Positions 1-64,000 of a stretch of DNA of 64,000 nucleotides are shown piece after piece (position 1 is the stretch's first letter; the number at the start of each line of letters is the position of its first letter). The notes under the pieces are model-generated. The model was not told where the DNA came from, did no database searches, and was given only the letters and a program-made list of their open reading frames with translations. Source of the stretch: Brevundimonas huaxiensis (lineage in GTDB: Bacteria; Pseudomonadota; Alphaproteobacteria; Caulobacterales; Caulobacteraceae); NCBI RefSeq assembly GCF_014218725.1, contig NZ_JABBJE010000005.1, positions 124,001 through 188,000 on the forward strand, in the 5' to 3' direction. The position numbers and the translations under genes are program-made.

Positions 1-407
1 CGTGACAGGGCATGATCGATGGCACCCATAACATGAAAAACCTGGCGGCGCGCGACGTCGACGATGTGCGGCGCACCGACTAGGTTGTGCTTCTTTTCGT
101 AATCGGCCTGCTCCTTGTCCAGGTCGTCGGCCATGGCCTGAACGAAGGCGCGGTACGTGACTAGGCCCTGCTCGAACTGTTCCGGCGACGCAAACATCTC
201 GTTCGGGATCCGGATATCGGCGACGAATTCCTCGGAATAGTGATAAAGGTTGGAGATCACGTCGCGCGACGCGCCATGCCAAGGATCCTTCCAGGACCCT
301 GGATAGCCCTTGGCGTCCTGCATGGCGTTGCGGAACTCTTCATCGATCGCTATCCGAGCCTTGCGGAGATACTCAAGGCTCTCCAACGCCCATTCCATCC
401 TGTCCAT
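1..407 (-). CDS. Hypothetical protein, cut by the left edge
   Basis: An open frame of about 135 codons begins at the ATG at 407 and runs off the left edge without a stop, so the C-terminus is missing. The visible protein is charged and probably helical (it starts MDRMEWALESLEYLRKAR and later has FVQAMADDLDKEQADYEKKH). There is no signal peptide or membrane segment. I do not recognise the family. A second in-frame ATG lies three codons downstream, and neither start has a clear ribosome binding site. It reads in the same direction as the relaxase but is separated from it by about 480 bases, so it is probably a separate unit of the mobile element. Confidence 0.5.
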   Translation of the reverse strand, partial: MDRMEWALESLEYLRKARIAIDEEFRNAMQDAKGYPGSWKDPWHGASRDVISNLYHYSEEFVADIRIPNEMFASPEQFEQGLVTYRAFVQAMADDLDKEQADYEKKHNLVGAPHIVDVARRQVFHVMGAIDHALS

Positions 408-702
408 ATGTCGGCATCTCTTGTAGGAGCGCCGCCGTTCCGGCGACAACGCCGTCACTTGGGGATCCCTAGCTGCTACGACCAGTTCGTAAGCCGCTGG
501 CGCATTCGAATTTCGGTTCTGGCACCCGAAAGCTGAGAGCGAGATCGAGCGTGAATCCGGGCCAGCCTGCGCCAGTTCCTCCGGATCCATTGCAGTCAGC
601 GAAATCGGTGAAGAGTTGCGACCTCGGGACGAATGCCGTGAGGTCGCGACAAAAAGCGGACCAGGCTTCGAGCCACAAGACAGCGGACTGCGTGGAGACT
701 GA
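408..702. other. Intergenic stretch, no convincing gene
   Basis: About 295 bases lie between the start of the edge gene and a doubtful small gene at 703. Open frames exist on both strands, but none shows a convincing start or a recognisable protein. It should hold the promoter of the leftward edge gene. Because the neighbouring relaxase looks short, this stretch could also be decayed sequence; that is inference only. Confidence 0.3.
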
Positions 703-894
703 ATGGGCAAGCGAGCGACGGGCAGACGTCGGAAAAGGCCGTTTGCGCGTCCGACGCAGGAAGCCCGGCTCCAGGTCGAATCCTTCGGCAATCCGCCCGA
801 GGACCATGAGGCTTTCAAGACGGCGATCCTTGAGGCTGCGACGGCGAACGTGGGCGCCTTCCATCCCGACGTCGCCACTGATGGCGGGCGCTAA
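703..894 (+). CDS. Possible small hypothetical protein (63 aa)
   Basis: A 63-codon frame starts with ATG directly after an in-frame TGA and has GGAG five bases before the start. The product has a basic N-terminus (MGKRATGRRRKRPF) and a more ordinary acidic second half (EDHEAFKTAILEAA). I do not recognise it. It meets the 3' end of the relaxase gene tail to tail, overlapping by four bases. The ribosome binding site and plausible composition favour a real gene; its small size and competing frames argue against it. Confidence 0.3.
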   Translation: MGKRATGRRRKRPFARPTQEARLQVESFGNPPEDHEAFKTAILEAATANVGAFHPDVATDGGR

Positions 895-2141
895 TCGCGC
901 GCCAGGCCCGCGCCTCGCTGAGCGCCCTGGATAACCTGCGCGAGACCGCGCGCGTCCAGGGCCAGGGTGACGGTCTTGCCGACGGCGGGCGGCGTCTTTC
1001 CAACACCCAGCCGCCCGTAGTGCTCCTGACCGTCGCCGGTCCGAACGACGACATAGGGCGAGCCGCCCAGTTCGTCGTGGAAGCCGGACTTCATGACCCG
1101 CCCCCGCACGGGACCGCGGTCGAGTTGCTGGACCTTCCCGGCCCCTTCAAGCCGTCTCTGATTGAGCGTTCGGATCACGTCCTTCGACAGTTGCAGCCGG
1201 CGCAGCTTCGCTTCCAGATCGGGCGACAGCCGGAACCGGCGTCCCGAACGCTGCGCCAAGCCCAGCCTTTCAAGGTGACGCAAACGACCCCTCGTCAACG
1301 CGGTCCAGGCGTCCGTGCCGCCGACCCCGTCCTCGACCCGCCCATCGGCGTCGGCCGCAGCCATCAGTCGCCTGTCGAAGGCGGTGAAACGATCGGCCTC
1401 GGTCTCGCGCCAAACCCGCCGCTCGGCATCCTGGCGGCTGAGGTCTCCAAGGCGTTCCTGCGCCACTTCCTGAGCCCGGGCGCGAAAGCCGTAGGCGATG
1501 TAGTCGCGCGGGATGACGAGGTCCCGGCCATCACCGCGACGCCCGCGAACCAGCACATGGGCGTGCGGCTGGTCCGTGTCGAAATGGCAGACTGCGAGCC
1601 AGTTCAGACCCGGCTCTCCGAGGTCGTCGGCGACTCGTGACAGAACCTCTCTCGTATACCCCTTGAGATCCGCGATCCGATCGCCGTGTTCAGGCGAGAT
1701 AATGAAACGGAAGTGGTGTCGGTCTTTGGCCCAGCCCTCTGTCGCGGCGCCCGCGTCCACGCCGTCGTGGACCGGTCCGAAGAAGGCGGCCTGCTCGCCG
1801 TCCTCGCCAGCGCCCATCCGGCCGAGGTAGCTGATGTGCGCGGCCAGGGCCGCACCGCGCGCGAACCCCTTGCCCATGTGTCGGGATACGAGCGCCTTCA
1901 CCATCACCCGCTGGCGAACGTCGAGCCGGAAGGGTCGGCCGGACCGGTTCTGGGCGGCGCGCAGGCATCCCGCCCGATCCCCGTAGGCGAACAGACGCGA
2001 CGCCGCGAGGCGCTGGAACATCGCCACACGCACGCTGGTCTTGTCGGATTTCAGGCGCTGCGGCAGGCGGACACGCAGGGTCGAGACGTCGTCCCTTGAC
2101 GCTGCGGTAAGCCGCACCTCGATGGCGGTTCGGACCTGCAT
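891..2141 (-). CDS. RlxS-like relaxase/mobilization nuclease (DUF3363 type)
   Basis: This is a relaxase of the RlxS/VirD2-related group, which nicks oriT and leads the transferred strand. The diagnostic section is HFRFIISPEHGDRI followed by CHFDTDQPHAHVLVRGR (about residues 147-205). The HxDxxxPHxHV histidines are the metal-binding triad of such nucleases. The C-terminal part (KSGFHDELGGSPYVVVRTGDG onward) resembles the DUF3363 region and ends QRGAGL, close to the usual RlxS ending. At 416 residues it is shorter than typical RlxS proteins (about 600 or more), so an internal segment is missing or this is a compact subtype. The start is the most upstream ATG and has only a weak ribosome binding site. 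The missing N-terminal tyrosine assignment and the start remain open. Confidence 0.8.
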   Translation of the reverse strand: MQVRTAIEVRLTAASRDDVSTLRVRLPQRLKSDKTSVRVAMFQRLAASRLFAYGDRAGCLRAAQNRSGRPFRLDVRQRVMVKALVSRHMGKGFARGAALAAHISYLGRMGAGEDGEQAAFFGPVHDGVDAGAATEGWAKDRHHFRFIISPEHGDRIADLKGYTREVLSRVADDLGEPGLNWLAVCHFDTDQPHAHVLVRGRRGDGRDLVIPRDYIAYGFRARAQEVAQERLGDLSRQDAERRVWRETEADRFTAFDRRLMAAADADGRVEDGVGGTDAWTALTRGRLRHLERLGLAQRSGRRFRLSPDLEAKLRRLQLSKDVIRTLNQRRLEGAGKVQQLDRGPVRGRVMKSGFHDELGGSPYVVVRTGDGQEHYGRLGVGKTPPAVGKTVTLALDARGLAQVIQGAQRGAGLARD

Positions 2142-2401
2142 GGCTGGCGTCCAGCTGTATGACGCGGTTCCGGACCGCCAACTCAGCGCAAGTCGACGAC
2201 CGTCTCCGCAAGGCCTGCAAGTGTCTGTCAGGGCAGGAGAAAGCAGAAGCCCAAAACCCCTCTTTTATCTTGCCCTAAGCCCCTCATCTGACGATTCCGC
2301 ACCATAAGCCTCAACCGTGATCATCAGCCGTCAACACAGCCCAATGCCTCTACGGCGGCCACGACAGGGAAGGTGACCGCAGGCCCGACGCTCCCGGATG
2401 A
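2142..2401. other. Region upstream of the relaxase; candidate oriT location
   Basis: About 260 bases lie between the relaxase start and a terminator. No gene is visible. An imperfect hairpin GCGGCCAC/GTGACCGC (7 of 8 pairs) sits at 2355-2380. Origins of transfer often lie next to relaxase genes, so this is one place to look for oriT. No nic-site consensus was recognised. Confidence 0.25.
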
Positions 2402-2436
2402 CAAAGAAAAACCCGCCCGGCCGAAGCCGAGCGGGT
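2402..2436 (-). terminator. Rho-independent terminator after the DUF2493 gene
   Basis: On the minus strand, ACCCGC-T-CGGC pairs across a short loop with GCCG-G-GCGGGT, and the stem is followed by TTTTTCTTT. It lies 23 bases past the stop of the leftward DUF2493 gene, where a terminator is expected, and separates that unit from the relaxase. Confidence 0.75.
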
Positions 2437-2458
2437 CGTTGATGTCAGTGTCGATGTG

Positions 2459-3397
2459 TCAGGCTGCGCGCGCCCTGATGGACACGTGCCGCAGCCCGGT
2501 CTCCATCGCCTTCTGTCCGAGATTGAGCGCCGGTCCGAACGGCCGTTGATCCGCCCGCGCCCGATCTACCGAATGGACCAGGGTCAGGCAGATCTCCGGC
2601 TCGAGCGCGATCAGCTCGTCGTTCGCCCGGAAGGGAGCCGCCTTGCCGTGGGTGTCGAAATCCGCGCGGGCGAGGATCAGTTTCACTCCCTTCTGCTGGG
2701 CCCATTTGATCGCCAGCTTCTCGGAGCCCTTCGCCCCGGTCGTCGCCAGAGCCATGTCCGGCCATTCCTGTTTCGCCCAGTTGAGGGCGTCGAAAATTCT
2801 CCCGGCATCCTCCGAAGTGTCGGCCGTCGGCGCGCCCCGGAAGGCGACCACCGGACCGCCCGGGTCAGCCTCTCCCGTCTTCCGATTGCGGATCGCCCGG
2901 ATCGCCTGTTTCGCTTCGAGCTGGGCCGCCGTCAGGTGCGTGCCGCGCCGCGTTCCCCGCCAGGCCGTTCAGACCTCCCCGGTCGCGACCGTCCAGGTCT
3001 CGGAGGCCGCGTCCCGGATCAGTTCGCAGGCCTGGGTGGCCGCATCGCCCGCCCGGGCCTTGGCCGTGGCTTCCTGGAGCTCGACGTCGGCCGCTTCCGA
3101 TCCGTCGAAATCCCGGTCGAGCGCGCGCATCGTATCGCGCGCCCGGTCCGCGTCCCGTTCGATCCGCCCAGCCGCCGAATGGAACGCGCCGATCAGGGCC
3201 TCTCCCAGGATCGTCTGGTAGTCCTCCAGCGCGGTGTCCGAGATCACGTCCACCAGCTCGGTCATGATCGCGCGCCCGAGCTGGATCAGAGCGTCTTCGG
3301 TCGGGTGCGGACGCCCGTCGCCCAGGGACGCGGTCAGGTCATCGAAGGCGGAGTCGGACTTCGACGAGGCGAAGAAGGGAGCATTGGAGTGGGTCAT
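2459..3397 (-). pseudogene. DUF2493 (SLOG-like) gene interrupted by one in-frame TGA
   Basis: Read from the ATG at 3397 (AAGGAA seven bases before it), the frame gives the N-terminal region common to plasmid/ICE DUF2493 proteins (MTHSNAPFFASSKSDSAF). It then meets TGA at 2969-2971. The same frame continues without shift through TAWRGTRRGTHLTAAQLEAK into the SLOG-type domain (LATTGAKGSEKLAIKWAQQKG, later FDTHGKAAPFRANDEL) and stops at 2459. The total of 312 codons matches the usual ~300-residue length. One nonsense change, for example TGG to TGA, explains everything. Alternatives are a sequencing error, readthrough, or two separate products restarting near 2851. The SLOG domain is related to nucleotide-ligand-binding proteins; its role in conjugative elements is unclear. 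Confidence 0.75.
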
Positions 3398-3481
3398 TGG
3401 AACATTCCTTGAGAATGCCGTGCGCCCCATGCGCAACGACCCCGGTCTTGGCCACAGCGGGGTCCCCGGCAGTCACCGGAG

Positions 3482-3626
3482 CGGAGGGCTCTTTGCCCTC
3501 CGTGGAGGGGAACGGCGCAGCCGTTGACTTCCGGGGTGCTGTGACAAGTTCGGAGGGCGTTGTGTGGGGGCAAGTCGTCGTCGCCCTTCGCGACGACGAC
3601 ACAACTCGGCGCATCGCTTGCGCCGA
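3482..3626. repeat. Array of four strong hairpins between gcrA-like and DUF2493 genes
   Basis: Four perfect inverted repeats lie within 145 bases: CGGAGGGC/GCCCTCCG at 3482-3502, AACGGC/GCCGTT at 3511-3525, an 11-base stem GTCGTCGTCGC/GCGACGACGAC at 3574-3600 and TCGGCGCA/TGCGCCGA at 3606-3626. Loops are three or five bases. None is followed by a T-run, so simple intrinsic terminators are unlikely. The 307-base gap that holds them (3398-3704) has no convincing gene. Options are an RNA leader, a protein-binding array, or part of oriT. Confidence 0.6.
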
Positions 3627-3704
3627 TGCGGACGAGGAAGCGTCGATCTTCCTGTCCGTCGACGCCGGCGGGCCGGCGGCGCTCCCCAGGATGGTGAGCC
3701 GTCC

Positions 3705-4112
3705 TCAAGGCGTAACGCCCGCTAGGCGCATAAGGCCCTCGACCGACATCGGAGCGGGCCTGTAGGCGATGGTCGCGTGGGCCGTGCAGAAGGCTCCGCG
3801 TGCAGCGGGACGTCCGCAAAGGCTGAAGGCGGCATCGCCGGGTTCGCCGTAAGGCCAGCGGCACTCCGTCCGCTTCACCGACAGGATCGTTGCGGCGCCA
3901 TCCGGCGGCGGCTCCGGAGCTTTCAGATCCGCTGCCTCTCGCCGAGGGCGGCCGCCAGAGCGCGCTTGCGAGAGGCCAAGGCGCGAGACCTTTCCGAGGA
4001 CGGCATTGCGGGTGAGACCGCCGCCCAGCTCTCGGGCTATGGCTTCGGCGCTTCGCCCCTCGGGCCACAGGCGTTTCAGTTGATCGATCCGGTCTTCGGT
4101 CCAGGCGGACAT
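3705..4112 (-). CDS. GcrA-family cell cycle regulator homologue
   Basis: GcrA is an alphaproteobacterial transcription factor that works with sigma70 RNA polymerase and senses CcrM-methylated GANTC sites. The 135-residue product has the N-terminal helix-turn-helix (MSAWTEDRIDQLKRLWPEG, then AIARELGGGLTRNAVLGKVSRLGL) and the family C-terminal box CRWPYGEPG...CGRPAARGAFCTAHATIAYRP (about residues 85-120), with conserved Cys and His residues. The start at 4112 is chosen for the strong AAGGAGA six bases upstream; an ATG five codons earlier is less likely. Being on a mobile element, it is probably an accessory copy, not the host's essential gcrA. It may tune element genes to host methylation or cell cycle, which is inference. 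Confidence 0.85.
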   Translation of the reverse strand: MSAWTEDRIDQLKRLWPEGRSAEAIARELGGGLTRNAVLGKVSRLGLSQARSGGRPRREAADLKAPEPPPDGAATILSVKRTECRWPYGEPGDAAFSLCGRPAARGAFCTAHATIAYRPAPMSVEGLMRLAGVTP

Positions 4113-4144
4113 GGCGGTCTCCTTCATCGAGCCCCGATGGCTCG

Positions 4145-4165
4145 CCCGGCCGCGCCCTTCCTCCC
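4145..4165 (-). promoter_or_regulatory. Shared leader motif, copy 1 (upstream of gcrA-like gene)
   Basis: On the minus strand this reads GGGAGGAAGGGCGCGGCCGG, about 33 bases before the start codon. Related blocks lie at 10579-10597, 12774-12799 and 14389-14412, each ahead of a separate leftward gene. Confidence 0.45.
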
Positions 4166-4185
4166 GTCTCCGCCGCCAACATGAA

Positions 4186-4218
4186 GAGGGCCCGGGGCGC
4201 GACGCGCTCCGGGCCCTC
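4186..4218 (-). terminator. Hairpin terminator candidate after the first SSB gene
   Basis: A perfect 10-base stem GAGGGCCCGG/CCGGGCCCTC encloses a 13-base loop, 16 bases past the ssb stop on the minus strand. It is followed by TTCATGTT, only a weak U-tract. It may terminate or attenuate transcription into the gcrA-like gene. Confidence 0.5.
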
Positions 4219-4233
4219 CAGTCCTCGCTCCGA

Positions 4234-4659
4234 TCAGAACGGAATGTCGTCGTTCAGGTCGTAGCCGCCACCCGCCTCCACGCCGCGGTCGGCGACGCCT
4301 GAGCCGCTCGCGGCCGGTTCGCTGGCGGCACGCCGGTTCTTCAACCGAATGTCGCTGACGACGAGGCGCAGGTCGTAATGTTCGACCCCGTCCTTGCCCG
4401 TCCAGGTGTCGTTCTCGACATGGCCCTGGATGACGACGCGGCTGCCCTTGCGGGCATAGGGCTGGATGTAGTTCGCAGCCGTCGCCTCGTTGAAGCAGAT
4501 GCAGTTGAAGCCGGTGGTGCGCTCGCCGGGCTCGCCATTGGCGCGCCGGAAGCGTGTCGTTTCCAGGACGCGGAAGCTCGCGCGCTTCTTGCCTGAGCCC
4601 TGCGCCGCCAGGATCGAGGGATCGGCGGCCAGATAGCCTTCGAGGGTGAGGGTTTGCAT
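4234..4659 (-). CDS. ssb: Single-stranded DNA-binding protein (mobile-element SSB)
   Basis: SSB coats single-stranded DNA during replication and conjugation. The 141-residue protein has an OB-fold layout (MQTLTLEGYLAADPSI, later KKRASFRVLETTRFRR and GSRVVIQGHVENDTW). It ends in DLNDDIPF, the acidic tip that binds partner proteins in bacterial SSBs. AAGGAGA lies six bases before the ATG. It follows a second, shorter SSB-like gene by 34 bases and probably shares its transcript. Element-encoded SSBs commonly protect the incoming strand after transfer. Confidence 0.9.
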   Translation of the reverse strand: MQTLTLEGYLAADPSILAAQGSGKKRASFRVLETTRFRRANGEPGERTTGFNCICFNEATAANYIQPYARKGSRVVIQGHVENDTWTGKDGVEHYDLRLVVSDIRLKNRRAASEPAASGSGVADRGVEAGGGYDLNDDIPF

Positions 4660-4693
4660 GATCAGTCTCCTTGATGATGAGTGGAAGGGAGGG

Positions 4694-5047
4694 TCAGGCG
4701 GCGACCCGGTCGTCCGCCGCTTCGGCCTGGCGGTCCTCGGCCCAGTCGAGGACGGTGAGCCGGTTGATCACCAGCTCCTTGGCCGTCCGTTCCGACCCGT
4801 CCCGTGCCGTGTAGGCGGTGTCGATGAAGGCGCCGATGACGACGGCCTCGCATCCTTGCGCCAGCCCACGGGCGATGACCTTCTCGTTGAGGCCCTTCGA
4901 CCAGCTGACGCAGTTGACGCCAACCAGCCGGGGCTTGCCGGCATTGTCGGTCCCGCGCTGCTCGAGCAGGCGGAAGACCGCCTTGCCGAAGTCGTCACTG
5001 ATCTGGGGATCGGCCGCGAGGCGGCCCGTGAACACCATGGTCTGCAT
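4694..5047 (-). CDS. SSB-like OB-fold protein without acidic tail
   Basis: The 117-residue product begins MQTMVFTGRLAADPQIS, very like the start of the neighbouring SSB. It keeps the order of OB-fold strands (KAVFRLLEQRG, GVNCVSWSKGLNEKV, CEAVVIGAFIDTAYTARDG), as in short SSB or PriB-like proteins. It lacks the acidic DDIPF-type C-terminus, so it may bind DNA without recruiting SSB partners. AGGAGA lies six bases before the ATG at 5047; longer upstream readings have no ribosome binding site. It is probably cotranscribed with the downstream ssb. Confidence 0.75.
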   Translation of the reverse strand: MQTMVFTGRLAADPQISDDFGKAVFRLLEQRGTDNAGKPRLVGVNCVSWSKGLNEKVIARGLAQGCEAVVIGAFIDTAYTARDGSERTAKELVINRLTVLDWAEDRQAEAADDRVAA

Positions 5048-5198
5048 GTCAGTCTCCTGTTGATCCGAAGCCGCCGGGGAGCCGATCTCCCCAATCCCGC
5101 TTCGCCCGAGACCTCCCTTCCTCTCATCCTCCACGTGAGGGCTTCTGCCCGAGCGTTCGCCGGATCTCCCGACATCGAAGAGAGTTTGCGACCTGGCG

Positions 5199-6209
5199 TC
5201 AGATTTCTGCAGCCCCTGCCTCGACCCTGGCCCGCACCCACTCCACATAATCCGCCACCGCATCCTCGACCCCGTAGCCCGGGGGGCGATCCCGGCCCCA
5301 GGGGTCGACCATCGCCATCTTTTCCCCAATGCTCTGGATGCGGTTGGACCCGAAGCCGGCAATTACGGCGGCAGCCTCTCTCGTGTCCTGGCCGTAGACG
5401 AAGCGGCGGGCGCGTTCGATGACTCGAGCATTGGCGAAGCGGGCGAGCTTCACGAGGCCAAGGCCGCCGACCAGCCGTCCAGCGAAGAGGCGGGAGTGGG
5501 TCGCCAGAAACATGCGGCGAGGCCCTATCGGGAGGAAGAGATAGCTGTCTTTCGCCTCGAGACCATTGGTGGTGATCATGGGGTGATCGCTCGTTAGCAA
5601 AGGGGGCGCACCGTCTGGCAGTTTCAGGACCTGCCAGGTCATTCCCGCCAAGAAGTTCGTGATGCGCGGATGGGTTAGGACGGAGGTCAGAGTTTCGGCC
5701 AGGAAGGCCTGAACCTGTTCGGGCGTGTCGGTCTCAGCGTACTGGTCCGACGCCTTTGTGGGCATCCCGGGCCGCCAGACAAACCGTTCATAGATCGCCT
5801 GGACGTCGGGCCGATCCTTGCGCCGCCATTCCTCCAGCTTCTGTTTGAGTATCTCGATTGACGCGGGCGTGCGTGTCAGCAGCGTGGTCAGCAAGGCGGC
5901 GAAGGCGCGCCGGGCCGCGTCGTCGAGGGCCTCGTCACTCCGCATCCGATCGAGAGCCGTTGCGGCCGCTGAGTCGATCATAGCCATCAGCTGCTTTTCG
6001 AGGGCGTCGGAACGGGCACCTAGGGCCGGCATGGCATAGAGGTCGAGCCCGTACCCTGTGCCGCCCGGCGCAGTCCACCGAGGGGCGACACCCTGATAGC
6101 GCACTGCATATTCGACCAGTCTCCCGTCCGAGCCAGCCCAACCCTTCAGATAGCACTCCGGGAGGAAGTGGTGCTTGCGCGCCTTGTTGGAGGGATGCCG
6201 TGTCGTCAT
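5199..6209 (-). CDS. DUF4238 domain protein
   Basis: The 336-residue protein starts with the DUF4238 signature: KHHFLPECYLKGW at residues 12-24, and later LLTSDHPMITTN. There is no signal peptide or membrane segment. The family has no settled biochemical role, though members often occur in accessory and defence-type gene neighbourhoods. It sits between ssb2 and the giant helicase gene, 30 bases past the latter's stop. The ribosome binding site is weak. It is probably cargo and not a transfer gene. Confidence 0.75.
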   Translation of the reverse strand: MTTRHPSNKARKHHFLPECYLKGWAGSDGRLVEYAVRYQGVAPRWTAPGGTGYGLDLYAMPALGARSDALEKQLMAMIDSAAATALDRMRSDEALDDAARRAFAALLTTLLTRTPASIEILKQKLEEWRRKDRPDVQAIYERFVWRPGMPTKASDQYAETDTPEQVQAFLAETLTSVLTHPRITNFLAGMTWQVLKLPDGAPPLLTSDHPMITTNGLEAKDSYLFLPIGPRRMFLATHSRLFAGRLVGGLGLVKLARFANARVIERARRFVYGQDTREAAAVIAGFGSNRIQSIGEKMAMVDPWGRDRPPGYGVEDAVADYVEWVRARVEAGAAEI

Positions 6210-6239
6210 CCCGTAACACTACTCCAGATCCGCCTCGCC

Positions 6240-9200
6240 TTAAGCTACGGCACCCTCCAAGACGGATTGCACGGGGTGGCGTCGCAGGACAGCCTCCACG
6301 ACCTCAGGTCTGTCGATGGGACTGAACAGGCGTGGCGCGTAGGCGATGATCTCAACGAAGCAGCCAAGCGCGACCAGGGCGTCACGGTCGGTGCGGCCCC
6401 CGACCACTTCCAGCCGCCAGCGGTCCATGACCCTTGATCGCTTGAGCCAAAGCCCCCCCGAGAGGGCGAGCTGCACATTGCGGTCAAGCACGGCCGCAGC
6501 GGTGCGACCGCCGTCGGCCCAGGCGTCGCCGACCTCGGTCAGGCCCAGCGCCGTCTTCAGGCTGGCGGCCTGCACCTCGTCCAGCACGCGGCCCAGCCAA
6601 CGCCGACCGTCCGGCGCGCGCACACGGCGAACCGAACATCCCTTGGACGGCAGCTTTCCCCAGATCGGCAGCAGAAGCCCGGTCGCCAGGGTCAAGCGCC
6701 GCGCCCGCCAGGGATCGGTCCCGGCGACCTCGCCTTCCCAGGCGGCGCGCCATCCGGCCTCGTCGATCTCGGACCAGGCCGATTCCTCGAAGACCTTCTC
6801 CGGCGTCACCTGATGCTGGTCGGGCCGCAACAGGCGGACAGCAGGCACCAGACGGTCGTCGTCGGTGGTGGTGGTCAGGCCGAACTCGGCCAGGGCGGCC
6901 CGCCCCGAACGCGCGTTGACCACAAGGCGGAAGGCTGCGCCCTCCGCGCCGCTCAGCGCCGCGTCCGAGCTGACGATCTCGCGCCGGACCTTCAGTTCGA
7001 ACGTGACCAAGGCCGTTTCGGCCCCGGTGGAGACGTCCGTTCGGATCACCTCCTCCTCCACGACGGCCAGTTGCGCAGCTTCGATATCCTCCAGCCCGCG
7101 ATCCAGATCGCCCGAGGCAGAGGCGCGCTCGAGGAGGCCTGACAGGATGGCGTCGAACTCGGCGAACAGCGCATTCTGGTCTGCGATGCGCAGAGCGAGC
7201 AGGCGGTTCAGGAAGGTATGGATCGGCGGCAGGTCGTCCGACGGCTTCAGGACTCCGTCGGCGTCGCGTAGCTTCAGGCCGGTCTTCATCTCGAAGTCCT
7301 CCAGAGTCATGGCCGACAGTTCGCCGAAGCCGAGGGCGCCGTAGAAGACCAGCAGGGCCCGGCGCGCCCACGGGCTCTCCAGATTGTCCTCGGCCCGGAA
7401 CAGACCCGCGCCCGCCGTGCGGCGTTCCCCGCGTGTCAGTGCTCCGAGAGAGTCGAGCCGTCGCGCGATGGTCGAAGTGAACCGCTTCTCGCCGTGGATG
7501 TCGGTCGTCACCGGCCGAAACAGCGGCGGGCTGGCCTGATGCGTTCGATGGCTGCGGCCAAGCCCCTGGATGGCGGTGTCGGCTCGCCAGCCGGGTTCAA
7601 CCAGATAGTGGGAACGACGTTGCTGGTTCTGGGCCGACAGGTCGGCATGATAGCTGCGTCCCGTTCCCCCGGCGTCGGAGAAGACCAGGATGCGTTTGCG
7701 ACCGGACATGAAGGCGTCGGTCTCCGAGCGCGCGGCCGAGGCGCCGCGTCGTTCGACCAGCCGGCGACCGTCGCGCACCACAACCCGCCGCGCCCGCCCG
7801 GTGATCTCGGCGACCGCCTCCGTGCCAAAGGTTTCCAGCAGTGCGTCCAGCACGCCGGGGACGGCCGGCAGCAAGGCCATCCGTTCGATCAGGTCCTCGC
7901 GACGCCGCAAAGCCTCCTGACTGACCGCCGGCCGACCATCGACCATGACCGGGACCAGGGTGACGGCGCCGTCGTCACCCTCGATCGCTTCCATCAGGTT
8001 CACCGGGAAGGCCTCGCGCAGATAGTCGAGCACATACTCGCGCGGGGTCAGGTCAATGGAGAGGTTGTTCCACTCCTCCGGCGGGATGGAGGCCAGCCGG
8101 CGTTCCATCACCGCTTCGTTTGTGGAAACGATCTGGACCACGGCGGAACGCCCTTCGGCCAAATCGGTGCGAATAGAAGCCGCCAAGGTCGGCGCCTTCA
8201 GTCCCGAGAGAAGGTGACCGAAGAAGCGCAGCTTGGCGCCCTCGAAGGCGGAATGGACGGCCGAGGCGGCCAGGCCGCTCTTCGCCTTGCCTTCCTCGTC
8301 GCTGAAGCCGGTGGCCTTCAACGCCTCGGCCAGGTTGGCGTGGATCAGCTGGAAGGCGTCGGCCCAGGCGTCCCAGGTCCCGATGTCGTCCTCGGTCAGG
8401 GCGTGGAACAGCGGCTCGTACTCGACGCCCTCGAACGAGAGCGATCGCGCCACATACAGCCCGAGCGCCTTCAGCTCGCGCGCCACCAGCTCCATGGCCG
8501 CCACCCCGCCCTTGTCCATCGCGTCCAGGAAGTCGTCGCGGGTGACGAAGGGCGCCTCCGGCCCGCCCCACAGGCCCAGACGCACTGCGTAGGCCAGGTT
8601 TTCCGCCGTGGTCGCCCCGGTCGCCGAGACATAGAGGACGCGCGCGTTTGGCAGCCGGTTCTGAAGCGCCAGACCCGCCATCCCCTGAAGCGACGCCTTC
8701 TTCGTCCCCCGCGCCCCCTTTCCGCCGCCAGCGGCGTTGGCCATGGCGTGAGCCTCGTCGAAGGCGATGATCCCGTCGAAGTCTTCGCCCAGCCAGGCGA
8801 CGATCTGGTCGAGCCGCGACGCCTTCTGGCCGCGCGCGGGCTGACGCAAGGTCGCGTAGGTGGTGAACACGATCCCCCGGTCGAGTCGGACGCCTTCTCC
8901 CAGCTTCCAGCTGTTGAGCGGCACGAGATTGTGGGGGCCCCCGCCGATCGCGCTCCAGTCGCGCCGGGCGTCGTCCAGAAGGGCGTCGTTCTTTGACAGC
9001 CAAAGGGCCTTGGTCCGCCCCTGGGCCATGTTGTCGGCGATGACCGCGGCGATCTCCCGCCCCTTGCCGCAGCCCGTGCCGTCGCCCAGGAAGAAGCCTC
9101 GCCGCAACTGGACCGCGCCCTCGGCCTCCTCCCGCGAGAGTCTCAGCTGATGCGCCGCGTCGCCCGGCGTCCACCAGGCCGGCAGAAGGCCTGCGTGGGC

Positions 9201-10520
9201 CTCGCCCGCGTAGATGACGGTCTCCAGCTGGGCGTCTGAGATCCGGCCCTCGTCGCGCACTGCGGGCGGCAGGACCGGTCGGTAAGACGGGGCAGGCGGG
9301 GCCACCGAAGCCATTGGACCGGACTCGACCAGGGCCGACGGATGAGGCGTCTCCACGGGCAAGGCGATCCGTGCGAGCCGGTGCGCCTGATAGAGGCCGA
9401 CGTCACGACCCTCGCCGCTCCACGGCCGGGTCTCGTAGGCGACCGGCGAAGCCCCTGCGAGGAAGCCGAGCCGTCCAGAAGGGAGTGCCAGCGACCGGTC
9501 TCGGGGCGCGAGCAAGGTCCGGGCGGCGAGCTCAAGCCGAACCCGAGGTTTGGCGGTCGCCCGCTCCGGTACGGCGGCGGCCAGGGCGGCGCAGGCAGCG
9601 AGGTCCTCGCCGTTCGTCAGAAACGCGATCTCCGCGCCTGCCTCGCGCCGATCCAAGACCAGCAGCCCCGTCTCCACACTGGTCCCGTGTTTGGCGAAGG
9701 CACGCGGCGGGAAGCCGCTACGGGCAAGGACGCGCCCCCTGGCGCTCAGCCGCCGCATCAGGCCTTCGTCGGTCAGGGCCGTCATCGGCAAGACGGCGGC
9801 CAGGCGTCCGCCATCGGCCAAGGCCGCGAAGGCCGCCGTCAAATGCGCCTCAAGATCCGAGAATGGTGGATTGCAGACCGCCACGTCGAACCCGCCGGCG
9901 CCCGGCAGCAGATCCTGGACGTGGCGTCCGTCCACGCGAGACCGCGCCGCCGAAGCAAACAGGCCGTCGAGCAGCGCCGCACGGCCATCGGCCAGTTCGT
10001 TCAACGTCAGAACCCCGCCGCAGGCCTCGGCCACGACGGCGACCAGACCCGTGCCCGCCGAGGGCTCCAGCACCTTGTCGCCGGGTCGGACCTGGGCAGC
10101 CAGCACCACGAGCGCCGCCAGCTCCGGCGGGGTGGAGAATTGATCCAGCGCGAGCTGATCCTCGGTCCGTCGGCTATGGGTCAGACCCAGGCTCCCGACC
10201 GTCGCCAGGAGGGCGGTGATGCCGGCGGGCGCGTCCTCGAGCCGCGAGATTTGGGGGGTCAGCCGCCGGATCTGCAGCACGGTCGCCGCCTCGATCGCCT
10301 CATAGGCGTCCCGCCAGGCCCACAGTCCTTCGGCGTCCGACCCGCCGAAGGCTGTGGTCATGACGCTGGAGACCATCCTGCGGTCCAGCGGACGGGACCG
10401 GGCCAGATTGGCGGCGAGCGCCCGGGCGGCGGCCAGAAGGTTGGCGGCGCGGTCACAAGCGCGCGGCGTGGTGAAAAGGAAGAGGCTGGCTGCCCGAGGG
10501 GGCGTCTGGACGGCGGTCAT
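6240..10520 (-). CDS. Strawberry-notch-type helicase with N-terminal DNA methyltransferase domain
   Basis: This 1426-residue protein joins two activities. The N-terminal part has a SAM-binding motif LEPSAGTGL (residues 151-159) and the N6-adenine methyltransferase-type motif NPPF (217-220). The rest is an SF2 strawberry-notch helicase/NTPase with Walker A GDGTGCGKG (about 479-487), DEAH (about 586-589) and a downstream helicase C region. Such proteins are frequent on alphaproteobacterial plasmids and ICEs next to ParB-like, RadC and Toprim genes. Proposed roles include DNA restart or anti-restriction, but the function is not established. The start at 10520 has GGAG eight bases upstream; a start 12 codons earlier lacks one. 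Confidence 0.8.
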   Translation of the reverse strand: MTAVQTPPRAASLFLFTTPRACDRAANLLAAARALAANLARSRPLDRRMVSSVMTTAFGGSDAEGLWAWRDAYEAIEAATVLQIRRLTPQISRLEDAPAGITALLATVGSLGLTHSRRTEDQLALDQFSTPPELAALVVLAAQVRPGDKVLEPSAGTGLVAVVAEACGGVLTLNELADGRAALLDGLFASAARSRVDGRHVQDLLPGAGGFDVAVCNPPFSDLEAHLTAAFAALADGGRLAAVLPMTALTDEGLMRRLSARGRVLARSGFPPRAFAKHGTSVETGLLVLDRREAGAEIAFLTNGEDLAACAALAAAVPERATAKPRVRLELAARTLLAPRDRSLALPSGRLGFLAGASPVAYETRPWSGEGRDVGLYQAHRLARIALPVETPHPSALVESGPMASVAPPAPSYRPVLPPAVRDEGRISDAQLETVIYAGEAHAGLLPAWWTPGDAAHQLRLSREEAEGAVQLRRGFFLGDGTGCGKGREIAAVIADNMAQGRTKALWLSKNDALLDDARRDWSAIGGGPHNLVPLNSWKLGEGVRLDRGIVFTTYATLRQPARGQKASRLDQIVAWLGEDFDGIIAFDEAHAMANAAGGGKGARGTKKASLQGMAGLALQNRLPNARVLYVSATGATTAENLAYAVRLGLWGGPEAPFVTRDDFLDAMDKGGVAAMELVARELKALGLYVARSLSFEGVEYEPLFHALTEDDIGTWDAWADAFQLIHANLAEALKATGFSDEEGKAKSGLAASAVHSAFEGAKLRFFGHLLSGLKAPTLAASIRTDLAEGRSAVVQIVSTNEAVMERRLASIPPEEWNNLSIDLTPREYVLDYLREAFPVNLMEAIEGDDGAVTLVPVMVDGRPAVSQEALRRREDLIERMALLPAVPGVLDALLETFGTEAVAEITGRARRVVVRDGRRLVERRGASAARSETDAFMSGRKRILVFSDAGGTGRSYHADLSAQNQQRRSHYLVEPGWRADTAIQGLGRSHRTHQASPPLFRPVTTDIHGEKRFTSTIARRLDSLGALTRGERRTAGAGLFRAEDNLESPWARRALLVFYGALGFGELSAMTLEDFEMKTGLKLRDADGVLKPSDDLPPIHTFLNRLLALRIADQNALFAEFDAILSGLLERASASGDLDRGLEDIEAAQLAVVEEEVIRTDVSTGAETALVTFELKVRREIVSSDAALSGAEGAAFRLVVNARSGRAALAEFGLTTTTDDDRLVPAVRLLRPDQHQVTPEKVFEESAWSEIDEAGWRAAWEGEVAGTDPWRARRLTLATGLLLPIWGKLPSKGCSVRRVRAPDGRRWLGRVLDEVQAASLKTALGLTEVGDAWADGGRTAAAVLDRNVQLALSGGLWLKRSRVMDRWRLEVVGGRTDRDALVALGCFVEIIAYAPRLFSPIDRPEVVEAVLRRHPVQSVLEGAVA

Positions 10521-10578
10521 GGGATGGGCTCCGGTCGCCCGGAGCGGCGGGCGCATCCCTCCGGTCCTCCAGGCTCGT

Positions 10579-10597
10579 CCCGGCCGCCCTTCCTCCC
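10579..10597 (-). promoter_or_regulatory. Shared leader motif, copy 2 (upstream of methyltransferase-helicase)
   Basis: On the minus strand this reads GGGAGGAAGGGCGGCCGGG, about 59 bases before the start codon. It is the best-conserved form of the motif also found at 4145, 12774 and 14389. Confidence 0.5.
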
Positions 10598-10610
10598 GCT
10601 CCCATGACGA

Positions 10611-10641
10611 AGGCCCGCCGCGACGATGTCGCGACGGGCCT
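10611..10641 (-). terminator. Hairpin downstream of the parB-like gene
   Basis: AGGCCCG-C-CGCGAC pairs across GAT with GTCGCG-A-CGGGCCT (13 pairs, one mismatch), 20 bases beyond the parB-like stop on the minus strand. No T-run follows. It may be a terminator, attenuator or processing site between the two genes. Confidence 0.5.
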
Positions 10642-10660
10642 CGCCCGCTTCGAGCCCGGA

Positions 10661-12727
10661 TCAGGCGGCCGTGTCGAGCGCCGCCTCGCCTTGGGGGGTC
10701 ACCTCGAAGGCGCCGACGCCGTCGTCCGGCTCACATCCGTTGTCTTCGGTCGCCTCGCCATCCCGATCGTCAACCTCGAACGCCGCAAACGCATCGGTCT
10801 CTGGGGCCGTGGTCCAGGACAGGCTCGCCGGCGCCCATCCCTTTTCGGCGGCGTTCTCCTCGACCCAGGGGATCAGGTCGGCCTTCTTCAGCAGCGCCGC
10901 CCTGACGTCGGCCCGGTCCATCTCTTCCAACATCTTCAGGAGGAGGGTCTTGGAATGCGGCTTCAGGAACTCGGCGTCGGGGGTCCAGTGCAGGGTGATG
11001 TCCGCGCCGCAAAGCTCGGCGAGTTCGGCGGCCTCGGCCCGAGCCGACTTGCGGATCAGGGTCGTCCGCTCCTCCCGGATGTCGAGCGTCAGGGCGGTCA
11101 GCTCGGCGAGGAGACCCATCTTGTCGCCATGGGCGAGGCCATTCACCCAGGCGATGACCGTCTGGCCCGACGCCTCCCAAGCGGCGCGCCGGTCATCGAG
11201 CCTCTGGCGAACGTCGCCGTCCAGCGCCTCGATGACGCGACCGCCGGCCGGCTTGAAGGCCGATGCGGTCAAGGCGAGGGCGGATTCTGACCGCTGGCCG
11301 AAACTGCGCACCGCCAGCTGATTGAACAATCGCGCAATCAACGCCGTGAAGGCGGCGCCGGGGTCGTCGGCCAGGGCGCGGATCAGGCCGCGGGTCGCCA
11401 CATCCGTCCGCACGGCGTGGAGAGCGTGGTTCACGCCTTCCGTCTCCGGTTCAGGCGTGTCCACCTCCGGCGGTTGGTAGGTCCGCGCTAGGGCGACGCT
11501 CGACAAGTCGGGACCGACCTCGTCCCCAACCGGGGCCTCGATCTCCGGCTCCACAGGCGTGAAGCACTGGACGTCGATCCCGGTGCGCGCAGCAGGCCGC
11601 AGGACCATGGTGGTCGCCACGCGCCCGCGCCAGCCTGCCTGATCCATGGCCAGGCGGGCGCGGATCAGGACGTCGATCGCGGCGTCGACCGGCCCGGCGT
11701 CGGTCGTCCGGGCGAGGACCTCCTCGACAGCCTCAACGGCTGCGTTGAAGGCGTCGCGTTTGTCGCGATAGTCCGCCATCTCCGCAGCCGAGAGCTGGCC
11801 GCCGTAGACGTAGCCGGCGGCTTCCAGATCGTCCGGCAGGTCCGGTTCGGGACCTGCCGTGACTTGAACCGTCAAGCCTTCGGCCTCGTAGATCAGGGCG
11901 ACCTCGCGGGCGCGTCTGGTCCAGACCTCGGTCAGAATGGCAGGGTCCAACAGAACCGGCGGCAGTTCGCCGAAGAGGTCGGTCTCGGTGCGGCCGCCGG
12001 CCAGGGCGTAGCGCTCCGGGCCGATGAGCGCGCAGCGGGCGTCGCGCGCGGTGACCCGACCCTCGTCGAGCCTCTCGGTCACGCGCCAGTCCTGGAAGCA
12101 GTGACCCTCAAGGGTCATACGGGCGATCTCAGCCTGCTCGTCCATATCGGAAAGCCGCGCGAGCAAACGCGCCTGCCGCAGGTTCAACCGCCCAAGCCGC
12201 AGCGCCTGAAGCGCAACATCCGGCAGGCCGGAAAGCGCCGCCAGACGTTTGACGTCGATCTCCGCATAGCCGAGCGCTTTGGCGATGGCGGGCACGCCGA
12301 GCTTGCCCTTCAGCATCCGGCCGATCGCCGCGATGATGTCGGCGACATGGACCGGAACCGCGGTGTTGGTCAGCAGGACCGCGGCGGCCTGACGCGCCGG
12401 ATCGGTTTCGACGAAGACGTCAACGAGAAATCCGTCGTCGATGCGGCCCTGTTCGACCAGAAGGCGCAGAGCCAGTAGCCGCCGCCTTCCGTCGAGCGCC
12501 ATATTGGCGGCCTCCTTCTTTCGGCCCGGGCGCACCGTGAGCGGCTGAAGCTGGCCGGCGGCGAACAGGGTTTCCGCGAGAAGCGGAATGTCGTCGTCCG
12601 GCGGCTCGCCGAAGCGAAGATTCTCCGGAGCGATGTCGAGATCTCGCAGGTGGACCAGCGGGCGATCCCGGGTGGCGGCGACCTGGAACGGCGTCGAGAC
12701 GACGGCGACGGCGGTGGAACGGGGCAT
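10661..12727 (-). CDS. ParB/RepB/Spo0J-family protein, long mobile-element type
   Basis: The 688-residue protein has an N-terminal ParB-like nuclease fold (VHLRDLDIAPENLRFGEPPDDD, MALDGRRRLLALRLL) and a helix-turn-helix segment (IAKALGYAEIDVKRLAALSGL). A long C-terminal part has no clear motif. It is much longer than chromosomal ParB (about 300 residues), as in other plasmid/ICE ParB-like proteins of this context. No ParA gene is visible nearby, so a classical partition pair is not shown. It may instead bind or regulate element DNA. AGGAGA six bases before the ATG fixes the start. Confidence 0.8.
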   Translation of the reverse strand: MPRSTAVAVVSTPFQVAATRDRPLVHLRDLDIAPENLRFGEPPDDDIPLLAETLFAAGQLQPLTVRPGRKKEAANMALDGRRRLLALRLLVEQGRIDDGFLVDVFVETDPARQAAAVLLTNTAVPVHVADIIAAIGRMLKGKLGVPAIAKALGYAEIDVKRLAALSGLPDVALQALRLGRLNLRQARLLARLSDMDEQAEIARMTLEGHCFQDWRVTERLDEGRVTARDARCALIGPERYALAGGRTETDLFGELPPVLLDPAILTEVWTRRAREVALIYEAEGLTVQVTAGPEPDLPDDLEAAGYVYGGQLSAAEMADYRDKRDAFNAAVEAVEEVLARTTDAGPVDAAIDVLIRARLAMDQAGWRGRVATTMVLRPAARTGIDVQCFTPVEPEIEAPVGDEVGPDLSSVALARTYQPPEVDTPEPETEGVNHALHAVRTDVATRGLIRALADDPGAAFTALIARLFNQLAVRSFGQRSESALALTASAFKPAGGRVIEALDGDVRQRLDDRRAAWEASGQTVIAWVNGLAHGDKMGLLAELTALTLDIREERTTLIRKSARAEAAELAELCGADITLHWTPDAEFLKPHSKTLLLKMLEEMDRADVRAALLKKADLIPWVEENAAEKGWAPASLSWTTAPETDAFAAFEVDDRDGEATEDNGCEPDDGVGAFEVTPQGEAALDTAA

Positions 12728-12753
12728 GAGAAGTCTCCTGCCGACGGCGGGGC

Positions 12754-13677
12754 CTATCCCCGCCCTTCCGGCGCCCGGCCGTCCCCTTCCTTTCCCTCCG
12801 TCCGACCGCCTTGGAGCGCCTCGTTCCAGTCGCCCCACGGGGCTGGAGGAAAGGCGAGGCTCGCCTTCACGCCATCGCCCTCCAGCCGCCTCGCCAATCG
12901 CATCGCCGCCCTCTCCCCGGCTGCGCCGCGATCCCCTGCGATCACGACGGCCGCGACGCTCTCAGGCGCCTGCCACCGCGAGAGGTTTCCCGCTGACAGG
13001 AGCGCCCAGCCCGGCAGGTCGAAGCGCATCATGGCTGACAGGGTGGTAACGACACCCTCCCCGACCAGCATCCGTGCTGCGGGGGCGCACAGGCGCACGG
13101 CCGACCCCGGAGGAACCTGGCCCACGGTCTTGCGGGGAACCCGTAGGCCCGTCGCCACCAGACCATTGGGAGCGAGATAGGTGAGTTCGACCGCAGTGAG
13201 GTCGCCCGAAGGCGCCCGGATCCCCGACATCATCGCGCGCCCGGTGTGTGGACCCTGGCGATATACGGACAAGGGCGCAGACGGATGCTCGAGCAGGTCG
13301 TCAAGGTCGGCTCTCCAGGTCACGCCGCGTCTCGTCAGGTGACGTCCGACCACACCGGTCTCGGCCGGCCGGATTCCGCCTTGCCAAAGCACACGCGCGA
13401 CAGCCCGTCGTCGGGGTTGATCGATCACGAGCGCATCCGGTGATGTGACGCCGCCCAGGATGCGGCCGCTGTGGTCGATCAGGCCCCGCCGCAGGAGGTC
13501 GTCCCGCACTTCCCGCCACTCCGCCGCGCCAAAGGTGTGGATGACGACGCGGCCTGCGCTCAGGAGCAGAGAGACCGACCTGTCGGCCTTCCTGTGCCCG
13601 GGCGCCGGCACATTGGCGCGAAGACCGCTCTGGTAGAGCTCTCCGCCGAGGGCCGCCACGATCTGGCGCAGGCTCAC
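12754..13677 (-). CDS. Toprim domain protein (DUF7146/primase-like)
   Basis: Toprim domains occur in primases and topoisomerases. This 307-residue protein has the Toprim Glu in MLVGEGVVTTLSAMM (about residues 201-215) and the Asp-containing strand VVIAGDRGAAGERAAMRLARRL (about 241-262). The N-terminal half (APGHRKADRSVSLLL) matches the DUF7146 region of plasmid/ICE primase-like proteins. Its start overlaps the radC stop as ATGA, so the two are translationally coupled. It probably helps process or prime transferred DNA. No helicase or zinc-finger part is present, so it is not a full DnaG. Confidence 0.8.
   Translation of the reverse strand: MSLRQIVAALGGELYQSGLRANVPAPGHRKADRSVSLLLSAGRVVIHTFGAAEWREVRDDLLRRGLIDHSGRILGGVTSPDALVIDQPRRRAVARVLWQGGIRPAETGVVGRHLTRRGVTWRADLDDLLEHPSAPLSVYRQGPHTGRAMMSGIRAPSGDLTAVELTYLAPNGLVATGLRVPRKTVGQVPPGSAVRLCAPAARMLVGEGVVTTLSAMMRFDLPGWALLSAGNLSRWQAPESVAAVVIAGDRGAAGERAAMRLARRLEGDGVKASLAFPPAPWGDWNEALQGGRTEGKEGDGRAPEGRG
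12774..12799 (-). promoter_or_regulatory. Shared leader motif, copy 3 (upstream of parB-like gene)
   Basis: On the minus strand the block contains GGAAGGGGACGGCCGGG, about 47 bases upstream of the start codon. It overlaps the 3' end of the preceding Toprim gene, so coding constraint is mixed in. Confidence 0.4.
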
Positions 13678-14354
13678 CGGAAATGTCCGAGCGCGCGCAG
13701 GCTGGCGGTACCGTCTCGTCCGACGACGAGATGATCGTGAACCTGGATCTCGAACACCTTGGCGGCCTCGACGATCTTGCGCGTCATTTCGATGTCGGCG
13801 CGAGACGGCTCGGGATCGCCCGAAGGGTGATTGTGCACGAGGATGATCGCTGCAGCCGAAACCTCCAGAGCCCGGCGAACTACCTCGCGTGGATAGACGG
13901 GCGCATGGTCAATCGTGCCGTGGGCCACGAGTTCGTCGCGCAGGAGCCGGTTACGCTTGTCCAGAAACAGGGCGCGGAACTGCTCACGAGGCTCTTCAGC
14001 CAGCGCGACGCGAACGTAGGCGAGCAAGGCCGTCCAACTGGTGATCACCGGCCGTTTCGAGGCTTCAGCCCGGACAAGACGTTCGCTGAGAACGCGGAGC
14101 AACTTCAGATCGGTCAGCGCCACGGGCCCCAGGCCGCTGACGCGGGCCAGTTCCGGTACATCGGCGGAAGCGATGGCGGCGATGTCGCCGAACCGGTCGA
14201 ACAGGGCATTCACGGCGGGGGCGGACACCTGTCTCAGGCTCCGGCCGAGCAGAAGCGCCAGAAGGGCGCGGTCGTCGAGGTGCGCAAGCGAACTCGTGTC
14301 AGGCGAACGCCCCACTGGGTCAATCGCGGGTTCGAGGTCAGGAAGCGGTCGCAT
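13674..14354 (-). CDS. radC: RadC-family JAB/MPN domain protein
   Basis: The 226-residue product has a helix-hairpin-helix section (VSGLGPVALTDLKLL) and the RadC metal-binding motif HNHPSGDPEPSRAD (about residues 177-190). RadC-like proteins are common on mobile elements; a DNA-repair role has been disputed and the true activity is unknown. The start at 14354 has TGGAGA six bases upstream. It is the first gene of the leftward radC-Toprim unit and is divergent from the nuclease gene at 14458. Confidence 0.85.
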   Translation of the reverse strand: MRPLPDLEPAIDPVGRSPDTSSLAHLDDRALLALLLGRSLRQVSAPAVNALFDRFGDIAAIASADVPELARVSGLGPVALTDLKLLRVLSERLVRAEASKRPVITSWTALLAYVRVALAEEPREQFRALFLDKRNRLLRDELVAHGTIDHAPVYPREVVRRALEVSAAAIILVHNHPSGDPEPSRADIEMTRKIVEAAKVFEIQVHDHLVVGRDGTASLRALGHFR

Positions 14355-14388
14355 GGCGGTCTCCAGCAAGGCTCCCAATCGGAGCGTT

Positions 14389-14412
14389 CCCGGCCGCCCT
14401 TCCTTTCTCCCC
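14389..14412 (-). promoter_or_regulatory. Shared leader motif, copy 4 (upstream of radC)
   Basis: On the minus strand the block contains GAAAGGAAGGGCGGCCGGG, about 35 bases before the radC start and inside the divergent radC/nuclease gap. Confidence 0.5.
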
Positions 14413-14457
14413 GGCAACCCGCTTCACGATCACAACGGATCGGGCCAAGCTGGACAG

Positions 14458-14862
14458 ATGAAATGGTGGCTCATCCTCCTCGCTCTCGCCTTGCCCACGA
14501 TCGCCCATGCCGATCCCTGCGAGGGGTGGCTGCCCGACCGCCCGGGACAGGCCTTCTCAGGGCAGGTCCGCTACGTCGGTGATGGCGACGGGCTTTGCGT
14601 CGGCGACCGCACGAACCCCTCCACCTGGATCGAAGTCCGGCTGGCCGATTTTGATGCGCCCGAGCTCAACGCCTCAGGCGGTCGTGCCGCGCGGGATCAG
14701 CTGCGTCAGCTGGTCATGGGACGACGGCTCGACTGTGTCGCAACGCGGGGGCGCAACGGCCGGGTGGTCGTCTACGATCGCGTGATCGCGACCTGCCGTG
14801 TCAACGGTCGTCGAGTTGGAGACCTCATGCGAGCCGCCGGGGTGCGCGAAGGCGGCAACTGA
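14458..14862 (+). CDS. Secreted thermonuclease-family (SNase-like) protein
   Basis: The 134-residue protein starts with a signal peptide (MKWWLILLALALPTIAHA, cleavage about residue 18) and then has the SNase-like pattern VGDGDGLCV (40-48), RLADFDAPEL (61-70) and GRVVVYDRV (101-109). Staphylococcal-nuclease-type enzymes cut DNA and RNA; secretion places this one in the periplasm. Small nucleases like this are usual beside the conjugation genes of alphaproteobacterial elements. Possible roles are trimming extracellular or competing DNA, but this is not established. It diverges from radC and reads toward virD4. Confidence 0.8.
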   Translation: MKWWLILLALALPTIAHADPCEGWLPDRPGQAFSGQVRYVGDGDGLCVGDRTNPSTWIEVRLADFDAPELNASGGRAARDQLRQLVMGRRLDCVATRGRNGRVVVYDRVIATCRVNGRRVGDLMRAAGVREGGN

Positions 14863-14892
14863 TCCTTCTCGGGTCAGCAGCGAGCCGATAGC

Positions 14893-14905
14893 GACAATAT
14901 ATTGC
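14893..14905 (+). promoter_or_regulatory. AT-rich box GACAATATATTGC upstream of virD4
   Basis: An isolated AT-rich palindrome AATATATT stands out in very GC-rich DNA about 145 bases before virD4. A near copy lies 90 bases before trbC (23978-23991). It could be a -10 region or an operator for the transfer operon. Confidence 0.35.
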
Positions 14906-15046
14906 GGGCCGCGCCGATGAGGCAAAGCCGCTCACGTGCAGGATGGCCCTCTATATCCGCGGCGTCAGCGCCCGGCATGCAGATTTGCGGCCAGAAAGTC
15001 GCCGCAAACGGCGCTCTCCCTCGAAGGATCGAAGGTCTTCGAAGAG

Positions 15047-16933
15047 ATGGTCGTCATGCCCCTGGCGCGCCTCGCCAGCCTCGCCGCCGCGATCCTCGTC
15101 GCACTCCAGGCGGCCACCCAAACTTTCGCCTGGCTCTACCACTACCACCCGACACTTGGATCCGCGTTGCGCCTGGACAAGACGGGGATTTATTGGCCGT
15201 GGATGATCCTGGTCTGGCGCCAGAGGTTCGGCGCGGCCGAGGCGGACGCTTTCGCCCTGCCGCTCTCGGTCTTCATGCTTTTGATGGCCGCAGGCGCCGG
15301 GGCGATGCTCCTGTTCGACGGCGGCACGGTGAAACGCACCCGGGGTTGGGGCGGTCTCGCGGAGGCCGACCGAGCGGGCTTGAGGCATAACGCCGGATGT
15401 GTGCTGGGCCGGCTGCAGGGCCGGCTCCTGGCGACAACGGACCTCCGCCCGACACTCGTGACAGGAGGCACCCGCGCCGGAAAGGGACGCGGGCATGTCG
15501 TGCCCACTCTCCTGAGCTGGACCGACAGCGTTCTCGTGCACGACCCGAAAGGCGAACTCTGGCGGGTGACGGCAGGCTGGCGTGCCGGACACAGCCACAC
15601 GCTCTACTTCAACCCGCGAGACCCGGCATCCGCCCGCTTCAATCCGCTGGCGGAAATCCGGCCCGGTCCGCAGGAGCTGGCCCAGGTCCAAAGGTTGGTG
15701 GCCATCCTGAGCGATCCGGGCGGCGCTCGCGACGACGAGGCGATCTGGGACAAAGCGGCGTCGGAAATCCTCGAGGCCGTCATCCTCCACGTGCTCTACA
15801 CCGCGCCGGATGAAGACAAGACGCTCCTGACCGTCCGAACCATCCTGGCCGATCTCGACGCCGCCGCCGACGTCATGGTGCGGACGCTCCATCGGCTGGG
15901 CCCCGACGGCGCTCCGGAGGTCCACCCTTTCATTTCCACGGCGGTGAAAGGATACGCCGCGATGCACGACCGCTTCCGGACGTCGGTCCAGGGCACGGCG
16001 CGTAGCTATCTGAAATGGCTGGCCGGCGATGATCTTGTGCGCGCGCTTTCGGCGTCGGATTTCGCGCTCGGAGACCTGATGTGCGCCGAGACGCCGGTCT
16101 CCCTCTACGTCCAGGTCGCGCCCGCCGACGCCGTGGCCCTCCGCCCGGTCATCCGTCTTCTCTTCTATGCGGCGGCGCAGGCCCTGACGACCGATGAGCG
16201 GGCCGATGACACCGGCCGCGCGAAGCGGCGGCATCTCCTGATGCTCATGGACGAATTCCCGCTGCTCGGCCGCCTGGCCTTCTTCGAGAAATCGCTTCGC
16301 CTTATGAGCGGCTACGGGATCAAGACCATGTTCGTCGCCCAGTCGGTTAACGACATCGTCGAGACCTACGGGGCCAACAACACCATCCTCGACAACTGCC
16401 ACGTCTACACCGCCTTCAGCGCGCTCGACCCCTTGACCCAAGACAAGGTCTCGAAGCTCACCGGTACGGTGCTTGAGCGCAAGACCAGCCGCAGCGGTCC
16501 GGCCGGCCTGGGAGCTGGTCGCAACTCTGTGTCGCGATCAGAGGTGGAGCGCCCGCTTCTGGAACCCGGTGAGGTGCGCGCCTTGCCTGACGAGGTGCAG
16601 CTGACCTTCGCCGCCGGGCATCGACCCCTGCGGACAAGGAAGGTCCGGTATGACAAGGAGCGGCCCTTCCGGGCGCGCGCCGACCGGGCGCCGCCCGACC
16701 AGACGGCCGGCATCGATACCCCCGGCGCGCCAATCCACCCGTGGGGGGGACGCCGTAGTCTGGGCGAAGATCCGGAAGCCGCCCTGCCCCTGTTCAAGGA
16801 GGTGGAAGCGGCGATCCATGATCGCCGGGTCGCGGCCAAAGCGGCCGAGACCTATGAGCGGATTTCGACGGCCTTCGCGGCGGAGCAGGCGGTGCTTGAC
16901 GGTCTGCAGGGAGACGGCGATGCGCGGGCGTGA
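15047..16933 (+). CDS. virD4: Type IV coupling protein, VirD4/TraG family
   Basis: This ATPase links the relaxosome to the type IV secretion channel at the inner membrane. Two hydrophobic N-terminal segments (about residues 5-25 and 60-95) anchor it. Walker A is TGGTRAGKGRGH (about 138-149) and Walker B LLMLMDEFPLLG (about 394-405). The length of 628 residues is typical. The ATG at 15047 is chosen over an upstream reading at 14936 because it starts just before the first membrane segment; the ribosome binding site is weak, and an ATG at 15056 is also possible. It overlaps the next gene by 14 bases. Confidence 0.85.
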   Translation: MVVMPLARLASLAAAILVALQAATQTFAWLYHYHPTLGSALRLDKTGIYWPWMILVWRQRFGAAEADAFALPLSVFMLLMAAGAGAMLLFDGGTVKRTRGWGGLAEADRAGLRHNAGCVLGRLQGRLLATTDLRPTLVTGGTRAGKGRGHVVPTLLSWTDSVLVHDPKGELWRVTAGWRAGHSHTLYFNPRDPASARFNPLAEIRPGPQELAQVQRLVAILSDPGGARDDEAIWDKAASEILEAVILHVLYTAPDEDKTLLTVRTILADLDAAADVMVRTLHRLGPDGAPEVHPFISTAVKGYAAMHDRFRTSVQGTARSYLKWLAGDDLVRALSASDFALGDLMCAETPVSLYVQVAPADAVALRPVIRLLFYAAAQALTTDERADDTGRAKRRHLLMLMDEFPLLGRLAFFEKSLRLMSGYGIKTMFVAQSVNDIVETYGANNTILDNCHVYTAFSALDPLTQDKVSKLTGTVLERKTSRSGPAGLGAGRNSVSRSEVERPLLEPGEVRALPDEVQLTFAAGHRPLRTRKVRYDKERPFRARADRAPPDQTAGIDTPGAPIHPWGGRRSLGEDPEAALPLFKEVEAAIHDRRVAAKAAETYERISTAFAAEQAVLDGLQGDGDARA

Positions 16934-17357
16934 AACGGCGGCGACGCGGATCCAGGTCTATCTCACCGATCCGCGCGTGGTAGCGGCGCTCCAGCGTGAA
17001 GCGCGCGCGGCCAATATCCCGATCAGCCAAGCGGCGGGCCGGTCTCTTGCGAAGGGATTGGCCAGAAGCCTCCCGGCCGATCCGGACGACCGGTTGCTTC
17101 AACTCGACCGGGCCCTGAGAGACCACATGCGGTCCACGGCGCGGGATGTCCAGATCATCCAGGAACTGGTCATTGAAGTTGCCCGCGCCTTCTTCATGCG
17201 CCTGCCGGACGCCATCACCGACCAGGATCCCGTCGCCCGGGCCGCGGTCGATCGGCGGATCGAACGGTTGCTGGACGACACCGCCGCGCGGTTGATCTCG
17301 GGCGTGAGACCGCAGCGCGAGGATATCACGGCCGGGTCTTTGGGCCGCGCCGAATGA
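16920..17357 (+). CDS. Ribbon-helix-helix-like conjugation accessory protein
   Basis: The 145-residue protein begins TRIQVYLTDPRVVAALQREARAANIPISQAAGRSL, which has the strand-helix-helix pattern of CopG-like DNA-binding proteins. A helical C-terminal half follows. Genes of this kind regularly sit between virD4 and trbB in Trb-type elements. It may be a relaxosome accessory or regulator; the exact family is not certain. The start lies inside the virD4 3' end and the stop overlaps trbB as ATGA. Confidence 0.65.
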   Translation: MRGRETAATRIQVYLTDPRVVAALQREARAANIPISQAAGRSLAKGLARSLPADPDDRLLQLDRALRDHMRSTARDVQIIQELVIEVARAFFMRLPDAITDQDPVARAAVDRRIERLLDDTAARLISGVRPQREDITAGSLGRAE

Positions 17358-18280
17358 GTGTTCACCCCATCGTCGGCGAACGGAAGCTGGAGGCGCTTCG
17401 CCACGCCCTCGGGGCCGACGTCCTCGCTGCGCTGACGGATCCCCAGGTCGTCGAGATTCTCGCCAATCCCGACGGACGCCTTGTCCTGGATCGTGTCGGT
17501 TCCGGACGCGCGGATACCGGTCGCCGGCTTGAGCCGGAGGCTCGCGAGCGCGTTGTCCGGCTGATCGCGGACTATGTCGGCGACCCCGTGACCCGGGAGA
17601 ACCCGCGTCTCGCCGGCGTGCTGCCCGTCACCGGGGAGCGGTTTCAGGGGTTTCTCCCGCCGGTCACCGCCGGGCCTGCGTTCTCGATCCGGAAGCGCCC
17701 GACCGTCATCTGGACGCTGGAGGACTACGTCCGCGACGGCGTGATGACGGAGGCCCAGGCTGAGCTCCTGCGCGGCGCCGTGCGGGAGCGCAGGAACCTC
17801 TTGATCTCCGGCGGCACCGGTTCGGGGAAGACGACGCTTGCCAATGCGCTGCTCGCGGAGCCGGCGTTCGCGAACGATCGTGTCTTCCTGATCGAAGACA
17901 CGCCCGAACTTCAATGCTCTGCGTGGGATCTCGTCGCCACGCTCACACGCCGCCACCCTGTCCCGATCGGCGTCGTCGATCTGGTTCGCGACGCCCTGCG
18001 GATGCGGCCCGATCGGATCGTGGTCGGCGAGATGCGCGAGGGGTCAGCCGCGCTGGAAACCCTCAAGGCTTGGAACACCGGCCACCCGGGCGGTCTCTCG
18101 ACGATCCACGCCAACTCGGCGCGTGAGGCCCTGTCGCGGATAGAGAATCTTCTCGCCGAGGTCGGCGTGTCAATGCCGCGTAGCGTGATCGTCGAGGCCA
18201 TCGGCGTCATCGCGCACATCGGTCGCACGCGTGATGGACGCCGTCTCGACGAGGTGATTCATCCGCAAGACCTAGGCTGA
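17354..18280 (+). CDS. trbB: Conjugal transfer ATPase TrbB (VirB11-like)
   Basis: TrbB is the hexameric secretion ATPase at the base of the mating channel. The 308-residue protein has Walker [10 protein letters not shown] (152-160), an Asp box ([11 protein letters not shown]), Walker B-type [11 protein letters not shown] and the His box THGG-like section [15 protein letters not shown]. The start overlaps the previous stop by four bases. Unlike every other junction in the operon, its 3' end is not followed by the next trb gene: a 5.8-kb insertion separates it from trbC. Confidence 0.95.
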
Positions 18281-18297
18281 CGAAGTCAGCGCTCGTC

Positions 18298-18336
18298 ACG
18301 CCCAAGTTGAAACCTAGATTAACGCCAAGACTCAAC
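18298..18336. repeat. Two near-direct repeats before the STAND gene
   Basis: ACGCCCAAGTTGAAAC (18298-18313) and ACGCCAAGACTCAAC (18322-18336) are related and spaced by eight bases just ahead of the start codon. They may be an operator or a leftover of insertion. Support is weak. Confidence 0.3.
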
Positions 18337-18338
18337 GT

Positions 18339-21300
18339 GTGCATAGTCGCGCCTTCAATGGTCTGGATCGACACGTGCCACAATCTCCCGAACTCGCCGG
18401 TGGCGCCGGTTTCAAATTCGAGGACGAGGTCAGTGGGGCCTACCTCGCCTCGCTCCTGACGCGTACGGCCGCGCCCGGGACCGGCGATCGCGTGGTCACG
18501 CGCGTGGCCCTGCAACAGCGCGACTTCGGCGAGCCCCTTGATGACCTGATCGTCGACTCGATCGGTCTCGACGGGGGCGAAGCCCGACTCAGCGTGCAGG
18601 TTAAGAGCAGCCTGACGATCAGCGCGGCGACGTCGAACTCGGATTTCCGCGAGATCGTCCGGGACGCTCTGGCCACCCTGCGCAAGACAGACTTCCGCGA
18701 AGGCGCGGATCGCTTCGGCGTGGTCACCGGATATGTCGCGACCCAGAAGGCCAAGACACTCAACCAGCTGATCGATTTCGCGAGGAACAGCGTCGAGGCG
18801 GTCCACTTCTTTGATCGGTTCAGCAGCAGGGGCCATGCGAGCCAGGAAGCGCGGATCCTGCTCACCGACCTGAGAGCGCTGGCAGACGCCTACAGTCCGG
18901 CGCCGATCTCCGATGGGGAACTCCACCGGCTTATCAGCCACTTCGCGCTGATCGAGTTCGACTTCCAGTCGTCGGCGTCTCGCGCGCGCTCGGACGGCGT
19001 CGCGCGCGCTGCACAAGCTTTGACGGATGAGGCGGCGGGTCAGGCTTCGCTCCTTTGGTCGCGGCTGTGCCATATGGGCGGCCTCGCGGCCAAGGCCGCT
19101 GGCGTGTTCGACCGACCGAGACTGCTCAGGGAGGTCAAGGCGGTCGCTCCCCTCCAGGGGTTGGGCGCCCTTAGACCCGATCTGCTGCGACTGTCCGAAC
19201 TCTCACAGGCCTGGGTCTCCGATATCGAAAAGGATGTGAGCGGCGTCACCGTGCCACGCGCCGCCTTGCGCAAAGCGCTGATTGAAAAGATGGCCGCGGG
19301 TCGACTGGTCCAGATCACCGGCCTGCCGGGCAGTGGCAAATCCGTGCTCCTGAGGATGGAGATCGAGGACGCGCTCGCGCAAGGGCCGGTTCTTTTCCTG
19401 AAACATGACCGTCTGTCCGGGACCAGCTGGACGTCCTTCGCCACCGCCAACGGCCTGACCGCGGCATCGCTCGACGACGTGATGGCTGAAGTCGGCTCCG
19501 TCGGCACCCCGACCCTGTTCATTGACGGTGTGGACCGGATCGAGAAGGAGCATCGGGGGGTCGTGCTCGACGTCGTCCGGGCCGTTGCGACGGTCGAGGG
19601 GTTGAAAGACTGGCGCATCGTGATGACGCTGCGCGACACCGGGATCGGCCCCTTGCGCAACTGGCTGGGCAGCGCTTTGTCGGCGCTCGGCGTCCAGACA
19701 CTCGAGGCGCCTGAGCTAGACGATTCCGAAGCGGCTGCGTTGGCCTCGGACATCCCCTCTCTGCAACCGGTCCTGACCTCGAAGGGGGCTGTTCGGGAAA
19801 TCGCCAGACGTCCCTTCTTCGCCAAGATCCTGCAACAGGCCAGCATGGCGGGCGGCGACGCGACCGTTCTCCATTCAGAGGTGGATCTGATCCGGAACTG
19901 GTGGCTCAATGGCGGGTACGCCGCGGACGGCAAGGACGCTCTTCTTCGCCAACGCGCGATCGTTGATCTGGGACGCAGGCGGGCCCGGGCGCTCAGCAAG
20001 CCGATCGCGATCGCCGGACTGCAGACCAGCACCGTTGAGCAAATCCCTGATCTCGTTTCCGACGGAATCCTCAAGTTCGTCGTTCCGGGCGTCTCCCTGC
20101 GCTTCGCCCATGACATCTTCTTCGAATGGGCCTTCTTCCAGACCCTCGTCGACTGCGCTGATGACTGGCCGGATGAACTGGTTGAGGCAGGCCAGCCGCC
20201 AGCGTTTGCACGGGTCGTGGAACTCTTCTCCCAATCCCTGTTCCCGTCAGAAAAGTGGGCGATCACCCTTGGAAACCTTTCGACCCAGCAGATCCGCAGT
20301 CAGTGGATCAGGGCTTGGCTCCTAGGCCCAATCGGCTCGACGGTCTTTCCGAACGAAGCGAAAGCCTACGAGGATGTGGTCTTCGTGAACGAGGGCGCGT
20401 GGCTCTACAAGGCGCTGGTCTGGTTCCAGGCCGAGAGAACCACGCCGAACCCCGTCGTCATCGGCGGCGACCTGCCCCCGGAAACCCGGATCCGGATGGC
20501 GGACTCCCTGGGTTGGCCGTCGGATGTTGAGAGCTGGGCCCGCCTGATCTGGTTCCTGGTCGAGCGGATCGACCGGGTTCCGATCCGGCTACAGCCCCAG
20601 GTCATGGCCGTCTTCACCGTCTGGCAGAACATGTTCGCCGACATGAAGAACCCTGTTTCCGACGTCCTGCTCACCGTGGTCGGTCGGTGGCTTTCCAATT
20701 TGGGCGACGGCCCTGACGACAGCATCTCGAGATGGCGCCGGCGACAGGACGGCAGCTCTCGCCGTACCGCGTATGTCACCCTCATCCTGCGTGCCGCTCG
20801 CGCCTATCCCGATCACGCCACCGCCTATCTGAGCACGCTTGTCGCGTCCGAAGACATCGATGAGCCTGAGTTCGAGGAAGTGGTCGCCTTCTCGCCGATC
20901 CTGGCCGAAACACATGGATCGCTCCTCGTTGAGGTGACCCTGAAGCATCTGAAGGAGGAGCTGCCGGCCGACCAGAAGGAGCGTGAATTTCGTGAGAACG
21001 AACGCGCCGCCCGGCGACGCCAGGCGGCGATGGCCATTCCGGAAGCGGAACGGACGGTCGATCAGCAGCGGGTGGCGGACGGTCTGGGCATGTCGTTCGG
21101 TGGCCGGTCCTTCTCGTACCACGACTGGAAACGGCTCGCCCTCGACCGCGATCTGAAGACATTCTTCCCCGCCTCTCCACTGAGGCAGCCCTATCCCGCC
21201 CTGTTTCAGCATGCGCCGGACGAGGCCATTCGCTTGGTGACCGACCTGTCCAACCACGCCATCACCGCGTGGCGACAGCTACACACCCTCGACTACGAAA

Positions 21301-23720
21301 CGCCGGGCACGCCGATCCCGATCGTGCTGGATTTCCCGTGGGGACGTCAGACCTTCTGGGGCGGTGAGCGCGAATATCTCTGGTCGCGCGGATTGCAGGG
21401 ACCCAAGGCGCTCGGCTCCGGCTATCTGGCGCTCGAAGACTGGGCCGTCGACCAGCTTTCCAAAGGCGCGGACCTCGACACGCTGATCCGGCGGATCATC
21501 GACGGCAATACCTGCGTCGCGGTCCTTGGTGTCGCCGTAGCCCTCGCGCTGCAAAGCGGGACCCTGTCCGCCGCTTCCGCCGTGCTTGTTCAGTCCCAGC
21601 GTCTCTGGGCCGCGGATCAGGCCCGATTCCACAAGGATCTCGTGGAGTCGCGCGCGGCCCTAATCGGCTTCAAGGCCGATCGCGACCGGGCGCATGTCGA
21701 GGCGATCGAACGGGCCCTGGCCCGTCCGATCCGTCGTATGGAGCTCCGCAACCTCGGCCAGCGCTTCGTCATCGGCGGGGGCCCGCTGTCAGACGCGGTG
21801 CGTGCGGTGATCGAGGCTTTCCCGACCACTCTACCCTTCTTCTACGAAGAGCACCGTACGAACAACGAAGCGGTGGCCTACCACACGGAACGAGCGGTGA
21901 AATTCGCGGAGGTTGCGGATCTCAAGACCTACGCCATCCAGCCGACAGACAATCCCGGCGAGGTGGCGGTCTTCCACACCCCGCCCTCGCTCGACAGCGA
22001 CGAGGCGGTTGTGGCGCGGGCGGCTGCGGCCAGGACCCTTCTGGAATCGAGCCTCTGGTCGTGGGCGGCCGGGGCCTTCGAAACCGGAACCTTGGGAGAG
22101 CGTTTCACGCTGACTTCAGCGGCCGTGGCCGCACGGACGATCGATGCTCCCGGCCTATTCCAAGACGTTGGAGAGCTGGACGAGCTGGTGGGCATGCGCA
22201 GAGGAGCCGTCGCCGCCGTCGCGGCCCTCCTGCTGAAGCACCGGCACGACACCGTTGAAGACGATCTCGTCTGGGCGCGCGACGTGACCTTGCGGGCCCT
22301 CCAGACCCCGGAACGCCAGGACGCGCTGTGGACCGCAGGAATGATCGTGCCTTGGCATCAGACCATTTTCGCTTGCCGGGCCATCGCTTCCGACTTGAGA
22401 GCAGGGACGGGCGATGACGCCTTGGCCGAAGCCTTGCTCGGTCTGATCGCCCATCCGTTACAGGCTGTCGCCCTGTCCGCCTTCGCAGAAGCCGTGGCGC
22501 TGATCGACGTCCGACCGCCGCTCGGCTGGGCCGCGCTCGGCCTTGCGTTCGATCTTTGCGACATCAAACCCAGACGCGGCCGTAACGGTTACAACGATCC
22601 TCTTCACACCCCCGCCGATCTCCGGGCGGCGGTGACCCGGGCGACGACCGCCTATCGAAAGGGCGAATTCGGCACGGCCTTGCCTACCCCGCCGGCGCCT
22701 TGGCTCGAGGCGGCGGGCCCGAACCGTCGTCGGCTGGAGGCCATGGCCGAGCCTGAGGACGAGTCGGAGGACGGCGTAAAATGGGTGATGAATCCCCGCT
22801 CCTGGGACCATCACCTGGCGGCGGAACTGCTTCGCCACATCCCGGTCGAAGCGATCACTCGAACGGATGGTCGCGAGGCCTTCCTGCTCTTCGTGGATCA
22901 GATGCTGGAGTGGACCATCCAGAAGATCGCGCCCTCCTGGAGCCGCGACCAACGCCGCCAACGTCCCGACACCTATGACTGGGACCCCGAGCTGGGCCGT
23001 CTGCTCAGCCGTGTAGCGGGCGTGCTGGAGATGGACGCGGTCCGGGACCGGGTTCTGACGCCAATCACCACCTTGGGCGGGTCGGACCCTTACACCCTCT
23101 TGGCGCCGTTCACCGATACCTTCGTCTGTCGCTATGTCTTCGACGCCCCCGTGCCGCCCGCCCACGTGATGGAGGTTCTCGATGTTTGTCTTGATCGGCT
23201 GCTGAAGGATTCCGTCTTCTCTCGAACCAGCTACCGCGCCGGAGAACTCCACGGGTTCGACCAACCCGCGCTGGTGAAAGCTCTGTTGTTCGTCCAGATC
23301 GATGAATTCGCTGGCGGAGCCGCCCGGTTCGTCAACCGGGATTGGCGAGATGTCGGCATGGTGCTGGGCCACGTCGCGAAATTCGTAGCGGCGGCGGGCT
23401 GGTCTCCGTTCGTGATGACCCAGTTTCTGACGCTCTGCGAACGCGCCAGGGATCACTATCCGCCAGAGCATTTCGCCGACCTGACGCTGGCCGTCCTTAG
23501 GCTCGGCGATGGCGAGGAACTGCCGGGCTGGCATGGAACCACCCTTGCCGCCAGGATTGCCGGTCTGGTGCAGATTTTCTCGGAGCGGGCGGCGCCGTTG
23601 TCTCAAGACCTAGCGCTCAAGCTGCTCCAGATTCTCGATCAGTTGGTCGATCTCGGTGATCGCCGCAGCGCCGCGCTGCAGCAAGGCGAGATCTTCCGCG
23701 AGATTCAGCTCACGTCCTGA
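18339..23720 (+). CDS. Giant STAND NTPase with PD-(D/E)XK nuclease-like N-terminus, Avs-like
   Basis: The 1793-residue protein has three parts. Residues ~20-170 (GGAGFKFEDEVSGAYLASLL, then LDDLIVDS and SVQVKSS at 85-91) look like a Mrr/DUF4297-type nuclease, with Asp and Gln-x-Lys in PD-(D/E)XK order. Residues ~300-620 are a P-loop NTPase of STAND type: Walker A GLPGSGKS (328-335), Walker B TLFIDGVDR (392-400) and the distal motif RFAHDIFFEW (588-597). The remaining ~1200 residues are helical, without catalytic motifs, and fit a sensor. This is the plan of Avs-like anti-phage proteins, where binding a phage protein triggers DNA cleavage; activity here is inferred. It splits trbB from trbC. 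The start is GTG at 18339; GTG at 18375 is an alternative. Confidence 0.7.
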   Translation: MHSRAFNGLDRHVPQSPELAGGAGFKFEDEVSGAYLASLLTRTAAPGTGDRVVTRVALQQRDFGEPLDDLIVDSIGLDGGEARLSVQVKSSLTISAATSNSDFREIVRDALATLRKTDFREGADRFGVVTGYVATQKAKTLNQLIDFARNSVEAVHFFDRFSSRGHASQEARILLTDLRALADAYSPAPISDGELHRLISHFALIEFDFQSSASRARSDGVARAAQALTDEAAGQASLLWSRLCHMGGLAAKAAGVFDRPRLLREVKAVAPLQGLGALRPDLLRLSELSQAWVSDIEKDVSGVTVPRAALRKALIEKMAAGRLVQITGLPGSGKSVLLRMEIEDALAQGPVLFLKHDRLSGTSWTSFATANGLTAASLDDVMAEVGSVGTPTLFIDGVDRIEKEHRGVVLDVVRAVATVEGLKDWRIVMTLRDTGIGPLRNWLGSALSALGVQTLEAPELDDSEAAALASDIPSLQPVLTSKGAVREIARRPFFAKILQQASMAGGDATVLHSEVDLIRNWWLNGGYAADGKDALLRQRAIVDLGRRRARALSKPIAIAGLQTSTVEQIPDLVSDGILKFVVPGVSLRFAHDIFFEWAFFQTLVDCADDWPDELVEAGQPPAFARVVELFSQSLFPSEKWAITLGNLSTQQIRSQWIRAWLLGPIGSTVFPNEAKAYEDVVFVNEGAWLYKALVWFQAERTTPNPVVIGGDLPPETRIRMADSLGWPSDVESWARLIWFLVERIDRVPIRLQPQVMAVFTVWQNMFADMKNPVSDVLLTVVGRWLSNLGDGPDDSISRWRRRQDGSSRRTAYVTLILRAARAYPDHATAYLSTLVASEDIDEPEFEEVVAFSPILAETHGSLLVEVTLKHLKEELPADQKEREFRENERAARRRQAAMAIPEAERTVDQQRVADGLGMSFGGRSFSYHDWKRLALDRDLKTFFPASPLRQPYPALFQHAPDEAIRLVTDLSNHAITAWRQLHTLDYETPGTPIPIVLDFPWGRQTFWGGEREYLWSRGLQGPKALGSGYLALEDWAVDQLSKGADLDTLIRRIIDGNTCVAVLGVAVALALQSGTLSAASAVLVQSQRLWAADQARFHKDLVESRAALIGFKADRDRAHVEAIERALARPIRRMELRNLGQRFVIGGGPLSDAVRAVIEAFPTTLPFFYEEHRTNNEAVAYHTERAVKFAEVADLKTYAIQPTDNPGEVAVFHTPPSLDSDEAVVARAAAARTLLESSLWSWAAGAFETGTLGERFTLTSAAVAARTIDAPGLFQDVGELDELVGMRRGAVAAVAALLLKHRHDTVEDDLVWARDVTLRALQTPERQDALWTAGMIVPWHQTIFACRAIASDLRAGTGDDALAEALLGLIAHPLQAVALSAFAEAVALIDVRPPLGWAALGLAFDLCDIKPRRGRNGYNDPLHTPADLRAAVTRATTAYRKGEFGTALPTPPAPWLEAAGPNRRRLEAMAEPEDESEDGVKWVMNPRSWDHHLAAELLRHIPVEAITRTDGREAFLLFVDQMLEWTIQKIAPSWSRDQRRQRPDTYDWDPELGRLLSRVAGVLEMDAVRDRVLTPITTLGGSDPYTLLAPFTDTFVCRYVFDAPVPPAHVMEVLDVCLDRLLKDSVFSRTSYRAGELHGFDQPALVKALLFVQIDEFAGGAARFVNRDWRDVGMVLGHVAKFVAAAGWSPFVMTQFLTLCERARDHYPPEHFADLTLAVLRLGDGEELPGWHGTTLAARIAGLVQIFSERAAPLSQDLALKLLQILDQLVDLGDRRSAALQQGEIFREIQLTS

Positions 23721-24077
23721 CTGAGCTGAGGGTCGCGGAAGAGGCTGATCGTCTCGGCGTCAATATTCTGCAGGCGCCGGAAACCGTGCTGACCGGCTCA
23801 CGCCCGGTCAAATCTTGCGGCGGCATCGCCCGGAAACCCAGGCGATAGTCTGGCGAAATCGGCCGAAACCCTTGCCCGGCAGGCAAACGGCGTCGTTACC
23901 GGCAAGTCGTCTGCAAGTCGAAATACATGCAACCAGTATGAAACTCGAATCGTCCAGGATCCAAACTCCATCGCTCGGATAATATATTCACAGGACGCGT
24001 TGACGGCCTGTGGATACTTTGGCTTCCTGATGACCGTCAGCGCAAACCATTGCGCATCGGCTTCAGGAACTTAAATC
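23721..24077. other. Gap between the STAND gene and trbC
   Basis: This 357-base gap has no gene. It is lower in GC than its flanks and holds an AT-rich box near its 3' end (23978-23991). It probably contains the right edge of the inserted STAND module and a promoter for trbC onward. No terminator hairpin with a T-run was seen. Confidence 0.4.
23978..23991 (+). promoter_or_regulatory. AT-rich box GATAATATATTCAC upstream of trbC
   Basis: It resembles the box at 14893-14905 ahead of virD4. TAATAT within it is close to a -10 hexamer, though no good -35 was found. It would allow the trbC-slt block to be transcribed despite the insertion. Confidence 0.35.
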
Positions 24078-24398
24078 ATGCGACGTTTACTTCAACGTGG
24101 CCTTTCGGCCGCGACGGTGACTTGCGGCCTTCTCATCGCTGGCCAGGCAATGGCGGGCGGATCCGGGATGCCTTGGGAAGGCCCGCTTCAGCAGATCGTG
24201 GAATCCATCACCGGCCCGGTCGTCCAGGCCGCCGCCGTCGTGGCGGTGGTGCTCTTCGGAGCCGGCGTGGCCATGAGCGAGAACGGCTCATCCATGCGGC
24301 GGGGGCTGGGCATCCTGTTCGGCCTGTCGATCGCCTTCGCCGCCTCGACCTTCTTCCTGCAGTTCTTCGGATTCGCCGGCGGCGCGGAGATCGCCTGA
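24078..24398 (+). CDS. trbC: Conjugal pilin TrbC (VirB2-like)
   Basis: TrbC is the pilin precursor of the mating pilus. The 106-residue protein has a signal sequence (to about residue 26, GQAMA), a first long hydrophobic segment (VVQAAAVVAVVLFGAGVAM) and a second one (LGILFGLSIAFAASTFFLQFFG), the usual two-helix pilin. Its stop overlaps the trbD start as TGATG. It is the first transfer gene after the inserted STAND gene. Confidence 0.9.
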   Translation: MRRLLQRGLSAATVTCGLLIAGQAMAGGSGMPWEGPLQQIVESITGPVVQAAAVVAVVLFGAGVAMSENGSSMRRGLGILFGLSIAFAASTFFLQFFGFAGGAEIA

Positions 24399-24676
24399 TG
24401 CCTGAAACGCTGTCCGATCACCGTCCGGCCGGCTGGGATCTGCCGGTCGCCGGCGCCCTGACCGAGCCCGTGACCCTGGCGGGCATGCCGCGGGACTACG
24501 CCATCCTGATGGGCACCGTCGCTGTGGTGCTTGGGCTGGCTTTGCGGATCTGGTGGCTGGGCCTGCTGTGGTGGGCGGTCGCCCATGCCATCGGCCTCTA
24601 TGCCGCCCGGGCCGACAAGCGGTTCTTCGACGTGCTTCGCCGCCACCTGGCCCTCCCCGGCCATCTCGATGCGTGA
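24398..24676 (+). CDS. trbD: Conjugal transfer protein TrbD (VirB3-like)
   Basis: This small inner-membrane protein of the secretion channel has 92 residues and two adjacent hydrophobic segments (YAILMGTVAVVLGLALRIWWLGLLWWAVAHAIG). It ends in a short basic region. VirB3-type proteins work with the TrbE/VirB4 ATPase, whose gene follows eight bases later. The start overlaps the trbC stop by one base. Confidence 0.9.
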   Translation: MPETLSDHRPAGWDLPVAGALTEPVTLAGMPRDYAILMGTVAVVLGLALRIWWLGLLWWAVAHAIGLYAARADKRFFDVLRRHLALPGHLDA

Positions 24677-24684
24677 GACTGATC

Positions 24685-27144
24685 ATGCGCTTTCTGGATG
24701 AACATCGCCGCCGGCCTGCGCTCCTGGCTGATCATCTGCCCTGGGCGGCCATGGTCGCGCCGGGGGTCGTGCTGAACAAGGACGGCTCCTTCACCTGCGG
24801 CCTGCGATTCCGGGGGCCCGATCTCGAGTCGGCCTCGGATCTGGAGCTGATGTCGGTCCGGGCGCGGCTCAACAACGCCCTCAAACGTCTGGGCAGCGGA
24901 TGGTGTCTGCATGTGGAGGCGCGTCGCCGTCCCGCCCAGGCCTATCCCAAGAGCGAGTTCGAGATCGCCGCCGCCTGGCTCGTCGACGCCGAGCGCCGCA
25001 CCCTCTTCGAGACCAGCGAGCCGGCTTACGAGACCGACTACCGGGCCGCGTTGACCTGGCTTCCACCGGCGGACCAGACCCGCCGGGTCGAGCGGGTTCT
25101 GTTCGACGGAGCCGATCCCGCGAGCCGGGACTGGCGCACCGCGCTGGACGCCTTTTCGCGCGAAACTGCACAGATCGTCGACCTTCTGGCCGACGCCCTT
25201 CCGGACGTCGCCATGCTGGACGATGCGGCGATCCTGACCTGGCTCCACGACTGCGTTTCGCCCCGAACGGTCCATCTCGAACTGCCCGCGACGCCGATGT
25301 TCCTAGACGCTTGGCTCGCCGATGCGCCGCTTCTGGGCGGGGTGGCGCCGACGCTCGACGGTCAGACGCTGAAGGTGGTCTCGGTGCGGGGTCTGCCGGC
25401 GAGCACGCGGCCAGGGCTGCTCGACGCCCTCGGCGCCTTGCCCTTCCCCTATCGCTGGAGCGCTCGCTGGATCGGCCTCGACAAGGCGGATGCCGAGGTC
25501 GAGCTGGTCAAACTGCGCAAACGCTGGTTCGCCAAGCGCAAGGGCGTCGGCGTGCTGCTGCGCGAAGCCATCACCAAGGAGGAGGTCCCGCTCCTCGACA
25601 CGGATGCCGCCGCCAAGACCGACGAATGCGACGGCGCCCTGGAGGCGCTCGGCTCGGACGCCTGCGCCTATGGCTATCTGACGACGACGATCACGGTGAT
25701 GGCGCGCGACCCCGACCGGGCGTCGGAGCAGGCCCGGGCGATCGAGGCGACGCTGAACGCCCAGGGCTTTGTCGCCCGGACGGAGGATCTGAATGCGGTC
25801 GAGGCCTGGCTCGGCTCCCTGCCGGGCGAGCCCTATGCGGACGTCCGCCGCCCGCTGGTCTCCACCCTGAACCTCGCCGACCTTCTTCCAGTCTCCGCCG
25901 TCTGGGCCGGACCGACCGCAGACCCGCGCCTGCAGGGGCCGCCGCTGGCGGTCGCGCGAACCAGCGGGTCCACGCCTTTCCGACTCTCCCTGCATGTCGG
26001 CGACGTCGGCCACGCCATGGTCGTGGGGCCGACCGGCTCTGGAAAGAGCGCCTTGCTCGCCTTTCTGGCTCTCCAGTGGTTCCGCTACCCGAAGGCCCGC
26101 GTCGTCGTCTTCGACAAGGGCCGCAGCGCGCGCGCCGCGACCCTGGCCGCCGGCGGGCGCTGGCACCCACTGCAGCCGGGCGGAGACTTCACCCTCCAGC
26201 CGCTCGCCCGGATCGAGGACGAAGGCGAACGCGCCTGGGCCTCGGAGTGGCTCGCCGACGCTGTCCGCCTCGCAGGCCTGGACCCGACGCCGCGCGTCCG
26301 CGAAGAGATCTGGGCCGCGCTCGGCGCCCTGGCCCAGGCCCCCGTCGCACAGCGCACGCTGACCGTTTTCACGGCCCTGGTCCAGGACAGGGCGGTGGCG
26401 GCCGCCCTGGAGCCCCTGACGCTCAAGGGACCTCACGGCGCCCTGATCGACGGCGTCGCCCCGCAGGACGAAACGCTCGCCGCCTTCGAGTGCTTTGAGC
26501 TCGAGAGCCTGATGGCGACGCCATCGGCGGTCGCCTCCGTGCTCGCCGCCCTGTTCCATGAGATCGAGCGCGGCTTCGACGGCCGGCCCACGCTCCTGAT
26601 CCTCGACGAGGCCTGGCTGTTTCTCGGCGAGACAGCCTTCGCGGCCCGCATCCGCGAATGGCTCAAGACCCTGCGCAAGAAGGGCGTGGCGGTGGTGTTC
26701 GCCACCCAGTCGCTCGACGACGTCGTGCGCTCGTCCATTGCGGCGGCCCTGATCGAGAGTTGCCCGACACAGATCTTCCTGCCCAACCCTCGCGCGCTCG
26801 AGCCGGCCTCGGCCGACCTCTACCGGATGTTCGGCCTGAACCGTCGCCAGCTGGAGCTGATCGCCTGGGCGACGCCCAAGCGCACCTACTATTGGCGACA
26901 GCCCGATGGGCGGCGGCTGTTCGATCTGAAGCTGACCGGAGCCGGCCTCGCGCTCTGCGGCGCCTCGTCTCCGGCTGACCAGACCCTCATCGAGAGCGTG
27001 CTGGCGGCTCTCGACCCGGCCGATCTGCGGCCGGACCGCTTCGCCCGCGAATTCCTCAAAGCCAAAGGAGTCCAGCATGTCGACAATGTCTTCGACAGCT
27101 TCGATCCGCCCGCCCCGGAACCCGTCCGGTACGCGGCGGAGTAG
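24685..27144 (+). CDS. trbE: Conjugal transfer ATPase TrbE (VirB4-like)
   Basis: TrbE is the largest and most conserved ATPase of type IV secretion. The 819-residue protein has Walker A VGPTGSGKS (about 446-454), Walker B LLILDEAWLFLG (about 635-646) and the family motif VVFATQSLDDV. The ATG at 24685 is chosen because it starts at MRFLDEHRRRPALLADHL, the usual N-terminus; a longer frame upstream overlaps trbD. The 3' end overlaps trbJ by 68 bases. Confidence 0.95.
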   Translation: MRFLDEHRRRPALLADHLPWAAMVAPGVVLNKDGSFTCGLRFRGPDLESASDLELMSVRARLNNALKRLGSGWCLHVEARRRPAQAYPKSEFEIAAAWLVDAERRTLFETSEPAYETDYRAALTWLPPADQTRRVERVLFDGADPASRDWRTALDAFSRETAQIVDLLADALPDVAMLDDAAILTWLHDCVSPRTVHLELPATPMFLDAWLADAPLLGGVAPTLDGQTLKVVSVRGLPASTRPGLLDALGALPFPYRWSARWIGLDKADAEVELVKLRKRWFAKRKGVGVLLREAITKEEVPLLDTDAAAKTDECDGALEALGSDACAYGYLTTTITVMARDPDRASEQARAIEATLNAQGFVARTEDLNAVEAWLGSLPGEPYADVRRPLVSTLNLADLLPVSAVWAGPTADPRLQGPPLAVARTSGSTPFRLSLHVGDVGHAMVVGPTGSGKSALLAFLALQWFRYPKARVVVFDKGRSARAATLAAGGRWHPLQPGGDFTLQPLARIEDEGERAWASEWLADAVRLAGLDPTPRVREEIWAALGALAQAPVAQRTLTVFTALVQDRAVAAALEPLTLKGPHGALIDGVAPQDETLAAFECFELESLMATPSAVASVLAALFHEIERGFDGRPTLLILDEAWLFLGETAFAARIREWLKTLRKKGVAVVFATQSLDDVVRSSIAAALIESCPTQIFLPNPRALEPASADLYRMFGLNRRQLELIAWATPKRTYYWRQPDGRRLFDLKLTGAGLALCGASSPADQTLIESVLAALDPADLRPDRFAREFLKAKGVQHVDNVFDSFDPPAPEPVRYAAE

Positions 27145-27856
27145 GTCCTCGGTCCTGGCGGCGACCGCCCTGGTGCTCGCCGCAGTCGCAGGCTTCCCGC
27201 CGCCCTCCGCCGCCCAGCAGATCGTCTACGATCCCCGCGCCCATGTGCAGACCAGCCTCCAGGCGGCTCGGCAGTTGGAAAGCCTCGCCAATGACGCGCG
27301 GGCGCTGGCCAATCAGGCGCGCAGCCTCGCCGCCTCGCCCTACAGTCATCTCGCCGGGTCATCGGAGACCCTGCGCGACATCGGCGAGCTGGCGCGGACC
27401 GTCCGGGGCACGGCATCGACCCTCGACGGTGTCCAGCGGCAGTTTGCCGATCTGTACCCGGACGACCTGTCTCTCTCGGATCTCACGGCGCTCGGCGCCG
27501 ACCGGTCCACGACCGCCCGACGGACCGCCGAGGATCTGGCGCGGACGGCGGCCGAACTGGAGCGGCTGGCCCAGAGCCGGGACGGGCGTGTCCGGGGCGC
27601 CATGGCCGCCAGCGAGGCGGCGGAGGGCGAAACGGCCGCGATCCAGTCCTCGACCCAGATGTTGTCCGTCCTCGCGGAGGATCTGGCCAGCATGCGGACC
27701 CTGCTTCTGGCCCAGTCCCGGCTGATGGCCGAGGGCGCGGCGCGCCAGGCCGCCGAAAGGGACGCCGCGATCGAGGCCCGGCGCCGCTTCTGGGCGCGGG
27801 GCGCGTCCACGCCGACCGCCCCGTCCTTCAACCCCTTGCCCCACGCTCGGGACTGA
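27077..27856 (+). CDS. trbJ: Conjugal transfer protein TrbJ (VirB5-like)
   Basis: TrbJ is a periplasmic minor pilus component. The 259-residue protein has a basic N-terminus and a hydrophobic signal segment (SSVLAATALVLAAVAGFPPPSAAQQ, cleaved near residue 46). It is followed by long helical stretches rich in Ala, Arg and Glu that are likely to form coiled coils. The sequence QIVYDPRAHVQTSLQAARQLESL after the signal is typical of TrbJ. It starts inside the 3' end of trbE. No trbK-like lipoprotein gene follows. Confidence 0.9.
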   Translation: MSTMSSTASIRPPRNPSGTRRSRSSVLAATALVLAAVAGFPPPSAAQQIVYDPRAHVQTSLQAARQLESLANDARALANQARSLAASPYSHLAGSSETLRDIGELARTVRGTASTLDGVQRQFADLYPDDLSLSDLTALGADRSTTARRTAEDLARTAAELERLAQSRDGRVRGAMAASEAAEGETAAIQSSTQMLSVLAEDLASMRTLLLAQSRLMAEGAARQAAERDAAIEARRRFWARGASTPTAPSFNPLPHARD

Positions 27857-27864
27857 GGAGCGCG

Positions 27865-29235
27865 ATGATGGCTGGCCCCGGAATGGAGACCCCGAACGAG
27901 CTGATGGTGGTGTTTTCCGACACCGTCACCGCCGGCTTCGACGCCCTGTCCGGCTCGGTCAATGGGGTGTTCGGACTGCTGATCGCGCTCGTGGTGGCGC
28001 TGACGGGCATCCAGTGGGCGCTCTCGCCCAACCGCGACGTCCTCGCCTCAGGCTTCGGCAAGGTGCTGCTGATCGGGGCCTTCGCCTGGCTCATCAATGA
28101 CTGGCAGGCCCTGTCGGAAACGATCTACGCCGGCTTCCTAGAGCTCGGCCTCACCGCCGGCGGAGGCTCCCTGTCGCGCGCGGAGTTTCTCAATCCGGGC
28201 GCCATCCTCCAGCAGGGCTGGGAGATCGTGAAGGCGCTGGGCGAAACGCCCGCACCGGTCGAGAACCCGCTCGACGTCATGGGAAACATGGCCGACGCCC
28301 TCATCCTCGGGCTGGCCATGATCGGCATCATGCTGGCCTTCGCGATCCTGGCCCTGCAGATCATCGTCTCCCTGCTGGAGTTCAAGATCGTCACCCTGGG
28401 CGGCTTCGTCCTCCTGCCGTTCGGCATCTGGAACAAGACCGCCTTTCTGGCCGAGCGGCCGCTCGGCTACGTCGTCTCCTCCGGGCTCAAGGTATTGGCG
28501 CTGGCCATCGTCGTCTCGGGCGCGCGGACGATCTTCGACCAGCTCCAGCCCTCGGCCAATCCTGACATCTACGAGGCCCTGACCATTCTGGTCGCCGCCC
28601 TGCTGCTGGCCATGCTGGCGATCTTCATCCCGAACCTCGCCTCGGCCCTCGTGACCGGTGGGCCAGCCCTGGGGGCGGGCGCAGCCCTGACGAGCGGATT
28701 GGCTGTCGCCGGCGCCGGGGCCCTCGTGGCGGGCGGCGTGGCGGGGGCCGGAGCCATGGCCGGGCGGGCCGCCGCCGTCAGCGGGTCGTCCAAAGCCGCC
28801 GCAGGCGCGGCCTCCGGGGCGCGCTCCTCCGGAAGCGGACCGTCGTCCGGGAGCTTTCCGCCGGGCGGCGGACCTCGACCTTCGCCAAGACCCGCGCCGG
28901 GCTCCGGCGGCGCTGCGGCGGCCTCAACCCCCTCCCGCGCGTCCGCCTCTCCGCCCGCAGGATCGGGACCATCGCGGTCGACCTCGGCGTCGCCGGCCGA
29001 AGAGTCGGCCGATCGGCCGGCCTCGGCGCCGTCCCTCGGCAAGCCGGCGCCTGACGCCGAGCGCCGCGACCGGCCTTCCCTGTCGGAGGAGAGACCGCCG
29101 GGTGCAGGCAGCGGTCGCACCGCCGGCCGATCCGCCGCCCTCCAGGCCTTCTTCATCGCCAACTCGGCTCGCGCCCTGATGCCGGCCGGCGAGAACAGCG
29201 GCGCCCTCAAACCCACCGTCAGACCCGAGGATTGA
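27865..29235 (+). CDS. trbL: Conjugal transfer membrane protein TrbL (VirB6-like)
   Basis: TrbL is the polytopic inner-membrane core of the channel. The 456-residue protein has about six hydrophobic segments between residues 25 and 300. A long low-complexity tail rich in Ser, Gly, Pro and Ala follows (about 310-430), as in many TrbL proteins. GAGGAG lies four bases before the ATG; a second ATG follows directly. The trbF start lies two bases past its stop. Confidence 0.9.
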   Translation: MMAGPGMETPNELMVVFSDTVTAGFDALSGSVNGVFGLLIALVVALTGIQWALSPNRDVLASGFGKVLLIGAFAWLINDWQALSETIYAGFLELGLTAGGGSLSRAEFLNPGAILQQGWEIVKALGETPAPVENPLDVMGNMADALILGLAMIGIMLAFAILALQIIVSLLEFKIVTLGGFVLLPFGIWNKTAFLAERPLGYVVSSGLKVLALAIVVSGARTIFDQLQPSANPDIYEALTILVAALLLAMLAIFIPNLASALVTGGPALGAGAALTSGLAVAGAGALVAGGVAGAGAMAGRAAAVSGSSKAAAGAASGARSSGSGPSSGSFPPGGGPRPSPRPAPGSGGAAAASTPSRASASPPAGSGPSRSTSASPAEESADRPASAPSLGKPAPDAERRDRPSLSEERPPGAGSGRTAGRSAALQAFFIANSARALMPAGENSGALKPTVRPED

Positions 29236-29237
29236 GC

Positions 29238-29921
29238 ATGCATCCCTTCTTCAAGCCCAAACGCCCCCTGACCGCGTCCCCTGAAGCCACCCCCTATCAG
29301 CGCGCCGGTCAGGTCTGGGACGACCGGATGGGTCTTTCCATCGCCCATGCCCGCAACTGGCGCCGCATCGCCCTGGCCAATCTCGGTCTGGCGGCCTTTC
29401 TCGGCGCGGGCTGGTGGGTCCAGGCGGATCGCGCCGTGGTCCGACCTTTCGTCGTGGAGGTGTCCGACTGGGGACAGACGCAGAGGATCACCGCCCTGGA
29501 CGGCCGTTACGAGCCGACCGAGGCCCAGACCGGCTATGCGCTCGCCCAGTGGATCCGGGACGTCCGCTCTAAGTCGATCGATCCGATCGTGATCCGTCAG
29601 AACTGGCTGCGCGCCTACGACCTCCTGAGCCCCAAGGCCTCCGCCTTCCTGAACGACTGGGCCCAGGCCAACGACCCGTTCGCCGACGCCGGCCGGGAAG
29701 CGGTCAATGTCGAGGTGCTCAACGTCGTCCGCCGCAGCGAGCGAACCTTCGATCTGCAGTGGCGAGAGACCCGCTTCGTCAACGGTCAGCAAGCGGGGGC
29801 CGAGCGCTGGCGCGCCCTCATCACCGTCGCCCATCAGCCGCCCCGCAACGAGGCGGAGCTGATGCGCAATCCCCTTGGCCTCAAGATCGAGGATGTCTCA
29901 TGGACCCCCGACGCTTCCTGA
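29238..29921 (+). CDS. trbF: Conjugal transfer protein TrbF (VirB8-like)
   Basis: TrbF is a bitopic assembly factor. It has a short cytoplasmic N-terminus (MHPFFKPKRPLTASPE), one membrane segment (IALANLGLAAFLGAGWWVQ, about residues 46-64) and a periplasmic NTF2-like domain. The ATG at 29238 is used; a TTG two codons earlier overlaps the trbL stop. It overlaps trbG by 22 bases. Confidence 0.9.
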   Translation: MHPFFKPKRPLTASPEATPYQRAGQVWDDRMGLSIAHARNWRRIALANLGLAAFLGAGWWVQADRAVVRPFVVEVSDWGQTQRITALDGRYEPTEAQTGYALAQWIRDVRSKSIDPIVIRQNWLRAYDLLSPKASAFLNDWAQANDPFADAGREAVNVEVLNVVRRSERTFDLQWRETRFVNGQQAGAERWRALITVAHQPPRNEAELMRNPLGLKIEDVSWTPDAS

Positions 29922-30958
29922 GCGGGACGGCTGTCCCGATCGCCGCCGCCCTTGCGCTTTCCGGCTGCGCCCTGGTTCATGGCGCCGACGGCGGTGTGGA
30001 ACCGATCGCGCTCTCCACCCCGATCGGCCTCGCGGAGCCGCCGGCGGTCGCGCGTCCCGAGCCGGCCCTGGAGACCAGGCCCGATCCGGTCACGGCGGCC
30101 GCTGATCTCGGCTCCACGGCACGGCCCTATCTCGAGACGGTTGCAGCCTCCGCGTCGCCACGCCGACGTCGGGACGCGGCCGCTCCAACCGACAGCCTGC
30201 CTTCCGGACGCGCGGCCATTGCGGCGGCCAACCGGTCGGCGCGCGCCGCCTCCAGCGCGGACGCCTTCGTCGGCGGGGTCCAGGTGTTCGCCTGGTTCGA
30301 CGGGCGGGTCTACGAGGTCTGGACCGCTCCCTTGCGGGTCACCACCCTGACCCTTGCCCCGGGAGAAACCGTGTCGGCCAAGGCGGCCGGGGACACGGTC
30401 CGCTGGCAGATCGGCGAGAGCCAGTCCGGCTCCGGCGTCTCGGCGCGAACCCATGTCCTGATCAAGCCGCTGCAGGCCGGGCTCGAGACCAACCTGGTCC
30501 TGACGACGAGCCAGAGGGTCTATCTCCTGATCCTTCGCAGCGGGTCGGCCGACGCCTTCAACGCCGCCATCGCCTGGGACTACGGGTTTGCGTCGCACGG
30601 CCCCGAGGCCGCCGAGGGGCAGTCCGGCCTGCCGCCGGTCGATGTCGCAGCGGCAACGCCCCAGGGGCCGATCGATGCCCGCTACAGGATCGACCCGCGT
30701 GGGCGGGCGCCGCGCTGGGCGCCGACCGCCGTGTTCAATGACGGCACACGGACCTTCATCACCCTGTCGCCGGACGCCGACATCGATGAGGCGCCGGCCC
30801 TCTTCATCAGGGCCGACGGAGACCTCCAGCTGGTCAACTACCGGCAGGCCGACGGCGTCCTGATCGTTGATCGGATCTTCGATGAAGCGGAGCTGCGGCT
30901 CGGCGATCGTCGACCGCAGATCGTCCATATCCGCCGTCTTCCGGGAGCCGCCCGATGA
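29900..30958 (+). CDS. trbG: Conjugal transfer protein TrbG (VirB9-like lipoprotein)
   Basis: TrbG belongs to the outer-membrane core complex. The 352-residue protein has a lipobox LALSGC (Cys23), a Pro/Ala-rich linker and the VirB9 domain (QVFAWFDGRVYEVWTAPLRVTTLTLAPGE onward). It starts inside trbF and its stop overlaps trbI as ATGA. The lipid anchor suggests that it also fills the VirB7 role, since no separate VirB7 gene is seen. Confidence 0.9.
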   Translation: MDPRRFLSGTAVPIAAALALSGCALVHGADGGVEPIALSTPIGLAEPPAVARPEPALETRPDPVTAAADLGSTARPYLETVAASASPRRRRDAAAPTDSLPSGRAAIAAANRSARAASSADAFVGGVQVFAWFDGRVYEVWTAPLRVTTLTLAPGETVSAKAAGDTVRWQIGESQSGSGVSARTHVLIKPLQAGLETNLVLTTSQRVYLLILRSGSADAFNAAIAWDYGFASHGPEAAEGQSGLPPVDVAAATPQGPIDARYRIDPRGRAPRWAPTAVFNDGTRTFITLSPDADIDEAPALFIRADGDLQLVNYRQADGVLIVDRIFDEAELRLGDRRPQIVHIRRLPGAAR

Positions 30959-32136
30959 TCGATCCCCACAGCGCTGAAACCGCCGGAACTCAACCCGGCA
31001 TGCAGACACCGGCGCCCCCGCCGCCCGTCACGGCTCCCAAGGCCCCGCCGCCGCCCTTGATGGGACGGGCGCCGCGTCCCGGGGCCGTCCGCATCCGCAA
31101 GTCTGTCGTCCAGGGGGCGGTGTTGGTTGCGGCCCTGCTCGTGTCCGGATCTCTCGCCTGGGCCTTCGTGGTCCAGCCGCAGATGACGCGCCAGGCTCGC
31201 GACGCTGCGGACGCCGAGGGCGCAGGCGAGGCGCGAGGCAGCGTCAGGCCTTCGGACCGCGTGACCGACCAGCCGGCGAGCTATGACCGCCTCGCCCAGA
31301 CTGACGCCCTGCCGGAGCGCCGGGGCGCGCCGCCCGAGGCAAGAGAGACCGCGACACCCCCACAGCCCGCGCGCATACTTGCGCCCCCGTACAGCACGGC
31401 TCCCCGCGCGCCGCGGCCGGCGGACCAGGCGGCCGCCTCGGGGCTCTTCTTCGAGGGGGCACCGCGAAGCGGAACCGTCCAGGCCGCCGGCCGATCAGAC
31501 CCGGGTCCCTCGCCCGAGATGCGGGACTATGGGGCGATCTACAGCCCGCACGGCCTCCTGGCGCCCGTGTCCCCCTACGAGCTGAAGGCCGGGGCCGTCA
31601 TCCCGGGCGTCTTGCTGACAGCGGTCGATACGTCCCGTCCCGGTCCCGTCGTGGCCACGGTCAGCCAGAATGTGTTCGATTCCATCACCGGACGTCATCT
31701 CGTCGTTCCGCAGGGGACGCGGCTGATCGGACGCCACGAAGGCGAGAGCGCCCATGGCGATCGCCGGGCCTTCCTGGTCTGGGACCGGCTGATCCTTCCC
31801 AACGGCAAGAGCCTGATCCTCTCGGAGGAGCCCGGCGTCGATGCGCAGGGCTCCGTCGGGGTCCGCGGCGAGGTCGATCGGCGTCTCTGGCCGCTCGGCG
31901 TCGCGACGCTCTTCGCCGGCGCCATCACCACCCTCGGCGAGCTGGCGCGGGGCGGATCAGATGATCGATCGTTCGCCGCCAGTGCCGGGAGCGCCGCGTC
32001 CATTGAGGCCTCCCAGGTCGGGGGACGGCTCATCGACCGCGAGCTCACGGTTCAGCCGTCCATCCGCGTCCGGGCGGGCGCGCCGGTCCGGGTGATGATC
32101 ACCCGCGATCTCATTCTGGAGCCCTATCGCCGATGA
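30955..32136 (+). CDS. trbI: Conjugal transfer protein TrbI (VirB10-like)
   Basis: TrbI spans both membranes and gates the channel. The 393-residue protein has a Pro-rich cytoplasmic start, one membrane helix (VVQGAVLVAALLVSGSLAWAFVV, about residues 46-68), a Pro/Ala-rich periplasmic linker and the VirB10 beta-barrel domain (LKAGAVIPGVLLTAVDTSRPGPV, later VPQGTRLIGRHEG). It overlaps trbG and traF by four bases each. Confidence 0.95.
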   Translation: MIDPHSAETAGTQPGMQTPAPPPPVTAPKAPPPPLMGRAPRPGAVRIRKSVVQGAVLVAALLVSGSLAWAFVVQPQMTRQARDAADAEGAGEARGSVRPSDRVTDQPASYDRLAQTDALPERRGAPPEARETATPPQPARILAPPYSTAPRAPRPADQAAASGLFFEGAPRSGTVQAAGRSDPGPSPEMRDYGAIYSPHGLLAPVSPYELKAGAVIPGVLLTAVDTSRPGPVVATVSQNVFDSITGRHLVVPQGTRLIGRHEGESAHGDRRAFLVWDRLILPNGKSLILSEEPGVDAQGSVGVRGEVDRRLWPLGVATLFAGAITTLGELARGGSDDRSFAASAGSAASIEASQVGGRLIDRELTVQPSIRVRAGAPVRVMITRDLILEPYRR

Positions 32137-32636
32137 CCCGTCTCCCTCGCCTTCTCACGGCGGCCATGGTGCCCGCCGTCGGCCTCCTGGCGTTCGGCGC
32201 GATCGGGGGACAACGGCCCGCGCTCGCGCTGATCAATGAAAGCCCGAGCCTGCCCAAGGGCGTCTATGTCCGCACGGCGGCCGCCGAAATCTCCCGGGGC
32301 GAAGTCGTCGCCATTCGCCAGCCAGCCGTCGTGCGTCCCTATCTGGCGCGTCAGGGCATGCCGCCCGAGGTGCGCCTGATCAAACGGGTGGCGGCGACGG
32401 GGGGCGATGCCGTCTGCTCGGACGGCCGCTGGATGATCGCCCCGATGCGCACCGTCCGGATCCACGACAGGGACCGCAACGGCGCGCCTCTCCCGGCCTG
32501 GCGGGGCTGCCGCAGGCTCGCCGCCGACGAACGACTGCTGCTCGGCGACACGCCGTCCAGCCTGGACAGTCGGTACTTCGGGCCGGTCACGACCGCCCAG
32601 ATCGAGGGCGTCTATCGGGAGGCCCTGACATGGTGA
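32133..32636 (+). CDS. traF: TraF, S26-family signal peptidase of conjugation
   Basis: In RP4-like systems TraF cyclises the TrbC pilin. The 167-residue protein has an N-terminal membrane/signal segment, the Ser-containing motif NESPSLPKGVY (35-45) and the Lys-containing motif RLIKRVAATGGD (81-92), which form the Ser-Lys dyad. The C-terminal DSRYFGPV is also family-typical. Its presence with TrbC supports a cyclic pilin. It overlaps the transglycosylase gene by seven bases. Confidence 0.9.
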   Translation: MTRLPRLLTAAMVPAVGLLAFGAIGGQRPALALINESPSLPKGVYVRTAAAEISRGEVVAIRQPAVVRPYLARQGMPPEVRLIKRVAATGGDAVCSDGRWMIAPMRTVRIHDRDRNGAPLPAWRGCRRLAADERLLLGDTPSSLDSRYFGPVTTAQIEGVYREALTW

Positions 32637-33241
32637 AACGCAGCCTTCCGATCGCCGCCCTCGCCGTCCTCGCGGCGACGTCGCCGGCCGCCGCCCAGAC
32701 ACGCATCGACTGGCGTCCCGCCGGCGGGGACCTGTTCGTCGGCGCCGCCGTGGACGCGACGACGCCCGACGTCGCCGGTGTGGAAGCGGTCCGTCTCGCG
32801 GATCTGGACCAGCCTTTCGCCGAGGCCATCGCTGAAGCGGCCGACCGACACGGCCTGGACCGCAAGCTGCTCCACGCCCTGGTCGTGGTGGAAAGCGCCT
32901 ACCGCCCCCAGGCCTGCTCCCACGCGGGCGCCTGCGGCCTGACCCAGCTGATGCCGGGCACCGCCGCCGACCTTGGCGTTCGGGACCGGTTCGATCCCTA
33001 TGAGAACCTGCGCGGCGGCGCCGACTACCTCGCCCGCCAGATCCTCCGCTTCGGCGATCTGCGCCTGGCCCTCGCGGCCTATAACTCCGGTCCCGATCGG
33101 GTCGCCAGACTGGGCCGGATCCCGAACATCACCGAAACGCAGAACTACGTCGTGACCGTGATCAACTGCTACCTGGCGCTAACGGCGGGTCGCGGGGTCC
33201 GGTCGTCGCGGGAATGCACTCCGGCGGAGGCCGCGCTATGA
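32630..33241 (+). CDS. Lytic transglycosylase (SLT domain)
   Basis: This enzyme cuts peptidoglycan so that the conjugation channel can pass. The 203-residue protein has a signal peptide (to about residue 22) and an SLT domain with the catalytic Glu88 in LVVVESAYRP, then ACGLTQLMPGTA and LALAAYNSGP. It is the VirB1-like member of the operon. The stop overlaps the next gene as ATGA. Confidence 0.9.
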   Translation: MVKRSLPIAALAVLAATSPAAAQTRIDWRPAGGDLFVGAAVDATTPDVAGVEAVRLADLDQPFAEAIAEAADRHGLDRKLLHALVVVESAYRPQACSHAGACGLTQLMPGTAADLGVRDRFDPYENLRGGADYLARQILRFGDLRLALAAYNSGPDRVARLGRIPNITETQNYVVTVINCYLALTAGRGVRSSRECTPAEAAL

Positions 33242-33546
33242 CCTTCGCGACGGAGCCCCGCGACGGCGCGGATCAAGCGCCCGAGACGGCGGAGACCTTG
33301 CTGACGCGGGCGGAGGCCTCGGCCTTTCTGGAGGGCAGGGGCATCCGGATGAAGCCGACGACCCTGGCGCGGGCCTATTCGACCGGCTCGGGCGGACCGC
33401 CCTGCCGTCACATCCGGAACAAGCCCTTCTACCCTCTCGACCTGCTCGAAGCCTGGGCCCGGTCCCAGATCACAGCGCCGGTCGCGTCCTCCAGCGAACG
33501 TCAGCGCCTTCGGCGCGAGGCCCGCAGCCGGGAGGCCGCATCATGA
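33238..33546 (+). CDS. Small helix-turn-helix (excisionase/MerR-like) protein
   Basis: The 102-residue protein has a winged-helix-like core (TRAEASAFLEGRGIRMKPTTLARAYSTG, then NKPFYPLDLLEAWA) similar in layout to Xis or MerR-type DNA-binding domains. A basic tail follows. It is tightly coupled (ATGA) to both neighbours at the end of the transfer operon. It may regulate the operon or act in excision. The precise family is uncertain. Confidence 0.6.
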   Translation: MTFATEPRDGADQAPETAETLLTRAEASAFLEGRGIRMKPTTLARAYSTGSGGPPCRHIRNKPFYPLDLLEAWARSQITAPVASSSERQRLRREARSREAAS

Positions 33547-33728
33547 CCTCCCAACGCCCCAGCCTGGAGGCCCTGCTGAACGACCCCTCGGTCAGCTACC
33601 CGCTCAAGGCCGTCCTGCTGGTCTGGTGGAGTCGCGACCCGCTCGATGCGGCGAACGACGCCGCGGCCCTCGCCACGGTCATGGGCGACCGCGCGGTCTC
33701 GCTCCTGGAGCAGCGTCATGGCCCATGA
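33543..33728 (+). CDS. Small hypothetical protein of the transfer operon (61 aa)
   Basis: The 61-residue protein (MTSQRPSLEALLNDPSV...) has no motif that I recognise. A central segment, SYPLKAVLLVWWSRDPLDAANDAAAL, is amphipathic. It overlaps the genes on both sides, which supports expression. No function can be proposed. Confidence 0.55.
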   Translation: MTSQRPSLEALLNDPSVSYPLKAVLLVWWSRDPLDAANDAAALATVMGDRAVSLLEQRHGP

Positions 33729-34083
33729 GCGAGGGCTGGACCGGTTTCTCGGCTGGCGTCAGGTCCGCGACCTCACGGGGCTCGGCCGCACGACGGCGTG
33801 GCGGATGCGTCAGGCCGGGGATTTCCCCGACCCGGTGCCGATTTCACCCGGCCGGGTGGCCTGGCGAGAACGCGACATCGCCGCCTGGAACGAGAGCCGG
33901 GGCGCCCCGATCCCGACCCGGCGGGCCGCGGCCAAGCCGCGCCCTTCGGAAGTCCGCGTCATCGATACGGCGACCCCTGAACCGGCGCCCTCTGCGGCGA
34001 TGGCGTCGCCCCATCCCAGACACCGTCCCGCGCGGCGACCGCGATCAACCCTTGCCGAGGGTCAGCTCGGCTTCGACTTCTAG
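33718..34083 (+). CDS. AlpA-family helix-turn-helix regulator
   Basis: The 121-residue protein has the AlpA pattern WRQVRDLTGLGRTTAWRMRQAGDFPDPVPISPGRVAWRERDIAAWNESR (in parts across residues 12-60), a DNA-binding domain common in prophage and ICE regulators. Its C-terminal half is Pro/Arg-rich. AlpA proteins can activate integrase or excision genes. Being last in the operon, it could link transfer-gene expression to excision. Confidence 0.75.
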   Translation: MAHERGLDRFLGWRQVRDLTGLGRTTAWRMRQAGDFPDPVPISPGRVAWRERDIAAWNESRGAPIPTRRAAAKPRPSEVRVIDTATPEPAPSAAMASPHPRHRPARRPRSTLAEGQLGFDF

Positions 34084-34219
34084 GACTGATGCGGGCAGTC
34101 AGCACGGTTTCGATGTGTGGTGTCCCGCCATTTCCCGATTTACCGGCCTACTCTCGCATTGGCGCTGACAGCTCGGCTTGAAAGGCCTAACTATCGCGTA
34201 TGTGAAATACGGGAAAGTT

Positions 34220-36052
34220 ATGGCGCTACATCTGGTAGGAGAGACGATTGACCGGGCGCGTGCCCACGCCGCCGCTCGCTCGGGCAACCTCGTGGCCCTG
34301 GTCCGTGGCGTTTATGTGGACGCAGCCGACGACGTCGATGCCGTGATCATGGCGCACGCGGTGCGGATCGCCGCCTATCTTTATCCCCGCGCCTATCTGT
34401 CCGGCGCCTCGGCTCTCCTGTTGGCGCCCACATTGGACGGCCGCCTGTTTTTGAGCGGGCGTCGCAACCAGCGAACACGGATTCGGGGTCTGGAGATTAT
34501 CCAGAACCAAGGGCCGGATGCTCCGTCCACGGTTCCCGCCATCGTCGCTGACGCGATGGGCGAAATTCACATGACGGCCTCGTCCCCCCGCCAGCGTTTT
34601 CTGGAGGCCTTCCGCATCCGCAGCGAGCATGCCGGTGCGATCGACCCCCTCATGCGTCGCCGGATGGCGGAGCGTCTGATCGAAGAATACGGCGACGCGC
34701 GCCAGGCTGCGGACGCCGTATGGGTGCTTGGGCGTCTAATCCGCTGGACTCGCGAAGCCGAGGCCGCCGAACGCTTTCTCGACGCCGCCCATCCGGCCCA
34801 GGCCCCCGCGAATGCGGCCCGGGTGGGTCTGACGGTGGCCTGGCACGGCGCGCCCGTCGGCGAGCTGACCCACGACGGTGTCGAGTGGCGCTGGGCCGCC
34901 ACCGCCAAGGGCCAGCCGCCCCTGGTGCGGCCGACCCGCCCCGGCAGCCTTCCCCCCTTCATCGAATCCCTGCTGCCGGAAGGCTGGCTGGCCGAGATTC
35001 TGGACGCTCGCGACGAGCGTGAGCTCCTGCGAACGGGCCGGCGCTACATGTCGAACATCGCCATCGTCTCCGACCCGGCCGAGCTGGCTGAAGTAACCCC
35101 GGACGTGCTTCAGGGCCGTCTGGCGCAGCACATCGACGACGGGGTCTTCACCGGCCGCTACGAGGGCCCGACACGTCGATCCCTCGAAGAGAGCTTCCAG
35201 GCCAATCTGGCCAAGCTGTTCGCCTCCCGCGACACGCCGCGTCTCTCCGGAATCCAGATCAAGGCGCCGATGTGCCTGACGACGGGCGGCGAGCTCATCC
35301 CGTCAACGGGGGCGCCCTTCACCCATATCCTGAAGCCGGCGGGCACCAACGGCTTCGAAGACCTGCCGATCGTCGAATGGATGGGGTTGGCGCTCGCCCG
35401 CGCCGCCGGTTTCGAAACACCCGACGCCGCTCTTGTCCCCATGCCGGACGGCATGCGCCCGGCCCTTGTGGTCGAGCGGTTCGACATCCGCCGCACGGAC
35501 AACGACGCGCGCCGATATGCGCTGGAGGATTTCTGCTCAATCCTCGAACTGCCGCCCCTGCGCAAGTACGAGGGCTCCATCGAACGCACGGCGCGTGGAC
35601 TGCGCCCCCTGTCGACACAACCGGCCCAGGACCTGGAAATCCTTTACCGGCGGGCGGTTTTCGCCTGGCTCATCGCAGACGGAGATATGCACCTGAAGAA
35701 CCTGGCCCTGCTGAAGATCGCCGACCCCGGCAGCGAGCATTTCGACGAGGTGCGCTTCGCCCCGGTCTATGACGCCGTCACCACGCGGATCTTCCCTGGC
35801 CTGGACAACGATCAGATGGCCCTGACCCTCAACGGCAAACGGGACCGTCTGACCCCCGAGGATTTCCAGGCGCTCGCCCGAACCATAGACCTTCCGGTCG
35901 CTCGGGCCGCGCAACTGACCGCCGACTGCGCCCGGCGCACGGTGGACGGACTGCAAGCCCTGCCGGTGCCGGAACGGATCGCCCCCGGCGCGGATCGTAT
36001 CCGAGACCGGATTTCCGACATCGTCCGCCAGCGCGCGGAGCCTTTCGTTTAG
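34220..36052 (+). CDS. HipA-family kinase fused to an AbiEi-like N-terminal domain
   Basis: HipA kinases phosphorylate aminoacyl-tRNA synthetases or related targets and halt growth. In this 610-residue protein, residues ~200-600 are HipA: VGLTVAWHGAPVGELTH, PPFIESLLPEGW, the catalytic loop LIADGDMHLKNLALL and FAPVYDAVTTR. The first ~130 residues (SGNLVALVRGVYV, AYLYPRAYLSGASALLLAP) resemble AbiEi-type antitoxin or winged-helix domains. No separate HipB gene lies beside it, so the N-terminus may supply the antitoxin or DNA-binding role. The start is uncertain: ATG 34220 is used, with GTG 34202 and TTG 34178 possible. Confidence 0.8.
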   Translation: MALHLVGETIDRARAHAAARSGNLVALVRGVYVDAADDVDAVIMAHAVRIAAYLYPRAYLSGASALLLAPTLDGRLFLSGRRNQRTRIRGLEIIQNQGPDAPSTVPAIVADAMGEIHMTASSPRQRFLEAFRIRSEHAGAIDPLMRRRMAERLIEEYGDARQAADAVWVLGRLIRWTREAEAAERFLDAAHPAQAPANAARVGLTVAWHGAPVGELTHDGVEWRWAATAKGQPPLVRPTRPGSLPPFIESLLPEGWLAEILDARDERELLRTGRRYMSNIAIVSDPAELAEVTPDVLQGRLAQHIDDGVFTGRYEGPTRRSLEESFQANLAKLFASRDTPRLSGIQIKAPMCLTTGGELIPSTGAPFTHILKPAGTNGFEDLPIVEWMGLALARAAGFETPDAALVPMPDGMRPALVVERFDIRRTDNDARRYALEDFCSILELPPLRKYEGSIERTARGLRPLSTQPAQDLEILYRRAVFAWLIADGDMHLKNLALLKIADPGSEHFDEVRFAPVYDAVTTRIFPGLDNDQMALTLNGKRDRLTPEDFQALARTIDLPVARAAQLTADCARRTVDGLQALPVPERIAPGADRIRDRISDIVRQRAEPFV

Positions 36053-36132
36053 GGCCCAGCTAAACCAATGGCGTCGCGCTGCAGGAGACGACGCCAGATT
36101 CCGGTTCGCCATGAAAGGCCCGTCGCCTAAGC

Positions 36133-36223
36133 TGCGGTAGCCCGGTGCGGCCCACGCGTATGTCCAGGCTTCGGCTAAAGGCGTGGGCGCATGCGAATCT
36201 CACATGTTCTCAACGCCCGGCGC
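36133..36223 (+). repeat. Structured element copy A (paired with 46611-46713)
   Basis: The element shares blocks GCGTATGTCCAGGC, GGCTAAAGGCGT, GGCGCATGC and TCTCAAC.CCCGG with copy B. Stem 1 is GCCCACGC (36150-36157) with GCGTGGGC (36181-36188). A second hairpin uses CATG/CATG and a third CGC-CCG-GCG. The strand is not known and no known RNA family was recognised. Confidence 0.65.
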
Positions 36224-36419
36224 ACATTTCAGCGGCAGCTTTGTAGTGACCGGCTTTACCGGTATGGACACGTCATGGCGTTATCCTAATTCGCACCTGA
36301 GCCAATCTTGGTGGAAGTGCACGGGACTGAGAGGGGATCATAACTCTCTCGCCGTCGCCGAGGATCTTGGATCCGTTGAAACCGGGCACTGGGGACATGG
36401 GGCCTTGGAGCCTTGGGGC

Positions 36420-36447
36420 CGACGCAGTTGAGCCCTCAACTCCGTCG
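36420..36447. repeat. Strong hairpin upstream of the HEPN gene
   Basis: CGACG-C-AGTTGA pairs across GCCC with TCAACT-C-CGTCG: 11 base pairs with one mismatch. It lies 82 bases before the HEPN start. No T-run follows. It could be a leader element or operator. Confidence 0.5.
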
Positions 36448-36528
36448 GCGGTAAACGAAGATGACGCGACTATGTATCGGGCTGGTGCGCGCTGCATCCG
36501 CCCCTTATCCGTGCCGGGAGCTCAGCCG

Positions 36529-37074
36529 ATGAAATCCTTCGCGCAGGCGCTTCATTCGGACGACCGATACAGGATCATGATGATCGACGATCCCGTTGCT
36601 GGGCTCCGACCGATCACCTTCGAAGATCACCACGGGATGGTCGCGCGTCTCCGACTTCCGATCACGGCCCCCGAAGCCATCCAGCGCCTCTACGGCCGCG
36701 CGCTTCATGCCCTTCTGTATGGCTGGTTCGACTATGAGTTGATGGTAGTGGCCTGCGGACAGGCGCTGGCCACGCTCGAGTTCTCACTCAAGATGCGGTT
36801 GGGCAAGTCCGCCTTGAAGCTGAGCGGCTTGAAGCCAAGGCTGGACCATGCGGTGAAACACGGCCTCATCGCTGCGCCAAGCCCAAGCGCTTGGGGAGAC
36901 GACCATGCCCTGTTGGCCTCGATCCGCAACGAGATCGCTCACGGAAGCGATCATGTTTACCCGCCGAACATGGCGGAGGTCATTTTCGATAGGTGTCGCG
37001 TTCTGATATGCGAGGTCTACGGGCTCCCTGAATCCGCGGAAGGGTCGACCCTTATTGACGCCTCCGCGCCATAA
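36529..37074 (+). CDS. HEPN-like protein, possible RNase toxin
   Basis: The 181-residue protein is mostly helical and has RNEIAH at 133-138, matching the HEPN RNase motif Rx4-6H. An earlier helix (LYGRALHALLYGWFDYELMVVACGQAL) also fits a HEPN bundle. HEPN RNases act in toxin-antitoxin and anti-phage systems. No partner nucleotidyltransferase is adjacent, so the regulation is unknown. The start at 36529 has GGGAG nine bases upstream; an in-frame ATG farther upstream lacks a ribosome binding site. Confidence 0.6.
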   Translation: MKSFAQALHSDDRYRIMMIDDPVAGLRPITFEDHHGMVARLRLPITAPEAIQRLYGRALHALLYGWFDYELMVVACGQALATLEFSLKMRLGKSALKLSGLKPRLDHAVKHGLIAAPSPSAWGDDHALLASIRNEIAHGSDHVYPPNMAEVIFDRCRVLICEVYGLPESAEGSTLIDASAP

Positions 37075-37274
37075 GTTCGATCTAGATCTCAATGTCATTC
37101 GGCATGATGTTGTCGCAAGGTGCCTCGACAAATCCACTTTCGGATAAAGCGCAGATACGCCTCGCCTTCGAAATCCCGGGAGCTGGAAGTTGGGTCAAGG
37201 GGCAGGATCACGACACCGTTGTCGTGTGAGAGCGCTTTGATCCGCGTCATCAACGCCAAGGCGACCGACTTCGC

Positions 37275-39512
37275 TCAGCACAGATCGGGATATGTCTTTC
37301 CCTGAAGGAGATTGGCCGATTGAGAGACAGAACCGGCCCAGCTGCTCAAACAGCCGACCGCGCCCTTATGTCGTCGCGCCCAAAGTCTGCGCAACAACGA
37401 GGGAGGGGCGAACATGTCGTACTTGGCCTTCTGCAGGTTTGCGACGAACTCACTGAGATCATCCGCTGCCACGTCTCCCGGCAACTTTTTGATAAAAGCC
37501 GCCACCTCCAACGGGGTGGCGTCGGAGACCGTCACGCCCAAGTCGTGGGCCTCGCAGTCGAGTCCGGCCGCCGTCAGACAGACCGCGAGGACATCGTTCA
37601 TCGCTGTGCCCCTCCACGTGAAGATGTGGGTGTCGGCACCGCTGGCGACCAGTGCGTTTTCCGCCAGATCGAGCGCGTGGAATACTGCCCGCCCTTCCTG
37701 CAAAAGCTGCACGGCCGTCTCGTCCAGGAAGGCAGGGAGATCGTCGTCCAGATAGACGGCGCGGATTTCCGCCGCGAGCCTGTCGTCGATCGGCTCGACC
37801 GACTGCCGGTCGAACTTCGGCAATCGCCCGGCGGGATGCGGCGTGACCGTGAGCACCTTGGCTCGATCATCGACGTCCGCGACCCGCCAACGGCGTCCCG
37901 CGAAGGCCAGAAGACTGCCCACTGCCAGGACATTGGAGATTGGGATGGAGCCAAGGGCGCGTGTACCGTGGATCAGCCTCCACTCCTGGTCCGTCTCGAA
38001 CACGGCATAGAAGTCGCGGGCAGCGGTAAGCTCCTCGCCTGTTGCGGCGAGCATCAGCGTTCCATCCGGAGCCTGTTCGATCAATCCAACCTCCGGTGCC
38101 GCGATCCATCGCAGCAACTCGACGAAATCGCCGGGCGTCAGAGCCGCCAGAGGTCCAGCTGCGCAGAGGGTTTTATAGAGGGCGTCAGCCCGCGCACCGC
38201 CCTGCTCAGTGATGATTGAGAGTATCTGATGGATCGCTACAGTAACGACCGCCGGATCGTCGCCGGGCGTCTCGACGAAGCGACTGAGGAGAAGGCGGAC
38301 AGCCGCGACCGCCCGGACGACCTGGGGCCTAAGGCGGTCGATTGGGTCCGAGACACGACCGAGGTGTCGCTCCCGCGTATAGATGCGGAGAATCGCAGGT
38401 GTGTCCTTGCGCCGCCCGCTTCGGCCGAGCCTTTGGCGCAGCGAGGCCAGGGATCGAGGCGCGCCGAGCTGAGCCACCGATTTGACAGATCCGAGGTCGA
38501 TGCCGAGTTCCAAGGTCGTGGTGGCGATCGCCGTCGTCGGCAGGGTTCCCGCCTTCAGGCGGGTTTCGAGCTCCTCACGCAGTTCCTTGGACAGGCTGCC
38601 GTGGTGGGGGAAGAACTCATTGGGCACGCCCGCCCTCTCGGACCGGCGCAGGAGGCGGTCCGAGAGGGCCTCGACGTTGCGGCGCGAGCCTCCGAAGAAC
38701 AGGGCGTTGTCGCCCCGAAGAACGGAGAAGGCATGGTCCGCGATCCGGTCGAGGGCCTCGTCGCCGCCATCGATTTCCAGATTGTCGCCTGACGGGCTGC
38801 TTTCGGCTGGCTCGAGATAACCCCGGACCTGAAGCCTCAATTCGGGCGCGGCGCCTTCCGGCTGGATAATCTCCACCGACGTGGGGGCCTGCGCGTTCAG
38901 CCAGGCGGCCGCGACGCCCATGTCGCCCAAGGTAGCGGACAGGCCGATCCGCCTGGGCCGGCGCGCCGACATGAGCTCGAGCCGACGCAGCAGGCTAAAC
39001 AGATGGAGGCCGCGCGGCCCCTGAAGAAAGGCATGCAGTTCGTCGACGATGATGGCGTCCAGAGATCCCAGAAGCCGGCGCGCATCCGTCGAGCGGCGAA
39101 GAAGAAGCGCCTCGATCGATTCTGGCGTGATCATCACTACGCCGCGAGGCTGTTTCAACACTCGTTGCTTGGGGCCTTGGGGCGCATCACCATGCCAGCG
39201 AACGAGGCCGATGCCCATGCGCTCGCACAGAAGGTCCAGCCGCCGGTGCTGATCGTTGATCAGGGCCTTTAGCGGCGCAACATAGAGGACCGATACACCG
39301 GTCTCCTCTCGCGCGGCCGCCTGCGTGAGGAGTGGCAGGAAGGCGGCTTCCGTCTTGCCGGCCGCAGTCGCCGCCGCGATCACGACGTCCCTATCGTTTC
39401 CAAGGATCGTCCGGATCGCCTCGTCCTGCACCGGCCGCAGTTCGCTCCAACCTTCGTCGCGTATCCAGCGGCGAACGTCGGGATGCAGCCGATCGAAACT
39501 CGTCTCGGTCAA
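37275..39512 (-). CDS. sngC: Lhr-like DEAD/DEAH helicase, Shango SngC-like
   Basis: The 745-residue SF2 helicase has Walker A AATAAGKT (47-54), DELH (157-160), LSATLGD and the motif VI region QRLGRSGRRK, then an Lhr-type C-terminal region. It is the third gene of a leftward operon with an AAA ATPase and a TerB-N/TerB-C protein, the composition of the Shango anti-phage system. A BrxHI-like helicase from BREX type systems is the nearest alternative, but no BREX methylase or PglZ gene is present. Its start overlaps the sngB stop as ATGA. Confidence 0.8.
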   Translation of the reverse strand: MTETSFDRLHPDVRRWIRDEGWSELRPVQDEAIRTILGNDRDVVIAAATAAGKTEAAFLPLLTQAAAREETGVSVLYVAPLKALINDQHRRLDLLCERMGIGLVRWHGDAPQGPKQRVLKQPRGVVMITPESIEALLLRRSTDARRLLGSLDAIIVDELHAFLQGPRGLHLFSLLRRLELMSARRPRRIGLSATLGDMGVAAAWLNAQAPTSVEIIQPEGAAPELRLQVRGYLEPAESSPSGDNLEIDGGDEALDRIADHAFSVLRGDNALFFGGSRRNVEALSDRLLRRSERAGVPNEFFPHHGSLSKELREELETRLKAGTLPTTAIATTTLELGIDLGSVKSVAQLGAPRSLASLRQRLGRSGRRKDTPAILRIYTRERHLGRVSDPIDRLRPQVVRAVAAVRLLLSRFVETPGDDPAVVTVAIHQILSIITEQGGARADALYKTLCAAGPLAALTPGDFVELLRWIAAPEVGLIEQAPDGTLMLAATGEELTAARDFYAVFETDQEWRLIHGTRALGSIPISNVLAVGSLLAFAGRRWRVADVDDRAKVLTVTPHPAGRLPKFDRQSVEPIDDRLAAEIRAVYLDDDLPAFLDETAVQLLQEGRAVFHALDLAENALVASGADTHIFTWRGTAMNDVLAVCLTAAGLDCEAHDLGVTVSDATPLEVAAFIKKLPGDVAADDLSEFVANLQKAKYDMFAPPSLLRRLWARRHKGAVGCLSSWAGSVSQSANLLQGKTYPDLC

Positions 39513-40819
39513 AGCCGCAGCGTCGCCAGTTCGTCGTCCCCATCGCCCTCGACCTCAAGGTCCGCGCCGCCATCGGTGTCGTTGGCGATATCGACGCCGC
39601 CGATCAGCTCAACCCAACCCTTTCCGGGGTTCTGCTCCAGCACTGATAGAAACTGGACGAACGCCTTGATGGTGTTGCGCGGCGTCCGGAAATAGGCCTC
39701 GCCGATCCGCTTGTTACAGTGGTTCATGAACAACGGCAGGGCCTCGTCGGGGACGAGGTGCTTTTCCGCGTCGCCCATGGCGAAGACGGTTCGCAGGTTG
39801 AACAAGAGGATCAGCAGATCTTCCGGGGTCAAGCTCTGAAGCCTAATGACGGGTCCGGACAGATCGATCAGACCATTGGTCGCAAAGGCGTTCTCCACCA
39901 AGCGGCTCTGTAGGGCCTGGTAGCTGTACAGGCCGCGCCGGCTGTCCATAAGGAACTCCGGGGTTCCCCCAAAGACGAAGCCTATGCCAGACGCATTGCC
40001 CTGCAGGACGTCGTTCACGATCCGCAGGATTTGCTCGAAATTCTGGTTCCGGGCCTGGGCGCTCTGGAGTTTGTACAGGTTGACCATCTCATCGAAGACT
40101 ATGACCAGCCCGGCGTATCCGGCCAGCCGGACGAAGGCCGCGAGCAGTTTGAGGCTGTCGTAGACGTCGCCGTCGTCGATGATGTTGCGCACGCCCAGTG
40201 CCTGCCGGGCCTCGGTCTTGGTGGTGTATTCGCCTCGTAACCAACGCAGCGCCGCCGCCTTGCCCCCAGCGTCACCGTCCTCGCTCGCGCGCCAGTAAGC
40301 CTTGAGCACCGCCGCGAAATCATAGCCGCCATTATGATCCTGCAGCGGGGCCAAGCGTTCGTCGATGACCCCCTCGACCCCAGCTCCGCGCCCCTCGGCG
40401 TCGCGCACGCATTCGGTGACAAATTTCTCGACGATCGAGGCGAGAGCATTGCCGTCGGGCTTGGTCCGGGTCGCCATGTTGCGGACGGCCTCCGCATAGA
40501 GTCCCCTCGCCTGGCCGCCGGTCGCGTGGATCCGCCTGTCGGGTGCCAAGTCGGCATGGATAGTCACGCATCGCCGTTCGAGAGCAATCAATCGGACGAG
40601 ATTGAGGAAGAAGGTCTTGCCGGCGCCGTACTCTCCGATGACGAACCGGACAGCCGAACCTCCGTCGGCGATCCGGTCCACGTCGCGCACGAGAGCATTT
40701 ATCTCAGCGGATCGGCCGACTTGGATATGTGGGAGGCCCGACCTCGGAACGACGCCGGCTGCAAGGGCCTGGAGGATGATGTCGCGATCACGCGGCTTGA
40801 GCGTCGGTGTGGAGGTCAT
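39509..40819 (-). CDS. sngB: AAA ATPase, Shango SngB-like (BrxD-related)
   Basis: The 436-residue protein has Walker A GEYGAGKT (62-69) and a Walker B section GLVIVFDEMVNLYKL. It belongs to the DUF2791/BrxD-like P-loop ATPases that accompany Lhr-like helicases. It probably loads or controls the helicase. Four-base overlaps with both neighbours indicate tight coupling. It ends with an acidic tail (LEVEGDGDDELATLRL). Confidence 0.8.
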   Translation of the reverse strand: MTSTPTLKPRDRDIILQALAAGVVPRSGLPHIQVGRSAEINALVRDVDRIADGGSAVRFVIGEYGAGKTFFLNLVRLIALERRCVTIHADLAPDRRIHATGGQARGLYAEAVRNMATRTKPDGNALASIVEKFVTECVRDAEGRGAGVEGVIDERLAPLQDHNGGYDFAAVLKAYWRASEDGDAGGKAAALRWLRGEYTTKTEARQALGVRNIIDDGDVYDSLKLLAAFVRLAGYAGLVIVFDEMVNLYKLQSAQARNQNFEQILRIVNDVLQGNASGIGFVFGGTPEFLMDSRRGLYSYQALQSRLVENAFATNGLIDLSGPVIRLQSLTPEDLLILLFNLRTVFAMGDAEKHLVPDEALPLFMNHCNKRIGEAYFRTPRNTIKAFVQFLSVLEQNPGKGWVELIGGVDIANDTDGGADLEVEGDGDDELATLRL

Positions 40820-43656
40820 GCAGCCAGATCCAGAGCGAGAAGTTGAAGTCGGAGATGTTCGGGTGAGGTCAGATCCTCGTCGCCTTCGAGGACTGGCTCG
40901 TCGAAGCGGTCAAAGCCCCAGTCGTTGATCGTCTCGATCGCGCCGTCTGGGAGAAGCTTCAGAGCCTTGGCGCGAGCCTCGAATGTCCAGCGGTCAAGCC
41001 CGCCGCCATCGACGACGGCCCCAAGCAATTCGGCATGAGCGACATCCAGGCCTTCGAAGCGCGCCGACGTCGTTGCGACAACCACCGGTGAAGCGATAGG
41101 GCCCTCATCCTCCGCGAAGATACCGGCCAAGAGACTGGACACCTCAGCCGTTTCCAGACGCAGCCGCGCCAGGCGGGTGGGATCGATTTGCACGCTGGTC
41201 GGAACGACAGGTTCTTGGGGGATAGCGAGACCGTCTTTGGCAGCGGGCGTGGCCTCGGCCACGATGACCGGTTCGTCGCGCGATGCCGGGGCCCGGTGGA
41301 GGGCCGCGTAGACCTCGTCTTGCGGCAGGCCCAAGGCCTTGTAGAGTTTCTCGAGAAAGCGGACTTCAGCCGGCTGTACCCGGCTGTCGGATAGCACCGA
41401 CGCCACGGCGGCGCGTGCCGCTTCGGTCCTGAGCGGAAGAGGCAGTTTGGACAGTTTTGCGATCGCCGCCAGTTGGCGCGGCCGATCCTGAAGCAGCCAC
41501 ATCGCATAGGCCGAAAGTCGTGTCCGCTCTTCAGGCCGCAGATCCTTGACCGCGCGGATCTCGGCCTCAATATGGTCCAGCTCAGCCGCGACCACTTCGC
41601 CGTCAGAACTGGCCGCGATCGCCGAGATCTCCGCAATCGTGCGGCCTGATCGGTACGCGGGCCGTTCGGCGTCGATCTGACCGCCGCCCGCCGCTCGATA
41701 AAGCACCACTTGGCTATCCGACGTAAGGCTGGCGTCTCCGTATCGGCGATCCGGTTCGAGCGCGATCTGCAAGCGATCCAGGACGATGCCAAACTGGCGA
41801 TGAACGCCCACCGGCACCTTGCCCTGGACCTGATCCAATCCGATGAGGTCGCAGAGCCGGGTGACCGCCATCGGGACGATCGCGTGTTCTGCTAGGATGG
41901 CGTCGAACTCAGCCTTCAAGGCCCGCGCGCTCAGCCCCCATTCCGTCTCGACAAGGTCGTCAGGCAGGCACAGCGCAGCCTCTAGTGTGTCTCTAGCCTC
42001 GGGCTTCCGACCGAGTAGCCGACTGTAGGCCTCGAGATCAGTCTGGCATTCCGACAGGAGGTCGCGAAGACTGCTTAACGGCGCCGCGACAGCCGCGATG
42101 TCGGGCAGATCCCCAAGATCGAGGGTCACCTCGAATGCGCTGCTGGCGCTGCGATATCGGCCGCTTAGTCTACGCTTGGGAGCGCGGACTTTGAGTCCTT
42201 CAGGATAGCGCCTGTCAAAGCGGAGGCGCCACAGTACCGCGAGTTCCTCGAAACATCTTGAACCAGGAGTGCGTAGATAGGTGTCAGGCAGACAGAGCGT
42301 CCACACGAGGCAGTCGTCGGCGTCGAACGGAATCTGTTCCGCGAGGCGCGCGCCGAGATAACGCCTGGCCGGAAGTGGAATCTCGAACTCCCCATTGCCC
42401 ATCCTCGGAGACAGGGTTGGTCGTTGAACAACGTCTGAGCGCACCAGCTCGGCAGCTTCGAGAAAACGGCGCGCGTAGCCATCGAAGGAATAGTTGTCGC
42501 TGTAGGCGGCCCTGAGCCGGGTGACCTCCGCAATGATGGCTTCGGCGTCGTGGAACGCCCTGTCGATGAACAGGCGGCGTTCCAGGCCGTAGAAGAACAG
42601 GAAGACATAGCCGATGCCGACCGGATCGGTCCGTCCACCCGCAAGCCAGTCTAAGTAAGACCGACGTGCGTTCGGCGTGAGGTCCCTGTACGATGGCCAG
42701 TAAGGCAAACTCGACCCGAGTGGGTCGGCGCCCGAAAGGCTGACCTGCAATGAAGGGTCGGCTAGACTCCGTTCGTTAAGCCACTCCACAGACGCACCAG
42801 CATGACCTGCGTAGATCATGCCCCCCGGCACGAACACGGGCCCGATCTGCACACCACGACCGTCGGCGATCCATCCCGGTAACAGCCTTGCGGAAGGCGC
42901 TGACGGCACCGCAGACTGTGCGGACGCCACAGCGCGGGTCGCTGCTGGGGGTGATGGGTTCGGCCGCCCCTCGCCTTTCCGGCTCGCAAAAGCGACAGCC
43001 TGGTCGAGGGTCGAAAACCCATAGGTCCCCGCAACGTAGCGGCCGTCGTGATAAGTGATGCCGTGTGCGGTCATACGCGTTGCTTCAAGCGATGGCTCGA
43101 CGGACTTAGCGGGAGCCGTTTCGACCGGTGGAGTAGAGCGCAAGGGCTTCGAAATCTCCGAGACGGCGGCTTCTCTTCCGGGTTCGGCGGCACCTTGGGC
43201 GGCAAGCCTCCGGGCGTAGTTGACCGCCTGCGACAGTTCCGAAAAGCCGTAACCCTTCACGACGTAGCGCCCGGCGGTCAGGGCAATGCCGTGGGCCATC
43301 ATCAGTTCAGCGCGCGGATCGGGCGCGGCGTCCCGAGCCCTGAGCGCGGAGCTCGGAGAGGCTGACAACCCAGGCGAGTCGGCCTGCAACTGACCGACCG
43401 GCAACTCCAGCCGGATATGCTGGGTCCGGGAGACCTGCTCATCCTCATATCGTGGCACCCGCGGCGGCGGACTTGTGGCACTGCGTTTTCGCTTTTTTGC
43501 CTGAGCATTCATCGCCAGCCAGACGACCGCGACGAAAATGCAAATTGTGATCAGTGCCAACGGCCCGCCCCCCGGATGGATCGACGCTACGTCAAGTGTG
43601 GTCCGCGATCTAGTCAAACGGGAATGACGCGCGGCAGCCGTGTGCCAAGTGGTCAT
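40816..43656 (-). CDS. sngA: TerB-N/TerB-C protein, Shango SngA-like, with N-terminal membrane anchor
   Basis: The 946-residue protein starts with one hydrophobic segment (LALITICIFVAVVWLAMN, about 33-50) and a basic stretch, so it is probably anchored in the inner membrane facing the cytoplasm. Two copies of a ~35-residue motif follow (117-151, AHGIALTAGRYVVKGYGF; 192-226, AHGITYHDGRYVAGTYGF). A TerB-N domain follows (about 265-430, WLAGGRTDPVGIGYVFLFFYGLERR), then TerB-C near the C-terminus. TerB-type proteins link phage or stress sensing to DNA processing. The start is uncertain: ATG 43656 is used, and a TTG closer to the membrane segment is possible. The gene is divergent from the MNT-HEPN gene. 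Confidence 0.75.
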   Translation of the reverse strand: MTTWHTAAARHSRLTRSRTTLDVASIHPGGGPLALITICIFVAVVWLAMNAQAKKRKRSATSPPPRVPRYEDEQVSRTQHIRLELPVGQLQADSPGLSASPSSALRARDAAPDPRAELMMAHGIALTAGRYVVKGYGFSELSQAVNYARRLAAQGAAEPGREAAVSEISKPLRSTPPVETAPAKSVEPSLEATRMTAHGITYHDGRYVAGTYGFSTLDQAVAFASRKGEGRPNPSPPAATRAVASAQSAVPSAPSARLLPGWIADGRGVQIGPVFVPGGMIYAGHAGASVEWLNERSLADPSLQVSLSGADPLGSSLPYWPSYRDLTPNARRSYLDWLAGGRTDPVGIGYVFLFFYGLERRLFIDRAFHDAEAIIAEVTRLRAAYSDNYSFDGYARRFLEAAELVRSDVVQRPTLSPRMGNGEFEIPLPARRYLGARLAEQIPFDADDCLVWTLCLPDTYLRTPGSRCFEELAVLWRLRFDRRYPEGLKVRAPKRRLSGRYRSASSAFEVTLDLGDLPDIAAVAAPLSSLRDLLSECQTDLEAYSRLLGRKPEARDTLEAALCLPDDLVETEWGLSARALKAEFDAILAEHAIVPMAVTRLCDLIGLDQVQGKVPVGVHRQFGIVLDRLQIALEPDRRYGDASLTSDSQVVLYRAAGGGQIDAERPAYRSGRTIAEISAIAASSDGEVVAAELDHIEAEIRAVKDLRPEERTRLSAYAMWLLQDRPRQLAAIAKLSKLPLPLRTEAARAAVASVLSDSRVQPAEVRFLEKLYKALGLPQDEVYAALHRAPASRDEPVIVAEATPAAKDGLAIPQEPVVPTSVQIDPTRLARLRLETAEVSSLLAGIFAEDEGPIASPVVVATTSARFEGLDVAHAELLGAVVDGGGLDRWTFEARAKALKLLPDGAIETINDWGFDRFDEPVLEGDEDLTSPEHLRLQLLALDLAA

Positions 43657-43794
43657 CCCCAACTTCCACTGGGATTTCGAAGCAGCATCTGGAGGCCGCC
43701 GGTTCGGTTGTTCTAGATTGAGCGGCCCCTCATGCATGGCCCCAAGCCTGAAAACAGATGCGCAAAGCATGGTTTTCTCGCTAGACTTGTCGTG

Positions 43795-44715
43795 ATGAAA
43801 ACCAGCGTCGATCACCTTCCAGAACCCCAGCAGCAGGAGCTTGCGCACGTCCGCACGACTCTGCTCACCGAGTTCGAGGCCGCCCTCCGCAAGGGGGCCG
43901 GCGGAACCTCGGAGTGGCGCAAGGGCGGGCAGGTCCTGAAGATCATCCTGTTCGGCAGCTATGCCCGCAACGATTGGGTCGACGAGCCCGAAAACGGCTA
44001 TCTCTCCGACTTCGATCTGCTCATCATTGTCAGCCACCCCAAGCTGACCGACATCGCCGACTACTGGTGGGAAGCCGAAAACCGGATCCTGCGCGACTCT
44101 TCCGTTGGTCGCATCGTCAACATCATCGTTCACGACTTGGCCGAGGTGAACCGGGCGCTCGGCCGCGGCGAGTACTTCTGGACCGACATCGCTCGCGACG
44201 GCGTCATGCTTTACGAGCTGCCCGGTCACCCGCTTGCAGTGCCCAAGCCGATGACATCCCGCGACGCCTTGCAGATGGCGCAGCGCTACTTCGCTCATTG
44301 GATGCCGAAAATAGTCGACTCTCTTGAGATCGCAAAGTTCTGCATGACTGCGGGGAAGAGAAACGATGCCGCTTACAACCTCCACCAAGCGGTAGAGCGA
44401 GCTTACATCTGCTTCCTGCTCGTCCACACCTTCTACTTCCCGCGGTCCCACAATATCAAATTCCTTCGCTCCCTCGCGGAAGACGTCGATAAGCGTCTGG
44501 TCGAGGCGTGGCCGCGCGAGCAGCGCATCGACAAACGTCGGTTCGAAACCCTCAAGCGCGCCTATGTCGAGGCCCGTTACTCAGACCAGTACGACGTGAG
44601 CGTCGAAGATCTGAACGCTTTGGCGAGCTGCGCGCGTCGTCTTCGCGATCTGGTGAGTGAAACCTGCGAAGAGCGCTTGGCGACGCTTCGGGCCGCGGCG
44701 GCGCCGGGCGTGTAA
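43795..44715 (+). CDS. Nucleotidyltransferase-HEPN fusion protein
   Basis: The 306-residue protein joins a minimal nucleotidyltransferase, with GSYARND (54-60) and DFD (72-74), to a C-terminal HEPN-like helical domain (AAYNLHQAVERAYICFLLVHTFYFPRSH in parts). In separate-gene systems the MNT partner adds nucleotides to, and silences, the HEPN RNase. Here both are in one chain, so it may be self-controlled or may have another role. It lies 138 bases from the divergent sngA start. ATG 43795 is used; an ATG at 43732 is possible. Confidence 0.75.
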   Translation: MKTSVDHLPEPQQQELAHVRTTLLTEFEAALRKGAGGTSEWRKGGQVLKIILFGSYARNDWVDEPENGYLSDFDLLIIVSHPKLTDIADYWWEAENRILRDSSVGRIVNIIVHDLAEVNRALGRGEYFWTDIARDGVMLYELPGHPLAVPKPMTSRDALQMAQRYFAHWMPKIVDSLEIAKFCMTAGKRNDAAYNLHQAVERAYICFLLVHTFYFPRSHNIKFLRSLAEDVDKRLVEAWPREQRIDKRRFETLKRAYVEARYSDQYDVSVEDLNALASCARRLRDLVSETCEERLATLRAAAAPGV

Positions 44716-44762
44716 TACGCACTTTAAGGTTTCGTAAACTCCATTGCGATTACACTGCGCGC

Positions 44763-44954
44763 ATGAAAACGCGGGTGGTCTCATTTCGTCTGGGGTTGGA
44801 GCTTGTGGCCGAGATTGATCGGATCGCGGCGTTCTACGGCCGCAATCGCAATCAGCTCGTGAACGACCTTCTCGAAACCGCAGTCCGCAACGAAGCGACC
44901 ACCGACAACGTCGTTCTGACAAAGGGCATAGGGAGAGATCCCGGTGTCCCATAA
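44763..44954 (+). CDS. Ribbon-helix-helix (CopG-like) protein, 63 aa
   Basis: The product (KTRVVSFRLGLELVAEIDRI, then YGRNRNQLVNDLLETAV) has the strand-helix-helix pattern of CopG-type repressors and antitoxins. It overlaps the following small membrane-protein gene by 11 bases. A regulator or antitoxin role for that pair is plausible. Confidence 0.65.
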   Translation: MKTRVVSFRLGLELVAEIDRIAAFYGRNRNQLVNDLLETAVRNEATTDNVVLTKGIGRDPGVP

Positions 44955-45192
44955 TCCGTCGGACTCCTTCGCCTTCTTTGATCGTGTGGGCGAAGCCTAT
45001 GTTCGCAAGGCGCTCGTCAACGGAGAGTTCAAGGCGCCGTTGGATCGGCGGGCGGTCCTCTGGCTGGAACAGGTGAAGGAAACCGCGAGCCGATCTTCAC
45101 AGCGTCGCGTGATCGGGTGGATGATCGCCACGGCAGTCGTGACTTTGGCGACAGGAACAGGCGCCGCTGTCGCGACTCTGCTGGCGCGTTAG
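44944..45192 (+). CDS. Small protein with C-terminal membrane helix
   Basis: The 82-residue protein starts at GTG and has a charged N-terminal part (FFDRVGEAYVRKALVNGEFKA in parts) and a C-terminal hydrophobic segment (VIGWMIATAVVTLATGTGAAVATLLA). I do not recognise the family. Its overlap with a CopG-like gene and its tail anchor would fit a membrane-acting toxin or effector, but nothing shows this directly. Confidence 0.5.
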   Translation: MSHNPSDSFAFFDRVGEAYVRKALVNGEFKAPLDRRAVLWLEQVKETASRSSQRRVIGWMIATAVVTLATGTGAAVATLLAR

Positions 45193-45314
45193 GGCCTCCA
45201 GAAACCTATTCTCTGAGTCCCGCTCCGGTTGCCGACCCCGACAAACGACGCAATAAGCTGTGCCGCAGTTTCCTGCTGGCATGGCGCTGAGCCTCGGCGC
45301 TTTTCACTTGAACT

Positions 45315-45397
45315 TAACCGCCGGTCGGTTATTTAGAAGGGGTCACGGGCCGCCACACGATCCGCCTTCGGGAGGAGTGCAAAAGGGCGGTCCTTCT
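45315..45397 (+). ncRNA. Structured leader RNA before the Abi_2 gene
   Basis: A hairpin TAACCG/CGGTTA (45315-45331) is followed by a longer fold: AGAAGG (45335-45340) pairs with CCTTCT (45392-45397), GCCGCC (45349-45354) with GGCGGT (45386-45391), and TCCGCC with GGAGGA around a TTCG loop (45361-45376). It ends ten bases before the Abi_2 start, which lacks a clear ribosome binding site. Structured RNAs (the abiF motif) are known beside some Abi_2 genes; identity with it is untested. Confidence 0.5.
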
Positions 45398-45406
45398 CGT
45401 TTTGAG

Positions 45407-46261
45407 ATGGCGCTACCTCCTTACACCAAGCCGCACGCGACCCCCAATGACTGGGTAAGGCATTTGCGCGCCCGCGGCCTTGTCGTGACCCGTCCCAATG
45501 TGGCGGCGCGCAAGATCGACCGCATCGGCTACGAGCGGCTGCGGATCTATTTCATCGCCAGACGCCAGGTTCACCTGCCCAACAAGCCGTTTCGGGCTGG
45601 AACAACCTACGCTCAGATCCTCAACCTCTATGCGTTCGACCGGCTGTTGCGGTCGATCTGTTTCGATGTCTGCGGCGACTTCGAGATCGCCTTCCGAAAC
45701 AGCATGTCCGAGGCCCTGAGCCAGGCCTACGGCAGCCATCCCCACAAGGCGGAAGGCGCGTTCATCAGCGCCGCCGCCCGCATGAATGCTCTCAACCAGT
45801 TGTCGACCGTCTACGCCAAATCCAAGGATGGGCGGGCGCACAACTACATGCGCAAATACGGCGACCCCGTCCTGCCGCCCTTCTGGATGATGAAGGAGTT
45901 TCTGACCTTTGGGGCCTCGGTCAAATTCTTCAAGCTGCTCTCAAACCCCGTAAAGACGACCATCGCGGCGTCCTTTGGCGTGCCGACCCATGAACTTTTC
46001 ACCAACTGGCTCGAATGCCTCGTGGACCTGCGCAACATCTGCGCGCACCACGACCGGCTGTTCAATCGAACCTTCCAGAAGCAGCCCCAGCGCCTGCGCA
46101 GCGCCGCAGTGCCGACCGCTCCGGTCAACAAGCTCAAGGCCATCCTTCAGTGCCTCGACTATCTTCTGAACCAGCGCGGCATAACGAGCGACTCCGTCGC
46201 GGCAGCGCAGGCCCTCATAAATCGTCATCCTGACGTTTCTCCGGCAGAGATGGGCTTCTAG
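45407..46261 (+). CDS. Abi_2 (AbiD/AbiF-like) abortive infection protein
   Basis: The 284-residue protein shows the Abi_2 layout: an N-terminal region with YERLRIYFIARRQ, a middle FWMMKEFLTFGASVKFFKLL and the HEPN-type motif RNICAHHDRLFN (Arg209, His214). Abi_2 proteins abort phage infection, probably by RNA cleavage. A candidate structured RNA lies just upstream. ATG 45407 is used because an upstream reading from 45260 has an untypical N-terminus and would run through the leader fold. It is the last gene before copy B of the structured element. Confidence 0.75.
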   Translation: MALPPYTKPHATPNDWVRHLRARGLVVTRPNVAARKIDRIGYERLRIYFIARRQVHLPNKPFRAGTTYAQILNLYAFDRLLRSICFDVCGDFEIAFRNSMSEALSQAYGSHPHKAEGAFISAAARMNALNQLSTVYAKSKDGRAHNYMRKYGDPVLPPFWMMKEFLTFGASVKFFKLLSNPVKTTIAASFGVPTHELFTNWLECLVDLRNICAHHDRLFNRTFQKQPQRLRSAAVPTAPVNKLKAILQCLDYLLNQRGITSDSVAAAQALINRHPDVSPAEMGF

Positions 46262-46750
46262 CCGTACGGCGCGTCGCCCTTTTGGCGGGCTCGGTCGTCG
46301 CCTGCACAGCGCGGTGACGCCTCGCCTCGAACCTCTAATAAGGCCTCGAAAGTCGCAGCCATATTATATGGTTGTGAGCTGCCCTCACGAAGCCATCCCT
46401 GTCCCGGTCCTGCTGCCGGCGAAGGTCAGGTTGCACGTCCATGGATCGACCCGTGGGCAGGGCTCCGCAACGTCGGTGACGGGGACAAGGCCGTTCGTTC
46501 ACCCCGCTTGCAAACCCCGCGCCCTTGATTCAGACTTTCGGTGCGTCGCTCTCGGGCGGCGTCGAGGCGTGAGAACCTCGCTTGAGACGATCATTTGAAA
46601 TCTTCGCTCCGCGGCAGCGGCGTGGCCGGCGCGTATGTCCAGGCCTCCGGGACAAGCACTTGGGGGCTAAAGGCGTCGGCGCATGCCTCAAGCATGGTCT
46701 CAACACCCGGTGCTTCGGCCGGGCTCGCCTCATCATCTGGAGGCGAGCCC
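46262..46750. other. Intergenic region between the Abi_2 gene and the sigma factor
   Basis: This stretch of almost 490 bases has no convincing gene. It includes structured element copy B (46611-46713) and must contain the promoter of the sigma factor operon. Frames that extend the sigma factor upstream through copy B are not credible as protein. A T-arm-like string at about 46330 does not fold as a tRNA. Confidence 0.5.
46611..46713 (+). repeat. Structured element copy B (paired with 36133-36223)
   Basis: Stem 1 is GCCGGCGC (46625-46632) with GCGTCGGC (46673-46680); relative to copy A both sides have changed so that pairing is kept. Stem 2 is CATGC/GCATG (46682-46696) and stem 3 CAC-CCG-GTG (copy A has CGC-CCG-GCG). 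The apical part carries about 17 extra bases, including TGTCC/GGACA. The strand and function are unknown. Confidence 0.65.
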
Positions 46751-47251
46751 GTGTCGGATCGAACTGGAGGTGTGGGAGACAAGGCGGCCGACGCCGGCCT
46801 CCATGACCTCTATCGCGCCTATTCCGGCTGGCTGAAGGGACGGCTGCGCAAGCGCTTCGGGGACGAGACCGAGGATCTCGCCCAGGAAGCCTGGCTGCGC
46901 GCGGCGCCCTACAGTCGCGACGGGCGGATCGAACACCCCAAGGCGCTACTGCTCAGGATCGTCGACAATCTCGTCATCGACCGGGCCCGCCGCCGAGGGC
47001 CGCGTCCCCTGGAGTCGAGCGACCGGGTCGGCGCGGATTCGGGGGCGGATCCGGCCGCCCAGATCGATGCGGTCCTCCTCAAACAGATCGTCCTGTCGAT
47101 GCCGCCCAACCTGCAGGAGGTCTTTGTCTTGAGCCGTTTCGCCCATCTGGAGTATCAGGAGATAGGCGAGCGTCTGAACCTCCCCGTCACCACGGTCCAG
47201 TGGCGGATGCGCAAGGCCCTCGAACACTGCGCCGCCCAGTTGCGGCTGTAG
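46751..47251 (+). CDS. ECF-family RNA polymerase sigma factor
   Basis: This FecI/RpoE-type sigma factor controls the adjacent receptor genes. Region 2 (LHDLYRAYSGWLKGRLRKRF, DETEDLAQEAWLRA) and region 4 (LPVTTVQWRMRKALEHC) are present. GTG 46751 gives 166 residues, the usual ECF length, and has GGAGGCGAG just upstream. Farther upstream ATGs add an untypical N-terminus through a repeat element. FecR, TonB-receptor and isopeptidase genes follow directly, as in other lasso-peptide uptake operons. Confidence 0.85.
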   Translation: MSDRTGGVGDKAADAGLHDLYRAYSGWLKGRLRKRFGDETEDLAQEAWLRAAPYSRDGRIEHPKALLLRIVDNLVIDRARRRGPRPLESSDRVGADSGADPAAQIDAVLLKQIVLSMPPNLQEVFVLSRFAHLEYQEIGERLNLPVTTVQWRMRKALEHCAAQLRL

Positions 47252-47254
47252 CCG

Positions 47255-48250
47255 ATGGGGAACGCCATGAGCGACCCGCAAAGCGCCGCCGGCGCTGCGG
47301 ACCGTGAAGCCGCCGAATGGCACGTCCGCCTCGGGGAGCGCCCCGTGTCGGCCGAGACGCTCCATGCGTTCAAGATCTGGCGCGAAACCGCGGGCAACGC
47401 CGAGGCCTATCGCAAGGTCGAGGCGCTGTGGCGAACCACCGGATCCCTGTCATCGGACCCCGACATCCAGGCCCTGACCCAGGCCACGCTCCGGGCCTCG
47501 AAGCCCCAGGCGCGTCGCGCGGGCTCACGACGCCTGGTCCCTGCTGCACTGGCGCTCGTCTCCGTCGCGGCGATGGCCGTCGCCCTTCTCTTCTGGCTGC
47601 CCACCCGCGGCGTCTACGAGACCGAGGTCGGGGGCCGGCGGACCGTCGCCCTGGATGACGGCACCCGCGTACAGCTGGATACTGACACACGGCTGCGCGT
47701 GCGGTTCGCCGCCGGGGAACGCCGGATCGTGCTCGAACAGGGCCAGGCCCTGTTCACCGTCGCCCACGACGCCACGCGGCCCTTCCGGGTCGAGGCGGGC
47801 GGCACGGAGGTCACCGCCCTTGGGACGGTGTTCGACGTGCGGCGCGAGGCCGTCGGAGCCCAGGTCACCCTGGTTCAGGGCGTGGTCGCGGTCACCGACG
47901 CACGAACCGAAGCGGGCCAGTGGCGCCTGGCTCCCGGTCAGCAGGTGCGGACGGTCCGTCCAGACGCCGCGCCCGTCACGGTGGATCCCACCGTCGAGAC
48001 CAGCTGGTCCGAGGGGCGTCTGGTCTTCCGGGACACGCCGCTCGGCGAGGCGATCGCCGAGGTCAACCGCTATCTGCCGGACAAGATCGTACTGGCGGAC
48101 CGGCGCATCTCCGCGGTCCCGGTCAACGGCGTCTTCGCCACCGGCGACCGCGAGGCGTTCGTGGCGGCCGTGGCGGACCTGTTCGACCTGACGGCCCAAG
48201 CGGAGGCCGACGGCCGCGTCAGACTGACGGCGCGCTCCGTCGGCGGATAA
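47255..48250 (+). CDS. fecR: FecR-family anti-sigma factor
   Basis: FecR carries a signal from the TonB receptor to the sigma factor. The 331-residue protein has an N-terminal DUF4880-like cytoplasmic part (DREAAEWHVRLGERPVSAETLHAF), one membrane helix (LVPAALALVSVAAMAVALLFWL, 94-115), the periplasmic FecR domain and a C-terminal DUF4974-like domain (DTPLGEAIAEVNRYLPDKIVL). ATG 47255 or 47267 may be used. It lies three bases from the sigma factor stop. Confidence 0.9.
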   Translation: MGNAMSDPQSAAGAADREAAEWHVRLGERPVSAETLHAFKIWRETAGNAEAYRKVEALWRTTGSLSSDPDIQALTQATLRASKPQARRAGSRRLVPAALALVSVAAMAVALLFWLPTRGVYETEVGGRRTVALDDGTRVQLDTDTRLRVRFAAGERRIVLEQGQALFTVAHDATRPFRVEAGGTEVTALGTVFDVRREAVGAQVTLVQGVVAVTDARTEAGQWRLAPGQQVRTVRPDAAPVTVDPTVETSWSEGRLVFRDTPLGEAIAEVNRYLPDKIVLADRRISAVPVNGVFATGDREAFVAAVADLFDLTAQAEADGRVRLTARSVGG

Positions 48251-48332
48251 AAATTTCGGCCTCCCACTCAGATGAGCCGGCGACCCTGCGTCTCCTGTTC
48301 GACGCGCGCTTGCGTCGGAGGGGACCTTGCTC

Positions 48333-51329
48333 ATGACTATCCACACCCGCAGCCTGCTCGCCGGCGTCGCGCTCCTGCCAATGGCCGCCACAGCCTTCGC
48401 GCCGGACGCGTGCGCCCAGACGGCTCAACCCCCGCAACCCCAGATCCAGGCCGATCCGGCCGGTGCGGCCCGCGATTTCGAGATCGCCGGCGGGGCGCTG
48501 GACGCCGCCCTCGTCGCCTACGCCCGGCAGGCCAATGTTCAGCTGCTCTACACGGCCGATCTCGTCGCTGGCCTGCGCACGCAGGGCGTCGTGGGACGTC
48601 ACCCGCCCGAGGCCGCGCTGCGGCGGCTGCTGGCGGGCACCGGCATCCGCTGGTCGCGCAGTCGTCCCGGCGTGATCGTGCTGCGCCGATCGTCGAACGC
48701 CCAGGCGGACCTTGGGGAGGCGACCGAGATCGACGAGGTGATCGTGACCGGCACGCTGTTGCGGGGGCCGGGCGAGTCCCCGTCTCCAGTCACGGTCATC
48801 TCGCGCGGGGAGCTCGACCGACGCGGGGACGCCACGGTCGCCGATGCGCTCGTCCGACTGCCGCAGTCCTATTCCGGCAACGCCACGCCCAACAGCCTGC
48901 TGCTCGGCGCCGACTCCCTCGGCAGCAACACGGCGACGGCGACGGGCGTCAATCTGAGGGGGTTGGGAGCCGACGCGACGCTGGTGCTGGTCAACGGGCG
49001 GCGTCTCGCCGGTACGGGGATGAAGGGTGAGTTCGCCGACGTTTCCGCGCTCCCCGGCGGTGCGGTCGAGCGCGTCGACGTCCTGCTCGACGGCGCCTCG
49101 GCCCTCTATGGATCCGACGCCGTCGCCGGCGTGGTCAACGTCATCCTGCGGCGGACCTACGAGGGGCAGGAGACGCGACTGCGGGCCTCGGCGGCCCAGG
49201 GCGGAGGCGAAGACCTTCTGGCGTCCCATCTCGTGGGGACGCGGTGGCAGGGCGGGTCCGCGCTCCTGTCCTATGAGTATCAGCATCAGTCTCCCCTGAA
49301 CTCTGCTGACCGGGACTACGCCGCGACAGGCGATCTCACGCCCTGGGGTGGGACAGACCGGCGCAGCTTCTACGGACCGCCCGGCAGTATCGTGGTCTTC
49401 GATGCGGCCCGCGGCGCCTATCGCAGCTCCTATGCGATCCGGCCCGGGCCGGACGGAACAGCGCGAAGCCCGGCCGACTTCGAGGCCGGCGGCGCCAATC
49501 TCGGCAACCGGCGGGCAGGCGTCGATATCCTCCCCCTGCAGGAGCGACACAGCGCCTACGCCAGCGTCCGACAGACGCTTGGGTCTCATGTGGAGGTCTC
49601 GGCCGACGCGCGCTTCAGTCGCCGGGCCTATGAGTATGCGAACCTCGCCCCCGTCAGCATCCTCACCGTCGGCAGCGCCAACCCCTTCTTCGTTTCGCCG
49701 ACGGGGGCCGCCTCTCACCTGATCGCCTACAACTTCATCGGCGACCTCGGCCCGACGGAAAGCTATGGCGTCTCGCGAAGCCTGGGCGGCACCGCCGGGA
49801 TCGAGATCGCCCTGCCCCGAGACTGGACGCTGGAAGCCTACGGCGCCTTCGCCGAAGAGCTGAGCGAGGGCGGCACGAACAATCAGCTGAACAGCACCTT
49901 CCTGTCCGAGGCGCTCGGAAACACCGCCGACAATCCCGCCACGCCCTACAGCCCGATGCGGGACGGCTACTTCAATCCCTTCGGATCCGGCGCCGCGAAC
50001 GGCGAGGCGGTGCTCGACTTCATCTCTCAGGGCTACACCTGGTCCCGCTATCGGAGTCGGATCAGCTCGGCCAACCTGATGCTGGACGGATCGCCCCTGA
50101 CCCTGCCCGGCGGAGATCTGCGGATCGCGGTGGGGGCGGCGTTCCGGCGCGAAGCGTTCAACCGGCGCAGTCGCAACTTCGCCTCGGGCCTCGCCCCGAT
50201 CGTCACCATCGGCGATCCCCAGGTGCGTGACATCGGCGCGGTCTTCGCCGAAGCGCGAATTCCCCTGGTCGGCTCCGCAAACGCCCTGCCGGGGATCGAG
50301 CGTCTTGAGCTCACCCTCGCCGGCCGCGCCGAGCACTATGACGACGTCGGCTCGACGACCAACCCCAAGATCGGGCTGATCTGGCAGCCGTCCGAGCCGG
50401 TCACGGTTCGCGCGAGCTGGGGGACGTCGTTTCGGGCGCCCGCGCTCACCGAGGTGTTCGATCGTGTGCAGGTCGGTCCTCTGACGGTCGCCGACGCGGG
50501 CGTCAGCCGCGTGGCCATCCTGCAGTCCGGCGGCAATACGGATCTGGAGCCGGAGACGGCCGAAAGCCTGACCGTCGGCCTGGAGTGGGCGCCGCGCCCC
50601 GGGCTGCGCTTCAGCGCCGGCTATTTCGATATCCGGTTCGAGAACAAGATCGGCCGACCGGCGCTTGAGAACATCACCAGCATCCTCGTCGACCCCAGCC
50701 TGGCCCCTTTCGTCACCCGTCTGACGCCGGGCGACCCCGCCGATCTGGCGCGGGTCCAGGCCTTCCTAGCGGATCCGCGCTTCACCTCGCCGACCCTCTA
50801 CCCGGCCTCAGCCTATTCGGTGATCCTGGACGGCCGCTGGGCGAACACGGGCGAACTCTCCGTCGAGGGTCTCGATCTCGGGGCGACCTACGACTTCAGC
50901 CTGGGCGACAACGCCTTTGGTCTCTCCGTCTCGACCTCCTATCTGCTGGATTACAGCCGGCGTGTGACGCCCGTGGCGGCCCGCGAGGATGTCCTGGGTG
51001 TGGTCGGCTTCCCCGTCGATCTTAGAGCTCAGGCCGCCGCGACCTGGACACGGGGGGACTGGTCGACCCGGATCGGCCTCAACCACGCCTCGGACTATCG
51101 CGACCTCGCCGGTCGGACGATCGACGCCTTCACCACGACGGACGTGCAGCTGCGGTGGGCTGGCGTCGGCCGCGGCCTGGCCGAAGGGGTCGAGGTCGCC
51201 TTGACGGTCCAGAACCTGTTCGATGCGGACCCGCCCTTCTACGACTCGCCGCAGGGCTTCGGTTTCGATCCGGGTCAGGCCGGGCCGCTGGGCCGCGTCG
51301 CCGCCTTCCAGCTGATCAAGCGCTGGTAG
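48333..51329 (+). CDS. TonB-dependent receptor with STN signalling domain
   Basis: This outer-membrane receptor of about 998 residues has a signal peptide, an STN domain (FEIAGGALDAALVAYARQANVQL onward), a TonB box region (EIDEVIVTG), a plug (LRGLGADATLVLVNGRR, RVDVLLDGASALYGSDAVAGVVNV) and a beta-barrel ending in QLIKRW. The STN domain is what binds FecR, so substrate binding should turn on the sigma factor. By context the ligand is probably the lasso peptide or a look-alike. ATG 48333 follows GGAGGGG; a TTG two codons earlier is less likely. Confidence 0.9.
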   Translation: MTIHTRSLLAGVALLPMAATAFAPDACAQTAQPPQPQIQADPAGAARDFEIAGGALDAALVAYARQANVQLLYTADLVAGLRTQGVVGRHPPEAALRRLLAGTGIRWSRSRPGVIVLRRSSNAQADLGEATEIDEVIVTGTLLRGPGESPSPVTVISRGELDRRGDATVADALVRLPQSYSGNATPNSLLLGADSLGSNTATATGVNLRGLGADATLVLVNGRRLAGTGMKGEFADVSALPGGAVERVDVLLDGASALYGSDAVAGVVNVILRRTYEGQETRLRASAAQGGGEDLLASHLVGTRWQGGSALLSYEYQHQSPLNSADRDYAATGDLTPWGGTDRRSFYGPPGSIVVFDAARGAYRSSYAIRPGPDGTARSPADFEAGGANLGNRRAGVDILPLQERHSAYASVRQTLGSHVEVSADARFSRRAYEYANLAPVSILTVGSANPFFVSPTGAASHLIAYNFIGDLGPTESYGVSRSLGGTAGIEIALPRDWTLEAYGAFAEELSEGGTNNQLNSTFLSEALGNTADNPATPYSPMRDGYFNPFGSGAANGEAVLDFISQGYTWSRYRSRISSANLMLDGSPLTLPGGDLRIAVGAAFRREAFNRRSRNFASGLAPIVTIGDPQVRDIGAVFAEARIPLVGSANALPGIERLELTLAGRAEHYDDVGSTTNPKIGLIWQPSEPVTVRASWGTSFRAPALTEVFDRVQVGPLTVADAGVSRVAILQSGGNTDLEPETAESLTVGLEWAPRPGLRFSAGYFDIRFENKIGRPALENITSILVDPSLAPFVTRLTPGDPADLARVQAFLADPRFTSPTLYPASAYSVILDGRWANTGELSVEGLDLGATYDFSLGDNAFGLSVSTSYLLDYSRRVTPVAAREDVLGVVGFPVDLRAQAAATWTRGDWSTRIGLNHASDYRDLAGRTIDAFTTTDVQLRWAGVGRGLAEGVEVALTVQNLFDADPPFYDSPQGFGFDPGQAGPLGRVAAFQLIKRW

Positions 51330-51335
51330 GTCGCC

Positions 51336-53942
51336 ATGTCAAACTCGACTGTGAGCGGACGCCCGACGGCGTCCGCGAGGCGGCGTGCGCCTGTCCGGAT
51401 CGCCTTCGCCGCCGCGTTCGCCGCAGCGTCGGCGGGCCTGGCCCTGCCGACATCAGCCCGAACCCTGGTGCAGGACGGCGCGACGGTCGCGGCTGAAGCC
51501 GGATCCTCGACGGCGGCGCAGCCCCGGGGCCGACCCTATCGGACCGACGACATGCTGGCCGCCGAATCCTTCGGCAATGCGACCCTCGACCCCACGGGGC
51601 GATGGGCGATCTTCGAGCATCGTCCCGCCTATGAGTCTGCGACATCGTTCGCGTTCGGCCTTCGCAATCCCTGGACCGTCAGTCGTCTGGAGATCGTCGA
51701 TCTCACCGGGGATCGGCCGGCCGAGCGCCTCCTGGCGGCAAGCGAAGGCGACGGCCTCGTCCTCGGCCCCTGGTCGCCGTCCGGCCACAGGCTCCTGGTC
51801 TTCCGGCTGCGCGACCGCCGCTGGCAGGCCGGCGTCGTCGAGATGCCGGCGCGGACCGTCCGATGGTTCGCCCCGTCTCCGGAGTTGTCGACCTTCGGCC
51901 AGGCGGCGCAGTGGCGCTCGGACGACGAGCTCGTCCTGCTGGTCAGACCTGACGGGTCCCTCCCCCAATGGCTCGACAGCGGCGGACGCGGTGTGAGGGC
52001 TCTCCCAACCCGCTGGCGCGCGACGGAGGCCGGCGGGCCAGCGCAACGGACCACGCTCGGCAGCGGCGCCTTCGCTGCGGACATGCCCGACATGCCCGAA
52101 AACCAGGCGGTCCGCCTGGATGTGGCGACCGGCCGGTTCACGACCTTGGCGGCCGGCCGGTTCTACGACCTCGAACTTGCCCCGGACGGCGACCGCCTGG
52201 CCCTGGTCGAGACCGCCGCCGCCGCCCCCTTCGATCCCGCCGGACCCTTCGAGCCCCAGGCGATCGACCGCGAAAGGCGTCTGCGCCTTGTCGACCTGAG
52301 GACCGGCGACCTGTCCTCGCCCCTGGGCGAGGCGGACGTCGCGCCGAGCCTCCTCAGCTGGTCCCCTCGCTCGAACCGACTGCTGGTCTGGACGCGGGGT
52401 CCGGCCGGTTGGGCGGCAGGCGATCTCGTCGCCGTCGATCCGGCGACCGGCGCGGCGGAGCGATATGCGCGGGGCGACCTCCAGCCCTATGCCGGCGGCG
52501 GCGTCGCCGCCTTCAATGCGGTCTATGCGGACTGGCTCGGGGACCGTCCGATCCTCTTTGGACGATCGTCGACGGCGGCGCGCGACGACTGGCACCGGCT
52601 GGACCTCAACGGACCGGTCAACCTGACAGCGGCTCTGGCCCCACCCTCGTCCAGGATCGGCGCGATCGACGGCGAGCGCCTGCTCCTCCTCGCCGGCGGC
52701 CGGCCCTGGGCGGTGACCGCATCAGGCGAAGCCGCCTCTTTGACGGCGCCGCCGGGTTCCTTGAGCGGCTTCGATGGCGTGGGCTATCTGGAGTCGCAGC
52801 GGCGCCAACGGAACTCGCCGCCCCGCCAATCCTGGTTCGCGGCGCGGACCCCGGCCGGAGCCGTCCTGCGGCCCGGCCTCGATCCCGCGGTCGAGGTCGT
52901 CGAAGAAGACGCGCGGTTCGGAGTCTACGCGGGAGCCTTGGGCGTCATCACACGCTCGGTCGAGAACGGGGTGCAGCGCTTGCAGCTGGAGCAGCCAGGC
53001 CGTCCCTCACGAACCCTCGCGACGATCAACGACTACTTGGCGGAGGTCGATTTCCCTCCGCCCGAGCCGGTGCGTCACCTCGGCCCGGACGGTCGCGAGC
53101 GCACGAGCTGGCTCTACCGACCCCGCAGCTGGCGAGGCGAGAAAATCCCTCTCGTGGTCCTGTCCTATCCCGGCGGGCCCGCCGCGCCGCCGGCTGAGCC
53201 CGCCGCGCTCAACGCCTGGGCCAATCCCCAGCTCGTCGTCGGAGGGGGGTATGCGGTGCTGATCCCTGTCCTCGCCCTCGACCGGGATAAGGAGCCTGCG
53301 GAGGACTACGCGAGGGATGTCCTGACGGTGGTCGACGCCGCACTGGCGCAGTACCCGGTTCTGGATCCCGGCCGGGTCGCCCATTGGGGCCACAGTTTCG
53401 GCGGCTATGTGGGGTTGGTCGCGGCGACCCAGACGGATCGGTTCAAGGCCATCATCTCCGTGGCGGGCCTTTCGGATCTCGCAACCGCCTGGGGCGAATT
53501 CTCGCCCTCCAATCGTGACAATCCCGAGTTCGGCCTGTCGCTGCGCCAGCGCATCGGCTGGGCCGAGGAGAGCCAGGGGCGCATGCGCGCGCCGCCGTGG
53601 GCCGCGCCCGACCGCTATGTCCGTAACAGTCCCCTGTTCGCCGCGGACCGGATCACCGCGCCCGTGCTCCTTGTTCATGGAGACCGTGACCTCCTGCCCA
53701 GCACCCAGTCGGAGATCATGTTCTCGGCGCTGTGGCGACAGAACAAGGATGCCCGGCTTCTCACCTATTGGGGCGAAGGCCATCACCTCTGGAGTCCCGA
53801 CAACATCCGCGACCTCTACGCCCAGATCGTAATCTTCCTCGACCGGACGCTCGGCGCGGGTGAGGCGGGGCCGGCCGTCACGCCGCCGCCCCGATCGCCT
53901 CCCAGCGTCGAACCCAGCTCTCCGTCACCGCCGCCATCGTGA
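51336..53942 (+). CDS. Lasso peptide isopeptidase (S9 family)
   Basis: This serine peptidase of the prolyl-oligopeptidase fold would hydrolyse the isopeptide ring bond of the imported lasso peptide. The 868-residue protein has a signal peptide (to about residue 42), a beta-propeller and the S9 catalytic domain with GHSFGG (Ser687), HGDRD (Asp785) and GEGHHLW (His816/817). It is somewhat longer than typical AtxE-type enzymes (about 700) and ends in a Pro/Ser-rich tail that overlaps the convergent cyclase gene by 65 bases. It starts six bases past the receptor stop, so the two are cotranscribed. Confidence 0.85.
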   Translation: MSNSTVSGRPTASARRRAPVRIAFAAAFAAASAGLALPTSARTLVQDGATVAAEAGSSTAAQPRGRPYRTDDMLAAESFGNATLDPTGRWAIFEHRPAYESATSFAFGLRNPWTVSRLEIVDLTGDRPAERLLAASEGDGLVLGPWSPSGHRLLVFRLRDRRWQAGVVEMPARTVRWFAPSPELSTFGQAAQWRSDDELVLLVRPDGSLPQWLDSGGRGVRALPTRWRATEAGGPAQRTTLGSGAFAADMPDMPENQAVRLDVATGRFTTLAAGRFYDLELAPDGDRLALVETAAAAPFDPAGPFEPQAIDRERRLRLVDLRTGDLSSPLGEADVAPSLLSWSPRSNRLLVWTRGPAGWAAGDLVAVDPATGAAERYARGDLQPYAGGGVAAFNAVYADWLGDRPILFGRSSTAARDDWHRLDLNGPVNLTAALAPPSSRIGAIDGERLLLLAGGRPWAVTASGEAASLTAPPGSLSGFDGVGYLESQRRQRNSPPRQSWFAARTPAGAVLRPGLDPAVEVVEEDARFGVYAGALGVITRSVENGVQRLQLEQPGRPSRTLATINDYLAEVDFPPPEPVRHLGPDGRERTSWLYRPRSWRGEKIPLVVLSYPGGPAAPPAEPAALNAWANPQLVVGGGYAVLIPVLALDRDKEPAEDYARDVLTVVDAALAQYPVLDPGRVAHWGHSFGGYVGLVAATQTDRFKAIISVAGLSDLATAWGEFSPSNRDNPEFGLSLRQRIGWAEESQGRMRAPPWAAPDRYVRNSPLFAADRITAPVLLVHGDRDLLPSTQSEIMFSALWRQNKDARLLTYWGEGHHLWSPDNIRDLYAQIVIFLDRTLGAGEAGPAVTPPPRSPPSVEPSSPSPPPS

Positions 53943-55641
53943 AATCCGGCACGCTGCCCTTCCAGAGCAGGCGATCGACGTCGAGCAAGGCTTCGGTCCT
54001 GCCCCGGTCGATGATCCCGCGCGACGCCAGGCGACCGTCGAGCAAATGCGCGCGCAGGAAGGGGAGGCTGGCGGCGGCCTGGCGTCCAAAATAGGCGGTC
54101 ATCTCACCCTTGGACCGACGATGAAGGATCTCCGGCGGCAGGCGGTCAGCGAAAGCGGCGCGCGCCAGTCTCCGGTCGGCCTCACCGTCGTCGGTCAGCA
54201 TGGGCACGGACAGTCCCAGAGCCAGTTCGACGACGGGCTGGGCCAGCAGGGGATGGATCAGATCGGCGGCCTCGGTCCGTCGGCACTGGCTCTGGTAGGC
54301 CAGACCGGCGGCCACGGACTCGACCTGGAGGCGCTTGGCCGGCGGGACGGTCTCCAGATTGCGGAGCCAGGGGTGCAAGGCCTCATCGGCGTCAAACGGC
54401 CCGACGCTGTCCGGATTGAAGATCGACAAGGCCCGGGCCGACCGGTCCAGGGGCGCGCGGCGGGGCGTCGTCAAGGCGGTCTTCAGCAGGGCCCAGGTCG
54501 AGCGCCTTGTCCACCTCGCCAGCTTCGGCAGCGCGGGGCTGAACACGGCGCGAAGTCCGCGCTCTCGGAGCACATCGGTGAAGATCTCCGGCACGCCCAT
54601 CTGGAAGAAGACCCCGTCTCCGCCTTTTCCGGTCAACAGCCCGTCGACCCCGTGTTCCCGACAGGCCGAGGCGACGGCCGCGTCGAAGGCGTAGTCCCGG
54701 CCGTTCACGCCGGGCCTGGGTCCCTTGGCGGTGATCTGGAACCCGTCCTCCGTCATGGGCTGAACCGCTCTCTGAACGCAGTGCGGCTCGAACCCCAGGC
54801 GATCCCCGAGGGTGCGGACGAACCGGCGCTCGTCGCCCTCCGCGAACGGTCCGTACATGTTGAACCAGAGCCGGGGCCCGGCGCCGGCGGCCCTGAAGGC
54901 TCCCGCGACGATGGCTGAATCCAGGCCGCCGGACACCTCCACGCCGGGCCGGGCGACGGCCTGGGCGAACGCCGCGAGGCAGCCGTCGATCCGTTGACGC
55001 AGAAGCGACGCGCCTTCTCTGGGGTCCGAGGTGATAGAGCCGGTGAAGTCGACCGGACGCCAGACCGGTGTGACACGCCGGGCGTTGAGATCGGTCAGAT
55101 CGCCCGCTTCGGCGACGCGGATGCCCACGAGCGGACTGGCGGCGGTCGCATTGATCGGATCGCGCAGCAGGCCGCCGACCCGATCCCAGTCGATCTGGAT
55201 CGGGGGCGCCGCGAGCGCCATAAGCCAGTCGGACAGTTCCGAGGTGACGATCTGGACGCCTTCGCGCCGCCAGGCCACGCATTCGTGGGCCCCGCTCGGA
55301 TCCCTGAGGATCTGCCTCACCTGACCCCGCGGCGTTCTGAACAGGGCGACGTAGCGCCCCCAGTATCGCCGGACCAGCGCGCGGGCGCGATCGGCGTCTT
55401 CGCCGAGCGTGGGAATGGGGCGGCGATCGCCATCGAGCGCATCAAACAGATCGCCCAGCACGAGAAGATGATCTCCCGCCGGTCGATGGACCCTCGGCGG
55501 TCGGGGTCCGCGCACGCCGACCCAGGCCTGGTCCAGGGCCTGGACCGGGGCGAAGCCATGGGCCTGGGCCCTTGCGACGAGGGTCTCGGCCAGATCGAGG
55601 CGGCTCGTGTCCGTCCAGGCGAGATGCAGGAAATGCCCCAT
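53878..55641 (-). CDS. Lasso cyclase (asparagine synthetase B-like)
   Basis: The cyclase adenylates the ring acidic side chain and forms the bond to the N-terminal amine of the core. The 587-residue protein has an N-terminal glutaminase-like region (MGHFLHLAWTDTSRLDLAETL onward) and a synthetase domain with the PP-loop SGGLDS (237-242). ATG 55641 lies one base past the peptidase stop; a longer frame overlaps that gene. It is the last gene of the leftward precursor-B-C unit. Confidence 0.9.
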   Translation of the reverse strand: MGHFLHLAWTDTSRLDLAETLVARAQAHGFAPVQALDQAWVGVRGPRPPRVHRPAGDHLLVLGDLFDALDGDRRPIPTLGEDADRARALVRRYWGRYVALFRTPRGQVRQILRDPSGAHECVAWRREGVQIVTSELSDWLMALAAPPIQIDWDRVGGLLRDPINATAASPLVGIRVAEAGDLTDLNARRVTPVWRPVDFTGSITSDPREGASLLRQRIDGCLAAFAQAVARPGVEVSGGLDSAIVAGAFRAAGAGPRLWFNMYGPFAEGDERRFVRTLGDRLGFEPHCVQRAVQPMTEDGFQITAKGPRPGVNGRDYAFDAAVASACREHGVDGLLTGKGGDGVFFQMGVPEIFTDVLRERGLRAVFSPALPKLARWTRRSTWALLKTALTTPRRAPLDRSARALSIFNPDSVGPFDADEALHPWLRNLETVPPAKRLQVESVAAGLAYQSQCRRTEAADLIHPLLAQPVVELALGLSVPMLTDDGEADRRLARAAFADRLPPEILHRRSKGEMTAYFGRQAAASLPFLRAHLLDGRLASRGIIDRGRTEALLDVDRLLWKGSVPDFTMAAVTESWVRRWEAIGAAA

Positions 55642-55642
55642 C

Positions 55643-56389
55643 TCAGACCACCATGATCGGGGTGTAGACCCCGACCCGGTCCGGCTCGTCGTCAAGCACC
55701 GTATCGCCGACCTGAAGCCAGCAGTGCGCCGAGAACGGCCAGGTGCGCACCCCGAACACCCACTGCACCTCTCCGCCGGCGTCCCGGATGAGGGCGCGCA
55801 AAAGATGGGCCCGATACAGGCAGGCGCCCTGCCCCGGAGCCCAGGGCAAGAGACGAACGAAGGTCGAGGTCAGCCGGGCAAGCTCCGCGTCTGACACGGT
55901 CGCGGCCGAGGGCCGCCGACGGGCGGTCGCGAGAAGGTCGGCCAGGGACCGGGTCTCGAAATTCCGTCCCTCGCGCCACCAGGCCCACCAGAACCGGCCC
56001 GCCGCGAACACATCGGTTGCGGATGAGCCGGGCAGGCTCAGCGACCGTCTCGGCGCGGGCGGGGCTGCGGCCCGCTTCGGGCCTGGATCGCCCAGAAAGC
56101 CGGCTTGCCCGAGCTGGGCGATGACGTCTGCGGGCGCGACGATCCGGGCGCCGTCGACCTGGATGACGGCTCCCGCGCCCGGCAGGCAGCTATAGGCGTC
56201 GGTCCGCGCGTCAAGCACGATGACGTCCTCATCGACGACGGCGAAATGGAGATGTTCCGACAGGTGGGCGATGACGCCTTCCGAAACGGGGGAGGTCGAA
56301 TCTGTCGGATCGAGGGACGGGTTCAGCATCGGGACACGCGCGTGGCGGCAAGGGACGAGCGCCGGAACGACGATCGTCCCCCTGGCCAT
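55643..56389 (-). CDS. Fused RRE (PqqD-like)-lasso leader peptidase, B protein
   Basis: The protein recognises the precursor leader and cleaves it. The 248-residue chain has a PqqD-like recognition element (about 30-105, VSEGVIAHLSEHLHFAVVDED, CLPGAGAVIQV) and a transglutaminase-like peptidase domain with Cys190 (GQGACLYRA), His222 (FSAHCWLQ) and Asp233/234 (VLDDEPDRV). In some lasso loci these are two genes (B1 and B2); here they are fused. Its start overlaps the second precursor's stop as TGATG, coupling synthesis to the precursor. Confidence 0.9.
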   Translation of the reverse strand: MARGTIVVPALVPCRHARVPMLNPSLDPTDSTSPVSEGVIAHLSEHLHFAVVDEDVIVLDARTDAYSCLPGAGAVIQVDGARIVAPADVIAQLGQAGFLGDPGPKRAAAPPAPRRSLSLPGSSATDVFAAGRFWWAWWREGRNFETRSLADLLATARRRPSAATVSDAELARLTSTFVRLLPWAPGQGACLYRAHLLRALIRDAGGEVQWVFGVRTWPFSAHCWLQVGDTVLDDEPDRVGVYTPIMVV

Positions 56390-56508
56390 CAGGCCCCGCC
56401 GTCGTAGGGCATTTCTTCTTGCTCCAGCGGCGGGCCGATGAGCGCGCCTCTCGTGAGCCTGCTGACGGGACCAAGATCGATCAGTCGGATGCGGGTGATG
56501 CCAGTCAT
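56389..56508 (-). CDS. Lasso peptide precursor 2 (39 aa)
   Basis: The precursor has leader MTGITRIRLIDLGPVSRLTR and predicted core GALIGPPLEQEEMPYDGGA. The leader ends with Thr at -2, as required by lasso peptidases. Gly1 and Glu9 of the core fit a nine-residue ring, and Tyr15 is a candidate plug. AGGAGG lies five bases before the ATG. The stop overlaps the start of the B gene. Confidence 0.9.
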   Translation of the reverse strand: MTGITRIRLIDLGPVSRLTRGALIGPPLEQEEMPYDGGA

Positions 56509-56576
56509 GAGAGCCTCCTGGTTTGTGACGCCGCAGGATCGCGGCCCTTCATGGAGCCGCTCGCGGGCCTCGGGCC

Positions 56577-56600
56577 GCAATCTATATCTGTCGTGTATTT
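56577..56600 (-). promoter_or_regulatory. Conserved block upstream of precursor 2
   Basis: On the minus strand AAATACACGACAGATATAGA and the following TTGC lie 69 bases before the start. An exact copy is at 56921-56944. TATAGA may be a -10 element; no shared -35 was found. It is probably a promoter or operator duplicated with the gene. Confidence 0.6.
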
Positions 56601-56705
56601 GGGGTGGCGGCCTGGGCTTCGGCTCAGCGCCTCAGTCGCAAGAAAGCCGCCGCGACGGAGGTCGGGCGGCGGCGCCGCGTGGGGGCGGATATGGACGGAA
56701 GACGA

Positions 56706-56721
56706 GCGCCGCAAGCGGCGC
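56706..56721 (-). terminator. Short hairpin between the precursor genes
   Basis: GCGCCGC/GCGGCGC with a two-base loop lies 13 bases past the precursor 1 stop. No T-run follows. It may stabilise the precursor 1 mRNA end or reduce readthrough into precursor 2. Confidence 0.4.
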
Positions 56722-56733
56722 CCGTCCCTGCCG

Positions 56734-56853
56734 TCAGGCTACGCCGTCAAACGGCGTCTCTTCGATCTCCAGCGGCGGCCCGACGATCGCGCCCCGGGTG
56801 AGGGCGGTGACGGGTCCAAGGCCGATCAGTCGAATCTGAACGGTGCTGGTCAT
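56734..56853 (-). CDS. Lasso peptide precursor 1 (39 aa)
   Basis: The precursor has leader MTSTVQIRLIGLGPVTALTR and predicted core GAIVGPPLEIEETPFDGVA. Length, Thr at -2, Gly1, Glu9, the GPPLE block and an aromatic residue at 15 match precursor 2, so they are paralogues. GGAGG lies six bases before the ATG. It is too short to be found by length-based gene calling. Confidence 0.9.
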   Translation of the reverse strand: MTSTVQIRLIGLGPVTALTRGAIVGPPLEIEETPFDGVA

Positions 56854-56920
56854 AGTAGCCTCCATTCGCTTGTCGCCGCGGAATGCGGCAGGTCATGGAG
56901 CGCCCGGCCAGGGCAGGGCG

Positions 56921-56944
56921 GCAATCTATATCTGTCGTGTATTT
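56921..56944 (-). promoter_or_regulatory. Conserved block upstream of precursor 1
   Basis: This is the second exact copy of the 24-base block, 68 bases before precursor 1. It lies 14 bases past the stop of the XRE regulator gene. Flanking 5' untranslated sequence is also similar between the two copies. Confidence 0.6.
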
Positions 56945-56957
56945 CAACCGCAGCGGG

Positions 56958-57446
56958 TCAACCCTCCTCTTCCGGCGGCTTGCCCGCCAGACGGTCGCGG
57001 CCTGCGTCGAGCCAGGCCTCGGTCTCCTCGTTTTTCGTCCGGTTCTCGTCCTCGAGCCTGCGGAAGGTGGCGGTGAAGGCCTCGATGAGCGCCCGCGGAT
57101 CCAGGGTCATGAGGCGATCGCCCATGGCTCCGACGAACTCGCCCAAGGCGATGAGGAAGATCAGCATCAGCTTGCTGTCGGCCGTCTGACGCGCGAACTC
57201 CGTCGAGCCCAGCGACGGTCCGAGCAGCAGGGACCAGGGATCGCAGTTAGTCGCCAGGGCGAAGCGGTGGACGTAATCGAGGTTCACCCGGCCCGATCCC
57301 GCCTCGAAATATTCGTAGGTTCGAAGCGGCAGGTTCATCGCCGTCGCCACCTGCTGGGCCGTCATGTTCCGCGCGCGGCGCACCGCCCGCGCAGCCAGGC
57401 CGATCAGTCGTGCATCACTCAACTTTTCCGGTGGATCGGGCGGCAT
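56958..57446 (-). CDS. XRE-family helix-turn-helix regulator of the lasso locus
   Basis: The 162-residue protein has a lambda-repressor-type domain near residues 12-70 (LIGLAARAVRRARNMTAQQVATAM, LRTYEYFEAGSGRVNLDYVHRFA) and a helical C-terminal part. It is placed directly upstream of the precursor genes in the same direction and probably controls them. ATG 57446 is used; TTG or GTG starts eight codons earlier have better spacing to nothing recognisable. Confidence 0.8.
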   Translation of the reverse strand: MPPDPPEKLSDARLIGLAARAVRRARNMTAQQVATAMNLPLRTYEYFEAGSGRVNLDYVHRFALATNCDPWSLLLGPSLGSTEFARQTADSKLMLIFLIALGEFVGAMGDRLMTLDPRALIEAFTATFRRLEDENRTKNEETEAWLDAGRDRLAGKPPEEEG

Positions 57447-57691
57447 AGGCGTTCGACCTTTCTCCACCAAAGGTGCTGTGTTCGGTGAGTCCGATCAATG
57501 CAGGCGTGTGCGACTTTTTTGGATGATTTCGGAACCACGAGACCAACCCGCAAGAAAACGGCGGGGCCGATGCAATCCCATGGCGGCCTTCCCGACGAAG
57601 ATTTTCGCAGACGATTTCGCCCCTTTGGGGAACGATAGAGCGACGGACGATCAGGAGCCGGCGGGGGCGCCGGGAAGATCGGGATCGGGTC

Positions 57692-58399
57692 ATGGCGCGT
57701 AACCGCGACCCGTTCACCCAGGCGCTGACATCGCTGCGTGAACGGATTCATTCGGGAACCCTGGCCGGCGGCGCGCCGGTGATCGTACAGGACGAAGCCG
57801 CACGGCTGCGCCTGTCCACCACGCCGGTGCGGGAGGCCCTGGCGCGGCTCAGCGGAGAGGGTCTCGTCGAGCGCGCCGCCTCGGGCGGATACGTCACCCT
57901 GCGGCTCGACGCCGCCGCGGCGCGCGATCGCTATGTCATGCAGGCGCATTACGTGCGCATCGCCGTCGACGCCAATGTCCGGGCGCTCGGATCGTTGCGG
58001 CCACCCGCCCCGCCGTTCGAGGCGCACGCGCCGCCCATCGCCGTGGAGCGGCTGTTCGCCGCCATCATCTGCAGCGCGGGCAACCAAGTGCTCTGGGAGG
58101 CTTACCGGAAGGTCAGCAGCCAACTCGATCTCGTCAGGCGGATCGAGGCGGTCCTGTTTGACGATCTCGCCGTTGAGGCCACATCGCTTTATGCGGCCTA
58201 CGCCGACGCGGCTTCGCCCAGATTCGCCCTCGCCCTGGACCGCTACCACGAGCGCCGGATCAGCGCGGCCGGCGCCCTGGCCGCGCTGGTGGTCGGTGGC
58301 GTGCAGACCGGCCCGGTCGAGGCGGACGCGGACCACGTGCGCGGAGATCAACCGGCCTCGGCCACGAGCGCAGGGACACGCGCGCAACGCCGCTCATGA
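57692..58399 (+). CDS. GntR-family transcriptional regulator
   Basis: The 235-residue protein has a winged helix-turn-helix (VIVQDEAARLRLSTTPVREALARLSGEGLVERAASGG in parts, residues ~30-66) and a helical ligand-binding region like FCD. GntR proteins are regular members of lasso loci of this type. It is divergent from the XRE gene across a 245-base gap and convergent with a second GntR gene, overlapping it by 52 bases. Confidence 0.8.
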   Translation: MARNRDPFTQALTSLRERIHSGTLAGGAPVIVQDEAARLRLSTTPVREALARLSGEGLVERAASGGYVTLRLDAAAARDRYVMQAHYVRIAVDANVRALGSLRPPAPPFEAHAPPIAVERLFAAIICSAGNQVLWEAYRKVSSQLDLVRRIEAVLFDDLAVEATSLYAAYADAASPRFALALDRYHERRISAAGALAALVVGGVQTGPVEADADHVRGDQPASATSAGTRAQRRS

Positions 58400-58953
58400 T
58401 AGGCCTCGAGCAAGCCCAGAAGGTCAGGGATGCGTCCCTCGACGATCTTCGAGACCATCGTCCGGACCGTCGCTCCGTCGCTCGCGTCGAGGCGGCGCTC
58501 AACCGTGAGCACCGCCTTCAACCGATCAACGACGCGCCGGTGCGCCAGGATCAGGGCGGCGTTCGAGGACTGGGTGATGACGGCGTCGAAGAGAGTCTGC
58601 ACCCCGGCGAGCGGATCGACCGCGACGGCCGCCTTGCGCAGCGGCGTCAGCCCGCGCGGATAGAGGGTCAGGGCGGCGTTCAGATAGGCGAGCTGGAGCT
58701 CGAACAGATCGATAATCTCGGAGGGACCGAGAGCGGGATAGAAATAACCGCGGCCACGACGGCGCTCGATCAGGCCCTGGCCGGCCAGGCACGCCAGGGC
58801 TTCCCGCACGGGCGTGGCGCTGAGACCGACCTCGGCCGCCAGTTCCGTCACCACGATCGGCTCGCCCGGGACGAACCGGCCTGCGGCGGCAAATCGTTGT
58901 ACAGCACCCAGAGCGGCCCCATAAGGATCGCGCGGTTCCAAAGCCTGCATCAC
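58348..58953 (-). CDS. GntR-family transcriptional regulator, second copy
   Basis: The 201-residue protein has the same winged helix-turn-helix plan (VVTELAAEVGLSATPVREALACLAGQGLIERRRGRG in parts) and a C-terminal helical domain (LGLLEAYHERRCARV) resembling the end of the first GntR protein (DRYHERRISA). The two appear to be an inverted paralogous pair with overlapping 3' ends. It is the last gene that I assign to the lasso locus. Confidence 0.8.
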   Translation of the reverse strand: MMQALEPRDPYGAALGAVQRFAAAGRFVPGEPIVVTELAAEVGLSATPVREALACLAGQGLIERRRGRGYFYPALGPSEIIDLFELQLAYLNAALTLYPRGLTPLRKAAVAVDPLAGVQTLFDAVITQSSNAALILAHRRVVDRLKAVLTVERRLDASDGATVRTMVSKIVEGRIPDLLGLLEAYHERRCARVPALVAEAG

Positions 58954-59353
58954 GCCCTCAACACTGTCTTGGGCGGACCGGGAAACGGGGGGAGCCGGTC
59001 CGATTGCTCAGAATACTGCAAATATTTTTCGCACAATGCAAGGTTATATTTTATAGGCGACAAAGTTGCGGAGAGCCCGCAATTTTCTTGCGGTTGATAT
59101 CTGAAGATCTTCAAATCGGCCTATTTTTCCCTTCTCGATTACTCTCGGCGTGCTCGACTTGTGGTGTCCTCCAATTGCTAACAAACGGCTGACACACGTC
59201 CGCGCCTTGACGTGGCAAATCTTTTCGCTGGGCCAAGCGTCGCAATTCTTTTTCAAGGGCCGCCTGCCGCCGTCTTCCTCGTTCCGAGGCGCGCCTTGAC
59301 CGACAAGCCCGCCACCGTCTACCGAACTTGAACTGCAAGCACAGGATCAGCCT
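58954..59353. other. AT-richer gap between the lasso locus and the efflux operon
   Basis: This 400-base region lacks a gene. Its left half is the most AT-rich part of the window. It holds a hairpin TTGCGG/CCGCAA followed by TTTTC (59066-59087, a terminator-like form on the plus strand) and the palindrome GAAGATCTTC near 59103. It probably contains the second GntR promoter. Confidence 0.45.
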
Positions 59354-60757
59354 TCAGTTCGCCAGACCTGCGTCCCTCCAGCCTGCGCCAAGGGCCAACT
59401 GAGCCGCGGCCCAGGCCTGGGCTTCCTGCGCCTGGGCCTGCAGCGTGTCGAGGCGTGCGGAAAGGGCGTCTGCCTGAGACCGGGAAAGGTCGATCCTTGA
59501 AATCTGCCCCGCCTGTTCCTGCGCCCCGGCAAGGGCGGACAGACGCTCTGATGCAACCAAGGCGCGGTGTGCGGCGGACGCCGCGGCGCGAGAGCCGGTC
59601 CAGGCGTCGAGCGCGTCGTCGGCTTCCTTGAGCGCCGTCAGCACCGTCCCTTCCCATCTGGACATCGCCGCATCCGCGCCGGCGTCGGCGGCGACGAGGC
59701 GGGCGCGGATCCGATCCAGATCGAACACGCCCCAGCTCAGGGTGGGACCGAACGCGAACCCGAACGCGCCACGGTCTCCCAAGCGATCAGGCTCGGCGGT
59801 CAGGCCGGCGCTTCCCGACAGGCTGATCCGTGGATAGAGATCGGCGCGGGCCACCCCGGCCCGGGCGGCGGCGGCGGCGAAGCGGCGTTCGGCGGCGGCG
59901 ACATCAGGCCGCCGGCGGATCATGTCGGTCGGGCTTCCAGCGATCAGCGTCTGGGGAATCGTGAGAGAACCGGTAAAAGGCGCCTCTGTGACCGGCGCGT
60001 CTCCGGTGAGCACCGCCAAACGACGGGCGGCGTTGCGTTTCTCCGCGGACAGACGGGGCAGGTCTGCACGCGCCGCCTCCACCGCAGCGACGGCCTCCGT
60101 CACATCCAAAGACGATGCGCCCCCCTGGCCTTCCGCGACGCGCAGTCGCGCCTCCACGGATTCCAGCGCGGCGAGTCTTTGCTGCGCCGTCTCTTCCAGC
60201 CCGGCCAGAGACCGATAATCCAGCCAGGCGCGCACGACGCCTGCGGCGACGGCCGCTTCGGTCTGACGACGGAGCCAGAGCGCCTCCCCCGCGTCGGCCC
60301 GGGCCGCCTCGATGTTGGCTGAGAGCCCTCCGAACAGATCGATCTCCCAGGAGAGGGCGGCGCCGACATCAGCCAGCGTCTGGGTCGGCAGGCGGTCGGG
60401 CGTGCCGGGGATGGGCGGCTGTGACAGGCCCGCCGTTCGCGTTCGCGCGAGGCGAGCGCTTGCGTCGCCCAAAGGACGCGCCGCAGCCCTCGCTTCTCCG
60501 GCCAGGGCGTCGGCGGCCTTCAGATTGGCGCTTGCGGCTCGCAGGTCGGCGTTTCGAACAAGCGCCCGTTCGACAAGCCGGTCCAGAGCCGGGTCTTGGA
60601 ACGCGCGCCACCAGTCCAGCACAACCACGCCCTCGTCTTCCGCCTGCGGCGTAGTCCAGGCCGCCAAGTCCGGGGCTGAAAAGGTCCGTTGCGGCGCCGT
60701 GGCGCATCCGGCCAAGGCGACGATCATGAGCGCGGGAACGATGATTTGGACTTTCAT
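59354..60757 (-). CDS. NodT/OprM-family outer-membrane efflux lipoprotein
   Basis: This outer-membrane channel of an RND pump has 467 residues, a lipobox VALAGC near residue 17 and two repeats of the outer-membrane efflux domain (ADVGAALSWEIDLFGGLSANIEAAR, later SWGVFDLDRIRARL). ATG 60757 overlaps the RND gene stop as ATGA; an upstream reading lies inside that gene. NodT-like channels are typical of Caulobacterales. Confidence 0.9.
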   Translation of the reverse strand: MKVQIIVPALMIVALAGCATAPQRTFSAPDLAAWTTPQAEDEGVVVLDWWRAFQDPALDRLVERALVRNADLRAASANLKAADALAGEARAAARPLGDASARLARTRTAGLSQPPIPGTPDRLPTQTLADVGAALSWEIDLFGGLSANIEAARADAGEALWLRRQTEAAVAAGVVRAWLDYRSLAGLEETAQQRLAALESVEARLRVAEGQGGASSLDVTEAVAAVEAARADLPRLSAEKRNAARRLAVLTGDAPVTEAPFTGSLTIPQTLIAGSPTDMIRRRPDVAAAERRFAAAAARAGVARADLYPRISLSGSAGLTAEPDRLGDRGAFGFAFGPTLSWGVFDLDRIRARLVAADAGADAAMSRWEGTVLTALKEADDALDAWTGSRAAASAAHRALVASERLSALAGAQEQAGQISRIDLSRSQADALSARLDTLQAQAQEAQAWAAAQLALGAGWRDAGLAN

Positions 60758-63700
60758 GACGGGGTCTCCGTGGCGGGGGCCCGGTTTCGCTTCAGGGCCG
60801 GCAGCCGTTCGAACAACAGGGCGTACAAGGCGGGAATGAGCACCAGGGTGATGAGAGTCCCCAGAGCCAGCCCCCCGATCATGGCGGCGGCGAGCGGTCG
60901 CCAAAGGTCGCCGCCGAAGACGAACAGCGGCACCAGTCCGACGATGCAGGTCAGTTTGGTCATGACGATCGGACGCAGTCTGACCTCAGCGGCGCGCGCG
61001 ACGGCTTCGGCGTGATCCGCACCTGCGGCGCGCTCTTCGACGATCCGCTCCAGCAAGAGGACGGCGTTGTTGACGATGATGCCGCCCAGCGCGAGCAGCC
61101 CCAAGGTTGCGGTGAAGTTCATTTCCTGGCCGGTCACGAAAAGTCCGAGCGTGGCGCCGATGATCACGAAGGGGATGGACGCCAGAACGATCACGGTCTT
61201 CCGCACGCTTCCGAACTGCCACAGGAACAGCGCGGCCATGCCGAGGATCGCCAGCGGCAGATACTGGTTCAGACCTGCGTTGGCTTCCTTCGACTCCTCG
61301 ATCTCGCCTCCGAACTCGAGCGTGTGGCCGGGCGGCAGATCGAGCTTGGCCAGAGCAGGCCCGATCCTGTCCGTGATCGCCTGGGCGGTGAGGTCCGGGT
61401 GACGCGCGGTGATCGTGATGGCGGGTCGCTGATCGCGCCGGTTCAGCAGGCTGTTCTGATCGGCTAGACGCACGGTTGCGATGTCGGCCAGCGCCACTCC
61501 CTCGGCGACGGGCGTCATGCCGATCGTCTCGGGCGAAAGGCGCATCTCCGGCCGCGCTCTCAGAATGACCGGCGTGAGCAGATCGCCGCGCCGCAAGGTG
61601 GTGACGGCGGCGCCCGAGTAGACGGCCTGCAGGGCGTGCGAGACCTGGGCGGACGTGACGCCCGCCGCCTCCGCCCGTGCGTTGTCGATGTCGATGACCA
61701 GGCTCGGTATCAAGGCTTCAGCGTTGTCGCGCACGTCTCGAATGCCGGGTACGGCCCGCAGATCCGCCATCACGGCGTCGGCGGCGACCTCGAGCACGCG
61801 GCGATCCGGGCCGGTCAGCCGGAAAACGGCCTGGCCGGATTCGGACGCGCCCAGCGAGAAGCGTTTGGGCTCGGTCCGCGCTTGTGGGAAGCGGGCTGCC
61901 AGGTCCGTGCGCAGGCGTTCGACAGCCGTATCGATATCGGCGTGCTTGTCGAGGTTGACGATGGCGTAGGCGCGGTTTGCGGCTGGTGTCGGCGGGTTCA
62001 GCCCCAGGATGAAGCGCGGTCCGCCGTCGCCGACATAGACGACGTTGCTGACGGCTTCGGGGTGAGCGGTCTTGTCGCTGAGCCTCGCCGAGATCGCCCG
62101 AGCGACGGCCAGCGTGGTCCGGGTCGATGTGCCGGGAGCCAGCTCAATCGGGATCTGGACCTGGGCTCTGGCCGACGGCGACAGCAGTCCCGTCGGCAGC
62201 AGCCCGTTGAGCAAGATGGCCGCTGTCAGAAGCGCGACCATGGCGGAGACGATCGTCACGGGACGTTTCACGATCCGACGAACCCGACCGGCATACCATT
62301 TGCGCAGTCTGCCGATCCAGCCGCCGTGTTCGTGGTCTGGATCGGGCGCCGCGACGAACATCTTGCTCAACAAGGCGATGATCGTCAGCGACAGGAAGAG
62401 CGAGAGGAGCAGGGTGATCCCCAGGACCACCGCGAGACTGCGCATATACTCTGCGGTGTCGCTGGCGCCCGCGACCAAGGGCGCAAAGGCCAGGATGATG
62501 GCGAGCGAGGATATCAGCAACGGCGCGGTCATCGTCCGGCCTGCGGCGACAGCCGCCTCGAGAGCGGGCTCGCCGTCTCCGATGCGCCGCTGGTAATCCT
62601 CGACGATGACGATGCCGTTGTCGACGAAGATGCCCAGGGCGATGATGATGGCGGCGATCGAGACCTGGTGCAATTCGATGTTGAGGGCGCGCATCGCCAG
62701 CAATGTGCCGAGGACTGTGAGCGGCACGATCACGCCGGTCACCAGGCCGGCGCGCCAACCCAGAAACACCACAACCACCCCCATGACGATCGCGACGGTC
62801 TCGAGGAAGATCTTCCCGACTTTCAGCAGGTCGTGCGCGACCACTTCGGCCTGATCGGTAACGACCGACAAGGTCATGCCAACCGGCAACTCGGCCTGAA
62901 CCTCCTCCGCACGCGCCTCGAGTCTTGAGGCGAGGTCGACCACGTTCAGTCCGCGCTGCATCGAAACACCCAGAACCACCGCGGGCTTGCCGTCGAAGAC
63001 GACCGCTGACACCGGCGGATCCTGCGGACGCTGTTGGATGGTCGCCAGGGCCGACAGGGGCAACGAGCCGCGCTGCGGAAGGGCGATGGGAACGGAGCCG
63101 ACGGCGCCGGCGCTGGTCAGTTCGCCGCTGGTCTGCAAGGTCAGCGTGCGGCCCGAGATGTCGATCTCGCCGGCGGGCGTGACCCCGTTCCGTTCGGCGA
63201 TCGCCTTGGCGATCGCCTCCATCGAAACGCCAGCGCTCGCCAGTTTGGCAGGGTCGACGTCGATGTAGATCTGGTCCTCCTGCGCTCCGTGAAGCGACAC
63301 CTGCTCCACGCCTTCGACGTTCTGCAGACGCAGGCGGGCCACGCGGGCGAACTCGTGCAACTGACCCGGCGTGTAGGCTGGCCCGGTCAGGGCCAGGGTC
63401 ATCACCGAGACCCGACCCCAGGAATCATTCAGGATGGGGCCGGTCGTGCCTTGGGGAAACTGGGAGGCGGCCTCGTTCGCTCTGGCGCGCAGCTGTTGCC
63501 AGACCTCCCCCACCCGTCTCGGCTCCGTGGCGTCGTGAAGGGCGACGGTCATGAAGATCGATCCGGGCCGAACCGCCGTTTCGATCGTATCGACATCGGC
63601 GAGGGTGCGAATCCGCTCCTCGAGCGGTTTGGCGATGAGACTTTCCATCCGTTCGGGCGACGCGCCCGGGAGATAGGCTTCTATAGTGGCGGCGCGGAAC

Positions 63701-63822
63701 GGAACGGTGGGTTCTTCAGTGGCGGGGAAGCCGACCAAGGCGCCGATCCCCGCGACCAGAAGCGCCAGTGCGCCGATGAGGGTGAAACGCGACCGTTTCA
63801 CCGCGATAGCGGTCAGAGACAT
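60754..63822 (-). CDS. RND efflux transporter (AcrB/MexB-like inner-membrane pump)
   Basis: The 1022-residue pump has twelve predicted membrane helices in two halves, two periplasmic loops, and the Asp-containing helix IIIALGIFVDNGIVIVEDYQRR typical of the proton relay. It begins MSLTAIAVKRSRFTLIG, common for RND pumps of the metal/multidrug group. The substrate cannot be read from sequence. It follows the adaptor gene by 14 bases and overlaps the NodT-like gene, giving an adaptor-pump-channel operon. Confidence 0.95.
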   Translation of the reverse strand: MSLTAIAVKRSRFTLIGALALLVAGIGALVGFPATEEPTVPFRAATIEAYLPGASPERMESLIAKPLEERIRTLADVDTIETAVRPGSIFMTVALHDATEPRRVGEVWQQLRARANEAASQFPQGTTGPILNDSWGRVSVMTLALTGPAYTPGQLHEFARVARLRLQNVEGVEQVSLHGAQEDQIYIDVDPAKLASAGVSMEAIAKAIAERNGVTPAGEIDISGRTLTLQTSGELTSAGAVGSVPIALPQRGSLPLSALATIQQRPQDPPVSAVVFDGKPAVVLGVSMQRGLNVVDLASRLEARAEEVQAELPVGMTLSVVTDQAEVVAHDLLKVGKIFLETVAIVMGVVVVFLGWRAGLVTGVIVPLTVLGTLLAMRALNIELHQVSIAAIIIALGIFVDNGIVIVEDYQRRIGDGEPALEAAVAAGRTMTAPLLISSLAIILAFAPLVAGASDTAEYMRSLAVVLGITLLLSLFLSLTIIALLSKMFVAAPDPDHEHGGWIGRLRKWYAGRVRRIVKRPVTIVSAMVALLTAAILLNGLLPTGLLSPSARAQVQIPIELAPGTSTRTTLAVARAISARLSDKTAHPEAVSNVVYVGDGGPRFILGLNPPTPAANRAYAIVNLDKHADIDTAVERLRTDLAARFPQARTEPKRFSLGASESGQAVFRLTGPDRRVLEVAADAVMADLRAVPGIRDVRDNAEALIPSLVIDIDNARAEAAGVTSAQVSHALQAVYSGAAVTTLRRGDLLTPVILRARPEMRLSPETIGMTPVAEGVALADIATVRLADQNSLLNRRDQRPAITITARHPDLTAQAITDRIGPALAKLDLPPGHTLEFGGEIEESKEANAGLNQYLPLAILGMAALFLWQFGSVRKTVIVLASIPFVIIGATLGLFVTGQEMNFTATLGLLALGGIIVNNAVLLLERIVEERAAGADHAEAVARAAEVRLRPIVMTKLTCIVGLVPLFVFGGDLWRPLAAAMIGGLALGTLITLVLIPALYALLFERLPALKRNRAPATETPS

Positions 63823-63836
63823 GATCGAAGCGCCGG

Positions 63837-64000
63837 TCAGGAGGTGAAGGGAATCGGGCGGACGGTCTGGCCGACCCTGAGCAGTTCGGCGCCATCCGCG
63901 ACGATCCGCTGGCCAGGAACGAGCGGACCGCGGATTCTCGCGCCGTCCGGCGTCACGGCGATGAGCGTGACGGGGACCGCAGACAACCGATTGCGATCGT
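63837..64000 (-). CDS. RND periplasmic adaptor subunit, C-terminal fragment
   Basis: The frame enters from the right edge and ends IVADGAELLRVGQTVRPIPFTS. The stretch GARIRGPLVPGQRIVADGAELLRVGQ is typical of the C-terminal membrane-proximal part of HlyD/MFP adaptors. Only about 54 codons are visible. Position and direction match the adaptor-pump-channel order. Confidence 0.75.
   Translation of the reverse strand, partial: DRNRLSAVPVTLIAVTPDGARIRGPLVPGQRIVADGAELLRVGQTVRPIPFTS

Follow-up and report, generated by a model that had tools for sequence, protein, structure and literature searches.

A probable Avs-type immune receptor, apparently a distant sister of Avs4, as exchangeable cargo between trbB and trbC of a conjugative element

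1. Introduction

The closest described systems to the gene reported here are the bacterial Avs (AVAST) receptors and other proteins that join a nuclease to a STAND or NACHT core. In PMC12931631, Avs1–4 provide a model for sensor binding, NACHT assembly and nuclease activation, and the one robust activator found for Avs5 is neither terminase nor portal. The Avs4 structure 8dgf is bound to the phage portal according to its PDB title. Proteins of the bNACHT25 type, as described in PMC12169576, also carry a PD-(D/E)XK nuclease and a NACHT core and end in an NCH1 C-terminus; that paper found no binding of phage coat protein and reports a need for the host DnaJ.

The gene described here encodes a nuclease–STAND–sensor protein, called the receptor below, and lies inside a conjugation operon in a stretch of 64,000 nucleotides (the window). 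In our view the receptor is probably a one-gene anti-phage defence of the Avs (AVAST) type, distantly sister to Avs4, which travels as exchangeable cargo of a trb-type element.

2. The Receptor Gene and Its Family

In the window, trbB and trbC are 5797 bp apart, and the gap is occupied by a single open frame without stop that runs to 23720:

17354..18280, + strand: trbB, conjugation ATPase, left flank (TIGR02782, 357 bits; cut-off 305)
18375..23720, + strand: nuclease–STAND–sensor gene (open frame; start from homologues; GTG, 1781 aa)
24078..24398, + strand: trbC, prepilin, right flank (PF04956, 66 bits; cut-off 28)

The remaining trb junctions overlap or are separated by no more than about 10 bp, as read from the ORF list with starts judged by eye. 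Both observations agree with a preliminary description of this DNA, which had noted one gene in a 5.8 kb gap among junctions that otherwise overlap or nearly touch. Its one large gene stands, and its length of 1793 residues does not. The homologues examined open with MPQSPELAGG, so the start was placed at GTG 18375; the GTG at 18339 was rejected, as the N-termini of the homologues correspond to residue 13 of the longer product. The start had been set 12 codons too early, and Lys89 and Lys334 of the old numbering become Lys77 and Lys322. The gene leaves non-coding flanks of 94 bp (18281–18374) and 357 bp (23721–24077). The GC content of the insert (0.62–0.67) is only mildly lower than that of the downstream trb genes (0.70–0.73). 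Among the repeats in 18200–24150, no transposon or cassette ends bracketing the insert were seen, the terminal hairpin being the only conspicuous one.

A search of 5.8 billion proteins, in which 7994 candidates were scored, returned 609 with E ≤ 0.001. The best 120 of these cover 99–100% of the query; three are 84, 69 and 55% identical to it and the others 44–48%. None of the three model libraries searched (Pfam, NCBIfam and PADLOC) covers the receptor at full length: Pfam matches remained below cut-off, and PADLOC gave partial matches to PDC-M54A (43 bits), DUF626_VIII (39 bits) and Avs4 (19 bits). Among genome contigs, 117 of 141 matched stretches encode receptor relatives, and 80 were kept as homologous loci. 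Six of the 131 genomes of the same genus have a match, and in two of these the gene is intact and full-length. The 55% homologue lies at 74826–80171 of a 90,611-base contig (C16 of genome G048), where it adjoins a gene for a 1504-aa protein (L168:13231–17742, − strand) that gave no Pfam match at 1e-5 and is a candidate defence gene. Relatives are also encoded on four IMG/VR viral contigs (L172–L175); a scan of viral contigs for trbB returned one distant locus.

In a tree of 34 receptor-family rows and five Avs4 rows (39 in all), whose quick method and long branches make the details unsure, Pseudomonadota, Nitrospirota, Bacillota, Fibrobacterota, Campylobacterota and Thermodesulfobacteriota are intermixed. 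This mixed order of phyla points to spread of the family by horizontal transfer. No local enrichment of defence genes was found around the homologues: 62 PADLOC families were counted among 117 near ORFs (117 of 217 ORFs, 57 loci, E 1e-15) and 80 among 95 ORFs about 6–10 kb away, a comparison that counts families rather than genes and in which near and far ORFs may both lie in islands. The neighbouring ORFs were called by length and GC position, the short ones being mostly dropped by hand, and no recurrent partner gene appeared among those scanned.

3. Domains and Conserved Residues

The receptor is divided as follows:

18375..19160, + strand: Cap4/LmuA-like PD-(D/E)XK nuclease domain, residues 1–262
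18597..18605, + strand: nuclease active-site motif Q75-V76-K77, with E16 and D56/D57 (Q75 and K77 in 121/121 rows)
19161..20174, + strand: STAND/NACHT core, residues 263–600
19320..19343, + strand: Walker A GLPGSGKS (K322 in 121/121 rows)
19512..19538, + strand: Walker B-like TLFIDGVDR (D384, D387 and R388, each in 121/121 rows)
20100..20129, + strand: RFAHDIFFEW, residues 576–585 (HDIYEEW at the aligned place in Avs4)
20175..23717, + strand: helical-repeat sensor of the Avs4 type, residues 601–1781

The alignment comprises the query and the best 120 of the 609 homologues, among them the window's own protein as P0001. In all 121 rows, Asp56, Asp57, Gln75, Lys77 and Lys322 are identical, as are Asp384, Asp387, Arg388, His579, Asp580, Glu584 and Trp585. 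The Q75-V76-K77 motif is likewise invariant across 40 N-termini, the window included. The four motifs singled out in the preliminary description (QVKSS, GLPGSGKS, TLFIDGVDR and RFAHDIFFEW) are thus present, and they are not due to chance. Two structure models of the receptor were folded separately with 32 sequences each (pTM of the sensor 0.55). The receptor has the P-loop, Walker B and NACHT fold of a STAND/NACHT NTPase, and the predicted nuclease domain has the fold and catalytic residues of the Cap4/LmuA type of PD-(D/E)XK enzymes. An objection foreseen earlier, that a prediction might lack a PD-(D/E)XK fold or a STAND core, falls away, and the proposed Avs-like order of N-terminal nuclease, STAND core and long sensor is borne out by fold matches and conservation.

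4. The trbB–trbC Junction as a Cargo Slot

Thirty-one trb loci, including the window, have a trbB at least 67% identical; trbC lies downstream within the fetched stretch in 28 and is not there in three. The trbB–trbC gap is 213–440 bp in 14 of the 28 and 904–10,223 bp in the other 14, whose occupants are:

Receptor: 1 locus (the window)
613-aa protein: 4 loci (scan of L043; L040 and L041 share its ORF, and L044 its gap and shadow ORF)
Fic protein: 4 loci (scan of L034: PF02661 and PADLOC SoFic; a similar ORF in each of the other three)
AbiEi/AbiEii: 2 loci (scan of L036; L048 shares its gap and AbiEi ORF)
None assigned, 904-bp gap: 1 locus
Metabolic cargo with a TonB receptor: 2 loci

Since metabolic genes are among the occupants, the slot is not for defence only. 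The 613-aa protein (L043:2334–4172, + strand) matched neither Pfam (E ≤ 0.001) nor PADLOC (E ≤ 0.0001); by eye, it resembles GHKL ATPases.

The receptor is missing from the junction in 27 of the 28 loci (14 empty, 13 with other content), and the window is the only one of the 31 to carry it. The alignment of related junctions proposed in the preliminary description thus shows that it is not a fixed trb gene. The second trb locus of the same genome (C1:840594) has an empty junction of 269 bp. In seven of seven more distant loci (L025–L031, trbB 48–54% identical; two belong to the same genus), the two genes overlap or are 7 bp apart. Seen from the receptor family, none of the 80 homologous loci has the receptor between trbB and trbC, and a match to any of the window's T4SS proteins (trb, traG) was found in four and not in the other 76, within fetched flanks of at most 10 kb in which diverged T4SS genes could be missed.

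Another genome (G401) contains a related element, 89–97% identical by piece at the nucleotide level, with a decayed receptor copy beside trbC. This element (L167) is decaying, with deletions in the receptor gene, trbE–trbJ and trbG, and trbB was not found in the stretch. The decayed copy in so closely related an element indicates that the receptor gene is dispensable there.

The surroundings in the window comprise:

24398..32136, + strand: rest of the trb operon, trbD–trbI (ORFs; trbE over the NF010447 cut-off; the other names putative, by gene order)
34178..36052, + strand: HipA-like protein, downstream of the trb genes (PF07804)
37275..44451, − strand: Shango defence system SngC-SngB-SngA (PADLOC SngC 1.8e-240, SngB 9.1e-173, SngA 9.1e-83)
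45260..46261, + strand: AbiD abortive-infection protein (PF07751; PADLOC AbiD 4.8e-51)

The SngA, SngB and SngC genes are contiguous and AbiD adjoins them, all being at most putative members of the conjugative element. None of the 19 tyrosine integrase (PF00589) matches of the genome lies on the window's contig (C5). The receptor, flanked by trbB and trbC and followed by the trb operon, is carried by a conjugative element, as had been proposed, and is exchangeable cargo of it. A literature search returned no paper in which Brevundimonas, trbC and an integrative and conjugative element occur together.

5. Transcription around the Insert

Two features lie between the receptor and trbC:

23692..23742, + strand: stem-loop over the receptor stop codon, an inverted repeat and possible transcription end, with no T run
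24000..24077, + strand: promoter-like element before trbC, with TTGAC at −78, conserved among loci

The fold of 23688–23760 has an energy of −38 kcal/mol (z −3.7). In 24 of the 28 loci TTGAC stands 73–78 bp ahead of trbC, and these are all 24 same-genus loci with trbC; the four without it belong to two genomes from a different genus, in which the trbC start was extrapolated. Over the 120 bp leading up to trbC (28 rows), 26 of 136 alignment columns are at least 80% identical; over the 110 bp that follow trbB (31 rows), 4 of 231 are. Scans of both flanks for sigma-70 promoter and terminator consensus returned no sites, the stem-loop and the trbC element not being called, so the latter is promoter-like by conservation only. 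We take it to resemble the Caulobacter sigma-73 consensus, weakly at −10. The conserved TTGAC element, the conserved region upstream of trbC and the stem-loop at the stop codon suggest that trbC is transcribed separately from the upstream cargo. The earlier proposal that the receptor is co-transcribed with the transfer genes is therefore doubtful.

6. Proposed Function and Alternatives

An anti-phage activity is proposed by analogy, and we infer its steps as follows. The helical sensor (601–1781) would bind a conserved folded phage protein, upon which the NACHT/STAND core, with Lys322 and ATP, would assemble several receptor copies. The assembly would activate the Cap4/LmuA-type nuclease heads (Asp57, Gln75 and Lys77), and their cleavage of both cellular and phage DNA would make the infection abortive. 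By analogy with Avs4, the trigger may be the phage portal; this is the least sure part, and we put its chance at somewhat short of even.

The trigger may instead be a different phage protein (terminase or an early product, for example), which would leave the rest of the proposal in place. This is a tenable reading of lower probability: the branch to Avs4 is very long, from about residue 1320 onwards the match to Avs4 is one of fold and not of profile, and Avs5 has its robust activator outside terminase and portal (PMC12931631); on the other side, the sensor in its predicted structure aligns with Avs4 from end to end. With the same architecture, the sensor could also recognise a conserved protein that competing plasmids or conjugative elements encode, and so keep these out. 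The location inside a conjugation operon and the other conflict genes downstream would suit such a role. It is nevertheless unlikely, given that none of the 80 homologous loci has the receptor between trbB and trbC, that only four have a T4SS match in flanks of at most 10 kb, and that the sensor is predicted to fold like one that detects the phage portal.

That the receptor might be an addiction module stabilising the element is very improbable; toxin-antitoxin cargo (AbiE) does occupy the same slot in other elements, but the scanned neighbours include no recurrent partner gene. Least credible of all is a conjugation gene, as a part or regulator of the trb machinery. Position and strand would fit, but such a role was rejected on the 27 of 28 related junctions that lack the receptor, empty or otherwise filled, the empty second locus of the same genome and the 76 of 80 homologous loci without a match to the window's trb or traG.

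An anti-phage Avs receptor thus remains the preferred reading. A bolder combined proposal, which we regard as rather doubtful, is that the junction is a dedicated, transcriptionally insulated cargo slot and that the receptor founds a new Avs type, with a Cap4-type nuclease, an Avs4-type sensor and its own trigger. If the slot were insulated, trbC would have its own promoter downstream of the cargo, cargo would be swapped between elements, and defence cargo would ride inside the transfer operon and might be expressed early in new recipients. The slot is in any case a place to seek unfamiliar defence genes in trb-type elements.

7. Comparison with Known Systems

In the available parts of PMC12931631, PMC12169576 and PMC10952713, the receptor family is not described; we make no claim that the combination of a Cap4-type nuclease and an Avs4-type sensor is unpublished. 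Nearby genes of one Avs4, on the E. coli plasmid NZ_CP027137.1 (L160, typed as conjugative IncN), include an AbiGi-family antitoxin and an antirestriction gene.

Avs3 (PDB 8dgc) was matched by Foldseek to the N-terminal 640 residues of the receptor (E 1.6e-9) and has no row among those listed in the sensor structure searches. The Avs3 nuclease is likewise Cap4-like. Receptor residues 4–262 share their fold with Cap4 (CBASS) and LmuA (Lamassu), both of which have the E/D/QxK active-site pattern seen in the receptor. Cap4 carries a SAVED/CARF domain (PDB titles) and LmuA acts together with other Lamassu proteins, whereas the receptor nuclease is fused to a STAND receptor. The bNACHT25-type proteins are set apart, in their published description, by the NCH1 C-terminus.

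Avs4 (AVAST type 4; PDB 8dgf; NCBIfam NF041815) shares the STAND core and the whole sensor with the receptor. The predicted sensor has the Avs4-type fold, matching over 976 residues, and the profile match covers 897 columns and takes in the first part of the sensor. The HDI(F/Y)xEW motif is common to both proteins, and both have a nuclease in front (that of Avs4 by its NCBIfam name). The sensor had first been thought unlike any known one; the comparison with Avs proteins by profile and structure prediction that was then recommended found this match, and the trigger need not be new. The receptor nuclease, in contrast, lacks the Avs4-type sequence, showing no profile similarity to the Avs4 alignment (hhalign probability 0.2), and the receptor scores 45 bits with the Avs4 NCBIfam model, against a cut-off of 1500. 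E. coli Avs4 is 194 residues shorter. The identity of 12–18% in these alignments and a very long tree branch between the two families suggest that specificity may have changed. The receptor falls outside the sequence definition of Avs4 and has another nuclease, and is for these reasons assigned to the Avs kind rather than to Avs4 itself. From the alignments and models, it is a distant sister of Avs4, to which its core and sensor appear akin. This places the family of 609 scored homologues next to Avs4 and makes it possible to test it against a few candidate triggers; the joining of an Avs4-type sensor scaffold to a nuclease of another origin would be a case of effector swapping among the NLR-like receptors of bacteria.
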